From Leuconostoc holzapfelii (GTDB lineage: Bacteria; Bacillota; Bacilli; Lactobacillales; Lactobacillaceae): DNA of 64,000 nucleotides. Below, piece by piece: positions 1 through 64,000 of the stretch. The stretch spans positions 1 through 64,000 of the forward strand of contig NZ_JAAXPO010000003.1 of NCBI RefSeq assembly GCF_012396485.1, given 5' to 3'. The translations under genes were made by a program, and so were the position numbers. Position 1 is the stretch's first letter. Every line of letters starts with the position of its first letter. Under the pieces are notes generated by a model that did no database searches, had not been told where the DNA came from, and worked only from the letters and a program-made list of their open reading frames with translations.

Positions 1-30
1 AACGTTCGTGAGCTGATAAACTAGAAGACA

Positions 31-93
31 TAAGCTGCAGATCCTTTATGGTTGATTTTAGTCAATTACCATTAAAGTCTCTGCAGTTTTTTT
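31..93 (+). terminator. Possible terminator of a gene left of the window
   Basis: CTGCAGA (35-41) can pair with TCTGCAG (80-86), and a run of seven T follows directly (87-93). The loop holds a second, smaller hairpin (TGGTTGA with TCA and ACCA). The shape is that of a rho-independent terminator, but the loop is long. No gene precedes it in this window, so what it ends is unknown. Confidence 0.35.
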
Positions 94-129
94 ATGCAAG
101 GTGTTCGGTTTAATTTTACAATCTGCCAT

Positions 130-206
130 AAGTATAGATAAATTTATTTGTATCGCCAGATATTAGTGCTGAATTAAATGAATTCAGTAAATTGTCGTCT
201 ATACTT
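130..206. repeat. Nested inverted repeat
   Basis: AAGTATAGA (130-138) is the exact inverse of TCTATACTT (198-206). Inside lies a tighter palindrome in which CTGAATT pairs with AATTCAG across 5 bases. The stretch could be a remnant of a small insertion or a structured RNA end. No coding capacity is seen in 1-226 apart from this and the putative terminator. Confidence 0.3.
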
Positions 207-274
207 GGTGCTCTTATACTAAAAAATGGACTATTTTTATTCAGTCCATAAAATGAAAGTATAGGCGTATTTTT

Positions 275-517
275 ATGTCAATTCGTTATTCACAAGATTT
301 CAAAGATTGATTGGTTAAACTTCATCAAGAAGGCCGTTCACTTAAATCATTAGCAGAAGAATTTGGACCGTCGAAAGATTCTATTGCTATTTGGGTTAAA
401 CAAGCTACCCCAATCATGATCAAGGGTCAGTCAAAGACTTTAAAAGACGTCAAGCAACTAGAGAAGCGCCTCGCTATTTTGGAAGAAGAAAACGAAATTC
501 TATCACGCATAGCCTAA
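275..517 (+). pseudogene. IS3-family transposase OrfA remnant (HTH part)
   Basis: The frame starts at ATG 275 and encodes an HTH_Tnp_1-like protein: a helix-turn-helix around LKSLAEEFGPSKDSI, then a leucine-zipper-like tail. A TGA stop at 308-310 interrupts it after 11 codons and the frame then runs on to a TAA at 515-517. A ribosome reading from 275 would give only a short peptide. It is the first half of the transposase of the surrounding IS remnant. Confidence 0.7.
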
Positions 518-1198
518 CAGGCATTGAGCGGCCATCATACTAGCCCAAAAATAGTCCGTAATGTGGGATTGCCGCTAGTTAACCAATTTTTAGCACAAGG
601 CTACGCGCTTGTGCAGATTTTAAGTGCACTTAAAATCAAACCTAGTGCCTATTACAACTGGCGCCATTGGTAGCCCAGTCGGCAATAAAAGCGTTGTCGC
701 AAACTCAAAACTGTTGTAACGGTTAATCAAAAGCCCAATCTGATTAGACACTTGCATGATTTGAGCGGTGTTTGGCAAACAAATATCACTTATATTCAGT
801 TGACTAACCACAGATGGGTCTATTTAGCGACCGTTTTGGATCCTGAGAAGAGAAAAGTATTAGGTTATAAAATTGGCGATACAATGACAGCCTATCTAGC
901 CATAAGCGCCTTACAGATGGCGTTAGATAAGCATCAAAGGCCATTAATAGTTCATTCGGATATGGGGTCACAATACACAAGTGCTGAATTTAATATCAAA
1001 TGTCAAAATTATGGTTTGAAACATTCATATTCACTCAAAGGACATCCATACGATAATGGCCGTATGGCAGCGTTACATTCAATATTGAAGCGTGAAGAGG
1101 TTTATTTAAAGGCATACCAAACATTAGCTGAAGTCCAAGCAGCCATTGGTTGGACTAGCAATTTTTATAATTGCAATCGTATCTCAAATGTCGCCTAA
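518..1198 (+). pseudogene. IS3-family transposase OrfB remnant (rve integrase core)
   Basis: The frame is the same as OrfA and is interrupted by TAG at 671-673 and TAA at 686-688. The part from 752 on is a recognisable rve/DDE core (WQTNITYI, HSDMGSQYT, DNGRMAALHSILKREE). Two catalytic acids are lost: the usual Asp of the W-x-TDITYI motif is Asn, and the Glu of the DNxxxESFH-type motif is Ala. The segment that normally links the N-terminal HTH to the core (YGYRRI-type region) is absent, which indicates an internal deletion. The protein must be inactive. Confidence 0.8.
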
Positions 1199-1387
1199 TT
1201 AACTGAATAAAAGTAGTCCAATTTATTTACTTCTGAGCATTACTGATAGAACGGCTTTTTGTATGTAAATTCTGATATGATAAGCTTTTTAGAGTCGCTA
1301 ATTCAAACCACTTCACAAAAATAAGTTGAAAGCATCACAAAATCCAACAAGAATGTGACACCAGCAAGGCAGCATTGATATCGTTGT

Positions 1388-1744
1388 TTATTTTTTGGGG
1401 ATGGTGGTAGTTTCTGTCAGGCTTTGAAACCGCCTGAATTTCAAAAAATCGATCAAAGCTTGTCGATCGTCGTCGCTAATCCGTTGGCCATCGAACTGTA
1501 ATGTCACATGCGTGTCTGCAATATCAATGGCTGGGTCATGCGTTTCAAGACAAGTATCCTCACCCAGCAAATAATCGGTGGAAACCCCTAAAACTTTCGC
1601 AACCGCAGTCAAACTGGCCGTCGATGGCATTTTTTTGTTCCAACGATAAATTGAATTAATACCGATACCAGCTTTTTTGGCTGTGGTTTGCAAGCTCCAA
1701 CCTCGTTGTTTAGACAGCAGTTTTACTCGTTCAAGCGTCATCAT
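1388..1744 (-). CDS. XRE-family helix-turn-helix transcriptional regulator
   Basis: This is a 118-residue protein with an N-terminal XRE/Cro-C1 HTH domain (about residues 5-60, ending in VLGVSTDYLLG, typical of phage-repressor-like regulators). A short acidic C-terminal part follows (ISDDDRQALIDFLKFRR). I chose the ATG at 1744 because GGGAG lies 10 bases upstream of it; a longer frame to 1774 has no such signal. It is transcribed away from the secreted coiled-coil gene at 2063. The intergenic space contains repeated ATCA-N4-TGAT palindromes that are good candidates for its own operators. No other phage genes are nearby, so this is a lone regulator rather than part of a prophage. Confidence 0.85.
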   Translation of the reverse strand: MMTLERVKLLSKQRGWSLQTTAKKAGIGINSIYRWNKKMPSTASLTAVAKVLGVSTDYLLGEDTCLETHDPAIDIADTHVTLQFDGQRISDDDRQALIDFLKFRRFQSLTETTTIPKK

Positions 1745-1779
1745 TTCAGTGTTTCTCCCGAAGCAATGGCTCAATAATC

Positions 1780-1791
1780 ATCACATGTGAT
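1780..1791. promoter_or_regulatory. Candidate operator, perfect palindrome
   Basis: ATCACATGTGAT is a perfect 12-bp palindrome followed by AAAAA, 36 bp upstream of the XRE gene start. It shares the ATCA-N4-TGATAAAA pattern with the site at 1947-1966. Binding by the neighbouring XRE regulator is inferred. Confidence 0.5.
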
Positions 1792-1946
1792 AAAAAACAC
1801 GAAAACATGTTGACTTTTTATCATTCGTTGTAAATAATGAACTCATCGCGTATTCAAGCAATAAAAAGGACAAACCTGTTTCAATCTAACTTGGCGGTCT
1901 GATGAAGAAGGGCTGTGCGATTTATTGCTTATTTTGTATGAGTATA

Positions 1947-1966
1947 TTTTATCATCTGTGATAAAA
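1947..1966. promoter_or_regulatory. Candidate operator, 8-bp arms
   Basis: TTTTATCA and TGATAAAA form exact inverted arms around four bases, about 100 bp upstream of the secreted coiled-coil gene. A degenerate third copy (TTTTATCA then TTCG, second arm decayed) lies near 1815-1834. Repeated sites between divergent genes suggest that the XRE regulator controls both directions. Confidence 0.5.
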
Positions 1967-2062
1967 GACTACAATCATCCGTCCATCAGATCATCACGTG
2001 TTCGTTGGCCTATGGCTCATGCATAGCATAAACGCCACGATGAGTGGGCAATGGAAGGAAAA

Positions 2063-2638
2063 ATGAAACATAAAAAAATCTTAGTCGTTTTGGTGTTGTT
2101 TTTGGCCGCGTTTATCGGTGGGCGGGCATTGGCTGATAATTCCCAATGGCGTGGCGCACCAAACATGGCACATATTCGCAGTATTATTGATCAACTGGGT
2201 AGTAAATTAACAGTTCAATCTTACACAATTTCGACGTTGACCAGACAAAGCGCGGATTACCAGTCACAGTTGGCGGTCAGCCAACAGTCAGTCGTGACAT
2301 TACAAGGCCGAGTGCGTGATTTAAGTCAACAGTTGAATCAAGCTGAAATTAATAAAAAACTAGCCATTCAACAAACAATTAATGATATGAACCACAAAAT
2401 TGATGTCGCTAACAATCAAGTGACCTTAGCGCAAAAATCGCTTAGTAACGTACAAGGGCAACTTAAAATAGCTAATGAGAAAGCAAATGACTTGCAATTA
2501 CAATTAGCGAAAGCCCAACAGCAATACAATGATGAAAAAGGGCAGAATGCTGACTTGACGAAACAATTAGACAACGCGATGCAATCCGTCAACGCTTTAG
2601 ATCAACATGCGCAAGAAGTCTTGAACCAACACCAATAA
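2063..2638 (+). CDS. Secreted coiled-coil protein of unknown function
   Basis: The N-terminus (MKHKKILVVLVLFLAAF then ALADN) is a signal peptide with a likely cleavage site after ALA near residue 25. Most of the remaining about 165 residues is rich in Gln, Leu, Ala and Asn with heptad-like spacing (about residues 50-180), which predicts a long coiled coil. No enzyme motif, LPXTG motif or cell-wall binding repeat is visible. GGAAGG sits just upstream of ATG 2063; a start four codons earlier at 2051 is possible. Divergent from the XRE regulator, it may be its target. I do not recognise a named family. Confidence 0.75.
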   Translation: MKHKKILVVLVLFLAAFIGGRALADNSQWRGAPNMAHIRSIIDQLGSKLTVQSYTISTLTRQSADYQSQLAVSQQSVVTLQGRVRDLSQQLNQAEINKKLAIQQTINDMNHKIDVANNQVTLAQKSLSNVQGQLKIANEKANDLQLQLAKAQQQYNDEKGQNADLTKQLDNAMQSVNALDQHAQEVLNQHQ

Positions 2639-2704
2639 TTCATTGGATTTAACTTGTTAATCGTAAGTGAAGATGTTAATCTTAGATTAACTGGAGGAAT
2701 TCAA

Positions 2705-3337
2705 ATGATGAAGTTAGCAGTGATTGCAGCCAATGGCAAGACGGGGCAACGGGTAGTTGAAACCGCTTTAGCACATGATCTAGATGTGACCGCGATTGTT
2801 CGCCATGAGAATCGAAGTCAAGCCACACAAGTCTTGCAAAAAGGCATTTTTGATTTGACAGCCGATGATTTGGCACCATTTGATGTTGTTGTCGATGCGT
2901 TTGGTGTCTACGACCCAGAGCGGTTAGACGAACATCAAACAACGCTTGCACATCTGACTAGTATTTTAAGTGGCACAACGACAAGGCTGTACATCGTTGG
3001 TGGGGCAGGGAGCCTTTATGTGGATGACGAAATGACGATCCAATTGAAAGATACCCCAGAATTCCCAGCTGCTTATCAGCCACTTGCTGAAAGTATGAGT
3101 CGCGGTTTGGCGGTGTTACGTCAAGCTGAATCGGTCCACTGGATTTATGTCAGTCCTGCTGCTGAGTATGATAGTGAGGGGCCGCGAACGGGCCAATACG
3201 CTTTTGCCGGTGATAAGTTAACGACGAATGCGACGGGTCAGAGTTATATTAGTTATGCTGATTATGTTGACGCTTTGTTGCAAGAAATTTTACACCCAAG
3301 TGCAGACCAGCAACGCATCTCAATTTATGGCATTTAA
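2705..3337 (+). CDS. NAD(P)-binding Rossmann protein (NmrA/YwnB-like atypical SDR)
   Basis: The 210-residue protein opens with a dinucleotide-binding glycine motif in the first strand (AVIAANGKTGQRVV). Further on it has the IVGGAGSLYVDD strand and the YxSPAAEYD region seen in YwnB/NmrA-type NAD(P)-binding proteins. Such proteins are oxidoreductase-like or redox-sensing, and the substrate is unknown here. GGAGG at 2694-2698 fixes the start at ATG 2705; the frame extends upstream but has no signal there. A strong terminator follows. Confidence 0.8.
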   Translation: MMKLAVIAANGKTGQRVVETALAHDLDVTAIVRHENRSQATQVLQKGIFDLTADDLAPFDVVVDAFGVYDPERLDEHQTTLAHLTSILSGTTTRLYIVGGAGSLYVDDEMTIQLKDTPEFPAAYQPLAESMSRGLAVLRQAESVHWIYVSPAAEYDSEGPRTGQYAFAGDKLTTNATGQSYISYADYVDALLQEILHPSADQQRISIYGI

Positions 3338-3362
3338 AAAGCGCGTTAGCGCTTTTTTTTTT
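3336..3362. terminator. Bidirectional rho-independent terminator
   Basis: AAAAAGCGC and GCGCTTTTTT pair around a GTTA loop. It lies between the converging NAD(P)-binding gene (+) and the nuclease gene (-) and can end both transcripts. Confidence 0.85.
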
Positions 3363-3379
3363 GTGTCAGCAAACAGGGC

Positions 3380-4459
3380 TTAGGGCACTTGCCAATGATA
3401 ACCCGCGGGTAATACGCCGCCAGGTGCGACACGAGTTGAATGACCTTTACGAGTTTGCCAATTAAAGCCATCTTGAATTGCCCACTTGTAAGCCCCAGAC
3501 TGGTTGATGTTGTCAGTAGTTGGTGCGGGAACAACGGCAGATGGGGGTGTGGCTGCCTGTGTTTGTGCAGCTTGTTGTGCGGTGGCCTCACTTGCTGCAC
3601 GAGCGGCACTTTCTGCGGCAGCCGCCTGCGCTGCTGCATCAGCACTGGCTTTTGCTGCGGCATCGGAGCTAGCTTTGGCTGCTATGTCTCGATCTTGCTT
3701 CAGTGTTTCAGACTTATTGAGTGTGTTACGGGCTGTGCCGGTGGTGTAATCTATGATGGCATTTGGACTGTCATTGTTTAAATAAACGACCGTCGCATCA
3801 TCCATGCCATTTTCTTCGCGAGAAGAGTGGAGATTAATTTTCACCTTATCACCGTGTGAATTGTAGCCGACATAGGCCAAACGAATTTGCCGTGGCAGCA
3901 GTTCATCGTTAAGATACATCGGGGTGACTTGATAATCGAGGCGATAGCTTTTGTGGGACTTCAACCAAGCGGCGAGATGGTTTTCGTAATAAAGCATGGC
4001 TTTCTTATTTGCACCATTCATACTTTTCAAGGCACCAGTGTTTAAATAAGCTGTTTCAGGCACGAGATTTTTTGGCTCATCATTCAAGCCGCTGAATTGA
4101 TAGCCGACCAAATGGCCACGATTGAATAGCCACTCTTTACTGATTTTACCGTTAGCTTTTTCATATTTAAAACGATAATTGTGCCATCCAGCTGGATTAT
4201 AAGTTAAGCGCTTGGCACGCTTGGCAGACGGTTTGTCGTGGTATGTGAGTTGGATATGCGCATCAGTGGCGCGATGTTTGTCATCTTGATTGCTTAAGAT
4301 GAGTTGCTCCGAATTACTAAAGCCCAATGGCTGTTGCGTCGCGCCTGTTAGGCTCGGATCACGATAGGTTTGATCAGCTGAAACCTGTGTCATACCGCCA
4401 AAAACAAGGCTACTCGAAAAAGCAGTCAACAAGACTGCGCGTTTTATCCCGTTAAACAT
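3380..4459 (-). CDS. Secreted DNA/RNA non-specific endonuclease
   Basis: This 359-residue protein has a signal peptide ending at about residue 28 (VSADQ). The nuclease domain (about 75-245) carries the beta-beta-alpha-metal motif as NRGHLVGY (residues 113-120, general-base His116) and the metal-binding Asn in YLNTG (Asn140). The family usually has DRGH, so Asn at the first position is a variation also known in streptococcal EndA-like enzymes. An Ala-rich, low-complexity linker (about 255-305) leads to a C-terminal module of about 40 residues (SGAYKWAIQDGF...HWQVP). It probably degrades extracellular DNA. GGGAGAG precedes the start. It is transcribed alone. Confidence 0.88.
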   Translation of the reverse strand: MFNGIKRAVLLTAFSSSLVFGGMTQVSADQTYRDPSLTGATQQPLGFSNSEQLILSNQDDKHRATDAHIQLTYHDKPSAKRAKRLTYNPAGWHNYRFKYEKANGKISKEWLFNRGHLVGYQFSGLNDEPKNLVPETAYLNTGALKSMNGANKKAMLYYENHLAAWLKSHKSYRLDYQVTPMYLNDELLPRQIRLAYVGYNSHGDKVKINLHSSREENGMDDATVVYLNNDSPNAIIDYTTGTARNTLNKSETLKQDRDIAAKASSDAAAKASADAAAQAAAAESAARAASEATAQQAAQTQAATPPSAVVPAPTTDNINQSGAYKWAIQDGFNWQTRKGHSTRVAPGGVLPAGYHWQVP

Positions 4460-4517
4460 AATCTAATCTCTCCCAAACTTTTTAACGTGAACGTTTAGCA
4501 CGTGACTCGTGTGGCTG

Positions 4518-4546
4518 ATTAATGAAATAATTGAGGTGCTTGTCCA
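4518..4546 (-). promoter_or_regulatory. Putative promoter of the nuclease gene
   Basis: On the minus strand TGGACA (4541-4546) and ATTAAT (4518-4523) are 17 bp apart, upstream of the nuclease. Between this and the gene lies a partial palindrome around AACGTT (4487-4501) that might be an operator. Confidence 0.4.
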
Positions 4547-4849
4547 GCTTTCCTAACAAATTAAACCTGTATAAGGCGTAATTTATGGCAATTAAAGCGT
4601 AAATGTCCTTTTTTAGGAACATAAGTTGTGGTTATTATATGTTATTTTTCACGGGATGTATAGCGCTTTCGAGTCAAAAATTGCACGCCAAATACCACGC
4701 GGAAAGTACATCGAATGATAGCCATTCGGACAAAAAGGCGAGATTGTCACATAAAAGCGACGAATATCATCCCAGCTGGGGAGGTTAAGCTGGTGATATC
4801 ACCTAAAAAGTGGCACAATAGTTTTAAGATAGAAGATTTGGAGGAAATT
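4547..4849. other. Intergenic stretch without a supported gene
   Basis: This space between the nuclease promoter and the DUF805 gene contains a 61-codon frame at 4603-4788 without a ribosome binding site. Its sequence has no recognisable domain. I see no RNA gene or repeat here. Confidence 0.5.
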
Positions 4850-5236
4850 ATGAAGGCATATCAAGAGTTTTGGACAAAAATGTTTGTGTGGCGCGCGACA
4901 GCGACGCGCAAGCAATACTGGATTCCAGTCATCGTGAATTATCTTATCGGTGGTATTTTGATGGGGATTGTTGAAAAGATACAAGGCCATAATATCGAAG
5001 ATATTTATAATTTGACTGATTTATCAGTTAACACAACAGTCAAAGTCATTGGCCTTTTGGTTTGGGTGGCAACACTCACCATACAAGCAAGGCGATTGCA
5101 CGATACGAACCGCAGTGCTGGTTGGATTTTCATTCAACTTGTACCAGTGATTGGCACAGTTTGGTTTTTTGTGTTGATGTTACTACCAACAGCAACAACA
5201 TCACGCTGGCACGATAATCAAAGCTATGTCTACTAA
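4850..5236 (+). CDS. DUF805 membrane protein
   Basis: This is a 128-residue protein with three hydrophobic segments (about 24-42, 63-80 and 90-112). The family-typical motif RRLHDTNRSAGW (81-92) sits between the second and third. DUF805 proteins are small inner-membrane proteins of unknown function. GGAGG at 4841-4845 fixes the start at 4850, where the protein begins MKAYQEFW, the normal N-terminus for this family. It is a single gene. Confidence 0.88.
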   Translation: MKAYQEFWTKMFVWRATATRKQYWIPVIVNYLIGGILMGIVEKIQGHNIEDIYNLTDLSVNTTVKVIGLLVWVATLTIQARRLHDTNRSAGWIFIQLVPVIGTVWFFVLMLLPTATTSRWHDNQSYVY

Positions 5237-5296
5237 CGACGGCTGATTAAATGGGTGTTCTCTCATTTACTATTACTAACATGATAAGGGTAGTGA

Positions 5297-5325
5297 TTGG
5301 AAAAATGGCAGATTTATGATAAAAT
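5297..5325 (+). promoter_or_regulatory. Promoter of the CsbD-family gene
   Basis: TTGGAA (5297-5302) and TAAAAT (5320-5325) are 17 bp apart, and TGA before the -10 makes it an extended -10 promoter. It lies about 40 bp upstream of the CsbD coding start. Confidence 0.55.
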
Positions 5326-5365
5326 GGTTTTGTACCATCAAATAAAGCTCAAGGAGAACATGTTT

Positions 5366-5584
5366 ATGTCAGTTGAAGAAAAGTTTGATAGCGCCAAGGA
5401 CCAAGTTGTCGGTAAGGCAAAAGAAGTCGAAGGTAAGGTTACTGGAGATAAGGCACGCGAAGCTGAAGGTAAGGCTCAAGGTGTACGCGGTAAGGTTAAA
5501 GATGCAGTGGCAGACGTCAAGGATGCTGTCAAGAATGCAGTCGACGACTTCAAAGAAGATAGTAAAAAAGATAGCAATCAATAA
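5366..5584 (+). CDS. CsbD-family stress-response protein
   Basis: The 72-residue, highly charged protein has the CsbD pattern of repeated Lys/Asp/Gly segments (KFDSAKDQVVGKAKEVEGKV, EAEGKAQGVRGK) and a Lys/Asp-rich tail. CsbD proteins accumulate under general stress in Bacillus and lactic acid bacteria; their molecular role is unknown. AAGGAG at 5351-5356 fits ATG 5366 (9-base spacing) better than ATG 5360 (3-base spacing). It has its own promoter and terminator. Confidence 0.88.
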   Translation: MSVEEKFDSAKDQVVGKAKEVEGKVTGDKAREAEGKAQGVRGKVKDAVADVKDAVKNAVDDFKEDSKKDSNQ

Positions 5585-5590
5585 GTGATA

Positions 5591-5627
5591 AAAAGCCCAA
5601 CAGGATTAACTTTCCTGTTGGGCTTTT
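5591..5627. terminator. Bidirectional rho-independent terminator
   Basis: A perfect 15-bp stem (AAAAGCCCAACAGGA and its inverse) with a 7-base loop. It lies between the converging CsbD gene (+) and the acetyltransferase gene (-). Confidence 0.92.
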
Positions 5628-5630
5628 AGT

Positions 5631-6176
5631 TTAAGCGCGACTTGTTAATTGTGAAAAAGGGATAAACGGTGCGGGTGTAGCGGTTGGTGTGATCAATGAT
5701 TTTTGCAGCCAGGCAACATCAAGCCACTTGCCATGTTTAAAACCAACTTGTGTCAGTTGGCCGACTTGCTGGTACCCAAGATGTTCATGAAAGGCAATAC
5801 TACGTGTATTTTCAGCAGTAATGACGGCAATGGTTTGGACAACATTTTGCTCTTTCAGATATTGTTCGAGTGCTTGGTAAAGTTGCTTGCCAATACCACG
5901 TCCCTTTGCGGTCGGGCCAACATAGACGCTGAGTTCAGCGGTCCATTGATAGGCTTCGCGCTCGTTTAAGGGATGTGCGTATGCGTAACCTAAAATCGTA
6001 TCGTTTTCTTCGGCCACAAGATAGGGATGTGTTTGAAGTGTTGTCGTGATGCGGTGTTCAAATGTTTGCAGACTGGGGATGTCGTATTCGAACGTAAACG
6101 TACTATCCAATACATAGGGGGCATAAATATTAAGTAGCTGTGGGGCATCGTTTTTGGTGGCAATTCGAATGATCAT
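5631..6176 (-). CDS. GNAT N-acetyltransferase, phosphinothricin/methionine-sulfoximine type
   Basis: The 181-residue protein resembles the Pat/YncA (MddA) branch of GNAT enzymes. It begins IIRIATKNDAPQLLNIYAPYV, has the STFTFEYDIPS segment typical of that branch, the acetyl-CoA loop GPTAKGRGIGKQLY (V/Q-x-x-G-x-G) and NTRSIAFHEHLGYQQVG. These enzymes acetylate the amino group of glutamate analogues such as methionine sulfoximine. ATG 6176 has GGAG eight bases upstream; the frame is open further upstream without a signal. The C-terminal 20 residues are Pro/Thr-rich. Confidence 0.85.
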   Translation of the reverse strand: MIIRIATKNDAPQLLNIYAPYVLDSTFTFEYDIPSLQTFEHRITTTLQTHPYLVAEENDTILGYAYAHPLNEREAYQWTAELSVYVGPTAKGRGIGKQLYQALEQYLKEQNVVQTIAVITAENTRSIAFHEHLGYQQVGQLTQVGFKHGKWLDVAWLQKSLITPTATPAPFIPFSQLTSRA

Positions 6177-6312
6177 CACATACACTCCGTTTGATTGATG
6201 TTCCCAGTATAGCATACGGCGCGAAGAGAAACAGCCAGTAGGTGATAAAATACATAGCATTTATTTATTACAATGTCAATAAAATGATTGATGGATTAAA
6301 GTGAGAAATTTA

Positions 6313-6370
6313 TTGACAAAAAATCATACGGCATTGTTTATCATGGTGATAACGGTTAACAAACACCGTT
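6313..6370 (+). promoter_or_regulatory. Promoter region with two palindromes before the ABC module
   Basis: A consensus -35 box TTGACA (6313-6318) is followed by a perfect palindrome TTATCA-TGG-TGATAA (6338-6352) where the -10 box should lie. A second inverted repeat, AACGGT...ACCGTT (6351-6370), follows. A repressor site overlapping the promoter is the simplest reading. The first palindrome resembles the XRE operators near 1780-1966, with a 3-base instead of a 4-base centre. Confidence 0.45.
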
Positions 6371-6390
6371 GGAAAGAAGAATAACGCTGT

Positions 6391-6441
6391 ATGAAAGAAT
6401 GTCAAAAAGTTGTGCGTGCTGATGTGGTTAAGCGCGGATGA
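6391..6441 (+). CDS. Possible 16-residue leader peptide
   Basis: ATG 6391 opens a 16-codon frame (MKECQKVVRADVVKRG) preceded by GGAAAGAAGA. Its TGA overlaps the ATG of the following membrane-protein gene (ATGA). This layout suggests translational coupling. In lactococcin-972 modules the bacteriocin gene occupies this place, but this peptide does not resemble that family and lacks a signal peptide. It may be a leader peptide or chance. Confidence 0.35.
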   Translation: MKECQKVVRADVVKRG

Positions 6442-8444
6442 AACGTTTACGTCAATTAAGAAATAGTATTTATATTATCTTTATTTTCTGCGTGAGTGTG
6501 CTATCTGTGACGGCCGCCATGTTGTATGCGAAGGATGCAGCCTATTTTGGCACACCGACAAATATTTCAATTGTGAATAATAGTAGTGATTTACGCACGG
6601 CCACATTGAATCAAGCGATTGCCGCGTATGCAGATACCCATGATTTAGTCATTGTCAAACGTGTCTATCCGGAATTTGATGGCAAAATTGTACCAAAAAG
6701 TTATATCCTAGGTCATCAAAAACAATACATGATTGGGATACCAGACGATCGTATTGAACAGCGACAAAAAATTGCAGATCGTGATGTATTGTCTGATTAC
6801 GGTGTGTTTGGGAAAGGGAATCATCAAGCATTTTTGGCATTTTTGTCTAAAAACAATATTCAATTTATGGTGTATAACCCAACAGCTTTGTCAGCAGTGA
6901 TATCAGATCTCACAGGACAACTAGCTGTTTCACGACTAGATATCTTGTTAGTGATGATACTCTTAGTCATTGTGATATTGAATAGTTTCATTATTTTTAA
7001 GCAACGACGACAATTTGTGATACAACAACTTTTAAAGGGACAAACCAAAGGGATTGCAGTATTGACGATTTGGTGGTCTAACATAAAAGTCTATGTTTAT
7101 GCTTATCTCGTTGGGCTACCCATTGTTTTTGGTGTTTTATGGTTGTTGCTGCCGGAGATGCTCACTTATGAATTAATCATCGTTAACGTGATCTTATTAC
7201 TATTTTTTGGTGCTGTTGCTGTTAGTACGCTTATCTTAACGATTTTGTTTAATCGTGGCCAACTCGTAGCGGTTCTGAAAGGACGTGGGAAGCAAATCTT
7301 GATCCCAATCGTAGCTTGTGTCATTTTAGCACTAACATTTATGAACTTTGTGACAACATTAGATTTGGCACAAAAAGAGAATCAGCAAATTGATTTAATG
7401 CGACAAGGGCAACAAAAATGGGAGAAAATCGCTCATTTTTCAGTTTTAACTATGCATACCATGTCTAAGCAAGATGATGTGCAAACTAAAACAAGCCAGT
7501 TATTGCTTAATCAGATAGATGAATCACAACTGTTAATGAGCATGTTTGCACCATTTCAAGGTCCAAAAATAACCTTGGGACGAGACCAGCCGTACGCGCG
7601 TGATATTTATGTCAATCCCACTTATTTTAAGTACCAACAGGTACGAGCAGTGACCGGAAGTCAGTTAACAGCAGATGATTTTCATGCACCAGTGACGTTA
7701 TTGACGACGGAAAATTTATCGCCGACACAAATACAGGAAAATTATGCGATACCCAATGGCATTGACGTCGCAAATATCGTAATCAAGAAAATGCAACCGA
7801 CGTCAACCTATGTTTTTCTTAATGCGACGCAGGAACAGTCATTTGCTTACCAAAAACCAAAACATATATTGGTGATAAATTTTCATGCTGTACAGCGTGA
7901 TGCAGTAGCGCATTTCGATAACAGTGAGACAGTTGCGAAAGAAAAATCAAGTCAATCGATTGTGCAAAATTTGTTGCCGTGGTTGTCACAACGCAACGTA
8001 ATGGTTAACTTGGTTTCTGAGGAAAATAAGAACCAAGTCATGACGGTTTTAGGACCAAATATTCAAGACATCAGTAGTACGAATAAACTGCGGGCAACTT
8101 TGAAACACACCTATTTACTACGTAAAAATGTCTTATTGGGGAGTTTGATATTGGCAATCTTGGTGGTGCTATTGTGCGGTTTGTTTACCATTTATATCAT
8201 ATTTATGGCCTATCGCCGAGAATTATTTGTGAAACAAGTTTATGGGCTACCTTTTATGAATCGGTATCGTCACATTTATCTCATGTTATCGTGTGCGTTG
8301 TTACCAGGCATTTTGTACGCAACTTCAAAGCCTAGCGTCTTGATAACCGTTATTTTTGTCATTAGTTGTCTGTTATTGTTTTTTACGTATCGCATTATGG
8401 TGAACGAAAAGCAAAGTTATTTAATACTTAAGGGGGAATTATGA
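6438..8444 (+). CDS. Bacteriocin-associated integral membrane protein (lactococcin-972 type ABC permease)
   Basis: The 668-residue protein has one N-terminal membrane segment (about 10-30), a group of membrane segments at about 165-300, a large extracellular domain (about 315-560) and three C-terminal segments. This is the layout of the seven-helix putative immunity/export proteins found with lactococcin-972 type bacteriocins. Its stop overlaps the start of the ATPase gene (ATGA at 8441-8444), so the two are translated together. It probably acts as the permease of an exporter or a self-protection pump. The substrate is unknown because no bacteriocin gene is adjacent. Confidence 0.72.
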   Translation: MKRLRQLRNSIYIIFIFCVSVLSVTAAMLYAKDAAYFGTPTNISIVNNSSDLRTATLNQAIAAYADTHDLVIVKRVYPEFDGKIVPKSYILGHQKQYMIGIPDDRIEQRQKIADRDVLSDYGVFGKGNHQAFLAFLSKNNIQFMVYNPTALSAVISDLTGQLAVSRLDILLVMILLVIVILNSFIIFKQRRQFVIQQLLKGQTKGIAVLTIWWSNIKVYVYAYLVGLPIVFGVLWLLLPEMLTYELIIVNVILLLFFGAVAVSTLILTILFNRGQLVAVLKGRGKQILIPIVACVILALTFMNFVTTLDLAQKENQQIDLMRQGQQKWEKIAHFSVLTMHTMSKQDDVQTKTSQLLLNQIDESQLLMSMFAPFQGPKITLGRDQPYARDIYVNPTYFKYQQVRAVTGSQLTADDFHAPVTLLTTENLSPTQIQENYAIPNGIDVANIVIKKMQPTSTYVFLNATQEQSFAYQKPKHILVINFHAVQRDAVAHFDNSETVAKEKSSQSIVQNLLPWLSQRNVMVNLVSEENKNQVMTVLGPNIQDISSTNKLRATLKHTYLLRKNVLLGSLILAILVVLLCGLFTIYIIFMAYRRELFVKQVYGLPFMNRYRHIYLMLSCALLPGILYATSKPSVLITVIFVISCLLLFFTYRIMVNEKQSYLILKGEL

Positions 8445-9064
8445 CGCTAGTTTTGGAGAATGTGAGTAAGCAGTTTGGGTCACATCAAATTATCGACAAC
8501 CTGTCAGTGACGTTTCATCCTGGTGTGAAATATATTTTGCGTGGCCGATCTGGGGCTGGTAAATCAACCCTCTTAAATATGATTGCCCGTTTTGATGAAG
8601 ATTATCGTGGCACCATGACGTATGCTGGTGATCCTTTACAAACCATCAAAAAAAGTCGGTTTTACCGTGACTATTTGGGTTATCTATTTCAAAATTATGC
8701 GTTGTTAGAAGATCAAACGGTTTTTGACAATTTGGCACTTGTTTTTCGGCATCGTATCCAAAAACGAGAGACGCAAGAAATGGTACAGGCATTAACGGCC
8801 GTTAATTTATCAGAAACTTACCTTAAAAAACATATTTATGAACTATCGGGTGGGGAACAACAACGTGTCGCGATTGCCCGTTTAATATTAAAAAAGCCAC
8901 GCATTATTTTGATTGATGAACCAACAGCTGCGTTAGATCACGATACTGCGATGGATATTTTATATCAGGTACTGGATAGTTTGACTAATGAGCAAACCAC
9001 TATGATTGTTGCCACCCATGATCCTTTAGTGATTGCGTGGGGAGATGCGATCATTGATGTGTAA
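8441..9064 (+). CDS. ABC transporter ATP-binding protein, lactococcin-972 group
   Basis: This is a 207-residue ATPase with Walker A GRSGAGKST (35-43), Q-loop LFQNYALLED (82-91), signature LSGGEQ (135-140), Walker B IILIDE (155-160) and switch His193. It is short and belongs to the MacB/LolD-like group that serves bacteriocin-export and antimicrobial-peptide pumps. It overlaps the permease gene by four bases and must form a complex with it. No terminator is evident after it. Confidence 0.88.
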   Translation: MTLVLENVSKQFGSHQIIDNLSVTFHPGVKYILRGRSGAGKSTLLNMIARFDEDYRGTMTYAGDPLQTIKKSRFYRDYLGYLFQNYALLEDQTVFDNLALVFRHRIQKRETQEMVQALTAVNLSETYLKKHIYELSGGEQQRVAIARLILKKPRIILIDEPTAALDHDTAMDILYQVLDSLTNEQTTMIVATHDPLVIAWGDAIIDV

Positions 9065-9122
9065 TATGAGATATCGACTGCTGCTATTCAGATAGGTGCA
9101 ATACAAAAAGGATATGGTTTGT

Positions 9123-9128
9123 TATAAT
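9123..9128 (+). promoter_or_regulatory. Possible -10 box of the GNAT gene
   Basis: TATAAT lies 33 bp before the coding start at 9161. No convincing -35 box is seen at the proper distance. Confidence 0.3.
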
Positions 9129-9160
9129 AATCGTAATTGAAAGGACGGATGGATTGACAC

Positions 9161-9646
9161 ATGCAGTTTAGAAACGCGATACACGATGATATTGAGATGA
9201 TTTTGACCATTGAAAATCAAGGCTTTAACCAAGATGAGGCAGGAACGAGAGACCAATATCTTGAGAGAATTGCCAATTTCCCAGAAACATTTATTGTGGC
9301 TGAAGATGAACAGGCAGGTGTTCTCGGCTTTATTTGTGGACCAGCAGTCAACCAGCGTTTTGTTGAAGACTGGATGTATGAAGAAAATCCGAAAAATATC
9401 GCCCAAGGGGGCTATCAGACGGTGCAAACGGTCGCGGTTCACCAAGCTGCCCGCGGTCTTGGTTTAGGAAGTCAATTATTATCACAATTAACAACGCGTG
9501 CGCAAGCAGCTAAACGGGAAGCGATTGCTTTAACCTGTTTAGCAGATCGCATTCCTTTTTATGAAAAAAATGGCTTTACGAATCTCGGCCCATCGCAATC
9601 TACTCACGCTGGTGAGCAATGGTACAATATGGAAAAAATATTGTAG
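9161..9646 (+). CDS. GNAT-family N-acetyltransferase (arylalkylamine-type)
   Basis: The 161-residue single-domain enzyme has the acetyl-CoA signature VAVHQAARGLGLGSQLL (R/Q-x-x-G-x-G as ARGLGLG, about residues 90-106) and a late IPFYEKNGFTNLG motif. The overall pattern, including the VNQRFVEDWM insertion before the core, fits small AANAT-like GNATs that acetylate amines. The substrate cannot be deduced. It follows the ABC module after about 95 bp with its own -10 box, so it is probably not part of that operon. Confidence 0.8.
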   Translation: MQFRNAIHDDIEMILTIENQGFNQDEAGTRDQYLERIANFPETFIVAEDEQAGVLGFICGPAVNQRFVEDWMYEENPKNIAQGGYQTVQTVAVHQAARGLGLGSQLLSQLTTRAQAAKREAIALTCLADRIPFYEKNGFTNLGPSQSTHAGEQWYNMEKIL

Positions 9647-9663
9647 TATGCCTAAATTTTTCA

Positions 9664-9689
9664 CGTCTGGGTTCGTACCAGGCGTTTTT
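9664..9689 (+). terminator. Rho-independent terminator
   Basis: CGTCTGG (9664-9670) pairs with CCAGGCG (9678-9684), one G-T pair included, followed by TTTTT. It ends the GNAT transcript. Confidence 0.75.
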
Positions 9690-9815
9690 CTGATGTGCGG
9701 GAACATTGTCTCGGCTAGATAACCATGGTAGACTGACAGTTAGGGTATCGTGTTGGCTAAGTCAGTTAGAAGTTATCGACTAATCCAAATACAGCATGAT
9801 TGAGGAGATAAAAAT

Positions 9816-10136
9816 ATGTCATGGGTATATCTGTTGTTAGCCGGCTTATCAGAAATTTTATGGGCGACGACGATGAAATTAAGTCAGGGTTTCACGAAAG
9901 TTGGCTGGGTGATTGTGACAATTATTGGGCTGATCGCCAGCATGGCGTTTTTAATCCAAGCCGTGAAACAGCTTCCCTTTAGTTTAGCCTATCCAATTTG
10001 GACAGGCATTGGCGCGGTGGGGTCTGTTGTGATGGGCGTTGTGCTATTTCGGGATCAATTCCCACCAGTCACCTGGTTTTTTATTGGGCTACTCATTGTG
10101 GCCATTATTGGGATAAAAATAACGGCTGGCGAATAA
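9816..10136 (+). CDS. Small multidrug resistance family transporter, SugE/Gdx type
   Basis: The 106-residue protein has four membrane helices. The essential Glu13 lies in AGLSEILWATTMK, and the Trp/Gly pattern (YPIWTGIGAVGSVVMG) is that of the SugE subgroup. Members studied so far export guanidinium or quaternary ammonium compounds as antiparallel dimers. A single gene is present, as is usual for Gdx homodimers. GAGGAG precedes ATG 9816. I checked the 125-bp leader for a guanidine riboswitch and could not recognise one. Confidence 0.88.
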   Translation: MSWVYLLLAGLSEILWATTMKLSQGFTKVGWVIVTIIGLIASMAFLIQAVKQLPFSLAYPIWTGIGAVGSVVMGVVLFRDQFPPVTWFFIGLLIVAIIGIKITAGE

Positions 10137-10141
10137 CATAT

Positions 10142-10190
10142 AAAAACGTGTAGTTGAGACAGTTTGTTACGGCATCAACTACGCGTTTTT
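10142..10190. terminator. Bidirectional rho-independent terminator
   Basis: A stem of about 16 bp (AAAAACGTGTAGTTGA with its near-exact inverse) ending in TTTTT, between the SMR gene (+) and lacS (-). Confidence 0.88.
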
Positions 10191-10197
10191 GATTGGG

Positions 10198-12108
10198 TTA
10201 GTCATTAAATTCTAATAAAATATCATTTTTGGAAACGTGTGACCCAAAGGCTTTTTTAAAGGTTAATTGTGGTAAGGCATTGGCATTAGTGATCGTTACC
10301 ATTACCGTGTCATCTAGCTGTGCATCTTGAATGGCTTTGTCCCAGAATTCGATGAGCAAGTCACCTCTCTTCACGCGCTGGCCTTTATCAAAGTAAGTAA
10401 TGAAGCCGGTACCTTGCATGGATACGGTGTTAATACCAATATGGATTAACGTGACTACCCCAGAATCGGATTCAATGCCGACCGCATGTCGTGTGGAGAA
10501 AGTCGATCGGATGGTACCATCAAATGGCGCATACACGCGACCATCAGTTGGTTGAATGGCAAAACCGTCGCCAAGTGAACCAGCAGCAAAGGCTGGATCC
10601 GCAACGTCTGATAAAGGCATTAACGTACCGGCAATGGGAGCAAAATACGCATCAAAGTATTGGTAGTTGTTGGTATCAGGCTCATGATCTTCAAATTTTT
10701 TACCCCAAGTCTTCTCTAGTTGGTCAACAATTTCTGCATGGCGCGCTTCTGTTAAAGTGACGTGGCGGTAGAAGACCCAGGTGCCTATCATAATGATTAA
10801 AAATGGTAAACCAAACATGATAAGTTTAAACGTGAATTGGCCTGATGGAGTCACCGAACTGGCCGTGGCGCCGGTGGTCATCCCCGCAGCGACGGCTGTT
10901 AACCCGACAGCACCATTAGAAATGGCGCCAGCTAACTTATCAAGTAGGGGCCGAACAGATAAAGTGAGCGATTCGTCACGATGGTTGAGTTTTAATTGGC
11001 CATATTCAACAGCATCTGAAATAATCATCAAGACAACCAAGAAAACGAGTGGTTGTGGGATGGCGAATAATTCTGCGGCAATCAAGACCAAAGGGAGGGA
11101 ACGGCCAGCAAAGGCAAAGGTTACGATGGCTAAGAGCATGATGCCAATACACCAAAAGAATAACCGGCGGCGGTTTAGTTTATCGGCTAAGATTGGGAAG
11201 AGCGCGACGGCCACAAGCCCAGTGAGAATGTTTAGACCAGCTAAAATGGAAAATGCACTGGATTGACCTAAAATAAAAGTAAAATAATAGAGCTCCAAAG
11301 AATTAACCAAGGTCATCCCTGTGGTATAAAGCCCGTATGCTAACGCAATCCACATGAGTTGATCGTTATGTGTGAGGATATAAAAGACTTGCTTAAAAGT
11401 GGTGCGTTCTTTATTTTTGCGCAAGGTGGAGTCAATTTCCTTTGTTCCAAACCCTACGACAATGGCGCTAATCCAAGCGACGGTTGCGACAATCACGGCA
11501 AACCAGAACCAGCCCTTTGCGTCGCCTGTGCCACCGTTGCTTTTCATCGAAAAGAATAAGACCAAAGGCATCACGACCACGCCAACTAAGTTCGCACCGA
11601 TAGTGGAGCCGATTCGAGCAAATGTGGCTGTTTTTTCTCGTTCGCGCGAATCAAGTGTCAGGGCAGGAATCATTGACCAGAAGCCAATGTCTTTAAATGA
11701 ATAAAAAATATCCATCGTGATGTAAATGAACCCGAAAAGGATTAAATATAAAAGCGGGTTACTCTTATTGATACCACCCATATTCGTAAATAAGATAATC
11801 AGTGCAATGGAACCAATTGTCCCACCGACGACAACCCAGGGTTTAAACTTTCCCCAGCGTGTCACCGTATTATCAATCGCATTACCAATAAAGGGATCAA
11901 TCACGAGTTCGACGAAACGCAAGAGGAAGATGATCAAGGTGATATAACTGATCATGCGGTCGTTTTCAGCAGTGTTACCGCTGTTGAAAAGATGCGTCGT
12001 CACGAACATGATGAAATAGGTTGAGAGTGTCGCGAAGAAGACATCGTTACCGAAAGCACCGAACGCATAGGCTAAGCGTGAGGTCATCGACTGTTTGTTT
12101 GAAGGCAT
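10198..12108 (-). CDS. lacS: Lactose/galactoside permease LacS with C-terminal EIIA domain
   Basis: This 636-residue protein has an N-terminal GPH-family transporter domain (about 1-470, twelve membrane segments, beginning SRLAYAFGAFGNDVFF). A cytoplasmic EIIA(Glc)-like domain (about 485-636) follows. The two EIIA histidines are present and correctly spaced: His541 (TRHAVG) and His556 (VTLIHIGINTV). His556 corresponds to the residue phosphorylated by HPr in streptococcal LacS. It imports lactose or alpha-galactosides with protons, or in exchange for galactose. AAGGAG precedes ATG. It is divergent from the LacI-type regulator, and its promoter overlaps a cre box. Confidence 0.95.
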   Translation of the reverse strand: MPSNKQSMTSRLAYAFGAFGNDVFFATLSTYFIMFVTTHLFNSGNTAENDRMISYITLIIFLLRFVELVIDPFIGNAIDNTVTRWGKFKPWVVVGGTIGSIALIILFTNMGGINKSNPLLYLILFGFIYITMDIFYSFKDIGFWSMIPALTLDSREREKTATFARIGSTIGANLVGVVVMPLVLFFSMKSNGGTGDAKGWFWFAVIVATVAWISAIVVGFGTKEIDSTLRKNKERTTFKQVFYILTHNDQLMWIALAYGLYTTGMTLVNSLELYYFTFILGQSSAFSILAGLNILTGLVAVALFPILADKLNRRRLFFWCIGIMLLAIVTFAFAGRSLPLVLIAAELFAIPQPLVFLVVLMIISDAVEYGQLKLNHRDESLTLSVRPLLDKLAGAISNGAVGLTAVAAGMTTGATASSVTPSGQFTFKLIMFGLPFLIIMIGTWVFYRHVTLTEARHAEIVDQLEKTWGKKFEDHEPDTNNYQYFDAYFAPIAGTLMPLSDVADPAFAAGSLGDGFAIQPTDGRVYAPFDGTIRSTFSTRHAVGIESDSGVVTLIHIGINTVSMQGTGFITYFDKGQRVKRGDLLIEFWDKAIQDAQLDDTVMVTITNANALPQLTFKKAFGSHVSKNDILLEFND

Positions 12109-12144
12109 AATTCTTTCTCCTTTTTATTATCAGCTAACACAACC

Positions 12145-12173
12145 ATTGTAAGCGCTTCCATTTTAAATTACAA
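12145..12173 (-). promoter_or_regulatory. lacS promoter
   Basis: On the minus strand TTGTAA (12168-12173) and TACAAT (12145-12150) are separated by 17 bp. The start point would lie about 30 bp upstream of the lacS coding start. Confidence 0.7.
12147..12160. promoter_or_regulatory. cre box (CcpA site) over the lacS promoter
   Basis: TGTAAGCGCTTCCA matches the catabolite-responsive consensus TGWAANCGNTNWCA at all but one position. It overlaps the lacS -10 box and spacer, so binding of CcpA should repress lacS when better sugars are present. Confidence 0.8.
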
Positions 12174-12176
12174 GAG

Positions 12177-12197
12177 TTTTACTAAAGTTTTACTAAA
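12177..12197. promoter_or_regulatory. Tandem operator-like half-sites between lacS and the regulator gene
   Basis: TTTTACTAAA occurs twice, at 12177-12186 and 12188-12197 (11-bp period, one helical turn). On the other strand it reads TTTAGTAAAA, the same half-site as in the candidate GalR operators upstream of the alpha-galactosidase gene. It sits just upstream of the lacS -35 box. Confidence 0.5.
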
Positions 12198-12275
12198 AAG
12201 AAATGCCGAGTGTTTTGTAGTAGAATGGAAAGCGAAGATATTTTCGTGCATATGTGCACATGTTGGAGTACACAC

Positions 12276-13292
12276 ATGGTAACAATCAAACAAATTGCGG
12301 CAGCAGCAAGCGTCTCACCCAGTACGGTGTCCCGCGTCTTAAATGGCGACACGACATTATCAGTTTCGGCAACTACCCGCCAAAAAGTATTCGATACGGC
12401 ACAGGCATTAAACTATGTTAAACGCAGTAAAAATACCACCGTGGCGCAGGATTACCATGTTGCGGTGATTACTGTTTTTTCAGAAGCACGTGAAGCAACG
12501 GATGCTTATTGGCGACAAATTTATTTAAGTATTGAGCGACATGCCCGCCGGATTGGGGTGGTGATTGATGATGTGATTCGCATGACACAGGGGATTGAGC
12601 AACAAACCATTGCGGCCTATGATGCCGTCATCATTCTAGGTGATATTTCTCAATCGGCCTTGTTGGCCATTAAGCAAATGAATTCCAGACTCGTGCTGGT
12701 GGATGGCAAAACATACGCTGATGATATTGATGTTGTTGAACCAGAAATGGCTAAAATAACGACGCAAATCCTCGATGACTTTTACACCGCTGGTCGCCGT
12801 CAAATTGGTTTCATTGGTGGCATCAATGAATTATTTGAATTAGATGGTACAACGAATGGGCAAGCTGCTGATGTGCGTGCCACCGTCTATCAACAATGGG
12901 TTGAAGCCCATCAATTGCGTGCGCACAGTTTTTCAGGCGCCTGGCATGTCGAGACTGGGCGTCAAGGGACAATGGCCTTACTTGATGCCCAACCGCGCAT
13001 TGATGCCTTGTTAGTTGCCTCCGATCCCATCGCCATTGGTGCAATGAATGCGTTAAAGATGCGCGGCCTGGAACCAGGCAAAGATATTGATCTGGTGAGT
13101 TTTGACAATTTGGAACTGGCCGCCTATTTAGTGCCAGCTTTGACAACAGTTGATTTAAAGCCGGCCGCCTTGGGGCAACAAGCGCTAGAACAAGCCTATG
13201 ATTTAGCGCAAGGCAAGCGCGATTGGGCGATCTGGTCAACCATTCCAAGCCAACTGATCTATCGCGAAACTTTGAAAACGAAAAAAGCGTAA
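12276..13292 (+). CDS. LacI/GalR-family transcriptional regulator of the lac-gal locus
   Basis: The 338-residue protein has an N-terminal LacI HTH and hinge (TIKQIAAAASVSPSTVSRVLNG, residues 3-24) followed by a periplasmic-binding-like effector domain (about 65-335, with LVASDPIAIGAMNALK and VSFDNLELAAYL). It lies between lacS and the galactose genes. Similar operator half-sites occur in both control regions, so it is probably the galactose or lactose repressor (GalR-like). GGAG at 12264-12267 fixes ATG 12276. Its stop codon lies inside the next promoter's cre box. Confidence 0.88.
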   Translation: MVTIKQIAAAASVSPSTVSRVLNGDTTLSVSATTRQKVFDTAQALNYVKRSKNTTVAQDYHVAVITVFSEAREATDAYWRQIYLSIERHARRIGVVIDDVIRMTQGIEQQTIAAYDAVIILGDISQSALLAIKQMNSRLVLVDGKTYADDIDVVEPEMAKITTQILDDFYTAGRRQIGFIGGINELFELDGTTNGQAADVRATVYQQWVEAHQLRAHSFSGAWHVETGRQGTMALLDAQPRIDALLVASDPIAIGAMNALKMRGLEPGKDIDLVSFDNLELAAYLVPALTTVDLKPAALGQQALEQAYDLAQGKRDWAIWSTIPSQLIYRETLKTKKA

Positions 13293-13301
13293 GCGTTTAC
13301 A
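13288..13301. promoter_or_regulatory. cre box upstream of the alpha-galactosidase gene
   Basis: Read on the minus strand this is TGTAAACGCTTACG, one mismatch from the cre consensus. It contains the -35 box of the promoter at 13296-13324 and the stop codon of the regulator gene. Confidence 0.75.
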
Positions 13302-13324
13302 TTTCAGTAAACCGGTGATAAAAT
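13296..13324 (+). promoter_or_regulatory. Promoter of the aga-galK-galT-galM-lacZ operon
   Basis: TTTACA (13296-13301) and TAAAAT (13319-13324) are 17 bp apart with an extended -10 (TGA before the hexamer). All following genes to lacZ are closely spaced on the same strand and have no terminator between them. Confidence 0.75.
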
Positions 13325-13334
13325 ATGTTTGTAA

Positions 13335-13350
13335 TTTAGTAAACGTTTCC
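13335..13350. promoter_or_regulatory. Candidate GalR operator
   Basis: TTTAGTAAACGTTTCC contains the LacI-family core AAACGTTT. It covers the expected transcription start, a position suited to repression. A related half-site (TTTCAGTAAACC) lies in the promoter spacer near 13303-13313. Confidence 0.55.
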
Positions 13351-13362
13351 TGGAGGTAGACG

Positions 13363-15576
13363 ATGGCTAGTGCAAACATTTTTTTTGATGCTGAAAAAAA
13401 GGTTTTTCATCTGAACAACGCGTTGATTTCATATCTTTTCCAAGTCGAAACAGGAGACGTTTTAAGTCATCTCTATTTTGGCAAAGCGATTACAACTTAT
13501 CATGATCAGCGCCGTTATCCACATTTAGATCGGGGTTTTTCCCCGAATTTAGCAGGCGAGCCAGGACAAGTCGATCGTGGTTTCTCAAAAGATACCTTAC
13601 GACAAGAATTTTCTGGTTATGATACGGGCGATTTTCGGCAACCGGCTGTGATGATTCGCGCCGAAAATGGGGCTGAAGCGACTAATTTTCGTTACGTTGA
13701 TTATGAGATTCAAGCAGGGAAACCAGACTTAACTGGCCTGCCACACGCCTATACGTTAACTTCAGATGAAGCAAAAACCTTGATTATTCGCTTGGTTGAC
13801 GATGTCTTATCGGCTGAGTTGCAGTTGTTTTACACCATCTACGCTGATCGGCCTGTCATTGCGCGATCGGCCAAGCTGATAAACCAAGGTACACAAATTT
13901 TAACTGTGGAAAAGCTCGCTTCTGTGCAGTTAGATGTGATTGAAGACCAAGTGGCCGCAATAACGTTACCAGGCGCCCATTTGCGAGAGCGGCAAATGGA
14001 ACGGCAAACCTTACGCCATGGCATCACCGAATTTGCTAGTCATCGGGGGACAAGTTCACATCACATGAATCCTTTTGTCGCCCTTGTCACACCAGAGACA
14101 ACTGAAGAACATGGGCCGGCGATTGGTGTGCAGTTAGTTTATTCTGGTAACCACCAGTTTACGTTAGAGAAGGATTATATTGATCAAGTTCGAGTCCTTG
14201 CTGGTATTCATCCTCAAGGCTTTCATTGGCAATTAATGCCGGCGGAAACATTTCAAGCACCCGAGGCCCTGTTGGTCTATTCAGATCAAGGGCTAAATGG
14301 GATGTCCCAAGCCTACCACCATTTATTAAGAGAACGTGTTGCGCGCGGACGTTTCCAATATGCGCCCCGACCAATTGTGATTAATAACTGGGAAGCAACT
14401 TATTTTAACTTTGATGCGGAGAAACTTGATGCCATTTTGGCACAAGCAGCGCCATTAGGGATTGAAATGTTTGTATTAGACGATGGCTGGTTTGGTCACC
14501 GCGATTCAGACAACAGTTCACTTGGGGACTGGTATGAATACGCGGATAAGTTAAAACCAGATGGCTTGGTTGGCTTAGCACAACGTGTGCATGCGCAACA
14601 CATGCAATTTGGATTATGGTTGGAACCAGAGATGATTTCCAAGGACTCCAAATGCTATCAAGCACACCCTGATTATGCCTTACAAGTCCCCGAACGTGCG
14701 ATGACACCAAGCCGTGATCAATATGTGTTAGATTTTTCACGGCCGGAAGTCGTGGCAGCCATTTATGAACAAATTGCCAAAATTTTAGATGAGGTGCCGA
14801 TTGATTACATTAAATGGGACATGAATCGTCACCTCACGGAAGTGTATTCATCGGTGTTTCCCCCTGAACAGCAAGGGGAGATTGCGCATCGTTATATGCT
14901 CGGGGTTTATCAGCTCGCTGAGCGTTTAACAACGACTTATCCTGATATTTTATTTGAAGGCTGTTCTGGCGGCGGTGGCCGCTTTGATGCGGGCATGCTG
15001 TATTATTTCCCGCAATCATGGGCGTCGGATAACACAGATCCGGTTGCACGATTAAAGATCCAATATGGCACATCATTAGCGTATCCAATTTCAAGTATGA
15101 CTGCTCATGTATCGGCTTCACCAAACGAACAAACAGGTCGGGTGACGTCGTTAGCCATGCGCGGAGATGTCGCGATGGCCGGCGTTTTGGGCTATGAACT
15201 TGATCTCAGCCGCTTAGCGGAGGCCGAAAAAATGGCAATTCGTGCGCAAATTGATTTTTATAAGGCGCACCGTCACTTGATTCAGTATGGGGACTTTTAT
15301 CGTATACAGTCCCCATTTGACCAAAACGAGGTGGCGTGGCAATTTGTGAGTGCAGACAGGACCGAAACGTTGTTGTACCAATATCGGATTTTGTCTGAGG
15401 GGCAACCAGCATTTCACACGATGAAATTAGGTCACTTAGCTGCAGATAAGACGTATGTCGATATGGCAACAGGTCAAGCTTTTGGCGGGGATGAATTGAT
15501 GAATATGGGCTTTTATAACACACCAATTCAGCAGACGGACTTCACATCACGGGTGCGGTATTTTAAGCAAAAATAG
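13363..15576 (+). CDS. aga: Alpha-galactosidase, glycoside hydrolase family 36
   Basis: The 737-residue protein has the GH36 architecture: an N-terminal beta-sandwich (about 1-330), a TIM barrel (about 340-640) and a C-terminal beta domain. The nucleophile is Asp486 in YIKWDMNRHL and the acid/base is Asp556 in WASDNTD; the 70-residue distance equals that in characterised bacterial GH36 enzymes. The GCSGGGGRFD motif is also intact. It hydrolyses alpha-1,6-galactosides such as melibiose and raffinose in the cytoplasm after uptake by LacS. It has GGAGG before ATG and is the first gene of the galactose operon. Confidence 0.95.
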   Translation: MASANIFFDAEKKVFHLNNALISYLFQVETGDVLSHLYFGKAITTYHDQRRYPHLDRGFSPNLAGEPGQVDRGFSKDTLRQEFSGYDTGDFRQPAVMIRAENGAEATNFRYVDYEIQAGKPDLTGLPHAYTLTSDEAKTLIIRLVDDVLSAELQLFYTIYADRPVIARSAKLINQGTQILTVEKLASVQLDVIEDQVAAITLPGAHLRERQMERQTLRHGITEFASHRGTSSHHMNPFVALVTPETTEEHGPAIGVQLVYSGNHQFTLEKDYIDQVRVLAGIHPQGFHWQLMPAETFQAPEALLVYSDQGLNGMSQAYHHLLRERVARGRFQYAPRPIVINNWEATYFNFDAEKLDAILAQAAPLGIEMFVLDDGWFGHRDSDNSSLGDWYEYADKLKPDGLVGLAQRVHAQHMQFGLWLEPEMISKDSKCYQAHPDYALQVPERAMTPSRDQYVLDFSRPEVVAAIYEQIAKILDEVPIDYIKWDMNRHLTEVYSSVFPPEQQGEIAHRYMLGVYQLAERLTTTYPDILFEGCSGGGGRFDAGMLYYFPQSWASDNTDPVARLKIQYGTSLAYPISSMTAHVSASPNEQTGRVTSLAMRGDVAMAGVLGYELDLSRLAEAEKMAIRAQIDFYKAHRHLIQYGDFYRIQSPFDQNEVAWQFVSADRTETLLYQYRILSEGQPAFHTMKLGHLAADKTYVDMATGQAFGGDELMNMGFYNTPIQQTDFTSRVRYFKQK

Positions 15577-15616
15577 TGTCGTAATGGGTCGTCAAACGTA
15601 AGGAAGGGAAAGAAAA

Positions 15617-16795
15617 ATGACAACAATTTATGATGAACTGGCAACAGAATATGAAACGCAATTCCAATCACAGCCAACCGATCAATTCTTCTCACCAGGT
15701 CGTATTAATTTAATTGGTGAGCACACAGATTATAATGGTGGGCATGTGTTTCCGGCAGCGATCACCTTGGGAACTTATGGTGTTGCGGGCAAACGTTCAG
15801 ATAAATTAGTGCGGTTGTATTCTTTGAATATGCCCGAAGCTGGGATCATCACTTTTGACATTAATGATGAGGCAAAATTACCGCACGGCTCATGGGGGAA
15901 CTTTGTCAAAGGCGTTTTGCAAGCGCTCCGGGGGTATGGCAATCGGTTTGAAACAGGATTTGAACTAGTGATTTCTGGGAATATTCCCAATGGTTCAGGC
16001 CTGTCATCCTCGTCATCCTTAGAACTGTTGATTGGGGTGGTCGCCAAAAAGTTATATGACCTGAAAGTACCTAGATTACAACTGGTAGCGAGTGGCCAAC
16101 GCGCTGAAAATGATTTTGTTGGCGTGAATACAGGCATTATGGATCAGTTTGCGATTGGGTTTGGCGAGGCGGATCATGCGATTTATTTAGATACGAACAC
16201 GATGATGTATGAGATGATCCCAACACACTTAGGGGATCACGTGATTGTCATTATGAATACGAATAAGCGGCGTGAGCTAGCAGATTCCAAATATAATGAG
16301 CGTGTGCGCGAGACCCAGGCGGCAGTTGTTGATTTGCAACAACAGCTCAATATCCAATTCCTGGGTCAGCTCGATCGCAAAACCTTTGATCAACATGCCG
16401 CGTTGATTACAGATGAGACGGTTCGCCGTCGGGCGCGGCACGCCGTGTATGAAAATGAACGCACGCAAGAAGCGGTTAAAGCGCTACAGGCCAATGATTT
16501 AGTTGGTTTCGGTCAACTGATGAACGCCTCGCACCAATCACTTAAAGACGACTATGAAGTGACGGGGATTGAACTGGACACCTTAGCTGAAACGGCCCAA
16601 CAGGTACCAGGTGTCCTGGGCGCACGGATGACGGGTGCTGGTTTTGGTGGGTGTGCCATTGCCTTAGTGCAACGCGATGCCGTGGCAACGCTGGAAAAAA
16701 CAGTTGGCGCACGTTACGAAGCAGTGGTGGGCTACGCGCCCGCATTTTATACCGCAAATATCGGTAATGGTGCACACTGGGTCGGTGAAGTTTGA
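15617..16795 (+). CDS. galK: Galactokinase
   Basis: The 392-residue GHMP kinase carries the galactokinase signature [15 protein letters not shown] (28-42), the phosphate-binding loop [23 protein letters not shown] with the catalytic Asp, and the C-terminal [14 protein letters not shown]. It phosphorylates galactose to galactose-1-phosphate, the first step of the Leloir pathway. AGGAAGGG precedes the start. Its stop overlaps the ribosome binding site of galT. Confidence 0.97.
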
Positions 16796-16804
16796 GGTGA
16801 CGTC

Positions 16805-18325
16805 ATGAATCAAAATGGTTTAATTGAGACATTTGTGCAACGGGTCATTGCGGCCACGGATTATACGGCCATGGACGAAACGTATTTAATCAATCAGGTG
16901 ATTGGTTGGCTTGGGGAAACGCGCTACGAGATACCCAATGATTTAGCACCTTGGGAATCTGTGGACACGTTGACCTTATTAGACGCGCTTATCACGATTG
17001 CAGATGAAAATCAGTCGCTGGTCCGCCGTGAGATGAACGCAGATATGCTAGGCGCCCAATTAATGGCACTTTTTGTGCCACGCCCCTCAAAGGTTAATCA
17101 AATTTTTTGGGATAAGTATGCTGTCACTGCGCGTCAGGCTACGGATTACTTCTTTGATTTGTCATGTCGCAGTAATTACATCAAAACACGGGAAATCAAG
17201 CAAAATATGTCATTTCCCGCAACGACTAAGTACGGCACGTTACAAGTGACGATTAATTTATCGAAACCGGAAAAAGATCCTAAAAAGATTGCCGCAGCAT
17301 TAAAGACGCAGACATCTTCGCACAATAATTATCCTGTCTCCCAGCTGGCCCATGAGAACGAGGGGTACTGGGGTCGCTTAGATTATCCAGCGCGCGCTAA
17401 TCATCGTGTGGTGGCATTGACTTTAGGCGGGGAACCGTGGTTTTTCCAATATTCGCCGTATGCGTATTTCAACGAACACGCGATCATTTTTTCCAAAACG
17501 ATTCGGCCGATGCGCGTAGATGCCGCGCATTTGGCCAAACTATTAGAATTTGTGACGCTATTTCCGGATTATTTCATCGGCTCAAATGCAGACTTGCCAA
17601 TTGTTGGCGGCTCGATTCTGACCCACGATCATTTTCAGGCGGGGCGCTATGACTTGCCAATGGCGCAAGCCACGATTAAGACACCAATTGCGTTGCCAGG
17701 TAGTCCGCTGGCCGAAGCTGGCGTGTTAAATTGGCCGATGACGGTGATTCGCTTAGCTGATGCTGATCAGGCACGTTTATTACAAGCAGCAACGCAAGTC
17801 ATGACGACTTGGGAAAACTACAGTGATCCGTCACTGGCTATTCGTGCGTATGATGAATCGGGTGTGCGGCATCATACTGTCACACCGATTGCACGTTTCC
17901 GCGATGGTCGGTATGAACTCGATCTCGTTTTGCGTGACAACAATGTGTCGGCGGACTTTCCCGATGGCATTTTCCATCCACACCCAGATGTTCAACATAT
18001 TAAACAAGAAAATATTGGCTTAATTGAAGTCATGGGTTTGGCGATTTTACCCCCTAGATTAAAAAACGAACTGCACGAGGTAGCCGATTATCTATTGGGA
18101 CGTGTCGATCATGTCGCACCAAAACATCAAACATGGGCTGACAGGCTCCGTGCACAAGCAACTGTTACACCGGATAATGTCATGGCGATTATCCAACATA
18201 GTGTGGGGCAAATCTTTGAACGGGTGCTAGAAGATGCCGGCGTCTATAAAGATGATGCTGCTGGCGAAGCCGGTTTGGCACGGTTCTTGGAAGCTGTCGC
18301 CCAAACACCAGATCAAAAAAATTGA
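16805..18325 (+). CDS. galT: UDP-glucose-hexose-1-phosphate uridylyltransferase, Gram-positive type
   Basis: The 506-residue enzyme belongs to the class 2 GalT family found in Gram-positive bacteria, which is longer than the E. coli type and lacks its exact HPH motif layout. Recognisable parts are LFVPRPSKVNQIFWDKY near residue 90, YFIGSNADLPIVGGSILTHDHFQAG (about 255-280) and a C-terminal QHSVGQIFERVLEDAGVYKDD. It swaps UMP between UDP-glucose and galactose-1-phosphate. It starts 9 bp after galK. No galE is seen in this window, so epimerisation of UDP-galactose must come from elsewhere. Confidence 0.95.
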   Translation: MNQNGLIETFVQRVIAATDYTAMDETYLINQVIGWLGETRYEIPNDLAPWESVDTLTLLDALITIADENQSLVRREMNADMLGAQLMALFVPRPSKVNQIFWDKYAVTARQATDYFFDLSCRSNYIKTREIKQNMSFPATTKYGTLQVTINLSKPEKDPKKIAAALKTQTSSHNNYPVSQLAHENEGYWGRLDYPARANHRVVALTLGGEPWFFQYSPYAYFNEHAIIFSKTIRPMRVDAAHLAKLLEFVTLFPDYFIGSNADLPIVGGSILTHDHFQAGRYDLPMAQATIKTPIALPGSPLAEAGVLNWPMTVIRLADADQARLLQAATQVMTTWENYSDPSLAIRAYDESGVRHHTVTPIARFRDGRYELDLVLRDNNVSADFPDGIFHPHPDVQHIKQENIGLIEVMGLAILPPRLKNELHEVADYLLGRVDHVAPKHQTWADRLRAQATVTPDNVMAIIQHSVGQIFERVLEDAGVYKDDAAGEAGLARFLEAVAQTPDQKN

Positions 18326-18338
18326 AAGGGCAATCGTC

Positions 18339-19373
18339 ATGGAAATTTTAACACAATCGTTTGGTGCGCAAGCAACCTGCTACACCTTAATCAATGATCA
18401 GGGGGTGGCGTTGCGGGTCACGGATTTCGGGGCACGCATTGTGAGTTTGCGGGTACCGCTGGCGACCGGTGAACGTGAGTTAGTACTCGGCTTTGATAGT
18501 GCAGCAGAATACCAACAAAAAGATACGTTTATTGGTGCTACCATTGGGCGTGTGGCTGGTCGGATCGCTGGCGCACGTTGGTCATATGATGGGGTCAACT
18601 ATCAATTTGAGGCCAATGAAAATGATAATACCTTACACAGTGGTGTAATTGGGTTTGAACAACGCTACTGGCAAGCTACACCAGAAGTAACGCCAAATGA
18701 CGTGCGCGTGGTCTTCACTTATGTTAGTACGGCTGGCGAAAATGGTTTTCCTGGTCAAGTGACCGCAAAAGTCACGTATGCTTTGGATAATGAGAATGTT
18801 TGGCGATTAACGTATGAAGCGGTGACCGATGCCCCAACGCTCTTTAATCCAACCAATCATGTTTACTTTAACTTAACAGGCGACCCGGCACAAAGTGTTG
18901 CCGCCCACCAACTCAAAGTTGCGGCTGACCATTTTGCGCCGATTGGTGATCAGAATTTAACGACTGGGGCAATGCAATCAGTCGCTGGCACCAGTTTTGA
19001 TTTTCGGACGGCAAAACCGGTGCGTACAGCAATTGAGAGTACAGCCGACCAAAATCAACGGGTTGGGCATGGCCTTGATCATCCGTTTTTGCTACAAGAC
19101 ACACACGGTGCCCCACAAGCTGAGCTGTCAGCACCAGATGGCCTTATTCGGGTAGCCATGACGACAACGGCGCCAGCGGTGGTGGTCTTTACGGGTAATT
19201 TTGGAGATGATTACCATGTGCCAATGCGTCAATCCTATTTGAAAAATCATGGAGGCCTTACCTTAGAAACCCAAGCCGTACCAGGCGCTGAACGTTTTGC
19301 GCAATATGGTGACATTGTCCTGACACCGGCAACCCCCTATCACCAAGTCACCGCATTTAAGTTGGACTTTTAA
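18339..19373 (+). CDS. galM: Aldose 1-epimerase (galactose mutarotase)
   Basis: The 344-residue GalM-fold protein has the substrate loop NDNTLHSG, the catalytic His in FNPTNHVYFNL and the catalytic Glu in GLTLETQAVPGA. It converts beta-galactose released by LacZ to the alpha form used by GalK. A frame open upstream overlaps galT, but GAAAGGGC before ATG 18339 marks the true start, 13 bp after the galT stop. Confidence 0.95.
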   Translation: MEILTQSFGAQATCYTLINDQGVALRVTDFGARIVSLRVPLATGERELVLGFDSAAEYQQKDTFIGATIGRVAGRIAGARWSYDGVNYQFEANENDNTLHSGVIGFEQRYWQATPEVTPNDVRVVFTYVSTAGENGFPGQVTAKVTYALDNENVWRLTYEAVTDAPTLFNPTNHVYFNLTGDPAQSVAAHQLKVAADHFAPIGDQNLTTGAMQSVAGTSFDFRTAKPVRTAIESTADQNQRVGHGLDHPFLLQDTHGAPQAELSAPDGLIRVAMTTTAPAVVVFTGNFGDDYHVPMRQSYLKNHGGLTLETQAVPGAERFAQYGDIVLTPATPYHQVTAFKLDF

Positions 19374-19382
19374 AGTGGGTAA

Positions 19383-22464
<3,082 letters not shown>

Positions 22465-22466
<2 letters not shown>

Positions 22467-22498
22467 AAGATGTGTTTTTATAACACATCTTTTTTTTT
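22465..22498. terminator. Bidirectional rho-independent terminator
   Basis: AAAAGATGTGTT (22465-22476) pairs with AACACATCTTTT (22482-22493), followed by more T. It ends the lac-gal operon and, read on the minus strand, the recombinase transcript. Confidence 0.9.
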
Positions 22499-22516
22499 CT
22501 GATTAAAATAGGTAAC

Positions 22517-23092
22517 TCATGCAGTTTGACTGGTTTGCCTAATTTTTTTGATACGCCTTTTTAAAGTTGAGAGACTGATCCCCGTTTTTTGGGCAATTTG
22601 TTGATATGAGAGACCATTTTCATGCAGTTGGCTAGCCGCTAAAATTTCCATATCGGAATAAGTCTCTTTACGCCCCTCGCGAAAGTGGGGGTTATGACGT
22701 CGGGCGTAAGCTTTGCCTTCTTGTGTCCGTGTCAAAATCAGATCGCGTTCAAACTGAGCAAAGGCTGAAAAAATGGTGAAGATCAGCTTGCCTGTTGGAC
22801 TTTCATCTATTAGGCCTAAATTTAAAATGTGAATGGCCACACCTTGATCAAATAAATGTTGCATCACTTCTAGTGCCTCATGAGTATTTCTGGCGAACCG
22901 ATCTAGTTTTGTCACCACAAGCATGTCGTGTGGTTGTAACGTTTTTAAAAGTTTTTCAAAAACCGGACGTTCGGTGGTTGTTCCGGTGTATTTTTCTTTG
23001 TAAATTTTGTCAACACCTGCTTGATTTAACTGCGCAACTTGGGCTTCGAGGTGTTGGCCTTCTGTGCTAACTCTAGCATAGCCGTATTTCAT
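22517..23092 (-). CDS. Small serine recombinase (resolvase/invertase family)
   Basis: The 191-residue protein has the catalytic domain of small serine recombinases: nucleophile Ser9 in YGYARVSTEGQ, active-site arginines in TKLDRFARN (Arg65, Arg68) and the dimer helix GKLIFTIFSAFAQFERDLI. A C-terminal HTH (about 157-181, LSYQQIAQKTGISLSTLKRRI) binds DNA. Enzymes of this size invert or resolve DNA between two short, partly palindromic sites. Just upstream of its start lie two inverted copies of such a site flanking the pilus control region, so I infer it is a DNA invertase acting there. No other transposon genes are next to it. Confidence 0.9.
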   Translation of the reverse strand: MKYGYARVSTEGQHLEAQVAQLNQAGVDKIYKEKYTGTTTERPVFEKLLKTLQPHDMLVVTKLDRFARNTHEALEVMQHLFDQGVAIHILNLGLIDESPTGKLIFTIFSAFAQFERDLILTRTQEGKAYARRHNPHFREGRKETYSDMEILAASQLHENGLSYQQIAQKTGISLSTLKRRIKKIRQTSQTA

Positions 23093-23139
23093 ATTATCAT
23101 TCCTTTATTTATTTGATAACTTTTCCAAGACGCAAAAAA

Positions 23140-23165
23140 GGTTCGCAACTCGAGAGATGCGAACC
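23140..23165. other. Left recombination site (inferred), also a terminator-like hairpin
   Basis: These 26 bp form two 12-bp half-sites around a GA centre (23152-23153); the half-sites match at 11 of 12 positions when one is inverted. This is the geometry of small serine invertase sites. The inner 14 bp (CAACTCGAGAGATG, 23146-23159) recur inverted at 23282-23295. Read on the minus strand, the GGTTCGCA/TGCGAACC stem is followed by TTTTTT, so it should also end transcription that heads for the recombinase gene. Confidence 0.65.
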
Positions 23166-23281
23166 AGACACTTTGATAAAAGAATTATATCACAAAGTTA
23201 ATTTAATTGCACATATAATAGTTATCTTGCATCATAATACGGAAAAAAAGGTAAAATTTTGGAATTTTTATTGTAGGGTTA
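23160..23281. promoter_or_regulatory. Putative invertible promoter segment of the pilus operon
   Basis: This is a 122-bp, very AT-rich stretch between the two inverted sites. Its best promoter element is an extended -10, TGATATAAT, on the minus strand (23184-23192), pointing at the recombinase and the hairpin at 23140-23165. On the plus strand TATAAT (23214-23219) and TAAAAT (23252-23257) exist but without good -35 boxes. Inversion would turn the stronger element toward the pilus genes. Confidence 0.55.
23184..23192 (-). promoter_or_regulatory. Extended -10 promoter element
   Basis: On the minus strand this reads TGATATAAT, an ideal extended -10 box. Only a weak -35 (TGCAAT or GTGCAA) lies at 16-17 bp. 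In the present orientation it faces away from the pilus operon. Confidence 0.5.
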
Positions 23282-23295
23282 CATCTCTCGAGTTG
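23282..23295. other. Right recombination site (inferred)
   Basis: CATCTCTCGAGTTG is the exact inverse of 23146-23159. The outer flanks diverge from the left site (about 8-9 of 12 positions match per half), so it does not form the same stable hairpin. Confidence 0.65.
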
Positions 23296-23365
23296 TGGCA
23301 CCAGAAATAACGGGGCTGACTTTGAAATAAAAGAACAAACGTTACTTAGGAGGGAGAGAAAGAAA

Positions 23366-26059
23366 ATTTATATCATAAAAACGAGGCGAGCTAAAAAGCG
23401 GCGATACCGTAGTTTTTTTGTGTTATGGATGAGTGTGTTGTGTATGTGTTTGTTACCATTTGGACAATCTGTGACTGCCGCAAATATTTTGCCAACGTAT
23501 CAAACGACGAACGCTGGCACCTCGCCGAGTCACGCTTGGACGATTCCAGGGCAACCGCAAGTGATTAATCATCAAGGTGGTTATGGTAGTGATGGGTGGG
23601 ATAATGTGACGCAATGGGATGGCGCTCCAGACAATACGGAAAATTCCTATCTTAAATTTGGCGGCAATAATACCAATCAGTCCGATTATCAAATTCGCCA
23701 ATATGCGCGTCAAACGGCGACACCCGGATTATTTGATGTTTTCCTGAATGTGAAGGGAAATAAACAAATGCAATCAAAACCGGTTGATGTTGTTTTAGTC
23801 ACTGATATGTCCGGATCAATGAATGCAAGCAGTAATGGTGGATTCGACCGCGTTTCCGCCGTGCGAAACGGGATTAAGAATTTTATGAAATCCATCAATG
23901 AAGCAGGTATTGGTGACTATGTCAATGTCGGTTTCGTTGGTTTTGCGGGTCAAGATGGACCGAATATATCAGGTATTCGAACGGAAAATATTGATCGCAT
24001 CAGTAATTCTAATCATGTTGATCGCATTAACCAGATACTTGCACAAGACTTTCAGAGTGGGACGTTTACCCAAAAAGGTTTGCGCGAAGGGCAGCGTATG
24101 TTGGCCAACGACCAAAGTTCAAATAAAAAGATGATGATTTTATTGACCGATGGTTGGCCCACCCAGTCTTACAAAGTGACCCAAGCACAAAAAAAAGACG
24201 GGCAAGTTATGGGCACAGCCTTCAGTCAAGAATGGGATTACCCAGGCATAAGTTCGCAATTTTGGCAATTTAACGGGAACCCGCCTTCATGGCAACAGCG
24301 ATCACCTAAGTCATATTCCGTAGATGGGCAAGAAATTCGCGACACTTGGGCTGGGACATTAGGTGAAGCTTATCTCATACGTGGTGCTGGGACTAAACTA
24401 CATGCTTTAGGCATTCAATTGGACAAAGATAGTGGTTACACAGATAACAATTCTGACACGTATTTAACAAAAACACAAGTGCATAATCGTATGGCTTTGA
24501 TGGCCTCGCCAGGTCAGTATCAAGATGCAAATTCCGTTGAAGATGTGGAGAACTACTTAGTCGAGCAAGTCAAAGATGTTACGAGTGAGTTTTACACAGT
24601 TAAAAATGGGACGGTGCATAATCCGATTGGCGAACAATTTACCTATGCAGATGCTCAGCCAGAGGTAACAAGCGTCGGGAAAGAACCAGTTGGCACTTTA
24701 CCGATTGTGACACGAGATGCGCAACAATTAGATGTTAAAGGCATTAGTTTAGGTAGAGACCAAGAGATCCAAGTTCATTACCAGGTTCACCTCAAAACAG
24801 AGGATCGTAATTTTCAACCTAACTTTTGGTACCAGGTGAGTGGAGAAACCACCTTTAAACCGACTGAAAAGAGTGGATCGGTGACATTCGGCGTCCCATC
24901 TGCCAAAGCTTCTGGCACCAAGTTTCAAGTGACAAAACAATGGATAGATGATATTGATCGGACAAAACGCCCTGACCAAATTCAGCTTGAAATTGGTCGA
25001 AAAGTGGCTGATCAGTTGACTGATTGGCGGGCGATTGGCCAATTAACCGCCGCTGATAATTGGCAAAAGATGTTTACAAAAGGCCTGCAGGACGGGCAAT
25101 CAGTCTGGCTGCCCGCTTACAACAACCAAGGCCAAACATTTGATTACCAAGTGTTAAATGAGCAAACGGCAAGTTACGTGACAAAGGTTGAGCATCAAGA
25201 TAATCAGGCAACCGTGATAAATTGCCAATATGGATTGTTGATTAATAAGGTTGTCGAAGGAACAACGTCGCCCGTAAAGGGCGCGAAATTTACCGTGTCA
25301 TCTAAAGATGGTCATCAGGTGTTTACGGTTGAGTCAGGGCAATGTCAGCTTTTGACGCCGGGCGACTATACTATTCAAGAAAGCCAGGCACCACTTGGCT
25401 TTAAGGCAGATAGTGCGACATTCCATTTAACGCTCACTTCGGATGGCCAGTGGTTAAGTGACGGACAAGCTATTTCAGCCACTACGCCTGAACCCGATGG
25501 CGATGGCTTAAAGGATGGTTTTTCAATTGCCAAAACATTGTCACACAATGCCAGTCAGACTAACGTCGTTCAATTAACAAAGAACAATCAAGTCAAGCCA
25601 TTCACATTGTTGGTTAAAAAGACTGATGCGCAAACAAGCTTGCCATTGGCGGGGGCACAGTTTGGGTTAAAGTCGCTTTCAGGTGATACCCTAATCCCGA
25701 ACACAAATCGAGATGCGACAGAGTTTACCTTTACACATTTAATGCCAGGCAGTTATACGTTGACTGAACTGCAAGCGCCAAAAGGTTACTTTCGTGCTGA
25801 ACCGGTCGTGATTACGGTCTCGCCAGATGGCCGAGCACAAGTGACTGGTGGGTCGAAACAATGGTCAACCACGTTAACAACCGATCAGGATGATAATCAA
25901 ATAACACTGCAAGTACCGAATCGGAATCAAGCGATCTTTCCAAAAACTGGTGGCGCTGGCCAATTACCATACTTTATTGTGGCAGGCTGTTTGGTTAGTG
26001 TAGGGTTCTTACTAAGTTCTGTTTACCAGCAGGTGCAACGTAGGAGGCAAGGTAAATGA
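23366..26059 (+). CDS. Pilus tip adhesin with VWA domain, LPXTG-type anchor
   Basis: A von Willebrand A domain with MIDAS motif DMSGS (Asp129 when counted from GTG 23420) covers about residues 120-400. Two SpaA/prealbumin-like repeats follow (KGAKFTVSS and AGAQFGLKS, with E-box TLTELQAPKGY), then FPKTG (840-844), a membrane segment and basic tail. It is the likely adhesive tip subunit. The start is odd. AGGAGG (23348-23353) points to ATT 23366, which would give a proper basic signal peptide (KTRRAKKRRYRSFFVLW). The only standard in-frame start is GTG 23420, with no ribosome binding site and no basic N-region. I annotate from 23366; 23420 is the conservative alternative. Confidence 0.8.
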   Translation: MYIIKTRRAKKRRYRSFFVLWMSVLCMCLLPFGQSVTAANILPTYQTTNAGTSPSHAWTIPGQPQVINHQGGYGSDGWDNVTQWDGAPDNTENSYLKFGGNNTNQSDYQIRQYARQTATPGLFDVFLNVKGNKQMQSKPVDVVLVTDMSGSMNASSNGGFDRVSAVRNGIKNFMKSINEAGIGDYVNVGFVGFAGQDGPNISGIRTENIDRISNSNHVDRINQILAQDFQSGTFTQKGLREGQRMLANDQSSNKKMMILLTDGWPTQSYKVTQAQKKDGQVMGTAFSQEWDYPGISSQFWQFNGNPPSWQQRSPKSYSVDGQEIRDTWAGTLGEAYLIRGAGTKLHALGIQLDKDSGYTDNNSDTYLTKTQVHNRMALMASPGQYQDANSVEDVENYLVEQVKDVTSEFYTVKNGTVHNPIGEQFTYADAQPEVTSVGKEPVGTLPIVTRDAQQLDVKGISLGRDQEIQVHYQVHLKTEDRNFQPNFWYQVSGETTFKPTEKSGSVTFGVPSAKASGTKFQVTKQWIDDIDRTKRPDQIQLEIGRKVADQLTDWRAIGQLTAADNWQKMFTKGLQDGQSVWLPAYNNQGQTFDYQVLNEQTASYVTKVEHQDNQATVINCQYGLLINKVVEGTTSPVKGAKFTVSSKDGHQVFTVESGQCQLLTPGDYTIQESQAPLGFKADSATFHLTLTSDGQWLSDGQAISATTPEPDGDGLKDGFSIAKTLSHNASQTNVVQLTKNNQVKPFTLLVKKTDAQTSLPLAGAQFGLKSLSGDTLIPNTNRDATEFTFTHLMPGSYTLTELQAPKGYFRAEPVVITVSPDGRAQVTGGSKQWSTTLTTDQDDNQITLQVPNRNQAIFPKTGGAGQLPYFIVAGCLVSVGFLLSSVYQQVQRRRQGK

Positions 26060-27144
26060 TTAAAAAAATAGTTATTTTTTTAATGAGTCTTTGTCTATTT
26101 GGCATGATAGGGTATCAGATTAATCGGCCAGTTGTTGCGCAAAGTCCAGTAACAGCGGAAATTACGTTGCAGCATCAAGTTGTCATTGCAGATCTAACGG
26201 TCAATCAATCCAATCAACGGACGAGGTTTGACTTATACGATATGTCACAATTAGCAGCCAAACATCGCCAAGAAGACAACTATTTTCAAACACTTAAAAC
26301 ACAGTCCCAGACAATTCAGACGGTCATCCAATCCGAACACTTAGTGTTAGTTGACTCGCAAGAAACGAACGATTCAGGTCAGCTTGTTTTTCACGCGCCG
26401 CAAGCGGCGGATAGAACCTATCTGATTGTACAGCGACAGCCTGAGTACTTGACCCAAAATGGGCAAATTTATCAAGCATTGGCTGACCCTACGGTCATGA
26501 AAATGTCTGATTACCTCGGGGTGGGACAGCAAAGTACGATTCAAACAAAGGCCACGATTTTAAAGCGACAGCCGTATTTTTTTAAGTACGGGCGTACACA
26601 AAATCAAGGCGAAAAGCCCTTATCAGGCGTGATCTTTGTTCTTTATCAAATGCGACAAGGAAAAAAGTACTATCTTACGCAATCGGGCGATTGGTGTGTC
26701 ACGCACACACCAAAGCAAGAGCAACGGGTAAAGAAAATTTTGTCAGATAATCAAGGCTTGGTCATGCTACATGATATTCAGTTACCAGCAGGACAATATT
26801 TTTTTGAAGAGGTTCAAACACAACCAAATTATCTCATATCACAAGCCGCACGCGCGATTGCGCTTGACGTGCCGGACTTGGGAGACGGGCACGTCCTACC
26901 AGCGATGCGGTTGAATGGCACGTCGCTATTGCAGACTGCAGCTGGTCAATTGCCAAATTCAGTGATGGCAACAGCACAACCGCGTGTTATGAATGAACAA
27001 AAACACCAACCAACACCAACGCAATTGCCAGAAACAGGGCAAGCCAAGGCGATGATGTCGCTGATTGGCTTGGTAATTTTAGTAATAAGCATGTTACTGT
27101 GCGCTGGGTTGTATAAAAAGAGAGGAATAAATCATGAAAAGTAG
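26056..27144 (+). CDS. Minor (basal) pilin, LPETG anchor
   Basis: The 362-residue secreted protein has a signal peptide (MIKKIVIFLMSLCLFGMIG...VVAQS), two Ig-like/prealbumin-type regions (AEITLQHQVVIADLTV; PLSGVIFVLYQM ... GQYFFEEVQTQPNY) and a C-terminal LPETG (324-328) with membrane helix and KKR tail. A small size, a canonical sorting signal and a position between tip and backbone genes suggest the basal subunit that anchors the pilus to the wall. Its ATG overlaps the tip gene's stop (ATGA), so translation is coupled. Confidence 0.85.
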   Translation: MIKKIVIFLMSLCLFGMIGYQINRPVVAQSPVTAEITLQHQVVIADLTVNQSNQRTRFDLYDMSQLAAKHRQEDNYFQTLKTQSQTIQTVIQSEHLVLVDSQETNDSGQLVFHAPQAADRTYLIVQRQPEYLTQNGQIYQALADPTVMKMSDYLGVGQQSTIQTKATILKRQPYFFKYGRTQNQGEKPLSGVIFVLYQMRQGKKYYLTQSGDWCVTHTPKQEQRVKKILSDNQGLVMLHDIQLPAGQYFFEEVQTQPNYLISQAARAIALDVPDLGDGHVLPAMRLNGTSLLQTAAGQLPNSVMATAQPRVMNEQKHQPTPTQLPETGQAKAMMSLIGLVILVISMLLCAGLYKKRGINHEK

Positions 27145-28648
27145 TATCTGGTCAAAATTGGCACACATTGGATTATTATTGCCAATTTTGATCGCCACAG
27201 TATTTAGTGCGATGCCGGTATTCGCCGATACAACGCCAAATACGGTAAACGTGACCCTACATAAACGGGTATTTGACACCGGACAAGTCCCAGCCGCCAA
27301 GGAGAATTCTGGGGTGGTTGACAATGATTTTGGTGGCGCACCTTTAGCAAATGTGACCTTCACAGCGTATGATGTGACAGCTCAGTATTTGCGTCTGCGT
27401 CAAGCAGGTCAAACAGCACAAAATGCTGTGGCAACAGTGCAACATGATGCACTGACAGCAGTGCCAAGCTATGCTACGAAATTGTCAGACGGTACAACGG
27501 GCAATGATGGGAATGTGACTTTTGCGAATTTAGCCGCTAAAGATGGGGATAAAGACAAGGTCTATTTGTTCTTAGAAACGAATTCGCCAACAAACATTAC
27601 TCAACGAGCAACACCAATTGTTTTAGCTTTGCCAGTCTATCAACCAGGATCAGATTCACAAGTGAACACAGATATTCACGTCTATCCTAAAAATGAACAA
27701 ACAAACGCCATTTCAAAGGATTTGACCACACAAAGTAAGTCAGATTTGACAGTGAAGTTAGCCGATGGCACATCAGTTTATAATGCCACAATTGGTCAAA
27801 CATTTAGTTATCAATTGCAAGTGGCTGTGCCTTGGAATATTCATGACAAAGCAACATTTAACGTCGTGGATACCCCTAATTTAGGGATTGATGACGCGGC
27901 AAGCACAGTTAAAATCAACGGTCTGGAGCAAGGAACTGATTATCAAATCGTGGCCACAGACGCAACGACAACAAATGGTAAAGGGTTTAAAATCACCTTC
28001 AATACAGAATCAGCCAATGTGCAAGCCACTGCCGGAAAACAGCTTAATATCACTTATGATGCAGTATTGACAAAGGCGGCAGTGGTTGATAAAGGCTTGA
28101 ACAACACGGCAACACTCACAATCGGAAATGGCTCAGCAATTACAACAACGCCAGTTACCGGACCAGAAATCTATACTGGTGGTGCATCATTTGTCAAAGT
28201 TGATAAGCAAAGTCAGGCAAAGCTTGCTGGGGCGGTCTTCCAATTGGTCAAGTTGGACAGCCAAGGCAATATCGTATCATACGCTAACCAAGCTGCTGAC
28301 GGATCATATCAGTGGGGGACAAGTGCCAACAAGGCAACTGCCTTTACGACTGATTCACAAGGCATGCTTAAATTGCAAGGTTTGACATATTCTGCAAAAT
28401 TGCCAAATAATCAACGCTATGCCTTGCTTGAAACGCAAGCGCCAACAGGTTATGCGCGATTAGCAAAGCCAGTAGCATTCAATGTGACGAAAGGAAGCTA
28501 TGCTAACGATCAAACAATTAGTATTGAAAACACCAAGAAAGGCTTGTTGCCAGCTACTGGTGGCGCAGGTATTTACGTCTTCTTAGGTCTTGGGTTGGTC
28601 CTCATGGCTGGCGCAGCTTGGTGGTACAAAAAGCATCAAGTCGCTTAA
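27134..28648 (+). CDS. Major (backbone) pilin, LPATG anchor
   Basis: The 504-residue protein has a signal peptide ending near VFADT (about residue 31). The pilin motif VYPKN carries Lys186, the residue that joins subunits. There is a D1-D2-type domain (about 200-340), a Cna_B/SpaA domain with E-box YALLETQAPTGY (Glu433) and a LPATG signal (472-476) followed by a membrane helix and YKKHQ. The presence of pilin motif, E-box and sorting signal together identifies the polymerising shaft subunit. It overlaps the minor pilin gene by 11 bp. Confidence 0.92.
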   Translation: MKSSIWSKLAHIGLLLPILIATVFSAMPVFADTTPNTVNVTLHKRVFDTGQVPAAKENSGVVDNDFGGAPLANVTFTAYDVTAQYLRLRQAGQTAQNAVATVQHDALTAVPSYATKLSDGTTGNDGNVTFANLAAKDGDKDKVYLFLETNSPTNITQRATPIVLALPVYQPGSDSQVNTDIHVYPKNEQTNAISKDLTTQSKSDLTVKLADGTSVYNATIGQTFSYQLQVAVPWNIHDKATFNVVDTPNLGIDDAASTVKINGLEQGTDYQIVATDATTTNGKGFKITFNTESANVQATAGKQLNITYDAVLTKAAVVDKGLNNTATLTIGNGSAITTTPVTGPEIYTGGASFVKVDKQSQAKLAGAVFQLVKLDSQGNIVSYANQAADGSYQWGTSANKATAFTTDSQGMLKLQGLTYSAKLPNNQRYALLETQAPTGYARLAKPVAFNVTKGSYANDQTISIENTKKGLLPATGGAGIYVFLGLGLVLMAGAAWWYKKHQVA

Positions 28649-28696
28649 ATTATTGATCACGTCACCTGCGTTGTAGTAAACAAGAAAGACGTTTTT

Positions 28697-29488
28697 ATGA
28701 CATTGGCAAAAGGTCGCCGACCATACTTATTGCGGTTGTTGTTTGCTGGCATTTTTATTCTTGGTTTTTTGGTTGCGACTTACCCATTTTATGTAGGCGC
28801 CATCAACCATTTTGTCGATCAGCAACGCTTATCAACATTATCACAACAAAAACACGCCTTTAAACAGCCGAGTCAACAAGGCCATAATGGTATCGTGGCC
28901 GAAGACCCATTTTCAAATGCAACCCCGAAACAACAAGTTGCGTTAAAGCAACAGTTAATTGGGAGTATCACAATTCCTAGCATTGCGTTGCACATCCCAC
29001 TTTTTAGTACCACCAACGATGTGACGTTAACATACGGCGCAACGGTGTTGCAAAATATGGATGGGCTATATGGTGGTGCTGGGACCCATTGCGTGATTGC
29101 AGGGCATCGTGGTCTGGCATCCAGAGTGCTGTTTACCAATCTTGATCGCGTGAAGTCAGGGGATATTGTCATTTTAAGCGTTGCGGGTAAAAAGTTAGCT
29201 TATCGAATTTTTGCGACGCAAGTTGTGCGACCAGCAGATTTTCAGGTGATTCAACGGCAGTCCAATCAAGATTTGCTGACACTAGTGACATGCACCCCGT
29301 ATATGATTAATTCACATCGGCTGCTTGTCACTGGCAGACGTGTGCCTTATCAACCAAATTTTCAGAAGAAAATGTCGCAAACGATCGAATCGGAGAATCT
29401 TAAGCAAGGTGGGGTATTACTTGTGATTGGCTTGGCACTTTGCCTACAAATTGCCTGGTTCTGGTGGCGTTGGCGTCAACAAGTCTAA
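28697..29488 (+). CDS. Class C sortase (pilus polymerase)
   Basis: The 263-residue enzyme has membrane segments at both ends (about 11-33 and 235-255) and the sortase barrel between them. Catalytic residues are His137 (AGHRG), Cys199 (LVTCTPY) and Arg208 (SHRLL). A DPF lid motif (70-72) before the barrel is the hallmark of class C pilin-polymerising sortases. It links backbone subunits through the YPKN lysine and LPXTG threonine. It is the last gene of the operon; final wall anchoring would need a housekeeping sortase elsewhere. Confidence 0.93.
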   Translation: MTLAKGRRPYLLRLLFAGIFILGFLVATYPFYVGAINHFVDQQRLSTLSQQKHAFKQPSQQGHNGIVAEDPFSNATPKQQVALKQQLIGSITIPSIALHIPLFSTTNDVTLTYGATVLQNMDGLYGGAGTHCVIAGHRGLASRVLFTNLDRVKSGDIVILSVAGKKLAYRIFATQVVRPADFQVIQRQSNQDLLTLVTCTPYMINSHRLLVTGRRVPYQPNFQKKMSQTIESENLKQGGVLLVIGLALCLQIAWFWWRWRQQV

Positions 29489-29552
29489 TCCTGAAATTGC
29501 CTTGTCAAATTTCATAATTTTAGTGGTAAAACACGCAGGATAAGATTAGTGC

Positions 29553-29590
29553 AAAAGGCAACCGGCTCATGAGCTGGTCGCCTTTTTTTC
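29553..29590 (+). terminator. Terminator of the pilus operon
   Basis: AAAAGGC and GCCTTTTTT pair around a further stem ACC...GGT with the CTCATGAG top. It lies between the sortase gene and recG. Confidence 0.85.
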
Positions 29591-29598
29591 AATCAAAA

Positions 29599-29607
29599 TG
29601 TTACAAT
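29599..29607 (+). promoter_or_regulatory. Extended -10 element of recG
   Basis: TGTTACAAT is a good extended -10 box ending seven bases before ATG 29614, so transcription may start at or next to the start codon. There is no clear -35 box and no ribosome binding site between it and the gene. Confidence 0.45.
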
Positions 29608-29613
29608 AATAGC

Positions 29614-31644
29614 ATGATAAAACAGGTTGATAATGTTGATGTATTACCAGGTGTTGGCCCAAAACGTCTAGCAGCTTTACATGAACTTGATATTTTTACA
29701 ATTGAAGACTTGTTAGGGTATTTTCCTTTTCGTTATGAAGATTTAGGGGAACGACTGCCGTCGGAAACTTTAGACGGTGAAAAGGTGACGTTTAAAGGTG
29801 TTGTCAGTGCACCACCGGTAGTGACTCGTTTTGGTAAAAAGAGTCAGACACGCTTCGGACTACTTATTGAGCATGAAAATATTCGTGTGACTTTTTTCAA
29901 TCAGCCTTGGTTAGCGCAAAACGTCGCTATTGGGCAAGAAGTGGCTGTTTATGGCACGTATAATGCCGCAAAAGCAGCATTAACAGGCATGAAAATGATT
30001 AATGCGTCGGCTGATGCCTTAGATCCTATTTATCCCGCTTCAAAACAAGTGACAGCCAAGACAATTCGGCATTTGGTTGAACTCGCTTGGGCTGATGTTC
30101 GTGGGACGATGCCAGATCTTGTGCCGGCCGGCATTCGTCAGAAGTATCGGCTGTTAGATCGCAATACGCAAATTGAACAAATGCACTTTCCCACCGACAT
30201 GCCGGCTGCCAAAGCCGCACGGCGAAGCGCGGCTTTTGAAGAATTCTTTATTTTCCAAATGCGCCTGCAACTCTTAAAACTAGCTGATCAAAAATTTGCT
30301 GGCGAAGGGATTGCCTATGATGGCCAGGCATTAAAACAGTTCGAGTCTGGCCTGCCGTTTACACTGACGGCCGCGCAGCAAAAAGTGATTGCCGAAATTT
30401 TGCAAGATCAGCAGCGGCCACGGCATATGAATCGCTTGTTGCAAGGGGATGTTGGTTCTGGGAAAACGGTGGTGGCGGCCATGGCAATGTATGCTGTGGT
30501 CACGGCCGGTTTGCAGGCTGCCATCATGGCACCAACAGAAATTTTAGCCCAGCAACACGCCTTGAATTTAGCTCAGTTGTTTGATCGGGCCGGCGTACAA
30601 ATTCGGATTGAATTATTAACCAGTGGCTTGCGTGCTGCGGCGCGACGACAAATCTTAGAAGACCTTGCAACCGGTGAGATTGATATTTTAGTTGGCACCC
30701 ACGCATTATTGCAACCAGACGTGGCGTTTCATCATCTGGGATTAGCAGTCATTGATGAACAGCACCGTTTTGGGGTTAACCAACGAGCAGCCTTACGCGA
30801 AAATGGGGTCAATCCCGATATTTTAGCGATGACGGCGACACCCATTCCACGGACATTATCTATCACGGCATATGGTGAAATGGATGTGTCCACTATTGAC
30901 CAATTACCGTCGGGCCGTAAAACCATAGAAACAAAACGCCTCAGCCATAATCAGCTGGATGCCGCATTAGCTTTTGTCAAACAACAACTCGATGACGGCG
31001 CCCAAGCCTACATTGTGACACCGTTAATTGAAGAATCAGAATCACTTGATGTGCAAAATGCGACGGCGATGTATGAAGCGATGCAGTTAGAACTGCCACA
31101 ATACACGGTTGGCCTGTTACATGGGCGCTTATCAAATGATGAAAAGAAGCAGTTGATGGCTGACTTCAAGGCTAATCGGATTCAAGTTTTGGTGGCCACG
31201 ACGGTGATTGAAGTGGGGGTTGATGTCCCCAACGCCAGTATCATGTTAATTTTAGATGCGGATCGCTTTGGCTTAGCACAACTTCACCAATTACGAGGCC
31301 GTGTTGGTCGTGGCAGCCGGCAATCGTATACTTTGCTAGTAGCCGATCCTAAAACGGATTATGGCACGGCGCGTTTGGACGCCATGGTCGCCACAACGAA
31401 TGGTTTTATTTTGGCGCAAAAAGACCTGGAACTTCGTGGTTCTGGGGATATTTTAGGCACGAAACAATCCGGTGTACCGGAATTTGTGGTGGGGGACCCG
31501 ATTAAAGATCTCACCATGATGGAGATCGCGCAACAAGAAGCGATTGGCTTAGTGAGTCAAGCGCATTGGGACACGTTACCCGATAATCAAGCTTTAGTGG
31601 CTTATTTGTCTCGAACAATGGCGCGCTACCGCCATTTTGATTAA
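29614..31644 (+). CDS. recG: ATP-dependent DNA helicase RecG
   Basis: The 676-residue protein has the RecG order: wedge/OB domain (about 1-230), then helicase motifs I (LLQGDVGSGKT), II (VIDEQHRFGV, the DEQH variant), III (TATPIPRT), and IV-VI (LLHGRLSND, TTVIEVGVDVPNA, QLRGRVGRG). It remodels stalled replication forks and Holliday junctions. The frame is open to 29569, but that part encodes the upstream terminator, so ATG 29614 (MIKQVDNVDVLPGVG) is the start. It lacks a visible ribosome binding site. Confidence 0.95.
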   Translation: MIKQVDNVDVLPGVGPKRLAALHELDIFTIEDLLGYFPFRYEDLGERLPSETLDGEKVTFKGVVSAPPVVTRFGKKSQTRFGLLIEHENIRVTFFNQPWLAQNVAIGQEVAVYGTYNAAKAALTGMKMINASADALDPIYPASKQVTAKTIRHLVELAWADVRGTMPDLVPAGIRQKYRLLDRNTQIEQMHFPTDMPAAKAARRSAAFEEFFIFQMRLQLLKLADQKFAGEGIAYDGQALKQFESGLPFTLTAAQQKVIAEILQDQQRPRHMNRLLQGDVGSGKTVVAAMAMYAVVTAGLQAAIMAPTEILAQQHALNLAQLFDRAGVQIRIELLTSGLRAAARRQILEDLATGEIDILVGTHALLQPDVAFHHLGLAVIDEQHRFGVNQRAALRENGVNPDILAMTATPIPRTLSITAYGEMDVSTIDQLPSGRKTIETKRLSHNQLDAALAFVKQQLDDGAQAYIVTPLIEESESLDVQNATAMYEAMQLELPQYTVGLLHGRLSNDEKKQLMADFKANRIQVLVATTVIEVGVDVPNASIMLILDADRFGLAQLHQLRGRVGRGSRQSYTLLVADPKTDYGTARLDAMVATTNGFILAQKDLELRGSGDILGTKQSGVPEFVVGDPIKDLTMMEIAQQEAIGLVSQAHWDTLPDNQALVAYLSRTMARYRHFD

Positions 31645-31688
31645 GCCTGATAACAGATTAACAAGTATTTTGAGGAGATGACCTATAG

Positions 31689-34280
31689 ATGGTTAAACCA
31701 GCTGATACCCCCATGATGGTCCAATATCATGACATTAAAGCCCAATATCCTGATGCGTTTGTCTTTTACCGGCTAGGGGATTTTTACGAATTATTTGAAG
31801 AAGACGCCATTCAAGGGGCAAAATTGCTGGAATTAACCTTGACAGCGCGGAATAAAAATTCAGATAACCCAGTACCCATGGCCGGTATTCCGCATCACGC
31901 GGCGCAAAACTATATCGACATTTTAGTCGATCAAGGCCATAAAGTGGCCATTGTGGAGCAAATGGAAGAGGCGACCGCGGCCAAAGGCATGGTGAAACGC
32001 GACGTTGTCCAACTCATCACGCCGGGGACCAAATTATCCGGCCGTGCCGGATCTGATAAGCAAAATAATTATTTGGCAGCTGTCTTACCGGATGGTAAAT
32101 CTTGGGCAATGGCCTATATTGATTTATCAACTGGTGAACTCAAAGTGACAACCAGCCGTCAGTTTAATGATGTCATAGATGAATTGCGCTCACTTGAAGT
32201 CAAAGAAGTTGTTTTACGGCAAAATGATCCTGAAACAACCAAGCAACAGCTCGCTGCGCAACTTGGTGAAAGTGGCTTGGTGATTTCAATGCAAGCAGAT
32301 GTTGCCACAACGGCAACAATTAGCTTCTTAACACAGAACTTAACACGCGAGTTAGAGGTTGCAGTGACCGCCATGTTATTGGGGTATATTTTTGATACCC
32401 AACGGCGGAATTTGGACCATATCGTGCCAGCCGCTAGCTATGAACGCTTGGCTTATCTCAAGTTTAATCAGGATACTCGGATTAATCTTGATTTGGTTGA
32501 AAATACGCGCACAAAGAAACGCGCTGGTTCGTTATTGGGATTGATTGATGCCACCAACACTGCAATGGGTGGCCGCTTACTAAAACAATGGCTTTTGAAA
32601 CCTTTGCGTGTGCAAGCAGACATTGAAGCGCGGCTAGATCTTGTAGCGGCTTTTCAGGCAGACTTTTTTACACGTGGCGCTTTGCAGGATCATTTGAAAT
32701 CAGTCTACGACCTAGAACGTCTGGCAGCACGCGCTGCGATGGGAACAATGAACGCGCGTGAGCTGGTGCAATTGAAGCGCTCATTACGCGCAATTCCTGA
32801 CATGAAAGCCACCTTGGCAAGTGCTTCAGGGCGCTTACCAGTCGCTGGACAACAGTTAGATGATATGGTAGATTTGGCCACCCTAATTGATGATGCAATC
32901 GTGGACGAACCCCCAATTAGTGTGCGGGAAGGCGATATTATCAAACCAGGTTTTGATGAGAAAATTGATGCGTATCGCCAAGTGCTCACGGATAACCAAC
33001 AATGGTTGGCCCAATTAGAAACCGATGAACGCGCAGCAACTGGCATTGGTTCGCTAAAAGTCGGCTATAATAAAAACTTTGGGTATTTTATTGAAGTAAC
33101 AAAGGCCAATATTGGCAAATTAGCAGAAAATCGCTATGAACGCTTACAAACGCTCACGAATGCCGAGCGATTCGTCACACCGGAATTAAAAGCACACGAG
33201 CGCCTGATTATTGAAGCCCAAGCAAAGCGAACCGAACGTGAATATGACCTCTTTGTGACTGTCCGTGAACATGTTAAGGCCGAAATTGGTCGGGTCCAAA
33301 CATTAGCGCAACACGTGGCACGCTTAGATGTGGTGTCAAGTTTAGCCGATGTGGCGGACAATCACCGCTTTGTGCGTCCTGTATTTACCACCACGAATCG
33401 CATTGCCATTACCCAAGGGCGTCATCCAGTGGTAGAGTCCTTATTATCGGCCGGCGAGTTTGTGGCCAATGATGTGATGTTGGATGAAAAGACGACCATG
33501 CAGTTAATCACCGGGCCAAATATGGCGGGTAAATCAACGTATATGCGAGAGTTAGCTTTAATTGTTATTCTGGCACAGATGGGGAGCTTTGTACCGGCGC
33601 AAGCTGCCGAACTGCCAATTTTTGATCAGATTTTTACCCGCATTGGGGCCAACGATGATATGGCCATGGGTCAGTCAACCTTTATGGTGGAAATGGCTGA
33701 AGCCAACCACGCCTTGCAAGAAGCTACTGCCCACTCACTCGTCTTGTTTGATGAATTAGGGCGTGGTACAGCGACTTATGATGGGATGGCCTTGGCACAA
33801 GCTATTATTGAGTTCTTAGATGCTCATGTCCATGCCAAGACTTTATTTTCAACACACTACCATGAGTTAACAGCATTGGCGGATCATCATCCACAAATCA
33901 CTAACGTACATGTTGGTGCTGTGGAAGCTGATGATGGCCAGCTACATTTTTTGCATCAAATCCAATCGGGTCCAGCGGACAAGTCCTATGGGATTCATGT
34001 GGCCGCATTGGCTGGCCTGCCTGACGAATTGATTACGAATGCCACACAGATTTTAGCGCAACTTGAAAGCCAAAATGCGCGTGTGGCAACACCAGAGGGC
34101 GTACTATCTGTGTCGACTGAGCCGACAGAATTAGCGGAACAAGTCGCGTTGTTTGACGTGACGACCACGGATGAAAATACGCAGAAATTGTTGGCACAGC
34201 TGGATGGTTTTGATATTTTAAATATGACACCCGTTGAGGCCATGAATGCACTTAATGAGTTGAAACAGTTAAGAAAATAG
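31689..34280 (+). CDS. mutS: DNA mismatch repair protein MutS
   Basis: The 863-residue MutS has the mismatch-reading F-x-E motif in the N-terminal domain (FYE at 32-34 in LGDFYELFEEDA), connector, lever and clamp domains. The ATPase has Walker A GPNMAGKST, signature STFMVEM and Walker B LFDELGRGT. It detects base mismatches and recruits MutL. GAGGAG precedes the start. It is followed 28 bp later by mutL. Confidence 0.97.
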   Translation: MVKPADTPMMVQYHDIKAQYPDAFVFYRLGDFYELFEEDAIQGAKLLELTLTARNKNSDNPVPMAGIPHHAAQNYIDILVDQGHKVAIVEQMEEATAAKGMVKRDVVQLITPGTKLSGRAGSDKQNNYLAAVLPDGKSWAMAYIDLSTGELKVTTSRQFNDVIDELRSLEVKEVVLRQNDPETTKQQLAAQLGESGLVISMQADVATTATISFLTQNLTRELEVAVTAMLLGYIFDTQRRNLDHIVPAASYERLAYLKFNQDTRINLDLVENTRTKKRAGSLLGLIDATNTAMGGRLLKQWLLKPLRVQADIEARLDLVAAFQADFFTRGALQDHLKSVYDLERLAARAAMGTMNARELVQLKRSLRAIPDMKATLASASGRLPVAGQQLDDMVDLATLIDDAIVDEPPISVREGDIIKPGFDEKIDAYRQVLTDNQQWLAQLETDERAATGIGSLKVGYNKNFGYFIEVTKANIGKLAENRYERLQTLTNAERFVTPELKAHERLIIEAQAKRTEREYDLFVTVREHVKAEIGRVQTLAQHVARLDVVSSLADVADNHRFVRPVFTTTNRIAITQGRHPVVESLLSAGEFVANDVMLDEKTTMQLITGPNMAGKSTYMRELALIVILAQMGSFVPAQAAELPIFDQIFTRIGANDDMAMGQSTFMVEMAEANHALQEATAHSLVLFDELGRGTATYDGMALAQAIIEFLDAHVHAKTLFSTHYHELTALADHHPQITNVHVGAVEADDGQLHFLHQIQSGPADKSYGIHVAALAGLPDELITNATQILAQLESQNARVATPEGVLSVSTEPTELAEQVALFDVTTTDENTQKLLAQLDGFDILNMTPVEAMNALNELKQLRK

Positions 34281-34292
34281 GAGGGGTGCGCA

Positions 34293-34307
34293 ATGGCACT
34301 TTGGTAA
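34293..34307 (+). other. Four-codon mini-ORF before mutL
   Basis: The strong ribosome binding site GGAGGGG (34280-34286) is best placed for ATG 34293, which encodes only Met-Ala-Leu-Trp before TAA at 34305-34307. The mutL ATG follows one base later. Ribosomes would have to reinitiate to make MutL. Confidence 0.5.
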
Positions 34308-34308
34308 A

Positions 34309-36306
34309 ATGGGAAAAATACACGAACTCTCAAATTTATTAGCCAACCAAATCGCTGCGGGTGAAGTGATCGAACGACCTGCCAGTGTTGTTAAAGAGCT
34401 GGTTGAAAATGCCATTGATGCGGGGGCGACGCAGATTGATGTTGTCGTTGAAAATGCGGGGCAATCCCTCATTCGGGTCGTTGATAACGGGGCCGGGATT
34501 GACCCTGAAGATGTGCCATTAGCATTTACCCGTCATGCCACGAGTAAAATTACTGACCGGCATGATTTGTTCAACATTGTGTCATTAGGTTTTCGTGGTG
34601 AAGCGTTGCCTTCCATTGCAGCCATAGCGGATGTGACGTTGAACACGACCACAGATGAGGCGCCCATCGGGGTGATGTATCATATTAAAGGTGGCAAGCA
34701 AGTCAGCGCGACGCCAGCAAATGGCCGACGGGGAACGGTGATATCAGTGCGGGATTTGTTTTATAATACACCAGCACGCCTCAAGTATCTCAAGCGCCCG
34801 CAAACAGAACTGTCGCGCGTCACAGATATTATGAACCGGCTAGCCTTGGCGTATACGAACATCGCTTTTACGGTCACTGCTGATAATCGCACCTTACTCA
34901 AAACAACTGGGAATGGGAATCAACAACAGGTCATCGCCGCGATTTATGGGCGTGATGCTGCCCAAAAAATGCTGGCAATTGCCGGAGAAGATGAGACTTT
35001 TAATGTCACTGGCTTTGTTTCCTTGCCAGAATTAACCCGGGGGTCACGTGAATATTTAACAGTTCTCATTAATGGGCGCTTCATTAAAAACTTTGCGGTG
35101 TCTAACGCGATTATTCGTGGGTACGGGTCAAAATTAATGGTGGGCCGCTTTCCCATGGGGGTCTTAAATATTAACACGGATCCCTTATTGATTGATGTCA
35201 ATGTTCACCCGCAAAAGTCTGAAATTCGCTTATCGCAGGAAGAGGCATTAGCCGATTTGTTGGTCACCACGATCAAAACACGACTGGCGGCAGAAAATCT
35301 GATTCCAGATGCACTAGAAAATCTTTACGGATCACAAGCTATAACAGCCGCTCAGCCACCAATCACCCAGACCAAAAGCCCAACGCAAAAGGCGCCTTGG
35401 GTCACAGCGATTGAACAAGTGGTGGGGATCCCAGAAACAACGACGCCCCAACCCAATGTTTCGGCCGACACGGCAACAGATGTCATGATCATTACCAATC
35501 GTGCACAACTCAACAGCGAGCAGGTCGACGCATTTGCGACTAAGTATGCCAACGAGGGCCTCGTACCGGTATTTGATGAATTACCCGTCAGCGAACAGGT
35601 GGCTGAGCCAAACATTAAATATGAATCGCCGATGGCCAAACCGCAACAAGAAAGCTTAGATGTGACGCCAGCGCGGCCGACAGGATTTCCAACATTGGCT
35701 TATATTGGTCAAATGCACGGCACATTTTTATTTGCCCAAAGTGAAGATGGCCTTTTCTTGATTGACCAGCACGCCGCCCAAGAGCGGGTGAATTATGAAT
35801 ATTATCGCCAGGTGATTGGTGATGTTTCGGCCGATCAGCAACGCTTATTGGTCCCACTCACGCTAAATTTTGCCACGTCAGACATGCTAAAAATTGCCGA
35901 CCACGCAGCGGATTTGGCAGCTATCGGCTTACATTTAGAAGCCTTTGGACCCAATACAATTATTGTCCGTGAACACCCGACTTGGTTTGAAAAGGGGCAA
36001 GAGGCCGCAACAATTAGTGAAATGGTTGATTGGTTATTACGAGATGGCCATTTGACTGTCGCAGAATTTCGCGAGCGCACCGCGATCATGATGAGTTGTA
36101 AGCGGGCAATTCGTGCCAACATGCATCTCTCAGATCAGCAAGCACGCACATTACTTGAGACGCTGGCGCAGGCAGAAAATCCATATAACTGCCCGCACGG
36201 TCGGCCTGTATTGACCCAATTTACCTTGACTGAGATGGAAAAAATGTTCAAGCGCATTCAAGATTCGCATGAAAAATGGGAGACTTACGATACCCATCCA
36301 TACTAA
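34309..36306 (+). CDS. mutL: DNA mismatch repair protein MutL
   Basis: The 665-residue protein has an N-terminal GHKL ATPase (VENAIDAGAT, DNGAGI, GFRGEALPSI), a variable linker (about 335-450) and a C-terminal dimerisation domain. The endonuclease motif DQHAAQERVNYE fits DQHAxxExxxxE. MutL enzymes with this motif nick the strand themselves, as in organisms without MutH. It is translated after the mini-ORF at 34293, probably by coupling. Confidence 0.97.
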   Translation: MGKIHELSNLLANQIAAGEVIERPASVVKELVENAIDAGATQIDVVVENAGQSLIRVVDNGAGIDPEDVPLAFTRHATSKITDRHDLFNIVSLGFRGEALPSIAAIADVTLNTTTDEAPIGVMYHIKGGKQVSATPANGRRGTVISVRDLFYNTPARLKYLKRPQTELSRVTDIMNRLALAYTNIAFTVTADNRTLLKTTGNGNQQQVIAAIYGRDAAQKMLAIAGEDETFNVTGFVSLPELTRGSREYLTVLINGRFIKNFAVSNAIIRGYGSKLMVGRFPMGVLNINTDPLLIDVNVHPQKSEIRLSQEEALADLLVTTIKTRLAAENLIPDALENLYGSQAITAAQPPITQTKSPTQKAPWVTAIEQVVGIPETTTPQPNVSADTATDVMIITNRAQLNSEQVDAFATKYANEGLVPVFDELPVSEQVAEPNIKYESPMAKPQQESLDVTPARPTGFPTLAYIGQMHGTFLFAQSEDGLFLIDQHAAQERVNYEYYRQVIGDVSADQQRLLVPLTLNFATSDMLKIADHAADLAAIGLHLEAFGPNTIIVREHPTWFEKGQEAATISEMVDWLLRDGHLTVAEFRERTAIMMSCKRAIRANMHLSDQQARTLLETLAQAENPYNCPHGRPVLTQFTLTEMEKMFKRIQDSHEKWETYDTHPY

Positions 36307-36341
36307 GCGCATGTCTGCGCGACACACCATAGGAGACAACC

Positions 36342-36854
36342 ATGAATAATAACGATATTATCATTCGTTTACGTTACGCCCTGAATATCAAAAAAGAAGA
36401 TATGCTAAAAGTTTTCGAACTCGGTGGCATCACCATGACAGAAGCGCAACTCAGTGAGGTGTTAACGAAACAAGCACCTGATGTGGCCCGTGATGCCAAG
36501 GTATCGATGCAAACGTTGGAAGCCTTCATGAATGGCTTAATTATTTCTCAACGCGGTCAAAAATTTGGCGCTGACCTCAAGCCGATACCACCAACCTTTG
36601 ATATGGCAAAAGAAGAAGACATCAATAACGTTGTCATGAAAAAGCTTAAGATTGCGATGTCTTACACAAGTGAAGATTACATCAGCTTTTTGAAAACGGC
36701 CGGTGTCACAATTTCAAATAACGAGTTGAGCGCGGTATTACGACGGCCAGATCATCGGAACTACAAGCCAGCTGGCGATCGCTATCTCAGAAATATTTTA
36801 AAAGGCATGGCCATGACTTATCGCCCAGAGGCTGTTAAAAAATCAGCCCACTAA
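36342..36854 (+). CDS. DUF1456 (YehS-like) protein
   Basis: The 170-residue protein contains two DUF1456 repeats, one at about 1-70 (NNNDIIIRLRYALNIKKEDMLKVFELGGI) and one at about 85-155 (NVVMKKLKIAMSYTSEDYISFLKTAGV). The family is found across bacteria; its function is unknown. AGGAG precedes ATG 36342. It sits where ruvA and ruvB often follow mutL in lactobacilli. Confidence 0.9.
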   Translation: MNNNDIIIRLRYALNIKKEDMLKVFELGGITMTEAQLSEVLTKQAPDVARDAKVSMQTLEAFMNGLIISQRGQKFGADLKPIPPTFDMAKEEDINNVVMKKLKIAMSYTSEDYISFLKTAGVTISNNELSAVLRRPDHRNYKPAGDRYLRNILKGMAMTYRPEAVKKSAH

Positions 36855-36921
36855 ACGTCTTGTTTGTCATTTTTGATGCGTGTACAATGCAGGTGATATG
36901 AAAAACTGGGAGGAAACAAGC

Positions 36922-37335
36922 ATGACAGAACGTACTTTTATGATGATTAAACCAGACGGTGTGCAACGTGGCAAAGTCGGTGAAATTATTCGCCGGATTG
37001 AAGCCAAGGGATATCATATTGTTGCCATGAAGCTCATGACGCCCACGCCAGCGTTGCTGGCGCAACACTATGCCGAACACGTTGATAAATCCTTTTATCC
37101 TGCATTGGCGGCTTATATGACTTCTGGGCCGGTCGTGGCGATGGTTGGCGAAGGAAATGAAATCATTACCGGTTGGCGGCACTTGATGGGAGCCACCGAT
37201 CCGACCAACGCGCTACCTGGCACGATTCGCGGTGATCTAGCGCGTGCTTGGGATACCGCCGCCATCATGAATCTTGTCCATGGTTCTGACAGTCAGTCGG
37301 CTGCAGAACGCGAAATTGCACTCTGGTTTGATTGA
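36922..37335 (+). CDS. ndk: Nucleoside diphosphate kinase
   Basis: The 137-residue Ndk has the start ERTFMMIKPDGVQRGKVGEI and the active-site His120 in NLVHGSDS. It balances nucleoside triphosphate pools by moving phosphate through the histidine. GGAGG precedes ATG 36922. A strong terminator follows. Confidence 0.96.
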   Translation: MTERTFMMIKPDGVQRGKVGEIIRRIEAKGYHIVAMKLMTPTPALLAQHYAEHVDKSFYPALAAYMTSGPVVAMVGEGNEIITGWRHLMGATDPTNALPGTIRGDLARAWDTAAIMNLVHGSDSQSAAEREIALWFD

Positions 37336-37336
37336 T

Positions 37337-37384
37337 AAAAAAGCTTGACCCACCCCAAAAAAGGTGAGAGGTCAAGCTTTTTTT
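37337..37384 (+). terminator. Rho-independent terminator after ndk
   Basis: A perfect 14-bp stem (AAAAAAGCTTGACC with its inverse) ending in a run of T. Confidence 0.92.
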
Positions 37385-37454
37385 GCGCAAGTTTAGTGGT
37401 GTGGCGCAAAGTTTGGTAGAATAGAATTAAAGACTCGGAGTTGAGATATAGAAA

Positions 37455-38333
37455 ATGACAATAGATAATATCACAATATTAAAAAATCAACCACTTGCCC
37501 CTTACGCCCACACGCAAGTGGGCGGGGTCGTGGATTACTTAGCCATCCCCAAAACGCGTGCTGAATTACAGGCGTTATTAACTTGGGCGAAGGCAACCAA
37601 CCAACCAATTCATATCTTTGGTCGCTTATCTAATTTGGTTGTGCGCAATGGGGGGTTACGTGGGGTCGTGATTTTACTGCATGAACTACGTGACATTCAG
37701 GTTCAGGGGAACACCATCACAGCTGAAGCTGGGGCCGACTTGATTTTGGTCACAGAGGTGGCATTGGAACATGGTCTGGCAGGCATGGAATGGGGTGCTG
37801 GGATACCTGGATCAGTCGGCGGGGCAGTCTTCATGAATGCTGGCGCTTATGGCGGGCAGACCGATATGGTGGCAACGTCGGTCACCGCCCTCATGCCAGA
37901 TGGGTCGATCCAGACCTTTGCGGCAGACGCACTTAATTTTGGGTACCGCCAATCTGTCTTTCAGGCCAATGGGGGTGTTATTATTGAAGCAACATTCACT
38001 TTGCAACCAGATGCGCCGGCAGCCATTCAGGCGCGCATGGATGACAATAATTTCCGACGCGCCAACAAACAGCCCCTCAACTATCCGTCAAACGGGTCAG
38101 TCTTTAAACGGCCGACGGGTTATTTTGCTGGCAAGCTCATTATGGATGCTGGCTTACAAGGCAAGCGCGTCGGCGGCGTTGAAGTATCTAAGAAACACGC
38201 TGGCTTCATGGTAAACGTGGCGAATGGGACGGGGAATGATTATGAGGATCTAATTCACTTTGTCCAAGCAACCGTCGAAGAAAAATATGGCGTGGCCTTA
38301 GAAACTGAAGTACGTATCATCGGGGAGAGATAA
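37455..38333 (+). CDS. murB: UDP-N-acetylmuramate dehydrogenase
   Basis: The 292-residue FAD enzyme of peptidoglycan synthesis has FAD-binding motifs (GAGIPGSVGGAVFMNAGAYGG), the YRQSVFQ segment and the C-terminal NGSVFKRP...KHAGFMVN...GVALETEVRIIGE with the catalytic Ser and Glu. It reduces the enolpyruvyl group to give UDP-MurNAc. The ribosome binding site is weak or distant (GGAG about 14 bases upstream). The antiporter gene follows after 4 bp. Confidence 0.95.
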   Translation: MTIDNITILKNQPLAPYAHTQVGGVVDYLAIPKTRAELQALLTWAKATNQPIHIFGRLSNLVVRNGGLRGVVILLHELRDIQVQGNTITAEAGADLILVTEVALEHGLAGMEWGAGIPGSVGGAVFMNAGAYGGQTDMVATSVTALMPDGSIQTFAADALNFGYRQSVFQANGGVIIEATFTLQPDAPAAIQARMDDNNFRRANKQPLNYPSNGSVFKRPTGYFAGKLIMDAGLQGKRVGGVEVSKKHAGFMVNVANGTGNDYEDLIHFVQATVEEKYGVALETEVRIIGER

Positions 38334-38337
38334 GCCT

Positions 38338-40434
38338 ATGGTGATCCTTGAACTTGTTGTCATTCTGATTGTTTCGGTGACCATTTCAAATATTATTTCT
38401 CACTTTGTGCCGGAAGTGCCAATTAGCCTATTTCAAATTGGGATTGGGTTAGGTTTATCACTGGTATTGGGTGTGCATGTCGATATTGACACCCATTGGT
38501 TCATGCTGTTATTTGTGGCGCCGTTGCTTTATAACGATGCGTGGCGCTTTCCAAAACGAGAACTTTGGGAGTTGCGGGGGCCAATTTTAGGAAATGCCAT
38601 CCTACTTGTTTTACTAACCACATTAGTTGGGGGCTATTTCATTCACTTGCTCATGCCGCAACTGCCCAATTCAGTTGCTTTAGCATTGGCCGCAGTGGTT
38701 TCGCCAACGGATCCCGTAGCGGTGCAAGCGATTGCGAAGCGGGTTAAGTTACCTGATAATGTCTTACACATTGTTGCTGGAGAAAGTCTAATTAATGACG
38801 CCAGTGGGTTGGTGAGTTTCAATACAGCCATTAAAGCGACTGTCATGGGGACGTTCTTGATTGGGCAAGCGATTACCAACTTTTTTTGGATGACGCTCAT
38901 GGGACTGCTCGTTGGGTTGGTCTTGGGCAGTGTCATTAGTTGGTTACGTGATACGTTTGACCGTGTTGGTCTTAACGATGTGGTCTTTCACACGGTTATG
39001 ACGCTGTTGTCTCCGTTTTTAATTTATTGGACTGCTGAAGCAGTTTTCCATGCCTCTGGCGTGATCGCGGTGGTTGCTGGTGGTGTGTTGACCAAAATTT
39101 TAAGTGATCAGCATATTGATGCCCGGAACCCAGAAATTTCGGTCACCGCCGTGCGGACGTGGGAGATCTTTGTCTATTTGCTCAACGGCATTATTTTTGT
39201 CTTACTGGGCATTGGGTTACCGCCAATCGTGGGTGCTGTCTTCAAAAACGCCCAAATTCGGACGGATGAAGCCATATTTTATGGCTTTGTCGTCTGGTTT
39301 ATTGTCTTTGCTATTCGTACACTTTGGGCGTATGGCAACCAAGTGGTTTTGTACCTCAAGAATCGGGAAAATAAACCAACAGTCATGATGGCCATTACAT
39401 CAGGCTTAACGGGTGTCCGTGGGGCCGTGACGATGGCGGCGGTGATGACGGTGCCGTTGGTAATTAAAGATGGTTCGCCGTTTCCGCAGCGGGATTTATT
39501 TATCTTTATCGCTGCTGTTGTGGTAATTGTGAGTTTGTTAGTGGCAACTGTGATGTTGCCCTTTGTCACCAAAGTACGCACCTCGCACGACTTCACCCAG
39601 CCAGAAATTTCAGATGCTGAATTACCGGCGACAACCGGAGAAAAGAAGGCGGAACTTTCTGAAGCTCGGGCACGTATTTTCGCCATCCAGGTGGGCATTC
39701 AGACCTTGCGAGAACAGCAAAATGATACCAATCGCGCTATTATTTATGAATTAATTGCACGCAAGCAAGCAACAATCACGCAAATTCGCCGACAACTCAT
39801 TGGGGATGATCATGAATTGTCACAATTTGATGATTCGGAATTGCGGCGCATTGGCTTGGATGCACAACGTGATCGTTTGCAACAATTACTGGTGGCGGAA
39901 GAAATTTCACCATTGACATTTTCAATTCAGTCACGGCGTTTAGAGCGTCTGGAAAAGCTCATCGGCGCGGACAAACGATACGATCGTTCAGCACACTGGG
40001 TGCGCATTTTAACGCGTCGAGCAGTGCGGAGTGTGCGTATTTGGCTATCCGATGAGACAAGTAAAAAGTTTAAGGCGGAATCGTCGCTTGCCGTACGCGA
40101 AACGGCAAAAGCGGCAATTAAGGCCTTGTCAGACCATATGGAAAAATACAGTGGCGATACGGTCTCGCACCGGATTGAAAGACAAAATGCATTTGACTTG
40201 ATCGTGGCTTATCGTTATCAGATTGAACATGAAAAACATCCGGATACACCAGAGCAACGGGAACTGGATGACAAGCAGCGCATGGAACTTGAATTAATTG
40301 CTTTGAACGCGCAACGCGAAACAATTCAAAATCTGTATGAGCAGGGACGCATTACCCGACAAGCAGGCATTAACATCCGGCAGTTCATCAATTATGCTGA
40401 AACAGCAGCTCTGGCTGGCAAGAATGAAGCATAG
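38338..40434 (+). CDS. Na+/H+ antiporter, CPA1 (NhaP-like) family
   Basis: The 698-residue protein has about 12 membrane helices (1-410) with the CPA1 motifs SPTDPVAVQAI and GESLINDASGLVSF containing the ion-binding Asp residues. A cytoplasmic C-terminal part of about 280 residues rich in Arg, Glu and Gln follows, probably helical and regulatory. It exchanges Na+ or K+ for protons. It starts 4 bp after murB and is probably cotranscribed; the following gene cdaA makes c-di-AMP, which controls ion transporters in Firmicutes. Confidence 0.88.
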   Translation: MVILELVVILIVSVTISNIISHFVPEVPISLFQIGIGLGLSLVLGVHVDIDTHWFMLLFVAPLLYNDAWRFPKRELWELRGPILGNAILLVLLTTLVGGYFIHLLMPQLPNSVALALAAVVSPTDPVAVQAIAKRVKLPDNVLHIVAGESLINDASGLVSFNTAIKATVMGTFLIGQAITNFFWMTLMGLLVGLVLGSVISWLRDTFDRVGLNDVVFHTVMTLLSPFLIYWTAEAVFHASGVIAVVAGGVLTKILSDQHIDARNPEISVTAVRTWEIFVYLLNGIIFVLLGIGLPPIVGAVFKNAQIRTDEAIFYGFVVWFIVFAIRTLWAYGNQVVLYLKNRENKPTVMMAITSGLTGVRGAVTMAAVMTVPLVIKDGSPFPQRDLFIFIAAVVVIVSLLVATVMLPFVTKVRTSHDFTQPEISDAELPATTGEKKAELSEARARIFAIQVGIQTLREQQNDTNRAIIYELIARKQATITQIRRQLIGDDHELSQFDDSELRRIGLDAQRDRLQQLLVAEEISPLTFSIQSRRLERLEKLIGADKRYDRSAHWVRILTRRAVRSVRIWLSDETSKKFKAESSLAVRETAKAAIKALSDHMEKYSGDTVSHRIERQNAFDLIVAYRYQIEHEKHPDTPEQRELDDKQRMELELIALNAQRETIQNLYEQGRITRQAGINIRQFINYAETAALAGKNEA

Positions 40435-40483
40435 GACGGCGTGCTTGTGACGTCATGTGTGAAAATTTTATAAAGGACAAGTT

Positions 40484-41302
40484 ATGTTATCGTATTTAAC
40501 AATCTCAAACCTGATGCACGCAATGGATATTTTAATTATTTGGTTCTTGCTTTACAAGATTATCCAATTTTTTGAAGGTACCCGTGCGCTGCAAATTTTA
40601 TTTGGGGTCGGGGCAATTATTCTGGTCAAAGTCGTCAGTTGGTACCTGGGATTAACGACCCTGTCTTGGGTGATGGATCAATTGATCACGTGGGCACCGA
40701 TTGCCTTGGTGGTGGTCTTTCAACAAGAGATTCGTCGCGGACTGGAAACCCTTTGTCGGGGGTTAACGGTCCGTCGAGCGCGCATTGACAACGCTGAAGA
40801 AAATCAACTCATTAAGAGTTTAGATGATGCTTTGCAATATATGTCAAAGCGACGGATTGGGGCATTAATCACGATACAACGTGAGGCTCAATTAGAAGAA
40901 TATATTAAAACTGGGATTAAGTTAGACGCCTATATTACCGGGCAACTGCTCATCAACACGTTTATCCCAAATACGCCCCTACATGATGGTGCAGTGATTA
41001 TCAGTAAGGGGCGCATAGCCGTTGCTGCGGCCTATTTACCCTTGTCAGAAAGTGTCCGTATTCCTAAAGAATTAGGGACCAGACATCGGGCAGCTGTGGG
41101 TATTTCTGAAGCCAGTGATGCGATCACGGTGGTTGTATCAGAGGAAACTGGGGAAATTTCGATCACCCAAAATGGCGACTTGTTGCGTCATATGGATCAA
41201 GAAAGTTATTTAAACTTCTTTAAGCATCAATTCTTGGCAACCGATGAGCTACCTCTCAGTAAAAAACATTGGTGGCAAAAGAAGGGGGGGACAACAACAT
41301 GA
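40484..41302 (+). CDS. cdaA: Diadenylate cyclase CdaA
   Basis: The 272-residue membrane enzyme has three N-terminal helices (about 10-95) and a DAC domain with both signature motifs, DGA (in PLHDGAVII) and RHR (in GTRHRAAVG). It joins two ATP to c-di-AMP, which governs potassium and osmotic balance in lactic acid bacteria. AAAGGAC precedes ATG. Its stop overlaps the start of cdaR (ATGA). Confidence 0.96.
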   Translation: MLSYLTISNLMHAMDILIIWFLLYKIIQFFEGTRALQILFGVGAIILVKVVSWYLGLTTLSWVMDQLITWAPIALVVVFQQEIRRGLETLCRGLTVRRARIDNAEENQLIKSLDDALQYMSKRRIGALITIQREAQLEEYIKTGIKLDAYITGQLLINTFIPNTPLHDGAVIISKGRIAVAAAYLPLSESVRIPKELGTRHRAAVGISEASDAITVVVSEETGEISITQNGDLLRHMDQESYLNFFKHQFLATDELPLSKKHWWQKKGGTTT

Positions 41303-42312
41303 AAAAAATTGGCCAATCAAAAATTGTGAATCTCGTGATTTCCTTAGTCATTGCGATTTTATTGTCGGCCTACGTTTTGAGTACCAAAACAGCCAGCTTG
41401 ACCTCTAATGGCTCAGATAATTTTTCAACGTTGATCCCTGAAAAAAAGGCGACATTGAAAGTGCCGTTAAACTTGCAATTTGATAGTGATAACTATGTTG
41501 CAGTTGGCGCGCCAACAATGGTGTCGGTTGATATTGAAGGGTCTGGCGCCTTGATATCAGCGGCACAAAGCCGCAACGATATCCAAGCCAGCGCTGACTT
41601 GCGCGGTTTAAAGCCTGGTCAACATACGGTGACGGTGGCGTTACGTGGCGTTAACGCGTCCTTAACTTCAACGGTCACTCCACAAAAAATAACTGTCACG
41701 ATTGCCAAAAAGACCACGACAACCATGCCAGTACGTGTGACGTATGATCAAAGTAAAATTGCCCGTGGTTATACAGTGAGCGAACTTGTGAGTGATCCAA
41801 AACGCGTCATTATTAGTGGGCCAAAGACAAACGTTGAGGCTGTGGATACAGTTGCAGCCCAAGTTGTGTTGCAACAGGGGATTAAAGACACGATTACGCA
41901 AGCCGTCCGTTTGGTGGCGTATGATAAGAGCGGCAATGTCGTTGAGGTTAACTTTGACCAACGGACGGTGAATGTGACAATGACGATTACACCAGCCGAT
42001 AGCAAAAAATTAACCTTAACGCCAGAGATTAAAAACGCAGGGAATAATCAGTATCAGGTCAGCTTTGAACCGAAAAGTGTGACGGCCTATGGTGCTTCTG
42101 ATATACTTAATGCTATGAGTGATATTAGTGTGCCGGTCGATATTAACCAACGCCAAGGTAATGGTAACGTTAATGTGACACTACCGACGATTACAGGTAT
42201 TGTGAGCTATGACGTTAAAAACGTGACGGCGCAAGTGACTCAGACGACGGATGGGGGTGCGCAAAGCAGTAGTTCATCTGGTGCGTCAAGCGCGTCGTCT
42301 TCGGGTCATTGA
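41299..42312 (+). CDS. cdaR: YbbR-domain regulator of CdaA
   Basis: The 337-residue protein has one N-terminal membrane helix (about 10-28), several YbbR repeats on the outside (e.g. PVRVTYDQSKIARGYTVSEL and VTPEIKNAG-type segments) and a Ser-rich C-terminus. CdaR binds CdaA and adjusts its activity. ATG 41299 overlaps the cdaA stop; a longer frame from 41269 lacks a signal. The cdaA-cdaR-glmM order is the conserved Firmicutes arrangement. Confidence 0.94.
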   Translation: MKKIGQSKIVNLVISLVIAILLSAYVLSTKTASLTSNGSDNFSTLIPEKKATLKVPLNLQFDSDNYVAVGAPTMVSVDIEGSGALISAAQSRNDIQASADLRGLKPGQHTVTVALRGVNASLTSTVTPQKITVTIAKKTTTTMPVRVTYDQSKIARGYTVSELVSDPKRVIISGPKTNVEAVDTVAAQVVLQQGIKDTITQAVRLVAYDKSGNVVEVNFDQRTVNVTMTITPADSKKLTLTPEIKNAGNNQYQVSFEPKSVTAYGASDILNAMSDISVPVDINQRQGNGNVNVTLPTITGIVSYDVKNVTAQVTQTTDGGAQSSSSSGASSASSSGH

Positions 42313-42339
42313 GATAATTAAAGAGAACAGGACAAAATA

Positions 42340-43710
42340 ATGTCAGAAATTAAATTAAAGTATTTTGGAACCGATGGCGTGCGCGGCATCGCTAACGAGA
42401 CGTTGACACCAGAATTGGCTTTTCGTTTAGGTCGAACTGGTGGCGCGATCTTAACACGGCATGCCCAGGATGATAAAAAGCCAGTCGTGATTGTCGGTCG
42501 CGATACGCGTATTTCCGGAGAAATGTTGCAACAAGCCATCATCGCTGGATTCTTGTCAGTGGGGATTGATGTTTTGCGCCTTGGGGTCATTACGACACCA
42601 GCCGTGGCATTTTTGGTGCAAAATTTGGAAGCCGATGCTGGGGTGCAGATTACTGCTTCTCATAATCCGGCTGCGGATAATGGGATCAAATTCTTTGGAA
42701 ACGATGGCTTCAAGCTATCGGACGAATTGGAATTTGAAATTGAACAGTTGCTTGATAGTCCAGTGGATGATTTGCCACGACCAAGTGCTGAAGGCTTAGG
42801 GGTTGTGAATAACTATCCTGAAGGGGCTTTGAAATACATGAGCTTCTTGCAGAAAACGATTCCTACCGATCTTTCGGGGATGCGGATCGCCCTTGATGGG
42901 GCCAACGGGGCAACCAGTGGCTTGTTGGCGCATTTGTTTGCCGATTTGAATGCTGATTTTGTGATGATGGGAACAGAGCCAAATGGCCTTAACATTAATG
43001 ATGGCGTGGGGTCAACGCATCCAGAAGCGTTGGCGCAATTTGTAACTGAAAATGACGTGCAAGCCGGCTTGGCCTTTGATGGTGATGGTGATCGCTTGAT
43101 TGCCGTTGATGAAAATGGGGCCATTGTTGATGGTGACAAAATCATGTACATCACTGGTAAATTCATGGATGCCCAAGGGCGCTTGAAGCACCATACTGTG
43201 GTATCCACCGTGATGAGTAACATTGGCTTCTACAAAGCATTAGCTGAACATGACATGACCAGTGTCAAAACGGCGGTTGGTGATCGTTATGTGATGGCTG
43301 AAATGCTGAAGTCGGGGTATAACTTAGGTGGTGAACAATCCGGACATATCATCTTTAGCGATTGGGCGACAACGGGTGATGGCTTGTTGACGGCCTTGCA
43401 ATTGCTTTATGTGATGAAAGAAACGGGCAAGCAGTTGTCAGAATTGGCAGCTGAAGTACAAATTTATCCGCAAAAGTTGGTCAATATTCCCGTTGCGGAT
43501 AAAGTTGGGATTCAGCAAGACCCCGCTGTCTTGGCTAAGATTGCCGAAGTGGAATCGCAAATGGCTGGTGACGGGCGTGTCTTGGTGCGTGCTTCAGGGA
43601 CAGAGTCCTTGTTGCGCGTGATGGCTGAAGCACCAACGGTTGACCTTGTTGAAAAATATGTCGAAGCGATTGCTGCTGTTGTGCGTGAACGCGCCAATGG
43701 CGAAGGCTAA
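42340..43710 (+). CDS. glmM: Phosphoglucosamine mutase
   Basis: The 456-residue enzyme carries the phosphoserine loop [11 protein letters not shown] (Ser107), the metal loop DGDGDR and the sugar loop GEQSGH, with the C-terminal [12 protein letters not shown] phosphate site. It converts glucosamine-6-phosphate to the 1-phosphate for cell-wall precursor synthesis. It is the third gene of the cdaA-cdaR-glmM operon. In related species GlmM and CdaA interact. Confidence 0.97.
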
Positions 43711-43720
43711 GTCGTCTGAA

Positions 43721-43747
43721 GTTTGTCAAAAATGACAAGCTTTTTTT
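43721..43747 (+). terminator. Rho-independent terminator after glmM
   Basis: GTTTGTCA pairs with TGACAAGC (one G-T pair) across AAAA, followed by seven T. Confidence 0.8.
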
Positions 43748-43755
43748 GTTATAAT
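43747..43755 (+). promoter_or_regulatory. Extended -10 promoter of the rnc-smc-ftsY operon
   Basis: TGTTATAAT directly follows the terminator and lies about 35 bp before the rnc start. A -35 box at the normal distance is not apparent because that position is the terminator hairpin. Confidence 0.55.
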
Positions 43756-43789
43756 AAAGTAATAAACTAGGATATAAAAGGAAAAAACC

Positions 43790-44491
43790 GTGTCACAAGA
43801 CAGTTTTAAACAATACTTACGCACCAAATTTAACATTGTGTTTGATGATGAGAGCCTCTTGCTTGAAGCGCTCACACAGCGCAATTACCTAAACGAGCAT
43901 CCGAATGAACCTGGCCGTGATTATCAACGTTTGGAATTTTTAGGCGATTCGGTGATGCAAGTTTCAGTGGCAGAATATTTATTTAAGCGTTATCCTAAGT
44001 GGCACGAAGGCCAATTAACGGAAATGCGTATTGCCATGGTGCAAACACGGTCCTTTGCACATTTTTCCCGTTTGGTGCACCTTGATGAAGCGGTGCGACT
44101 TGGTAAAGGGGAAGAAATGTCTGGTGCGCGCAATCGGGATTCTTTGCTCGAAGATATTTGGGAAGCTTTTATTGGCGCACTTTATTTAGACCAAGGTGCC
44201 TCGGCAGTCCATGGTTTCTTAGCGCAAACTTTGTTTGCGGCAATCGAAACGGACTTTTTTGATCGGTTCATTGATTTTAAAAGCCGGTTGCAAGAAAAGT
44301 TACAAGTCAATGGTGCTGTCGATATTGACTATCGCACGGAGCGGGAACAACAATTGGCGAATAAAACGCAATTGTTTGAAGCTAGCGTGTCAGTTGACGA
44401 TCAGGAATTGGCACGCGGCACGGGTAAATCAATTAAAGATGCTGAAAAAGCAGCTGCCCGAGCTGCGCTAAAATTATTGGAAGAAAAATAA
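43790..44491 (+). CDS. rnc: Ribonuclease III
   Basis: The 233-residue protein has the RNase III signature RLEFLGDSVMQ, the second catalytic Glu segment in LLEDIWEAFIGALYLDQG and a C-terminal dsRNA-binding domain ending KSIKDAEKAAARAAL. It cuts double-stranded RNA in rRNA processing. The start is GTG 43790 after AAAAGGA. Followed by smc, ftsY, ylxM and ffh as in other Firmicutes. Confidence 0.96.
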   Translation: MSQDSFKQYLRTKFNIVFDDESLLLEALTQRNYLNEHPNEPGRDYQRLEFLGDSVMQVSVAEYLFKRYPKWHEGQLTEMRIAMVQTRSFAHFSRLVHLDEAVRLGKGEEMSGARNRDSLLEDIWEAFIGALYLDQGASAVHGFLAQTLFAAIETDFFDRFIDFKSRLQEKLQVNGAVDIDYRTEREQQLANKTQLFEASVSVDDQELARGTGKSIKDAEKAAARAALKLLEEK

Positions 44492-44495
44492 ACTT

Positions 44496-47400
44496 ATGAA
44501 ACTTAAATCACTTGAAATCAGTGGCTTTAAGTCTTTTGCCGATAAAACGGTTATCGAATTTATGCCAGGCATGACTGGCATTGTCGGCCCAAACGGGTCA
44601 GGAAAATCGAACATTATCGAAGCCATTCGCTGGGTGATGGGTGAGCAGAGCGCGAAAGACTTACGTGGCACAAAAATGGCGGATATTATCTTTGGTGGCA
44701 CCAATAAACGGGCCGCATTGAATCGCGCCGAAGTCTCGATGACTTTTGACAACTCAGATCATTATGTGAAATCTGAATTTAACGAAATTCGTATTACCCG
44801 CCGGCTTTATCGCTCAGGCGAAAGTGCCTACCAAATAAATGGTGTTGATAGCCGGTTGCGCGATATTCATGAATTGTTTATGGATACAGGCCTAGGACGT
44901 GAAAGTTTTTCGATTATATCGCAAGGCCGTGTGGAAAGCATTTTTAATGCGAAGCCAGAAGATCGACGCAGCATTATTGAAGAAGTTGCCGGTGTTTATA
45001 AATATAAGCAAAATAAGCAGCGCGCACAGAAGGATTTGCAGCAAACAAGTGATAATTTGGCACGTGTGGCAGATATTATTCATGAAATTGAAGGGCGTAT
45101 AACTCCCTTAGCCGAACAATCGGCGCAGGCCACCGATTATATCGCCCAAAAGTCACGATTTGATACGTTGGACAAGTTGCGTTTGGCATTAACCCAACAG
45201 ACCTTGACTAGCCAAAAGGCGACGGCAACGGCGGCGGTTACACAACAAGATACCCAAGTGAACCAGACCAAAGCCGCACTGGATGCTTTGAATCAAGATT
45301 TGGCTCAAAAGCGCCAAGCACGTACCAGTGAACAAACCACCCGAGATGATTTGCAAGACACGATTTTAAAAGCAACACAGGCACGTGAGCGTCTGATTGG
45401 CGCACAAAACCTGAGTTCACAGCAAATGGCGACCCTCCAAGGCAAGCTCGCAGAACATGAGAGCCGAGCGCAAGATGTGGCGCAACGTGTGACCAAATTA
45501 GCCGCCCAACTGGCCACTGTTGTGGCAAAGCAAGCCGCCCTCACGCAGCAACGGCAAACACTTAAAAACAAACTGGCAACATTTGATACCGCTGGACAAA
45601 TGAGCCGGCAGGCCGACATTCAAGCGCAACTTGAGACGAATCGTCATGCTTATATCCAAACCATGCAAACGTTGGCGGCCTTACATAATGCCATCCAAAC
45701 GGATGAGAAGACGCAGCAAGCATTGACAAGTCGGATCCAAACGTTGACGGCGCGTCTTTCAGAAGAAGTAGCGACCCGCGATGAACTGGCTGCTGCCGTT
45801 AATGTGCCAGAAACCACGCAATCAGATGTGATCACAAGCTTAACGGCTGAAGTCGGGCGTTTGAAAAAGCAATTTGATACCGCCAACCAACAATATCAAC
45901 AAGATGAGAAACGTTGGTATGCGGCGTTAAATGAATTGAACAAGGCAAAAAGTCAACGCGATGCCCTGCATGCGCTTGACGAATATGCCGGCTTCTTTCA
46001 AGGGGTGCGCGCGTTGATGCAACCTAATGTGCGGCAACAATTTGTCGGGATCAAAGGGGTTGTTGCTGAACTACTTTCGGTGCCAAGTGAGTATACCAAA
46101 GCCATTGAAACGGTACTTGGTGGTGCGTTGCAACAAGTGGTTGTGGATCAAACGGCGACAGCCAAGCAAGTCATTCGTTACCTCACGCAAAAGCGTGCCG
46201 GTCGCGTCACCATTTTACCCATTGATACGATTAAACCCCGTTACTTGTCTGGTGTGGACAGTGTCAAAAACATGTCAGGCTTTATTGGCGTTGCCGCAGA
46301 TTTGGTTACAATGCCTGAAAACATGGCAAATATCCAATCCAATTTGCTAGGCAGTACTGTTGTCGCTGCAACATTGGATGATGCCACACAGATTGCCCGT
46401 GCCGGCCAATATCGTTTTCGCGTTGTTAGCTTGGATGGGCAAGTCGTCAATGCGGGTGGGTCGTTGACTGGTGGTGCCAATCAAAAAAGTGGGGCCACTA
46501 TTTTAAGTCGACAAGCTGATTTGAAACAAATGTCAGCGCGTGTATCAACACTAGCAACACAGGCCCAAACACTTGAAAGTGCGTTGCAAGCGCAACGTGT
46601 AGCGGGTGAAAAATTACGTGTTGCTTTGCAAACCGCTGAGGCGGATTTAGCAGCGGCAAAACAAGAAACGGCCCAAGTAGACTACGAATTATCTCGCAAG
46701 CAAGATGCGGTTCAACAGCAAACGCGCACGGTGCAAGCCTTGCAATTTGAATTACAAGAACTTGAAACACAACTCGCAGAGAGTCAGCAGCAATCAGAAC
46801 AAAATCAAGCAGCTGTAACCCAAGCGACAGCTGATCAAGCCACACAAGAAGCTGAGACGACACGCTTGAATGCTGAGCTGAACAATGTGTCGCAACAATC
46901 GCAAGCCTCAAATGAAGAAAAGGTCGGCGTTCAGACGGATTTTGCAGCAGTACAAGCACAACTCGACAGTGTGACAAGTCAAGTGGCAATGCTTCAGGCA
47001 CAACATGATGACTTGACACAGCAACAAGCAGCTTTGTCAGAGACGATTGCCGATTTGCAAACCCAATTAAAGGTAGCCAAGAACAATCATGATAATGCAG
47101 CGGAAGTCGCAACTGTCACAGCGCGTCTGTCGACCGCGCAAGATAATTTAGCCGAAACGACTCAACGCATTGCCGAACTCACTGATGACGTAGCGACCTT
47201 GGAGACACAACTTGCTGCCCAACAAGCAGAATTACGCCTACAAACCAGCAGTCAGACCCAGTTAGCGGCACAAGTCGCCCGCCTTGAAACGCAACTAGAC
47301 CATATTCAATCAGAATTATTGACGCAATATGGCACGGTGGACGTCTCAGATTGCATTGCAGCACATGATGTTGCTGAATTGCCAGATATTGTGGCACAGC

Positions 47401-48044
47401 TCAGTCTTGTACAACGCAGTCTGGATGAAATTGGGCCGGTTAATCTCGGTGCCATAGAAGAATATGAAGCCGTAAAAACACGATTTGACTTTTTGACGCA
47501 ACAACGAGATGATTTAAATCAAGCAAGAGAAACGTTGTTACAAACCATTGATGAAATGGATGAAGAAGTGCAAGTACGCTTTAAAACAACCTTTGATGCA
47601 GTTGCTACACGTTTTTCAGAAGTCTTTGCGCAAATGTTTGGCGGTGGGCAGGCGGAGATTCGGCTCACGGACCCCAAGCATCTCTTAACGACAGGTATTG
47701 ATATTATTGCCCAACCGCCAGGGAAAAAGTTCCAACAAATGAGCTTACTGTCAGGTGGCGAGAAAGCCTTGACCGTAATGACGCTATTATTTGCTATTTT
47801 GCAAGTACGACCAGTGCCTTTTGTCGTGTTTGATGAGGCGGAAGCAGCTTTGGATGAAGCCAATGTCAGCCGTTTTGCTAAGTATTTATTAGACTTTGCT
47901 GGTGGGACGCAATTTATTGTTATTACGCATCGCAAAGGCACAATGATGAAAGCCAACCTTTTGTATGGCGTGACCATGCAAGAGGCTGGGGTGTCAAAAA
48001 TGATTGCAGTTGATTTAGATAAAGCAACGGAAAGTGTAGGTTAA
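44496..48044 (+). CDS. smc: Chromosome segregation protein SMC
   Basis: The 1182-residue SMC has the N-terminal Walker A GPNGSGKS (about 32-39), long Gln-rich coiled coils (about 165-500 and 675-1010), a hinge (about 505-670) and a C-terminal head with signature LLSGGEKALT and Walker B FVVFDEAEAALDE. Together with ScpA and ScpB it compacts and separates chromosomes. The start is 5 bp after the rnc stop. Confidence 0.97.
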   Translation: MKLKSLEISGFKSFADKTVIEFMPGMTGIVGPNGSGKSNIIEAIRWVMGEQSAKDLRGTKMADIIFGGTNKRAALNRAEVSMTFDNSDHYVKSEFNEIRITRRLYRSGESAYQINGVDSRLRDIHELFMDTGLGRESFSIISQGRVESIFNAKPEDRRSIIEEVAGVYKYKQNKQRAQKDLQQTSDNLARVADIIHEIEGRITPLAEQSAQATDYIAQKSRFDTLDKLRLALTQQTLTSQKATATAAVTQQDTQVNQTKAALDALNQDLAQKRQARTSEQTTRDDLQDTILKATQARERLIGAQNLSSQQMATLQGKLAEHESRAQDVAQRVTKLAAQLATVVAKQAALTQQRQTLKNKLATFDTAGQMSRQADIQAQLETNRHAYIQTMQTLAALHNAIQTDEKTQQALTSRIQTLTARLSEEVATRDELAAAVNVPETTQSDVITSLTAEVGRLKKQFDTANQQYQQDEKRWYAALNELNKAKSQRDALHALDEYAGFFQGVRALMQPNVRQQFVGIKGVVAELLSVPSEYTKAIETVLGGALQQVVVDQTATAKQVIRYLTQKRAGRVTILPIDTIKPRYLSGVDSVKNMSGFIGVAADLVTMPENMANIQSNLLGSTVVAATLDDATQIARAGQYRFRVVSLDGQVVNAGGSLTGGANQKSGATILSRQADLKQMSARVSTLATQAQTLESALQAQRVAGEKLRVALQTAEADLAAAKQETAQVDYELSRKQDAVQQQTRTVQALQFELQELETQLAESQQQSEQNQAAVTQATADQATQEAETTRLNAELNNVSQQSQASNEEKVGVQTDFAAVQAQLDSVTSQVAMLQAQHDDLTQQQAALSETIADLQTQLKVAKNNHDNAAEVATVTARLSTAQDNLAETTQRIAELTDDVATLETQLAAQQAELRLQTSSQTQLAAQVARLETQLDHIQSELLTQYGTVDVSDCIAAHDVAELPDIVAQLSLVQRSLDEIGPVNLGAIEEYEAVKTRFDFLTQQRDDLNQARETLLQTIDEMDEEVQVRFKTTFDAVATRFSEVFAQMFGGGQAEIRLTDPKHLLTTGIDIIAQPPGKKFQQMSLLSGGEKALTVMTLLFAILQVRPVPFVVFDEAEAALDEANVSRFAKYLLDFAGGTQFIVITHRKGTMMKANLLYGVTMQEAGVSKMIAVDLDKATESVG

Positions 48045-48046
48045 CG

Positions 48047-49228
48047 ATGGGATTATTTGATATTTTCCGCAAGAAAACTGCGGCCGATCACGAAACACCA
48101 ACTGAAGAGAATAAGCCAGAAACAATTGAGGCGACACCGACTGATGAGGTGATGCCTGACATGACAGCCACAACACCGGTTGACACACCAACTGAGGCTG
48201 TGTCACCATTAGCCGAAGCCGAAGCCGAAGCCGAAGCCGAAGCCGAAGCCGAAGCCGAAGCCGAAGCCGAAGCCGAAGCCGAAGCCGAAGTTGTCTCCGA
48301 ACAGGAAATCTATACGCAAGGGTTGACGAAGACACGGACTGGTTTTGCGGCCAAGTTCAATCAATTCTTAGCGAACTTCCGCACGGTTGATGAAGACTTT
48401 TTTGAGGACTTGGAAGAAACCTTAGTGGGTGCCGATGTTGGTTTTGACATGGCAATCAAGATTTCCGATGACTTGCGTCAGGAAGTTAAGCTGGCCAATG
48501 CCAAGCGACCCGAAGAGGTCAAACAAGTCATCATTAAAAAAATGGTTGACATGTACGAAGCAGCTGGGGTTAACGAAGATGCCACGATGCATTTTAATTC
48601 CAATGGGACCACAGTGATCTTGTTTGTTGGTGTTAATGGGGTGGGTAAAACGACGACCATTGGGAAGTTAGCCACCAAGTATCAACAACAAGGTAAGTCA
48701 GTCTTACTGGCGGCAGCGGACACTTTCCGTGCCGGTGCAACCAAGCAATTGCAAGAATGGGGCGAACGCGCCCATGTCCCAGTGGTTGCGGGTAAAGAAA
48801 AGGCCGATCCGGCATCGGTTGTTTTTGAAGCTGTGGCTAAGGCGCGTGATGAACACTATGATATTTTGTTTGTGGACACGGCAGGTCGTTTGCAAAACAA
48901 TGTGAACTTGATGCAAGAATTGGAAAAAATGAAGCGCATTATTCAACGTGAAATTCCCGATGCACCGCATGAAGTGTTGCTTGTTTTGGATGCAACGACT
49001 GGTCAAAATGCCTTGCAACAAGCCAAGCTCTTTAAAGATTCATCGGATGTCACAGGTATTGTGTTGACGAAGATGGATGGGACTGCCAAGGGTGGCATTG
49101 TCTTTGCCATTCGTAATGAGATGCATTTGCCAGTGAAGTGGATTGGCTTTGGTGAAAAGGCGCAAGATTTGCGTGAATTTAAACCAGAAGAATTCATTTA
49201 TGGTCTCTTTAAGGACTTAATCGCATGA
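48047..49228 (+). CDS. ftsY: Signal recognition particle receptor FtsY
   Basis: The 393-residue receptor has an acidic N-terminal A domain (about 1-85), then N domain and the SRP GTPase G domain (GVNGVGKTTTIGKLA, DTFRAGA, DTAGRLQN, TKMDGTAKGG). It docks ribosome-SRP complexes at the membrane. The A domain contains 13 Ala-Glu dipeptides encoded by a perfect GCCGAA repeat at 48212-48289, which is unusual. It starts 2 bp after smc and overlaps ylxM by four bases. Confidence 0.96.
   Translation: MGLFDIFRKKTAADHETPTEENKPETIEATPTDEVMPDMTATTPVDTPTEAVSPLAEAEAEAEAEAEAEAEAEAEAEAEAEVVSEQEIYTQGLTKTRTGFAAKFNQFLANFRTVDEDFFEDLEETLVGADVGFDMAIKISDDLRQEVKLANAKRPEEVKQVIIKKMVDMYEAAGVNEDATMHFNSNGTTVILFVGVNGVGKTTTIGKLATKYQQQGKSVLLAAADTFRAGATKQLQEWGERAHVPVVAGKEKADPASVVFEAVAKARDEHYDILFVDTAGRLQNNVNLMQELEKMKRIIQREIPDAPHEVLLVLDATTGQNALQQAKLFKDSSDVTGIVLTKMDGTAKGGIVFAIRNEMHLPVKWIGFGEKAQDLREFKPEEFIYGLFKDLIA
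48212..48289 (+). repeat. Perfect hexanucleotide repeat (GCCGAA)x13 within ftsY
   Basis: Seventy-eight bases are 13 uninterrupted copies of GCCGAA, coding Ala-Glu thirteen times. Gain or loss of a unit keeps the frame. Such tracts change length by polymerase slippage. Confidence 0.97.
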
Positions 49229-49569
49229 ATTTCTCAGAGAAAAATCAGGTAACCCGCTTATTTGGCTTTTATGGTGAGTTACTGACGCGTAAACAACAAG
49301 ATTATCTGCGTTACTATTTTGAAGATGATTATTCCATTGTGGAAATTGCGGAAGCCGAGCATGTCAGTCGCCAAGCCGTTTCTGATAATATCAAACGTGG
49401 GATTGATCAATTAGTCAAATATGAACAAGTCTTACATTTACAAGCGGATTTTGAGGCACGTGCAGCGCTTGAGCAGCAAGTGCAAGATTACATTGGCTTG
49501 TATTATAATAAAGATGACCAGTTAAAGCAGCTGGTGTCACAATTAATGGCGCATGAAATAGAAGATTAG
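49225..49569 (+). CDS. ylxM: YlxM/p13-like SRP-associated HTH protein
   Basis: The 114-residue protein has a sigma-70 region 4-like HTH (QQDYLRYYFEDDYSIVEIAEAEHVSRQAVSDNIKRGI, about 24-60) and a helical tail. YlxM family proteins sit between ftsY and ffh in Firmicutes and are thought to assist the SRP GTPase cycle. Its ATG overlaps the ftsY stop. Confidence 0.93.
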   Translation: MNFSEKNQVTRLFGFYGELLTRKQQDYLRYYFEDDYSIVEIAEAEHVSRQAVSDNIKRGIDQLVKYEQVLHLQADFEARAALEQQVQDYIGLYYNKDDQLKQLVSQLMAHEIED

Positions 49570-49633
49570 TGCCAAGACGCTAAAAAGGGGAAATATAGCA
49601 CGGTAGACGACAGGCCGGTGTTATACAAAGATT

Positions 49634-51109
49634 ATGGCATTTGAAAATTTAACGGAACGCCTATCCAAGGCAATGAAAAACCTGACTGGCCGCGGTCGTG
49701 TCAGTGAAGAAGATTTACGCGCCACGATGCGTGAAATTCGTTTGGCCTTGCTAGAAGCCGATGTCAACTACGACACGGTTAAAAAGTTTGTGGCCAATGT
49801 GCGTGAAAAGGCCAGCGGTGCCGATATTTTAGAAGGCTTGAACCCTGCCCAACAAGTTGTCAAAATCGTGAATGACGAATTGAAAGCCACGATGGGTGAG
49901 GAAGCCGTACCGCTAAACAAGTCACCAAAGATCCCAACAATCATCATGATGGCTGGGTTGCAAGGTGCCGGTAAGACAACAACGGTTGCCAAGTTGGCTT
50001 ATAAATTAAAGACTGAAGAAAAGGCGCGACCATTGCTGATTGCCGCCGACGTTTATCGGCCGGCTGCCATTGATCAGTTGGAAATTTTGGGGCGTGATTT
50101 GGACATCCCGGTTTTCCAATTAGGCACAGATGTTGACCCCCGCGAGATTGTGCGACAAGGGTTAGCTAAGGCAGCGGAAAATAAGAACGATTATGTCTTT
50201 ATTGATACGGCTGGTCGTTTGCAAATTGATGAAGTCTTGATGCAAGAATTAAAAGATGTCGCTGAAATTGCCCAACCCGATGAAATCTTGTTGACAGTGG
50301 ATGCGATGACGGGACAAAATGCTGCCGAAACAGCAAAGGGCTTCTCTGAAGCGCTTGATCTGACGGGTGTCGTCCTCACAAAGTTGGATGGCGATACCCG
50401 TGGCGGTGCCGCTTTGTCAATCCGTGATGTGACTGGGAAGCCAATTAAGTTTGTCGGGCAAGGCGAAAAGCCAACGGATTTGGATGTGTTTTATCCTGAT
50501 CGGATGGCGTCGCGCATTTTAGGGATGGGTGACGTCCTCACGTTGATTGAAAAAGCCCAACGTGATTTTGACGAAGAAGCACAAGCTAAGCAGCTGGAAA
50601 AGATGCGTCAAAACACGTTTGACTTTAATGATTTCGTGTCGCAACTGAAGCAAGTCCAAAAGATGGGGCCAATGGAAGATCTGTTAAAGATGATTCCAGG
50701 CATGGCCAATAACCCAGCGTTGGCTAATATTAATATTGATGCCAAACAGTTTGCACATTTGGAAGCCATTGTGAGTTCAATGACACCCGCTGAACGTGAG
50801 AACCCAGAGCTCATCAATCCATCACGCCGCCGGCGTCTAGCCGCTGGTGCCGGTCGGCCAATTGTTGAAGTCAATCGCATGATTAAGCAATTTGATCAGA
50901 TGCGTAAGATGATGAATCAAGCCACAAACGGGAACTTTGGTGGCATTGATAAGATGATGGGTGGTGCTGGTATGGACATGTCGTCTCTGATGGGCGGCAT
51001 GGGTGGTGGCATGCCGACGGGAAACTTCGGTCAAAAGGTGCAAAACTTTGCGATCAAGCAAGCCGCCCGTCGGTTGCAAAAAGCCAAGAAGAAGCGTGGT
51101 AAGAAATAA
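49634..51109 (+). CDS. ffh: Signal recognition particle protein Ffh
   Basis: The 491-residue Ffh has an N domain (1-95), the GTPase G domain (GLQGAGKTTTVAKLA, DVYRPAAIDQL, DTAGRLQID, TKLDGDTRGG) and a Met-rich M domain (about 330-490) that binds SRP RNA and signal sequences. The end is Gly/Met-rich (MMGGAGMDMSSLMGG) and basic. Its stop TAA overlaps the next ATG by one base (TAATG). Confidence 0.97.
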   Translation: MAFENLTERLSKAMKNLTGRGRVSEEDLRATMREIRLALLEADVNYDTVKKFVANVREKASGADILEGLNPAQQVVKIVNDELKATMGEEAVPLNKSPKIPTIIMMAGLQGAGKTTTVAKLAYKLKTEEKARPLLIAADVYRPAAIDQLEILGRDLDIPVFQLGTDVDPREIVRQGLAKAAENKNDYVFIDTAGRLQIDEVLMQELKDVAEIAQPDEILLTVDAMTGQNAAETAKGFSEALDLTGVVLTKLDGDTRGGAALSIRDVTGKPIKFVGQGEKPTDLDVFYPDRMASRILGMGDVLTLIEKAQRDFDEEAQAKQLEKMRQNTFDFNDFVSQLKQVQKMGPMEDLLKMIPGMANNPALANINIDAKQFAHLEAIVSSMTPAERENPELINPSRRRRLAAGAGRPIVEVNRMIKQFDQMRKMMNQATNGNFGGIDKMMGGAGMDMSSLMGGMGGGMPTGNFGQKVQNFAIKQAARRLQKAKKKRGKK

Positions 51110-51288
51110 TGGCTAAGTTAGAGCGGGTCTTACCAACGTTTATCTTTGTGGTGATGTTGGGGTCAAATCTACTCAATGCCACGAGCCTCACCTTGCCTGC
51201 TATTGGTTTAGCGGTGATTGGCGCATTGATTCCTGCGGGCTTGGTATTTGGCCTGATTCGGTTTTTAACGTGGTGGATACAGCACTAA
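51109..51288 (+). CDS. Small membrane protein of 59 residues
   Basis: ATG 51109 shares its A with the ffh stop codon (TAATG) and opens a 59-codon frame. The product has two hydrophobic segments (about 9-20 with the following LGSNLL, and 31-53, PAIGLAVIGALIPAGLVFGLI) and ends in FLTWWIQH. The stop-start overlap indicates translational coupling to ffh. No family is recognised. A membrane role in or near the SRP pathway is a guess from position only. Confidence 0.6.
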   Translation: MAKLERVLPTFIFVVMLGSNLLNATSLTLPAIGLAVIGALIPAGLVFGLIRFLTWWIQH

Positions 51289-51329
51289 GCAATATTTTTT
51301 TAAATCATACGATAAAGAAAAGGAGAATT

Positions 51330-52133
51330 ATGTCGGTTAAATTGATTGCATCTGATCTTGATGCGACGTTTTTAAAAGATGATAAAACGTTTAATGAAGA
51401 ATTGTTCCAAGAAGTACTTGATAAGCTGCATGCCCAAGGTGGCCAGTTTATCGTAGCGACTGGCAATCACGTGCAAAAGGTGCGTGACTACTTCAAAAAC
51501 TTTGAAGGACAATACCAATTAATTGCTAACAATGGGGCTGAAGTGCTGCTCGATGGCGAGTTGAAGCATGTCTGGTCTGTACCAGCGTCCGCGTTAGCAA
51601 CTGTTTCGCAATTGACCGATAAATATGCCGATAAATTACAATTGGGCGTTGCTTTCGTGGCAGCTGACAAGACATTCATGATTGTGAAACGGCCAAATGA
51701 CAAGTATCTGGCGTTATCTGAAGCGTACTTTGAAAACATGCAAGTGATTGACGATGTTGCTGAAATACATGAGCCGATTTTAAAAATTTCATTGGTAATT
51801 CCAGAATTGGAATATGAATTCATGCGCGATGTCAAAGCCGTGTTGGGTCGGACTGTCCACGTCACAACTTCAGGTTATGGGGCAATTGATATTGTTAATC
51901 CTGATGTGAACAAAGCGAACGCCTTAACCTATATTGCTGAAACGCTGAACGTTGCGCCAGCAGATATTATGGCTTTTGGGGATGGCTTAAATGATTTGGA
52001 AATGCTTGAATATGTTGGTCAACCAGTCGCGATGACCAACGCTGACGAGGCCCTTTTTACCCATGATTTTGCCTTGAGTGTGGCGGACAACGAACACGAT
52101 GGTGTTTTTAAAACAATTCTTGAAAAAATTTAA
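51330..52133 (+). CDS. HAD-superfamily phosphatase, Cof type
   Basis: The 267-residue hydrolase has the motif I aspartates in ASDLDATFL (Asp9 nucleophile, Asp11; Ala replaces the usual Gly of DLDGT), a type IIB cap domain (about 80-185) and motif IV GDGLNDLEML. Cof-type enzymes dephosphorylate sugar phosphates, cofactors or nucleotides. The substrate is unknown. AAAGGAG precedes ATG 51330. Confidence 0.9.
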   Translation: MSVKLIASDLDATFLKDDKTFNEELFQEVLDKLHAQGGQFIVATGNHVQKVRDYFKNFEGQYQLIANNGAEVLLDGELKHVWSVPASALATVSQLTDKYADKLQLGVAFVAADKTFMIVKRPNDKYLALSEAYFENMQVIDDVAEIHEPILKISLVIPELEYEFMRDVKAVLGRTVHVTTSGYGAIDIVNPDVNKANALTYIAETLNVAPADIMAFGDGLNDLEMLEYVGQPVAMTNADEALFTHDFALSVADNEHDGVFKTILEKI

Positions 52134-52155
52134 CACGCTTCGGCGTGTTTTTTTT
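52132..52155 (+). terminator. Rho-independent terminator
   Basis: ACACGC-TTCG-GCGTGT hairpin with a stable TTCG tetraloop and a long T run, just after the HAD phosphatase gene. Confidence 0.92.
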
Positions 52156-52207
52156 GTATACTTAAGACAACATTTTTTCAGTATTGTACCTGATAGCGGA
52201 GGATGAA

Positions 52208-53062
52208 ATGCCTAAAAAAGACGGCCATACCCATACACAATTTTCCCATCATGGGACCACCGAACCCTTATCAGCTTATCTCTCACATGCTGTGTCGCAA
52301 GGTTTTTCTGACTATACAGTCACAGAGCACGCGCCTTTGCCTGGTGCATTTTTAGCGCAGTTTACGGGGCCAGTTGATGCACGTGATCACTCTGCCATGC
52401 ATGAGGATGAATTAGCGCAGTATTGCCAGCTGGTTGACCAGTTGCAAGACGAATTTCAGTCACAATTGACGATTCATCGTGGATTTGAGGTGGATTTTCT
52501 GGTTGGGTTTGAACAGGACACGCGCCAATTTTTAGACAAAATGGCTGATTGGACAGATGAAATTGTTATATCAGTCCATTTTATGCCGAACAAAGCGGGG
52601 CAGTTGGCACCTATTGATTATACGCCAGAGGTTTTGGCCGCGGCATTTCCAGAAATTGTGACGGCACCGCAAGCTGTCTTTGCCCGTTATTTTGACACGG
52701 TGCAACAGAGCTTGGATTTTGCTAAGACGTTATCACACCCCACAAAAATCCGGATTGGGCATTTGACGTTAATTCGGAAGTATCAAAAATATTTTGAACT
52801 CCCGGTGTTTAATCATGAGAATTTATTAAAAATCACAACCATTCTAAATGACATGAAGTCAGCAGGCTGTGAATTGGATTTCAATTCGGCTGGCCTGCGT
52901 AAGCCATACAATGGTGAACCCTATCCTACAGCCTCAATTGCACGCCAAGCGGTACAACTTGGCATTCCGTTGGTCTATGGTTCTGATGCGCATCAAGTGG
53001 CCGATCAGGGTCAGGATTATGACATATTAGAAAATATTTTGAATCAACCGCTTGACAATTAA
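52208..53062 (+). CDS. hisK: Histidinol-phosphatase, PHP family
   Basis: The 284-residue PHP-domain enzyme has the metal-binding HxH near the start (DGHTHTQFSHHG, His7/His9), the FEVDFLVGFE segment, VHFMPNK and the C-terminal GSDAHQV motif. It removes phosphate from histidinol phosphate, the step not covered by the single-domain HisB of this locus. GGAGG precedes ATG 52208. It lies upstream of the T-box promoter, so it is probably transcribed separately from the main his operon. Confidence 0.93.
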   Translation: MPKKDGHTHTQFSHHGTTEPLSAYLSHAVSQGFSDYTVTEHAPLPGAFLAQFTGPVDARDHSAMHEDELAQYCQLVDQLQDEFQSQLTIHRGFEVDFLVGFEQDTRQFLDKMADWTDEIVISVHFMPNKAGQLAPIDYTPEVLAAAFPEIVTAPQAVFARYFDTVQQSLDFAKTLSHPTKIRIGHLTLIRKYQKYFELPVFNHENLLKITTILNDMKSAGCELDFNSAGLRKPYNGEPYPTASIARQAVQLGIPLVYGSDAHQVADQGQDYDILENILNQPLDN

Positions 53063-53079
53063 AAAATGGCGTGTAAAAT
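53052..53079 (+). promoter_or_regulatory. Promoter of the his operon
   Basis: TTGACA (53052-53057) and TAAAAT (53074-53079) are 16 bp apart. The -35 box overlaps the end of hisK. Transcription should start near 53086, at the beginning of the T-box leader. Confidence 0.8.
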
Positions 53080-53085
53080 GAAGAT

Positions 53086-53356
53086 AATTTCATAATAAAA
53101 AGTTGAAGTCAGACAAGTAATCGCGACAAGTCATTACAGGAAGTGCTCAAGCTAACGCATTGAGATGAGCGCATGACCACGCGATGAACACACACTGGCG
53201 AGCTAAATGGTCAAAAACCATTTCGGAGATCCCCGATAGCGGATACACCTGTGTTAGCAGGTGAATGAGCAAATAAATGTAAATTTATTTGGAAACAAGG
53301 TGGGAACACGATCGAACGTCCTTGCAAACGATATTTTCGTTTGCAAGGCTTTTTTA
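53086..53356 (+). promoter_or_regulatory. T-box riboswitch, histidine-specific
   Basis: The leader has a T-box sequence AAGGTGGGAACACG (53297-53310) just before a terminator. Stem I is formed by ATCGCG (about 53120-53125) and CGCGAT (53180-53185), with the loop E element AGTA (53116-53119) opposite GAA (53186-53188). The codon after GAA is CAC (53189-53191), a histidine codon in the usual specifier position. Uncharged tRNA-His should bind and prevent termination, turning on the his genes when histidine is scarce. Confidence 0.9.
53320..53356 (+). terminator. T-box terminator/attenuator
   Basis: CCTTGCAAACGA (53320-53331) and its perfect inverse (53337-53348) form a 12-bp stem followed by CTTTTTT. 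The 5' arm overlaps the region that would pair with the T-box sequence in the antiterminator. Confidence 0.92.
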
Positions 53357-53379
53357 TTTCAACAGATATAGGTGAGCGT

Positions 53380-54996
53380 ATGCAGAACAAGCGATTAGCC
53401 GCTGGTTCGCGTGATGAGTATGGCACGCGACTGGTCCAGAAACAACAAATTTCACAAACAATCAGCGCCACACTGAATGCGGCCGGTTTTACCCCGATTG
53501 CAACGCCCTTGCTTGAGCGTGAAAATACTTTCGAGCATTATCCCACACAAGCGGTTTTTCATCTGACGGATCAGGGGCGCGAACGCTTGGTTCTACGTCC
53601 CGATCTGACGCTCCCTATTGCCCGTTTTTTAACCACTGGGCGACGTGAGCCACGCTTTACTAAGCTCTATTACTTGGGTGATGTCCTGAAGCCAACTGAT
53701 CACCTGTCGGGGGCCTATAACCAGGAGACACAAGCGGGCATTGAATTGATAGGCGATGACGGGCTGGCTTCAGAAATCCAGGCGCTTGATAAAATGCTTT
53801 ATTTTGCTCAGATTTTTGGTATTGCTGATGTACAGGTCGTGCTCAGTGATGCACGGTTTATTCCCACGGTACTCTCACAGATTACGATGTCAGCGGCACA
53901 ACGCCAACAGCTTCAGACGGCAATTGAGGCTGAAAATGTCACCCAATTCATCAAATACCAACAGGCCATAGCAGATTTTCCAACTTTTTTAAGCACTTGG
54001 CCGTTAGCCTTTGGGACGGCTGGTGAGGCGGTTATGTGGCAAGCACAAGACTTGCCAGGCGTCGCACCAATCGTGTCGGGGTGGCTAACCTTAGCTGATT
54101 ATGTGCATACACACTATCCGGATGTGGCCGTCACGGTTGACCTGACCGCAGCACCCCCACAAGGTTATTACACTGGGACAATTATGCGTGGTTTTGTGCC
54201 AAGCTTGGGCCGTTATCTCTTCAGTGGTGGGCGTTATGACGCCTTACTCAAAGATAGTCAAGGAACCGATTTACCGGCAGTTGGGATGGGGTTGAATATT
54301 GAAAGCATATTAGCTGATTGGCAACGGCAACCAGACGAACAACGACCACATGAACCAATCGTCGTGGTACTGGGTAAGGGGCGTGTTGAACAAGATGCCC
54401 GACCATTATTACGCCGGGCAGGGATGGATACCTCACCACTCAATCATCCAGAACGTAAGCTGGTTTTTGACAGTGAGGATCAAAAATATCGCTTCATTTT
54501 AGTGAAATCCGATGATGTCATCAAATATCTGGACCGCGGCATTGGTGATATTGGCATCGTTGGCTCAGATGTGATCGCCGAACAACCTAATCAGCATCAT
54601 GATGTCTTAGATTTACAAACAGGACGCGCGAAATTTGTGGTTGCGGGTTTAGCTGATTTTGATGATGATGGTCAGCGGAAAAAAATTGCCACGAAATATC
54701 CTAAAACCGCCCAGCGTTATTTTAATGCCCGTGGTGAAGATGTAGAACTGATTAAATTGGCCGGTTCAGTCGAACTGGGGCCATTAACAGGGTTGTCGGA
54801 TGCGATTGTGGATATTACGCAATCGGGGCGCACTTTGGCAGAAAATCATTTGCAGATTTTAGCCGATGTTGGGCCAGTCTCGACGCATATGCTGGTCACA
54901 AATGGTGCATTTTTGAAATTTCAAGATGAAATCACGCGGATGATTACCGCATTAACGCAATTGTTAGCAGAAGGAGAGACCCATGCAGATTATTAA
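53380..54996 (+). CDS. hisZG: Fused HisZ-HisG: ATP phosphoribosyltransferase with regulatory domain
   Basis: The 538-residue protein joins two subunits that are normally separate. Residues 1 to about 320 are HisZ, a HisRS-like domain (SRDEYGTR, YPTQAVFHLTD, LVLRPDLTLPIARF, GRYLFSGGRYDAL). About 330-538 is short-form HisG (IVVVLGKGRVEQDA, GIGDIGIVGSDV, ADVGPVSTHMLVTN, DAIVDITQSGRT). It catalyses the first step, ATP plus PRPP to phosphoribosyl-ATP, under histidine control. The frame is continuous with no stop between domains. The preceding frame overlaps the T-box terminator, so ATG 53380 is the start. Confidence 0.92.
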   Translation: MQNKRLAAGSRDEYGTRLVQKQQISQTISATLNAAGFTPIATPLLERENTFEHYPTQAVFHLTDQGRERLVLRPDLTLPIARFLTTGRREPRFTKLYYLGDVLKPTDHLSGAYNQETQAGIELIGDDGLASEIQALDKMLYFAQIFGIADVQVVLSDARFIPTVLSQITMSAAQRQQLQTAIEAENVTQFIKYQQAIADFPTFLSTWPLAFGTAGEAVMWQAQDLPGVAPIVSGWLTLADYVHTHYPDVAVTVDLTAAPPQGYYTGTIMRGFVPSLGRYLFSGGRYDALLKDSQGTDLPAVGMGLNIESILADWQRQPDEQRPHEPIVVVLGKGRVEQDARPLLRRAGMDTSPLNHPERKLVFDSEDQKYRFILVKSDDVIKYLDRGIGDIGIVGSDVIAEQPNQHHDVLDLQTGRAKFVVAGLADFDDDGQRKKIATKYPKTAQRYFNARGEDVELIKLAGSVELGPLTGLSDAIVDITQSGRTLAENHLQILADVGPVSTHMLVTNGAFLKFQDEITRMITALTQLLAEGETHADY

Positions 54997-56272
54997 AAAC
55001 CAAACGATTGACCAAATGGCCAAACAAATCCGGCAAGAAACGGCTGCCACAGATGACGCCATTGTTGCGGCACAAGTCGCTGATATTATCAAAAATGTGC
55101 GCGAAAATGGCGATGAAGCGCTTAAGACGTATAGTGCAACATTTGATGACGTCACGCCAGCAACATGGCGTGTTTCCGAAGCTGAAATTCAAGCAGCAAT
55201 GGCCAGTGTCCCGCAAAAGGTGCTGGCGGCATTGAGGACGGCTGCGGAAAATATTCGCACGTTTCATCAACAAGAAGTTGCAGTTGGTTTTGAGGATACG
55301 CCACGTGAAGGGATTGTCCGTGGGGTCAAAGTGACGCCGTTGTCTGCAGTTGGGATTTATGTGCCGGGTGGGACAGCAGCCTATCCTTCATCTGTCTTGA
55401 TGAATGCAATTCCAGCCAAAATCGCTGGTGTCCCTAACATTGTGATGGTGACGCCACCGCAAAAAGATGGGCTTAATCCCATTGTTTTGGCCGCAGCTAA
55501 AATTGCTGGGGTTGACCAAATTTTCCAAGTCGGTGGGGCGCAAGCCATTGCGGCTTTGGCGTATGGGACGGCAACGATCCCGGCAGTAGATAAAATCACA
55601 GGACCTGGTAATCGCTACGTGGCAATGGCCAAAAAAATGGTCTATGGTCAAGTTGCCATTGACATGATTGCTGGCCCCTCTGAAATTGGGATTCTCGCTG
55701 ATGATTCTGCGCGTGCAGCAGACATTGCGGCTGACTTATTATCACAAGCCGAACATGATGTGAATGCCCGTGTGCTGTTGATGACAACCTCTGCGGCGTT
55801 GGCAACCGCAGTTAATGCTGCCGTGGCGCAACAGCTTGAAACTTTGCCACGCGCTGACATTGCCCGTGCGGCAATCAATGATCACGGTGTGATTTATTTG
55901 GTCAACACCATTGATGAGATGTTCACCTTGATGAATCTGGTTGGCCCAGAGCACCTTGAAGTCCAATTGACTAATCCGGCGCAATATCTCGCGAAAATTC
56001 AAAATGCTGGCTCTATATTTTTGGGCCCTTATGCCTCAGAACCGCTGGGGGACTACTTTTCCGGTCCAAATCACATTCTACCTACAGGTGGCACGGCCCG
56101 CTTTAGTTCACCCTTGGGCGTCTGGGATTTTCAAAAGCGATTGCAATATCTACAATACACACAATCAGCCTTGGCCGAGGATTTACCAGCCGTCACGCAA
56201 TTAGCGCGGGCAGAAGGCCTAGAAGCTCATGCGCGTGCTGTACAAACACGGTTTAATTCAAATGTTGGGTGA
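54983..56272 (+). CDS. hisD: Histidinol dehydrogenase
   Basis: The 429-residue NAD+ enzyme carries the HisD hallmarks: YVPGGTAAYPSSVLMNAIPA, KITGPGNRYVAMAKK, DMIAGPSEIGILAD, EHDVNARVLL (zinc ligands follow in the NHILPTGGTARF segment). It oxidises histidinol to histidine in two steps. GGAGAG precedes ATG, and it overlaps hisZG by 14 bp. Confidence 0.97.
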   Translation: MQIIKNQTIDQMAKQIRQETAATDDAIVAAQVADIIKNVRENGDEALKTYSATFDDVTPATWRVSEAEIQAAMASVPQKVLAALRTAAENIRTFHQQEVAVGFEDTPREGIVRGVKVTPLSAVGIYVPGGTAAYPSSVLMNAIPAKIAGVPNIVMVTPPQKDGLNPIVLAAAKIAGVDQIFQVGGAQAIAALAYGTATIPAVDKITGPGNRYVAMAKKMVYGQVAIDMIAGPSEIGILADDSARAADIAADLLSQAEHDVNARVLLMTTSAALATAVNAAVAQQLETLPRADIARAAINDHGVIYLVNTIDEMFTLMNLVGPEHLEVQLTNPAQYLAKIQNAGSIFLGPYASEPLGDYFSGPNHILPTGGTARFSSPLGVWDFQKRLQYLQYTQSALAEDLPAVTQLARAEGLEAHARAVQTRFNSNVG

Positions 56273-56294
56273 AACAAAAAATGAGGAAATGACG

Positions 56295-56882
56295 ATGACG
56301 AGAACAGCAACAATCACACGGGCAACATTTGAAACAAAAATTGAACTGACACTTGATTTGGATGCGCAGGGCATCATCGAGATTACTACCGGCGTAGGCT
56401 ATCTCGATCATATGTTGACGCTTTTTGCCAAACACGGCCGCTTTGGCTTAACCATTCATGCACAAGGTGATTTAGCCGTTGATGCGCATCACTTGGTTGA
56501 AGATGTCGGGCTGGTGTTAGGTGAGGCATTTCGGCAAGCGTTGGGCGATAAGCAAGGTATTGAACGCTATGGGGCCCAATTTATCCCTATGGATGAAACC
56601 TTAACGCGTACTGTTGTGGATCTATCCGGTCGGCCGTATTTTGTCTGTCAAGCTGAATTGACAACACCGGTACTTGGCCAGTTAGAAACGGAAACCATAC
56701 CTGATTTTTGGCAGGCCTTTACCAATCAATTAGCCGCTAATGTCCACATCTCAGTACTTTATGGGCGCAATACGCACCATAAAATTGAGAGTATTTTTAA
56801 AGCGATGGGGCGCACCATGCGCCAGGCAGTCACCATTAATCCCGATATTATTGGTGTGAATTCAACTAAAGGCCAGCTATAG
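56295..56882 (+). CDS. hisB: Imidazoleglycerol-phosphate dehydratase
   Basis: The 195-residue monofunctional dehydratase has both Mn-binding motifs (DAHHLVEDVGLVLGEA and RNTHHKIESIFKAMGR) and YLDHMLTLFAKHG. The phosphatase domain fused in enterobacterial HisB is absent, which fits the separate hisK. GAGGA at 56283-56287 suits ATG 56295 best. Frames upstream of this overlap hisD. Confidence 0.96.
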   Translation: MTRTATITRATFETKIELTLDLDAQGIIEITTGVGYLDHMLTLFAKHGRFGLTIHAQGDLAVDAHHLVEDVGLVLGEAFRQALGDKQGIERYGAQFIPMDETLTRTVVDLSGRPYFVCQAELTTPVLGQLETETIPDFWQAFTNQLAANVHISVLYGRNTHHKIESIFKAMGRTMRQAVTINPDIIGVNSTKGQL

Positions 56883-56921
56883 CCGCTAGTGAGTAGAAAA
56901 GATGAGGAGGGTGTTGTCGAC

Positions 56922-57584
56922 ATGGTACAACCCACAACAACAGGATTAAATGAAAAGCCCATGATTGCAGTCATTGATTATGGGGCCGGCAATATTCGTA
57001 ATGTGATGAAGGCGATGGCTTTTGTGAATCTACCAGCTAAATTAACCAAAGATCCGGCCGAAATTCTTGCAGCCGACGGGATTGTGATTCCGGGTGTCGG
57101 CGCATTCAAATCGGCCATGCAGCAAATGACTGCAGCGCAATTGGTTGACCCCATTCAGGCTGCCGTGGCACAAGGGACACCTATTTTAGGTATTTGCTTG
57201 GGGATGCAACTGTTATTTGACTCTTCGACGGAATTTGGTGCAACGCCAGGCCTGGGATTAATTCCAGGAAAAATTGTTGCTTTACCGGAAAACACAGGCT
57301 ATAAAGTGCCGCAGATGGGTTGGAACCAAAATCAATCGCGCATCGCTCACCCGTTGACACGCGGCATTGCCGGCGAATATACCTATTTTGTGCATTCCTA
57401 TTATGCCCAAACAGCCCCTGAATATATTGCGGCCAGTGTTGATTATGGTGTCGAGGTACCTAGCATCGTGATGAAAGATAATGTCTTTGGGGCACAGTTT
57501 CACCCAGAAAAATCTGGTGAAGTTGGCTTACGTGTCTGGACCGCGTTTGCCGAGATGATTCAAGAAAGGCGGGTACAAGTATGA
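56922..57584 (+). CDS. hisH: Imidazole glycerol phosphate synthase, glutaminase subunit
   Basis: The 220-residue class I glutamine amidotransferase has the nucleophile Cys in GICLGMQLLF and the His-Glu pair in FGAQFHPEKSG. It supplies ammonia to HisF. An extra N-terminus of about 13 residues (MVQPTTTGLNEKP) precedes the usual start MIAVIDYGAGN. ATG 56922 lies 11 bases after GGAGG; the inner ATG at 56961 has no such signal. Confidence 0.93.
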   Translation: MVQPTTTGLNEKPMIAVIDYGAGNIRNVMKAMAFVNLPAKLTKDPAEILAADGIVIPGVGAFKSAMQQMTAAQLVDPIQAAVAQGTPILGICLGMQLLFDSSTEFGATPGLGLIPGKIVALPENTGYKVPQMGWNQNQSRIAHPLTRGIAGEYTYFVHSYYAQTAPEYIAASVDYGVEVPSIVMKDNVFGAQFHPEKSGEVGLRVWTAFAEMIQERRVQV

Positions 57585-58294
57585 TATTACCAGCAATTGA
57601 TCTTTTAAATGGGCAATCGGTTCGGCTACGGCAAGGGGATTACCAGCAAGTCACCCCAATTCATGCTGACCCAGTCAGGCAAGCGCAAGCTGTGAATGCC
57701 GCTGGTATCCATGCTTTGCATGTCGTTGATTTGGATGGCGCGCGAACGGGGCGTGTGGTTAATTTAGCTGTCATTCAGCAAATACGAACTGTTTTTGAAG
57801 GCTTTATGGCAGTTGGTGGTGGGATTCGCACATTAGCGCAAATCGCACAATATGCTGAGATGGGGGTCAATCGCATCATTCTAGGTTCGATTGCCTTGAA
57901 ATCACCTGAACTCGTCAAAGCTGCGGTGGCACGTTTTGGTGATGTGATTGCCGTGAGCATAGATGGTAAAAATAACGTCGTGGCGACCGAAGGCTGGTTG
58001 GAAGACACCAATGTCTCATTTGATGCTTTAATGGCTGAAATGCTGACCATTGGTGTGACGCAATTCATTGTGACCGATGTGGCGCGTGATGGCATGTTAA
58101 CTGGACCTAATATACCGCTACTAACGCGTTTGCAACAACAATTTCCTGAGGCCACGATTATTGCCAGTGGCGGTATTGCTGAATTATCAGACGTATTGGC
58201 CCTGCAACAGGCCGGCATTACCGATGTGATCATTGGCAAAGCGCTAGCAGTCGGGCAAATCACGTTGGCCCAATTGGCAGCAAGTGAGGTGTAA
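57581..58294 (+). CDS. hisA: ProFAR isomerase
   Basis: The 237-residue TIM-barrel isomerase begins [21 protein letters not shown] with the catalytic Asp in PAIDL, has the [10 protein letters not shown] strand, and [12 protein letters not shown] with the second Asp, ending with [10 protein letters not shown]. Its ATG overlaps the hisH stop (ATGA). Confidence 0.96.
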
Positions 58295-58295
58295 G

Positions 58296-59060
58296 ATGAC
58301 ATTAGCCAAACGCATTATCCCAGCATTAGATGTTAAAAACGGTCGGGTGGTCAAAGGGATCCAGTTTAAACAATTACAAGACGTTGGGGACCCAGTCGCT
58401 TCGGCAACTGCATACCAAGATGCTGGGGCAGATGAACTCGTTTTCTTAGATATTTCTGCTACGCAAGAGGGGCGTGCGACGATGATTGAAGTCGTTGAAC
58501 GGGTTTCAGCAGCTGTCTTTATTCCCTTAACGGCAGGCGGTGGTGTGACGGATCTGGCGAGTATGAAGGCTATTATTCAAGCCGGCGCTGATAAAGTCTT
58601 CCTGAATTCTGCTGCCGTAGACAACCCAGCTTTGATTACAGCAGGGGCCGCTCTTTATGGCTCTCAGGCCATAGTCGGGGCGATAGATACGAAATGGGAT
58701 GACGTAGCAAAAATGTATCGCGTGTATACCGCTGGCGGGACGCGACCCACAGCATTGAATGCCCTGGATTGGGCGGAAACCATGGTCGCCTATGGTGTAG
58801 GCGAGCTGTTGGTGACCAGCATGTCAGCTGATGGGACAAAAAAAGGCTATGATATCGCATTGTATCAAGCCTTACAAGCACGAGTAAAAGTGCCAATTAT
58901 TGCCAGTGGCGGTGCGGGAAGTCAACAAGATTTCACCGCTGTATTTCAAGATGGCGCTGTTGATGGCGCGTTGGCCGCCTCAGTTTTTCATTACGGGGAA
59001 ATGCGTCTCCCGGAATTAAAAATGCACTTATATGAGAAAGGTATCCCCATCCGATTATGA
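58296..59060 (+). CDS. hisF: Imidazole glycerol phosphate synthase, cyclase subunit
   Basis: The 254-residue TIM barrel begins [21 protein letters not shown] with the catalytic Asp in ALDV, and has [31 protein letters not shown] (second Asp) and ASGGAGS. It closes the imidazole ring and releases AICAR. ATG 58296 lies one base after the hisA stop. Confidence 0.96.
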
Positions 59061-59407
59061 CAAACCAATTGATGCCAAATTTTAACCAGCGCTTACAAAA
59101 TGGTTTAGTGCCAGCCATTGTCACAGATTTTACGACCGGTGCCGTCTTGATGTTAGCCTATATGAATGCAGAAAGCTTCCAGCGCACATGCGCAACCAAA
59201 GAAACCTGGTTTTGGTCGCGCGAGCGCAACGAATTGTGGCACAAAGGGGCGACCAGTGGACACACCCAGCACGTTGAGACGATGATGCTGGACTGCGATG
59301 CCGATACACTGCTTATTCAAGTGACACCCAACGGTCCAGCCTGCCATACTGGCGCAACATCGTGCTTTTTTAATCCGGTGTCAACCAAAGAAGCCCAGGC
59401 AGAATAG
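59057..59407 (+). CDS. hisI: Phosphoribosyl-AMP cyclohydrolase
   Basis: The 116-residue enzyme has the HisI motifs [32 protein letters not shown] and [21 protein letters not shown] with zinc-binding cysteines and metal-binding aspartates. It opens the purine ring of PR-AMP. ATG overlaps the hisF stop by four bases. HisI and HisE are separate genes here. Confidence 0.96.
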
Positions 59408-59435
59408 CAATAAATAGAAAGGCGAACCTTGAACA

Positions 59436-59762
59436 ATGACAAAACAAACGCTTGAAGAATTATATGACCTCGCATATCAACGACATGTTCAACCAATCCC
59501 CGGCGCCTATACAAGTTATTTGTATGCGCAGGGGCAAGACAAAATTTTAAAAAAGGTGGGTGAAGAAGCCACGGAAGTGATTCTTGGCGCTAAAAATAAT
59601 CGTGAAGAATTAATCTATGAAACGGCGGATTTATTCTTTCATTTAATGGTATTATTAGTGTCAACAGATGTCTCATTGGCAGAGATTGAAGCAGAACTTG
59701 GTGCGCGTGTGGGACAACAATCGCGCTTACATGAACGACAGAATTGGCGAGGTGAAGCATGA
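59436..59762 (+). CDS. hisE: Phosphoribosyl-ATP pyrophosphatase
   Basis: The 108-residue MazG-like enzyme has YTSYLYAQGQDKILKKVGEEATEVILGAK with the metal-binding ExxE pattern and ELIYETADLFFHLMVLL. It hydrolyses PR-ATP to PR-AMP. It overlaps hisC by four bases (ATGA). Confidence 0.96.
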   Translation: MTKQTLEELYDLAYQRHVQPIPGAYTSYLYAQGQDKILKKVGEEATEVILGAKNNREELIYETADLFFHLMVLLVSTDVSLAEIEAELGARVGQQSRLHERQNWRGEA

Positions 59763-60823
59763 AAGAAACCATCAAAAACTTAACCGCCTATCAGGCAGAA
59801 TTACCCGTGGATGTAGTAAAAGCAAAGTACCAACTTGCGCATTTGGCCCGCTTATCGGCCAATGAATCGCCGTATGGCCCTTCACCAAAGGTCGGCGCAG
59901 CCATTCGGACCGTTCCAGATGAGATGCTTGGTTTTTATCCCGACGGGCAAGCAACGCTACTCCGCCAAAAAGTGGCGGCTTTAGAACAAGTTGATCCAGA
60001 AAATTTAGTTTTTGGTGTTGGCGCAGACGAACTCATTCAATTACTAACACGGACAGTACTAACCCCAGGTGGAAATATGGTGGTGCCAGCCCCAACGTTT
60101 GGCGAATACGCACTACATGCACAAATTGAGCAGGCCACAACCAAGCAAGTGCCAGTTGATGACGAAACAGGGCATGTTGACTTTGCGACAATGCTGGCAG
60201 CCGTGGATGACCGGACGGAAATGGTCTGGTTGGCTAATCCAAACAACCCAACCGGTGTGTTTGAAACTCGCGCCGACATTTTGGCCTTTTTGGACCAGTT
60301 ACCGGCATCAGTTGTGTTGGTAGTTGATGAGGCGTATTATGATTTTGTTGATGCGCCTGATGCCACGTTGGCTGGGGATGTTGGCAATTATCCAAATTTA
60401 GTGGTCCTCCGAACGTTATCGAAAGCATACGGGTTAGCGAATTTGCGTGTTGGCTATGGTATCATGACCGAACCACTTTATCCGGTGATGCAAGCAGTGC
60501 GTTTGCCATACAATCTTAATACCTATCAAATCGTGGGTGGGGCAGCAGCTTTAGATGATCAAGATTATTTGCAGGACGTCGTGAAAAAGGTCCAACACGA
60601 GCGCAAGCTATTCCAAGATTTCTTGCGTGAACAGGGCTTTAAATTTTATGCGTCACAAACAAACTTTATTTGGCTTCAAGTCGGTGACACCAAGCGTGTC
60701 GGGGAACTGCTCTTATCACAAGGCTATCAAGTCAATGATCGCTTAAGCGATACTTGGCTGCGAATTGCCCTGGGTACGCCAGCAGACAATGCTGGGATGC
60801 GGGACATCTTAGCACAACTTTAA
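59759..60823 (+). CDS. hisC: Histidinol-phosphate aminotransferase
   Basis: The 354-residue fold-type I PLP enzyme has the LSANESPYGPSP start, FGVGADELIQ, NPNNPTG and the PLP lysine Lys222 in RTLSKAYGLANLRVGY. It converts imidazole acetol phosphate to histidinol phosphate. It is the last gene of the operon and is followed by a terminator. Confidence 0.97.
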   Translation: MKETIKNLTAYQAELPVDVVKAKYQLAHLARLSANESPYGPSPKVGAAIRTVPDEMLGFYPDGQATLLRQKVAALEQVDPENLVFGVGADELIQLLTRTVLTPGGNMVVPAPTFGEYALHAQIEQATTKQVPVDDETGHVDFATMLAAVDDRTEMVWLANPNNPTGVFETRADILAFLDQLPASVVLVVDEAYYDFVDAPDATLAGDVGNYPNLVVLRTLSKAYGLANLRVGYGIMTEPLYPVMQAVRLPYNLNTYQIVGGAAALDDQDYLQDVVKKVQHERKLFQDFLREQGFKFYASQTNFIWLQVGDTKRVGELLLSQGYQVNDRLSDTWLRIALGTPADNAGMRDILAQL

Positions 60824-60851
60824 AAAGCACAGGCTACGGCCCGTGCTTTTT
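60822..60851 (+). terminator. Terminator of the his operon
   Basis: AAAAAGCAC and GTGCTTTTT pair around an inner GG/CC step; the stem ends in T. Confidence 0.88.
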
Positions 60852-61032
60852 AAATAATATAAATGTAATTGAAAATTATTAAAAAACCCCCATAAAACGA
60901 ACATTACATTAATAATTATAACGGTTTTGTTACAAGCGAAGATACCTAATGAAACGTAGTCCGTTATGGGGTAAACTAATATTAGCAAAATTGTCTATCG
61001 CGTTATAAATACATAAATGTTGGGGTAAAAGT
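60852..61032. promoter_or_regulatory. AT-rich leader before the exosortase locus
   Basis: The stretch has no gene. A possible promoter is TTAGCA (60982-60987) with TATAAA (61004-61009), 16 bp apart. ATAACGG (60918-60924) and CCGTTAT (60961-60967) are inverted copies of unknown meaning. GGGG before ATG 61033 is a weak ribosome binding site. Confidence 0.35.
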
Positions 61033-61770
61033 ATGAATGTTTTGCGGAAAATTTTGATCATTGGATTTTTCACAATTTTTGTCGTTTTTGGATTTCATAT
61101 ACAAAAAGTGAGTGCCAATGGAAGTGGTATTGTCATTGACGGAAACTATAATGACTGGAATGGTCAATACCAAAAGGTACAAGCAAATAGTGATGCACAA
61201 CGCAATGTCGGCATTTGGGCGGATCAAAATAACATTTATTTTTATATGGATTCAGCACCTGACTTTGGCCATAACAACCAAGGAAATGATAATAGCACAT
61301 ATCTCAATACGGATTTTACTATTCAAGTAGGTGGTCAGACGTACGTAGTAGGTTCAGGAAGAGGTTTTATGGATCAAAGTATTCGTAACTTTGAATCATC
61401 ACCAACCAATGCAAGTACATCATTTGATATAAAATATTGGGCTTATACGGCAGCGAATCATTATACGCCGCAAGTTGTCGGGAAGGCGTTGGCGACACAT
61501 GTTGTGAAAGGGAATCACTCAGATAACATTTTTGAAGCGGCAATTCCCATGAAAGCACTGGGTATTACAACAATTCCAGAAAATACGCCAATCGCCATCA
61601 GTAATCCGTCGATCTGGCGAGGGACTGTTTCAATCAATTATGCTGGTGCACCGACTGGTCCGTGGGTTCTTGTTGGGATCGGGGTGATTTTTGCAGCGTT
61701 TGGTGGTATCTGGCAAATTCGTGGCACAAAGAAAATAATGTTACATGAAATGGAAGTGGTACATGCTTAA
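61033..61770 (+). CDS. Secreted protein with C-terminal exosortase-type sorting tail (Firmicu-CTERM-like)
   Basis: The 245-residue protein has a signal peptide (cleavage near VSANG, about 28). Its exported domain (about 30-200) begins with IDGNYNDWNGQY, reminiscent of carbohydrate-binding/DOMON beta-sandwich folds. The C-terminus is a tripartite tail: APTGPW (206-211), a hydrophobic segment (about 211-228), then a basic stretch (RGTKK). This resembles LPXTG and PEP-CTERM tails. As the next gene is an exosortase, it is the likely substrate. The end of its frame overlaps the exosortase start by 8 bp. Confidence 0.75.
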   Translation: MNVLRKILIIGFFTIFVVFGFHIQKVSANGSGIVIDGNYNDWNGQYQKVQANSDAQRNVGIWADQNNIYFYMDSAPDFGHNNQGNDNSTYLNTDFTIQVGGQTYVVGSGRGFMDQSIRNFESSPTNASTSFDIKYWAYTAANHYTPQVVGKALATHVVKGNHSDNIFEAAIPMKALGITTIPENTPIAISNPSIWRGTVSINYAGAPTGPWVLVGIGVIFAAFGGIWQIRGTKKIMLHEMEVVHA

Positions 61771-62347
61771 ATATATGTTACTGCTCGTTTGTGTTATGCT
61801 TTGGATGTATCTCCTAACCGTACTAAAACGTGCCAAGAATGGCGCGTTTTATTTCTTGGTGGGAAGTGCGGGCGTGTTTATTTTCTTACTGTTTATGAGT
61901 AAACCATATGGTATATGGCTTTTTGCAACAGCAATGACTTGGTCTGTGGGTTTGGTGGGACACGCCACTGGATTTTTTACAACCTTTTATTTTACGCATG
62001 TTATTCAAGTTGTTGTCGATCACCATATTAGCCTTTTTGTGATAGATTATGAGTGCTCGGGTATTATTGAGTCGACGGCTTTTATAGGACTGATTGCATT
62101 CTATCCAATATATTCAATCAAGCGTCGTTTTGTACTTGGAATCCTTGGAATCCTATGGTTTTTTATTGCAAATATTGTGCGTTTGTCTATGGTAGCTATC
62201 ATGATTTATTTGTTTGGCGATAATATATTTTATTTGGCGCACGCCATTTTGGGCCGCTTATTATTTTACGGCCTAGCGATTCTACTTTACTATCTTGTTT
62301 TTACCAAGGGTCAGCTGGTGAATCACATGTTCAAAAAGTTAGGATAA
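61763..62347 (+). CDS. xrtG: Exosortase family protein XrtG
   Basis: The 194-residue protein has about six to seven membrane helices and the exosortase triad: Cys98 in DYECSGIIES, Arg140 in NIVRLSM and His160 in YLAHAILGR. Exosortases are membrane cysteine transpeptidases that process C-terminal sorting tails; XrtG is the form found in Firmicutes. GGAAG nine bases upstream favours ATG 61763 over ATG 61745, which would add six residues. It lies between its probable substrate and the associated glycosyltransferase. Experimental function is unknown to me. Confidence 0.85.
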   Translation: MLKYMLLLVCVMLWMYLLTVLKRAKNGAFYFLVGSAGVFIFLLFMSKPYGIWLFATAMTWSVGLVGHATGFFTTFYFTHVIQVVVDHHISLFVIDYECSGIIESTAFIGLIAFYPIYSIKRRFVLGILGILWFFIANIVRLSMVAIMIYLFGDNIFYLAHAILGRLLFYGLAILLYYLVFTKGQLVNHMFKKLG

Positions 62348-62350
62348 TCT

Positions 62351-63691
62351 ATGGCACTTTATTTTCATCAATTTATTTATCAAATTGGCTTTTGGTTTAC
62401 TTGGTTGTTGATACCAATTGTCGTCGAAATTATACCCGCTGTGAGTCATGCATTGACGTTGCAACACACTGTTAAGGCAAGTAAACAGTATCAGGTGCCA
62501 TTAAAAATGCCAATGATTTCGATTGTATTGCCAGTTTATAACTCTGAGAAGACGCTATATCAATGTATTGCATCTATTGCTACGTCCTCATATCCAAAAC
62601 AGCTGATTCAAATTATTGTAGCAAACAACCATAGTACAGATAATAGTTTTCAAGTCTTTCATCAGGCGCAAGCGAATTTTCCAGATTTACGGTTACAGTG
62701 GATGAATACAGATGCTGGAAAAGCAAGAGCGCTGAATGCAGCAATATATAATAGTATGGGTTCCTATGTCATGAATTTAGATACAGATGGCTGGCTCGAA
62801 CGAGAAGCATTACTTAATATGGTCCTTTATTTTGAAAATAATAGCCAAATTGATGCCGCCACTGGGACAATTCTAACCCAAAAAGAAGCTATTGCAGCAA
62901 CACACAAAAAGGGATTGAAGTTGTTGCAACGCAATGAGTACTTTGAATATGCACAAGCTTTTTTGTCAGGCAGAAGTATTGAGAGTCAAAATGATCGATT
63001 ATTTACAATGTCAGGTGCTTTTTCGGCTTTTCGTAGAGAGGTTTTAGTACAAACCTATATGTATAATGTCGATACAATTGGTGAAGATACCGATATGATC
63101 TTTCAATTGCGTTATCGCCTTGGTAAAAGAATTGGTTTTGTTGTGGATGCAATTTTTTATGTTGAACCAATTTCTGGTCTTGAAGAGTTGTATCTTCAGC
63201 GGCAAAGATGGCAGCGCGGACAAATTGAGGTTGCCCAAAACTTCCTTCAAAAGAAACTTAATGTCAATCAAATCTTTAGTAATTTTATGATTGGGCGTTT
63301 AATGGTGGATCATACGTTTGTTTTTCCACGATTGATTTGGATGATTGGGTTAGGCATGCTGGTTTACTTGGGGTATTCCCCAATTGTGGTTAGTCTATCG
63401 CTTGTGATGATGTATCTTCTGTATGTGTTATTTGGATTGCTTAACTATTTAAGTTCGATGCAGTTATTGAAAAAGTTTGATGAGGAACGGCTGTATTATC
63501 GTAAGCAATGGCCACTGATTCTAACATTACCGCTTTATAATGGTATAAACACCGCGATTCGCTTAGTGGGAATTATCAATGCGATGACAAGCCGTGCGAA
63601 TTGGCAAACCAAAAAATTTAGCGTAGAAATCGCTGAGATTAAGGCAATTATATTTTCAGACTTTACGTTGAAAAAGAAAGGTAAAAAATAG
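62351..63691 (+). CDS. Exosortase G-associated glycosyltransferase, family 2
   Basis: The 446-residue membrane glycosyltransferase has an N-terminal helix (about 10-30), a GT2 domain (about 55-310) with ISIVLPVYNSEKTL, the metal-binding NLDTDGW, EDTDMIFQLRYRLG and QRQRWQRGQIE (the Q/RxxRW motif of processive enzymes), then three or four C-terminal helices. It probably polymerises or transfers a sugar across the membrane. It starts 3 bp after xrtG. The same gene partner is known from computational descriptions of XrtG loci. Confidence 0.87.
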   Translation: MALYFHQFIYQIGFWFTWLLIPIVVEIIPAVSHALTLQHTVKASKQYQVPLKMPMISIVLPVYNSEKTLYQCIASIATSSYPKQLIQIIVANNHSTDNSFQVFHQAQANFPDLRLQWMNTDAGKARALNAAIYNSMGSYVMNLDTDGWLEREALLNMVLYFENNSQIDAATGTILTQKEAIAATHKKGLKLLQRNEYFEYAQAFLSGRSIESQNDRLFTMSGAFSAFRREVLVQTYMYNVDTIGEDTDMIFQLRYRLGKRIGFVVDAIFYVEPISGLEELYLQRQRWQRGQIEVAQNFLQKKLNVNQIFSNFMIGRLMVDHTFVFPRLIWMIGLGMLVYLGYSPIVVSLSLVMMYLLYVLFGLLNYLSSMQLLKKFDEERLYYRKQWPLILTLPLYNGINTAIRLVGIINAMTSRANWQTKKFSVEIAEIKAIIFSDFTLKKKGKK

Positions 63692-63694
63692 GCA

Positions 63695-64000
63695 ATGAAT
63701 CAAAAAGTTTTTACGTATAAGTTACGTACTTTTATTAATGCGAGTCATGCTGTGCGATGGCAAGGTGTGCAGGGCGCGGAACATCCGCACACATGGGAAT
63801 TAATTTTAGATATTCGGCCTGTAGGTGGACAGTTTGATTTAAAATTTGAGGATATTGAGGCGGTTATCGCAGATAGTGTTGCGCCGTTTCATGGACAATT
63901 TCTCAATGAAGTGCCACCGTTTGATCAACTTGTGCCAACACTGGAAAACTTTGCGGAGCAATTGTTTGACCTGTTATCAGAAGCCTTAGAAAAGATATCT
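63695..64000 (+). CDS. 6-pyruvoyl-tetrahydropterin synthase-like protein (cut by window end)
   Basis: ATG 63695 opens a frame that runs off the window after 102 codons. The start (VFTYKLRTFINASHAVRWQG, then EHPHTWELILDI) matches the QueD/PTPS fold, with zinc-binding histidines in NASHAV and HPHTW. The catalytic parts further on are outside or beyond the edge. A PTPS-related gene is a regular member of XrtG loci; its role there is unknown. It lies 3 bp after the glycosyltransferase gene. Confidence 0.78.
   Translation, partial: MNQKVFTYKLRTFINASHAVRWQGVQGAEHPHTWELILDIRPVGGQFDLKFEDIEAVIADSVAPFHGQFLNEVPPFDQLVPTLENFAEQLFDLLSEALEKIS

Follow-up and report, generated by a model that had tools for sequence, protein, structure and literature searches.

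Does the inverted repeat lying between a small serine recombinase gene and a sortase-pilus operon of Leuconostoc holzapfelii act as a genetic switch and, if so, in which state was it deposited? Analysis of the window, i.e. the whole stretch of 64,000 nucleotides examined (contig NZ_JAAXPO010000003.1), and of related loci indicated that a short piece of DNA ahead of the pilus operon very probably flips, turning pili on and off.

Inverted sites between a recombinase gene and a pilus operon

We found two 14-bp copies in inverted orientation (23146-23159 and 23282-23295), 100% complementary and 122 nt apart, each being the core of a 12-2-12 site, between the small serine recombinase gene and a complete sortase-pilus operon (Table 1). 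The left copy is part of a dyad whose halves (23140-23151 and 23154-23165) pair at 11 of 12 positions around the 2-nt centre GA; the right site shares the same core and its dyad is poorer. Exact inverted arms reached 13 at most in 300 first-order Markov reshuffles of positions 23093-23420 (mean 8.2), and none attained the 14 seen here. Genome-wide, the 18-base site pattern was found at two places with 0-1 mismatches, with one extra match at 3 mismatches, and an Rfam search of positions 22400-23600 returned five matches (E up to 5), none close to the gathering score. These data confirmed three claims of a first-pass annotation of this DNA, namely the 14-bp inverted pair, the 26-bp dyad with 12-bp half-sites and a 2-bp centre around the left copy, and the proximity of the recombinase gene, which starts 47 bp outside the left site. 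The complete pilus operon that it had placed beyond the switch was also borne out, the tip, second and backbone pilins and the class C sortase all being open frames. Translation of the tip pilin may instead begin at an in-frame ATT at 23366.

Table 1. Features of the proposed switch and the adjacent genes (window positions). G008 and G011 are related genomes.
Feature	Position	Strand	Basis or remark
Small serine recombinase, 191 aa, proposed invertase	22517..23092	-	PF00239 133.8 bits, HTH_7 35.8 bits
Run of six T (minus strand), directly after hairpin	23134..23139	-	Sequence; seven T in G011
Recombinase-side recombination site, 12-2-12	23140..23165		Dyad; minus-strand hairpin with 8-bp outer stem, terminator-like as oriented
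Predicted 2-bp crossover centre GA, left site	23152..23153		Analogy with serine invertase sites
Predicted invertible segment of 138 bp, from centre to centre	23152..23289		Site pair; G008 comparison; analogous plasmid inversion
Predicted extended -10, TGATATAAT	23184..23192	-	Reads towards recombinase (OFF); 4/200 shuffles as high
Weak -35-like hexamer GTGCAA	23207..23212	-	17-bp spacer
Operon-side recombination site	23276..23301		Shared core
Predicted 2-bp crossover centre, right site	23288..23289		TC on +, GA on -
Likely ribosome-binding site AGGAGG of pilus operon	23348..23353	+	Sequence
Tip pilin: VWA, GBS104-like Ig, Cna_B, SpaA	23420..26059	+	Domain matches
Second pilin, SpaA domain and LPETG sorting signal	26056..27144	+	Domain matches
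Backbone pilin, SpaH/EbpB family	27134..28648	+	219.8 bits, cut-off 95
Class C (pilin) sortase	28697..29488	+	188.8 bits, cut-off 160

The recombinase has the architecture of small serine DNA invertases (a resolvase catalytic domain plus a C-terminal HTH, about 190 aa). It aligned with both the Tn3 resolvase 5cy1 and the DNA-invertase 4m6f (residues 2-180 for 4m6f), the RVST serine motif included; the resolvase score was slightly above that of the invertase, and the alignment therefore has no power to separate the two types. Hin-type sites have a 12-2-12 geometry, and such sites in inverted orientation with an asymmetric 2-bp centre, a feature of invertases, are present in the window. The centre was GA in 12 of the 12 listed sites, partly by construction, as the pattern and the matrix used already contained GA. 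Invertases of this type use a recombinational enhancer to which an accessory protein binds; Hin-type inversion requires Fis, and 138 bp is short for an inversion of that type. Two other assignments were discarded. Tn3 res sites are direct repeats with subsites and serve cointegrate deletion; a Tn3-type resolvase with its res site was rejected because the genome has just two close sites, inverted relative to each other. As for the Mpi family (NF009949), the recombinase scored 63.2 bits against a curated cut-off of 272.

Predicted promoter and hairpin in the deposited orientation

With its predicted promoter facing the recombinase, the window copy looks to be OFF, and the extended -10 on the minus strand fits the earlier claim that the best promoter of the deposited copy points away from the pilus genes. 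The predicted extended -10 reads towards the recombinase in G011 as well and towards the operon in the Leuconostoc genome G008; its score was reached by as many shuffles in G008 as in the window (4 of 200) and by 11 of 200 in G011. G008 also harbours a second candidate in the opposite direction, with 26 of 200 shuffles as high, and the Lapidilactobacillus and L. chiayiensis segments contained no promoter scoring above shuffles. A generic promoter and terminator scan of the window listed neither the extended -10 promoter nor the hairpin described below; this promoter has a weak -35, and the loop of the hairpin is beyond the limit of the tool.

The terminator-like nature of the left dyad is absent from the first-pass annotation. 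On the minus strand, the recombinase-side site can fold into a hairpin directly followed by the T-run (z -3.1; 1 of 200 shuffles as stable; no entry in a consensus scan). Its outer and inner halves pair at 11 of 12 positions in the OFF orientation and at 7-8 of 12 in the ON orientation in the window, G011 and G008. The corresponding OFF/ON folding energies were -13.8/-9.6 kcal/mol in the window and -13.8/-10.3 kcal/mol in G011, the ON values belonging to a different fold, and -16.7/-2.9 kcal/mol in G008, where the U-run is broken up (TTTTATATT). The operon-side site of the window also folds in the ON orientation (-13.3), with no U-run after it. No such terminator was found at the switch loci of Lapidilactobacillus and L. 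chiayiensis. The left dyad doubles as a terminator-like hairpin with a T-run in the Leuconostoc OFF orientation only, and inversion would destroy it.

The presence of this hairpin and U-run, and of complementary arms, is also what would be expected from an RNA attenuator in which both copies pair within one leader RNA, in competition with the terminator. We set this reading aside as very improbable because the best promoter candidate lies between the two arms, 18 bp from one of them, so that a transcript starting there would contain a single arm; the attenuator would also leave unexplained the reversed segments of G008 and of plasmid L135, which are those predicted by an invertible promoter.

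Both orientations in relatives and on spaCBA-type plasmids

The site pair was detected in 5 of the 397 sampled genomes of the family, and in none of the 397 when a reversed pattern was used as control. In G008, CAACTTGAAAGATG is found in both arms, i.e. both copies have changed in step, and the segment is reversed relative to the window with the inner half-sites swapped. When the G008 segment was aligned inverted, 9 of 500 shuffles were as good against the window, which is marginal and one of 20 comparisons, and 1 of 500 against G011, versus 184 (window) and 417 (G011) of 500 in the same orientation. A same-type site pair also precedes spaCBA-srtC on Lacticaseibacillus plasmids. Two of these, L132 and L135, share 95.0% (60 bp) and 96.7% (120 bp) identity in their flanks and have the segment in opposite orientations, its identity being 97.1% inverted vs 52.6% direct, a clean inversion between the sites; the orientation of L135 differs from that of L131 as well. 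No protein encoded on pCO44, the plasmid in the opposite orientation, is a close copy of the recombinase (best 33%). An intact site pair together with a recombinase is present in L. paracasei LC355 and L. rhamnosus k32. When plasmids were searched with the segment of the window itself, only short matches at chance level came up. The coexistence of both orientations among relatives (G008 vs the window and G011; L135 vs L132) supports the initial proposal of an invertible promoter and a phase-variable pilus; instead of an identical, non-inverting arrangement with diverged repeats in all relatives, which had been put forward as its refutation, the repeats co-vary and the orientation differs. We infer that inversion would also take place in the window strain, with the neighbouring recombinase as the catalyst.

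In 46 of 75 relatives that were not part of the training set, a site matrix located a site no more than 220 bp upstream of the recombinase gene (0.004 expected for each), which accords with the proposed switch. The recombinase relatives are often plasmid-borne, and L. inhae and L. rapi keep a recombinase with neither pilus genes nor a recognised site. This distribution would also suit sites that are operators of the recombinase or remnants of plasmid resolvase res sites, retaining autoregulatory binding after recombination was lost. Such an origin is improbable in view of the inverted sites with matched changes in both copies, the reversed segment of G008 and the precise inversion on the spaCBA-type plasmids. 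It is further disfavoured by a branch with SH-aLRT 95 that splits the switch-linked recombinases from 57 other relatives, in a quick tree (89 recombinases, 70 distinct rows) which leaves out the L. rapi copy and in which four distant rows also fall on the switch side.

Decay of the invertible arrangement is common. The genome of L. lactis DSM 20202 no longer has the segment or the beginning of the tip pilin, and the segment is cut by an IS30-type end in four spaCBA-type plasmids, with an IS30 model match in the two tested. SpaC matches were found in six Lacticaseibacillus genomes (G241, G270, G336, G327, G370 and G394), the surroundings being covered for the first four, in G327 at one of two loci. 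An IS30 element is inserted into the recombinase gene of G241, where the site has decayed, and no recombinase match or site pair was found in about 10 kb in G270, G336 and G327. The window copy could likewise be frozen, e.g. by an inactive recombinase, in a switch that formerly worked; we regard this as unlikely, though less so than the operator or attenuator readings, as the window has a complete recombinase ORF and two identical 14-bp cores. Two L. paracasei plasmids were discarded as further instances of the switch: pMGB0625-1, with a recombinase beside a SpaA-type adhesin and no usable inverted pair, and pLP1, with one site kept beside an adhesin.

Proposed mechanism and known systems

The explanation as a whole, that the adjacent serine recombinase flips a 138-bp promoter segment and thereby switches the pilus operon ON and OFF, appears highly likely. 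The recombinase would invert the segment at the two inverted 26-bp sites, and the segment would carry one outward promoter. Pointing rightward, this promoter would transcribe the pilus operon (ON); pointing leftward, as deposited (OFF), its transcript would at once enter the recombinase-side hairpin and U-run, where most of it would terminate. Leakage past the hairpin would provide recombinase in the OFF state, as a full promoter of its own would hardly fit into the 47 bp between site and recombinase start. The net result would be a switch feeding its own recombinase mainly when OFF. If the recombination site indeed terminates transcription in just one of its orientations, the design would be a compact one.

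Pilus production in a probiotic or food strain bears on mucus adhesion. In the available text of the sources, PMC5536039 among them, spaCBA strains without pili are blamed on missing or IS-made promoters or on sequence defects, and spaCBA expression is ascribed to an IS-borne or constitutive promoter (PMC5536039, PMC6717177, PMC4240662, PMC3918159, PMC4102537); the word stem 'invert' does not occur in the accessible portions of PMC5536039, PMC4102537 and PMC4240662. The switch may explain why SpaCBA pili are expressed in some cases and silent in others. Heritable flipping, if true, would be a direct, PCR-testable reason for absent pili despite spaCBA; cultures could then be mixtures, and the phenotype of a strain would depend on handling. 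Tentatively, and with the chances somewhat against it, a single family of promoters flipped by recombinases might be the ancestral control of sortase pili in lactic acid bacteria, including SpaCBA of the probiotic Lacticaseibacillus group. For Leuconostoc this would mean a site that is also a terminator when OFF and one promoter that serves the recombinase in the OFF state and the pili in the ON state. SpaCBA strains that make no pili would have a switch that is OFF or has decayed, and the IS30 insertions that activate expression in piliated strains would have locked a segment in the ON position.

Invertible promoters are a known kind of element. What is new here is a probable pilus/adhesin switch common to lactic acid bacteria and, in Leuconostoc, a candidate orientation-dependent terminator; no description of an invertible promoter for a Leuconostoc or lactobacilli pilus was found in the open-licence literature. 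The nearest known case found, as far as the available text goes, is the SZO08560 promoter of Streptococcus zooepidemicus H70, an invertible segment of about 115 bp between short inverted repeats, with five reads in reverse orientation and 44-fold more RNA in the forward than in the reverse orientation (PMC2654543). Its promoter segment lies upstream of an LPXTG surface protein with a recombinase gene next to it, the layout proposed for the window; unlike the window's, it serves a single surface protein and has 10-bp repeats of another sequence (GTAGACTTTA), and that text neither describes an orientation-dependent terminator nor states the recombinase type (PMC2654543). The pil1 pilus of Streptococcus gallolyticus, as cited in PMC5536039, is also a phase-variable sortase pilus, a property proposed here too, and works through leader-peptide length and attenuation, with no inversion described in the available text. 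Mpi of Bacteroides fragilis is a serine recombinase that likewise governs the surface (polysaccharides) by inversion, and acts on at least thirteen regions according to the part of PMC5903667 available, versus one site pair here. The casei group spaCBA-srtC resembles the window in its sortase pilus with a VWA tip and in plasmid copies with the same-type pair, whose segment was found in both orientations. With the small serine DNA invertases Hin, Gin and Pin, the window shares the recombinase family and the inverted 12-2-12 sites; it differs from them in that the recombinase gene lies outside the 138-bp segment and that a promoter, not tail fibres, would be controlled.

Site pair in the window and in Leuconostoc relatives

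Gene order in the window was lacZ, recombinase, a 327-bp gap, the plus-strand pilus operon, then recG and mutS, where the names lacZ, recG and mutS are those we presume from reading the translations. The recombinase could be aligned to structures of Tn3 resolvase and DNA-invertase, and by this protein the closest named relative was L. lactis DSM 20202 (93% identical). The first-pass annotation had noticed a 14-bp inverted pair in the recombinase-pilus gap, and this was confirmed: CAACTCGAGAGATG and its inverted second copy were 100% complementary, and no exact inverted arm of 14 nt arose when the gap was Markov-reshuffled 300 times. Each copy is the core of a 12-2-12 site whose centre is GA; the dyad is near-perfect (11/12) at the left (recombinase-side) site and weaker at the right (operon-side) one. 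A genome-wide search with CACAACTCGAGAGATGNRA found these two sites alone at 0 or 1 mismatch, and one further place at 3. Because the extra residues IYIIKTRRAKKRRYRSFF encoded 5' of the listed tip-pilin start form a basic n-region of a signal peptide, a rare ATT start is possible for this protein.

Coordinates of the features in the window and in compared loci
Locus	Feature	Position	Strand	Description
Window	Recombinase	22517-23092	minus	191-aa small serine recombinase, resolvase domain and helix-turn-helix
Window	CAACTCGAGAGATG, left copy	23146-23159		
Window	CAACTCGAGAGATG, inverted right copy	23282-23295		
Window	Predicted invertible segment	23152-23289		Site centre to site centre
Window	Tip pilin, 5' region	23366-23420		Frame open 5' of listed GTG start; in-frame ATT 12 nt downstream of AGGAGG box
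Window	Pilus operon		plus	VWA tip pilin, second pilin, SpaH/EbpB backbone pilin, class C sortase; all frames open
G011 (Leuconostoc), L123	Tip pilin	7896-10677		Broken into two ORFs in different frames
G008 (Leuconostoc), L122	Sortases	10274-12581		Two in one pilus operon, 392 and 379 aa, both with a C-terminal extension weakly matching SpaA domain, below Pfam's cut-off
Lapidilactobacillus luobeiensis, L041	Pilus sortase	1161-2273		Long, 370 aa; C-terminus extends past sortase domain
Lacticaseibacillus G241, L165	Recombinase gene	2977-4479		Upstream of chromosomal spaC; split by IS30
L. paracasei pMGB0625-1, L130	Recombinase and adhesin	5845-12426		Recombinase divergent from long SpaA-type adhesin
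Plasmids L131, L132	Pilus operon			Tip pilin, two pilins, class C sortase

Among 19 genomes of the genus, the window's own counted in, 4 had a DNA match to the gap region and 3 the site pair. G011 shared both layout and orientation with the window (83% identity). G008 also had the layout of the window, with CAACTTGAAAGATG in both arms (two matched changes per arm); its recombinase-side inner half-site (GATGTAATCC) resembled the operon-side one of the window (GATGTAACCC), and its operon-side one (GATGCGAGCT) resembled the recombinase-side one of the window (GATGCGAACC). In segment alignments, which belonged to a set of 20 comparisons, G008 scored 68.5 against the window when inverted (a score reached by 9 of 500 shuffles) and 57.5 directly (184 of 500), and against G011 the inverted score was reached by 1 of 500 shuffles and the direct score by 417. 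The swapped inner half-sites and the inverted-only alignment indicated that the G008 segment very probably lies in the position opposite to that of the window. L. lactis DSM 20202 had lost both the segment and roughly 90 residues from the N-terminus of its tip pilin. The recombinase was retained, adjoining recG, in L. inhae and L. rapi; no pilus genes were found in the 16 kb compared, nor was a site seen upstream of the recombinase.

Inversion on Lacticaseibacillus plasmids and SpaCBA pili

The site pair was also present, upstream of a complete pilus operon, on plasmids from L. rhamnosus k32 (L132) and L. paracasei LC355 (L131); their recombinase, which shares 68% identity with that of the window, lay 2.5-2.6 kb from the pair. 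The segments of L131 and L132 were 96.4% identical in direct orientation. When pCO44 of L. paracasei O44 (L135) was compared to L132, flank identity was 95.0% (60 bp) and 96.7% (120 bp), and the segments were 97.1% identical inverted but 52.6% direct. Together with G008, this inversion between relatives supports the earlier interpretation of the locus as an invertible promoter that switches the pilus, and from these relatives we infer that the window strain's segment inverts as well. Invertible promoters are a known kind of switch; the nearest precedent found was SZO08560 of S. zooepidemicus (PMC2654543), and the part of the literature covered yielded no description of an invertible promoter that controls pili in Leuconostoc or lactobacilli. 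pCO44 encoded no close copy of the recombinase (best match 33%), so its flip, if recombinase-made, would have used an enzyme since gone from the plasmid or encoded elsewhere.

Searching plasmids with the Lacticaseibacillus segment gave 7 records. Both sites were intact in 3 (two in one orientation, one in the other), and the distal site was lost in the other 4, where an IS30-type end cuts the segment and the operon-side remnant is retained in the pCO44 orientation; both IS30-cut plasmids tested had an IS30 model hit.

The plasmid operon is spaCBA-srtC as described, and L139 is pLCAKO.2 of strain IBB3423, whose curing markedly lowered adhesion (PMC6717177). According to a review (PMC5536039), the expressed spaCBA of E800 has a TTGTTA plus TATAAT promoter, similar elements occur in GG and LMS2-1, non-piliated BL23 has no obvious spaCBA promoter elements, and GG has a possible iso-IS30-derived promoter 5' of spaC (see also PMC4240662, PMC3918159). 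We found TTGTTA-(14)-TATAAT in 4 of 12 plasmid loci scanned, facing the operon in pCO44 and L136 and the opposite way in L131 and L132. pCO44 thus probably lies in the ON orientation (promoter towards the operon), although the spacer of 14 is short, which counts against a simple reading of this kind. So does the loss of TTGTTA through the IS30 cut in L137-L139, which include the IBB3423 plasmid; there the insertion sequence may supply the -35. The chromosomal spaC locus of Lacticaseibacillus G241 had the window layout in decayed form, with its recombinase gene interrupted, its operon-side site eroded and a segment dissimilar to that of pCO44; spaC itself contained one internal TAG. The GG spaCBA promoter may be a locked piece of the same switch.

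Candidate promoter, hairpin and proposed switching

The extended -10 of the window (TGATATAAT) faces the recombinase (OFF) at a distance of 18 bp from the recombinase-side site, and 4 of 200 shuffles scored as high. That of G011 faces likewise (11/200), and that of G008 faces the pilus operon (4/200), where a second candidate in the opposite direction was matched by 26 of 200 shuffles. No promoter stood out in the Lapidilactobacillus and L. chiayiensis segments scanned.

As deposited, the left window site forms a minus-strand hairpin (8-bp outer stem, then T6; -13.8 kcal/mol, z -3.1), which gave way to a different fold (-9.6) when the segment was inverted in silico. Conversely, G008 had no such recombinase-side hairpin as deposited (-2.9) and gained one on in silico inversion (-16.7), built of different but complementary bases and preceding an interrupted T-run. 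In the recombinase-side site, the outer half pairs with the inner half at 11/12 positions in the OFF and 7-8/12 in the ON arrangement; the operon-side site of the window also folds when ON (-13.3), without a U-run. Thus, the Leuconostoc recombinase-side site looks terminator-like only when OFF, a feature absent in the two other loci tested (Lapidilactobacillus, L. chiayiensis). Since only 47 bp separate site and recombinase start, leaky transcription from the OFF promoter would be the source of the enzyme, in which case a flip to ON would starve the system of recombinase.

Distribution of the sites and the recombinase family

The pattern AACTYGARAG-(123-153)-CTYTCRAGTT was present in 5 of 397 sampled family genomes and its reversed form, used as control, in none. 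Besides three Leuconostoc, these were Lapidilactobacillus luobeiensis (G193), with recombinase, site pair, VWA tip pilin, more pilins and sortase, and Lacticaseibacillus chiayiensis (G146, L040), where the pair precedes an open-ended protein (1428 aa or more) that has collagen-binding and SpaA domains, the recombinase lying 1.8 kb away. The site centre was GA in 12 of 12 sites from six loci, partly by construction because pattern and matrix contained GA. No recognisable site pair was present at the recombinase/adhesin junction of pMGB0625-1.

When a site matrix trained on the five pattern-bearing loci was applied to 75 other relatives, near-copies included, 46 had a site no more than 220 bp upstream of their recombinase (expected 0.004 per locus), which indicates that sites of this type belong with the window recombinase family. 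A quickly built tree covering 70 distinct rows had a branch (SH-aLRT 95) with 57 rows on one side, none of them with a known switch, and 13 on the other. These 13 comprised all 7 recombinases linked to a switch, four distant rows, and the copies of L. lactis and L. inhae that lack a site; the switch label needed 4 changes, and 0 of 500 shuffles needed as few. A second recombinase in G000 (L001/L024, contig C8, 11,896 bp), 61% identical, adjoined an IS30-like transposase recognised by eye and had a AACTNNNNAGTT-type site upstream; it is likely a plasmid resolvase.
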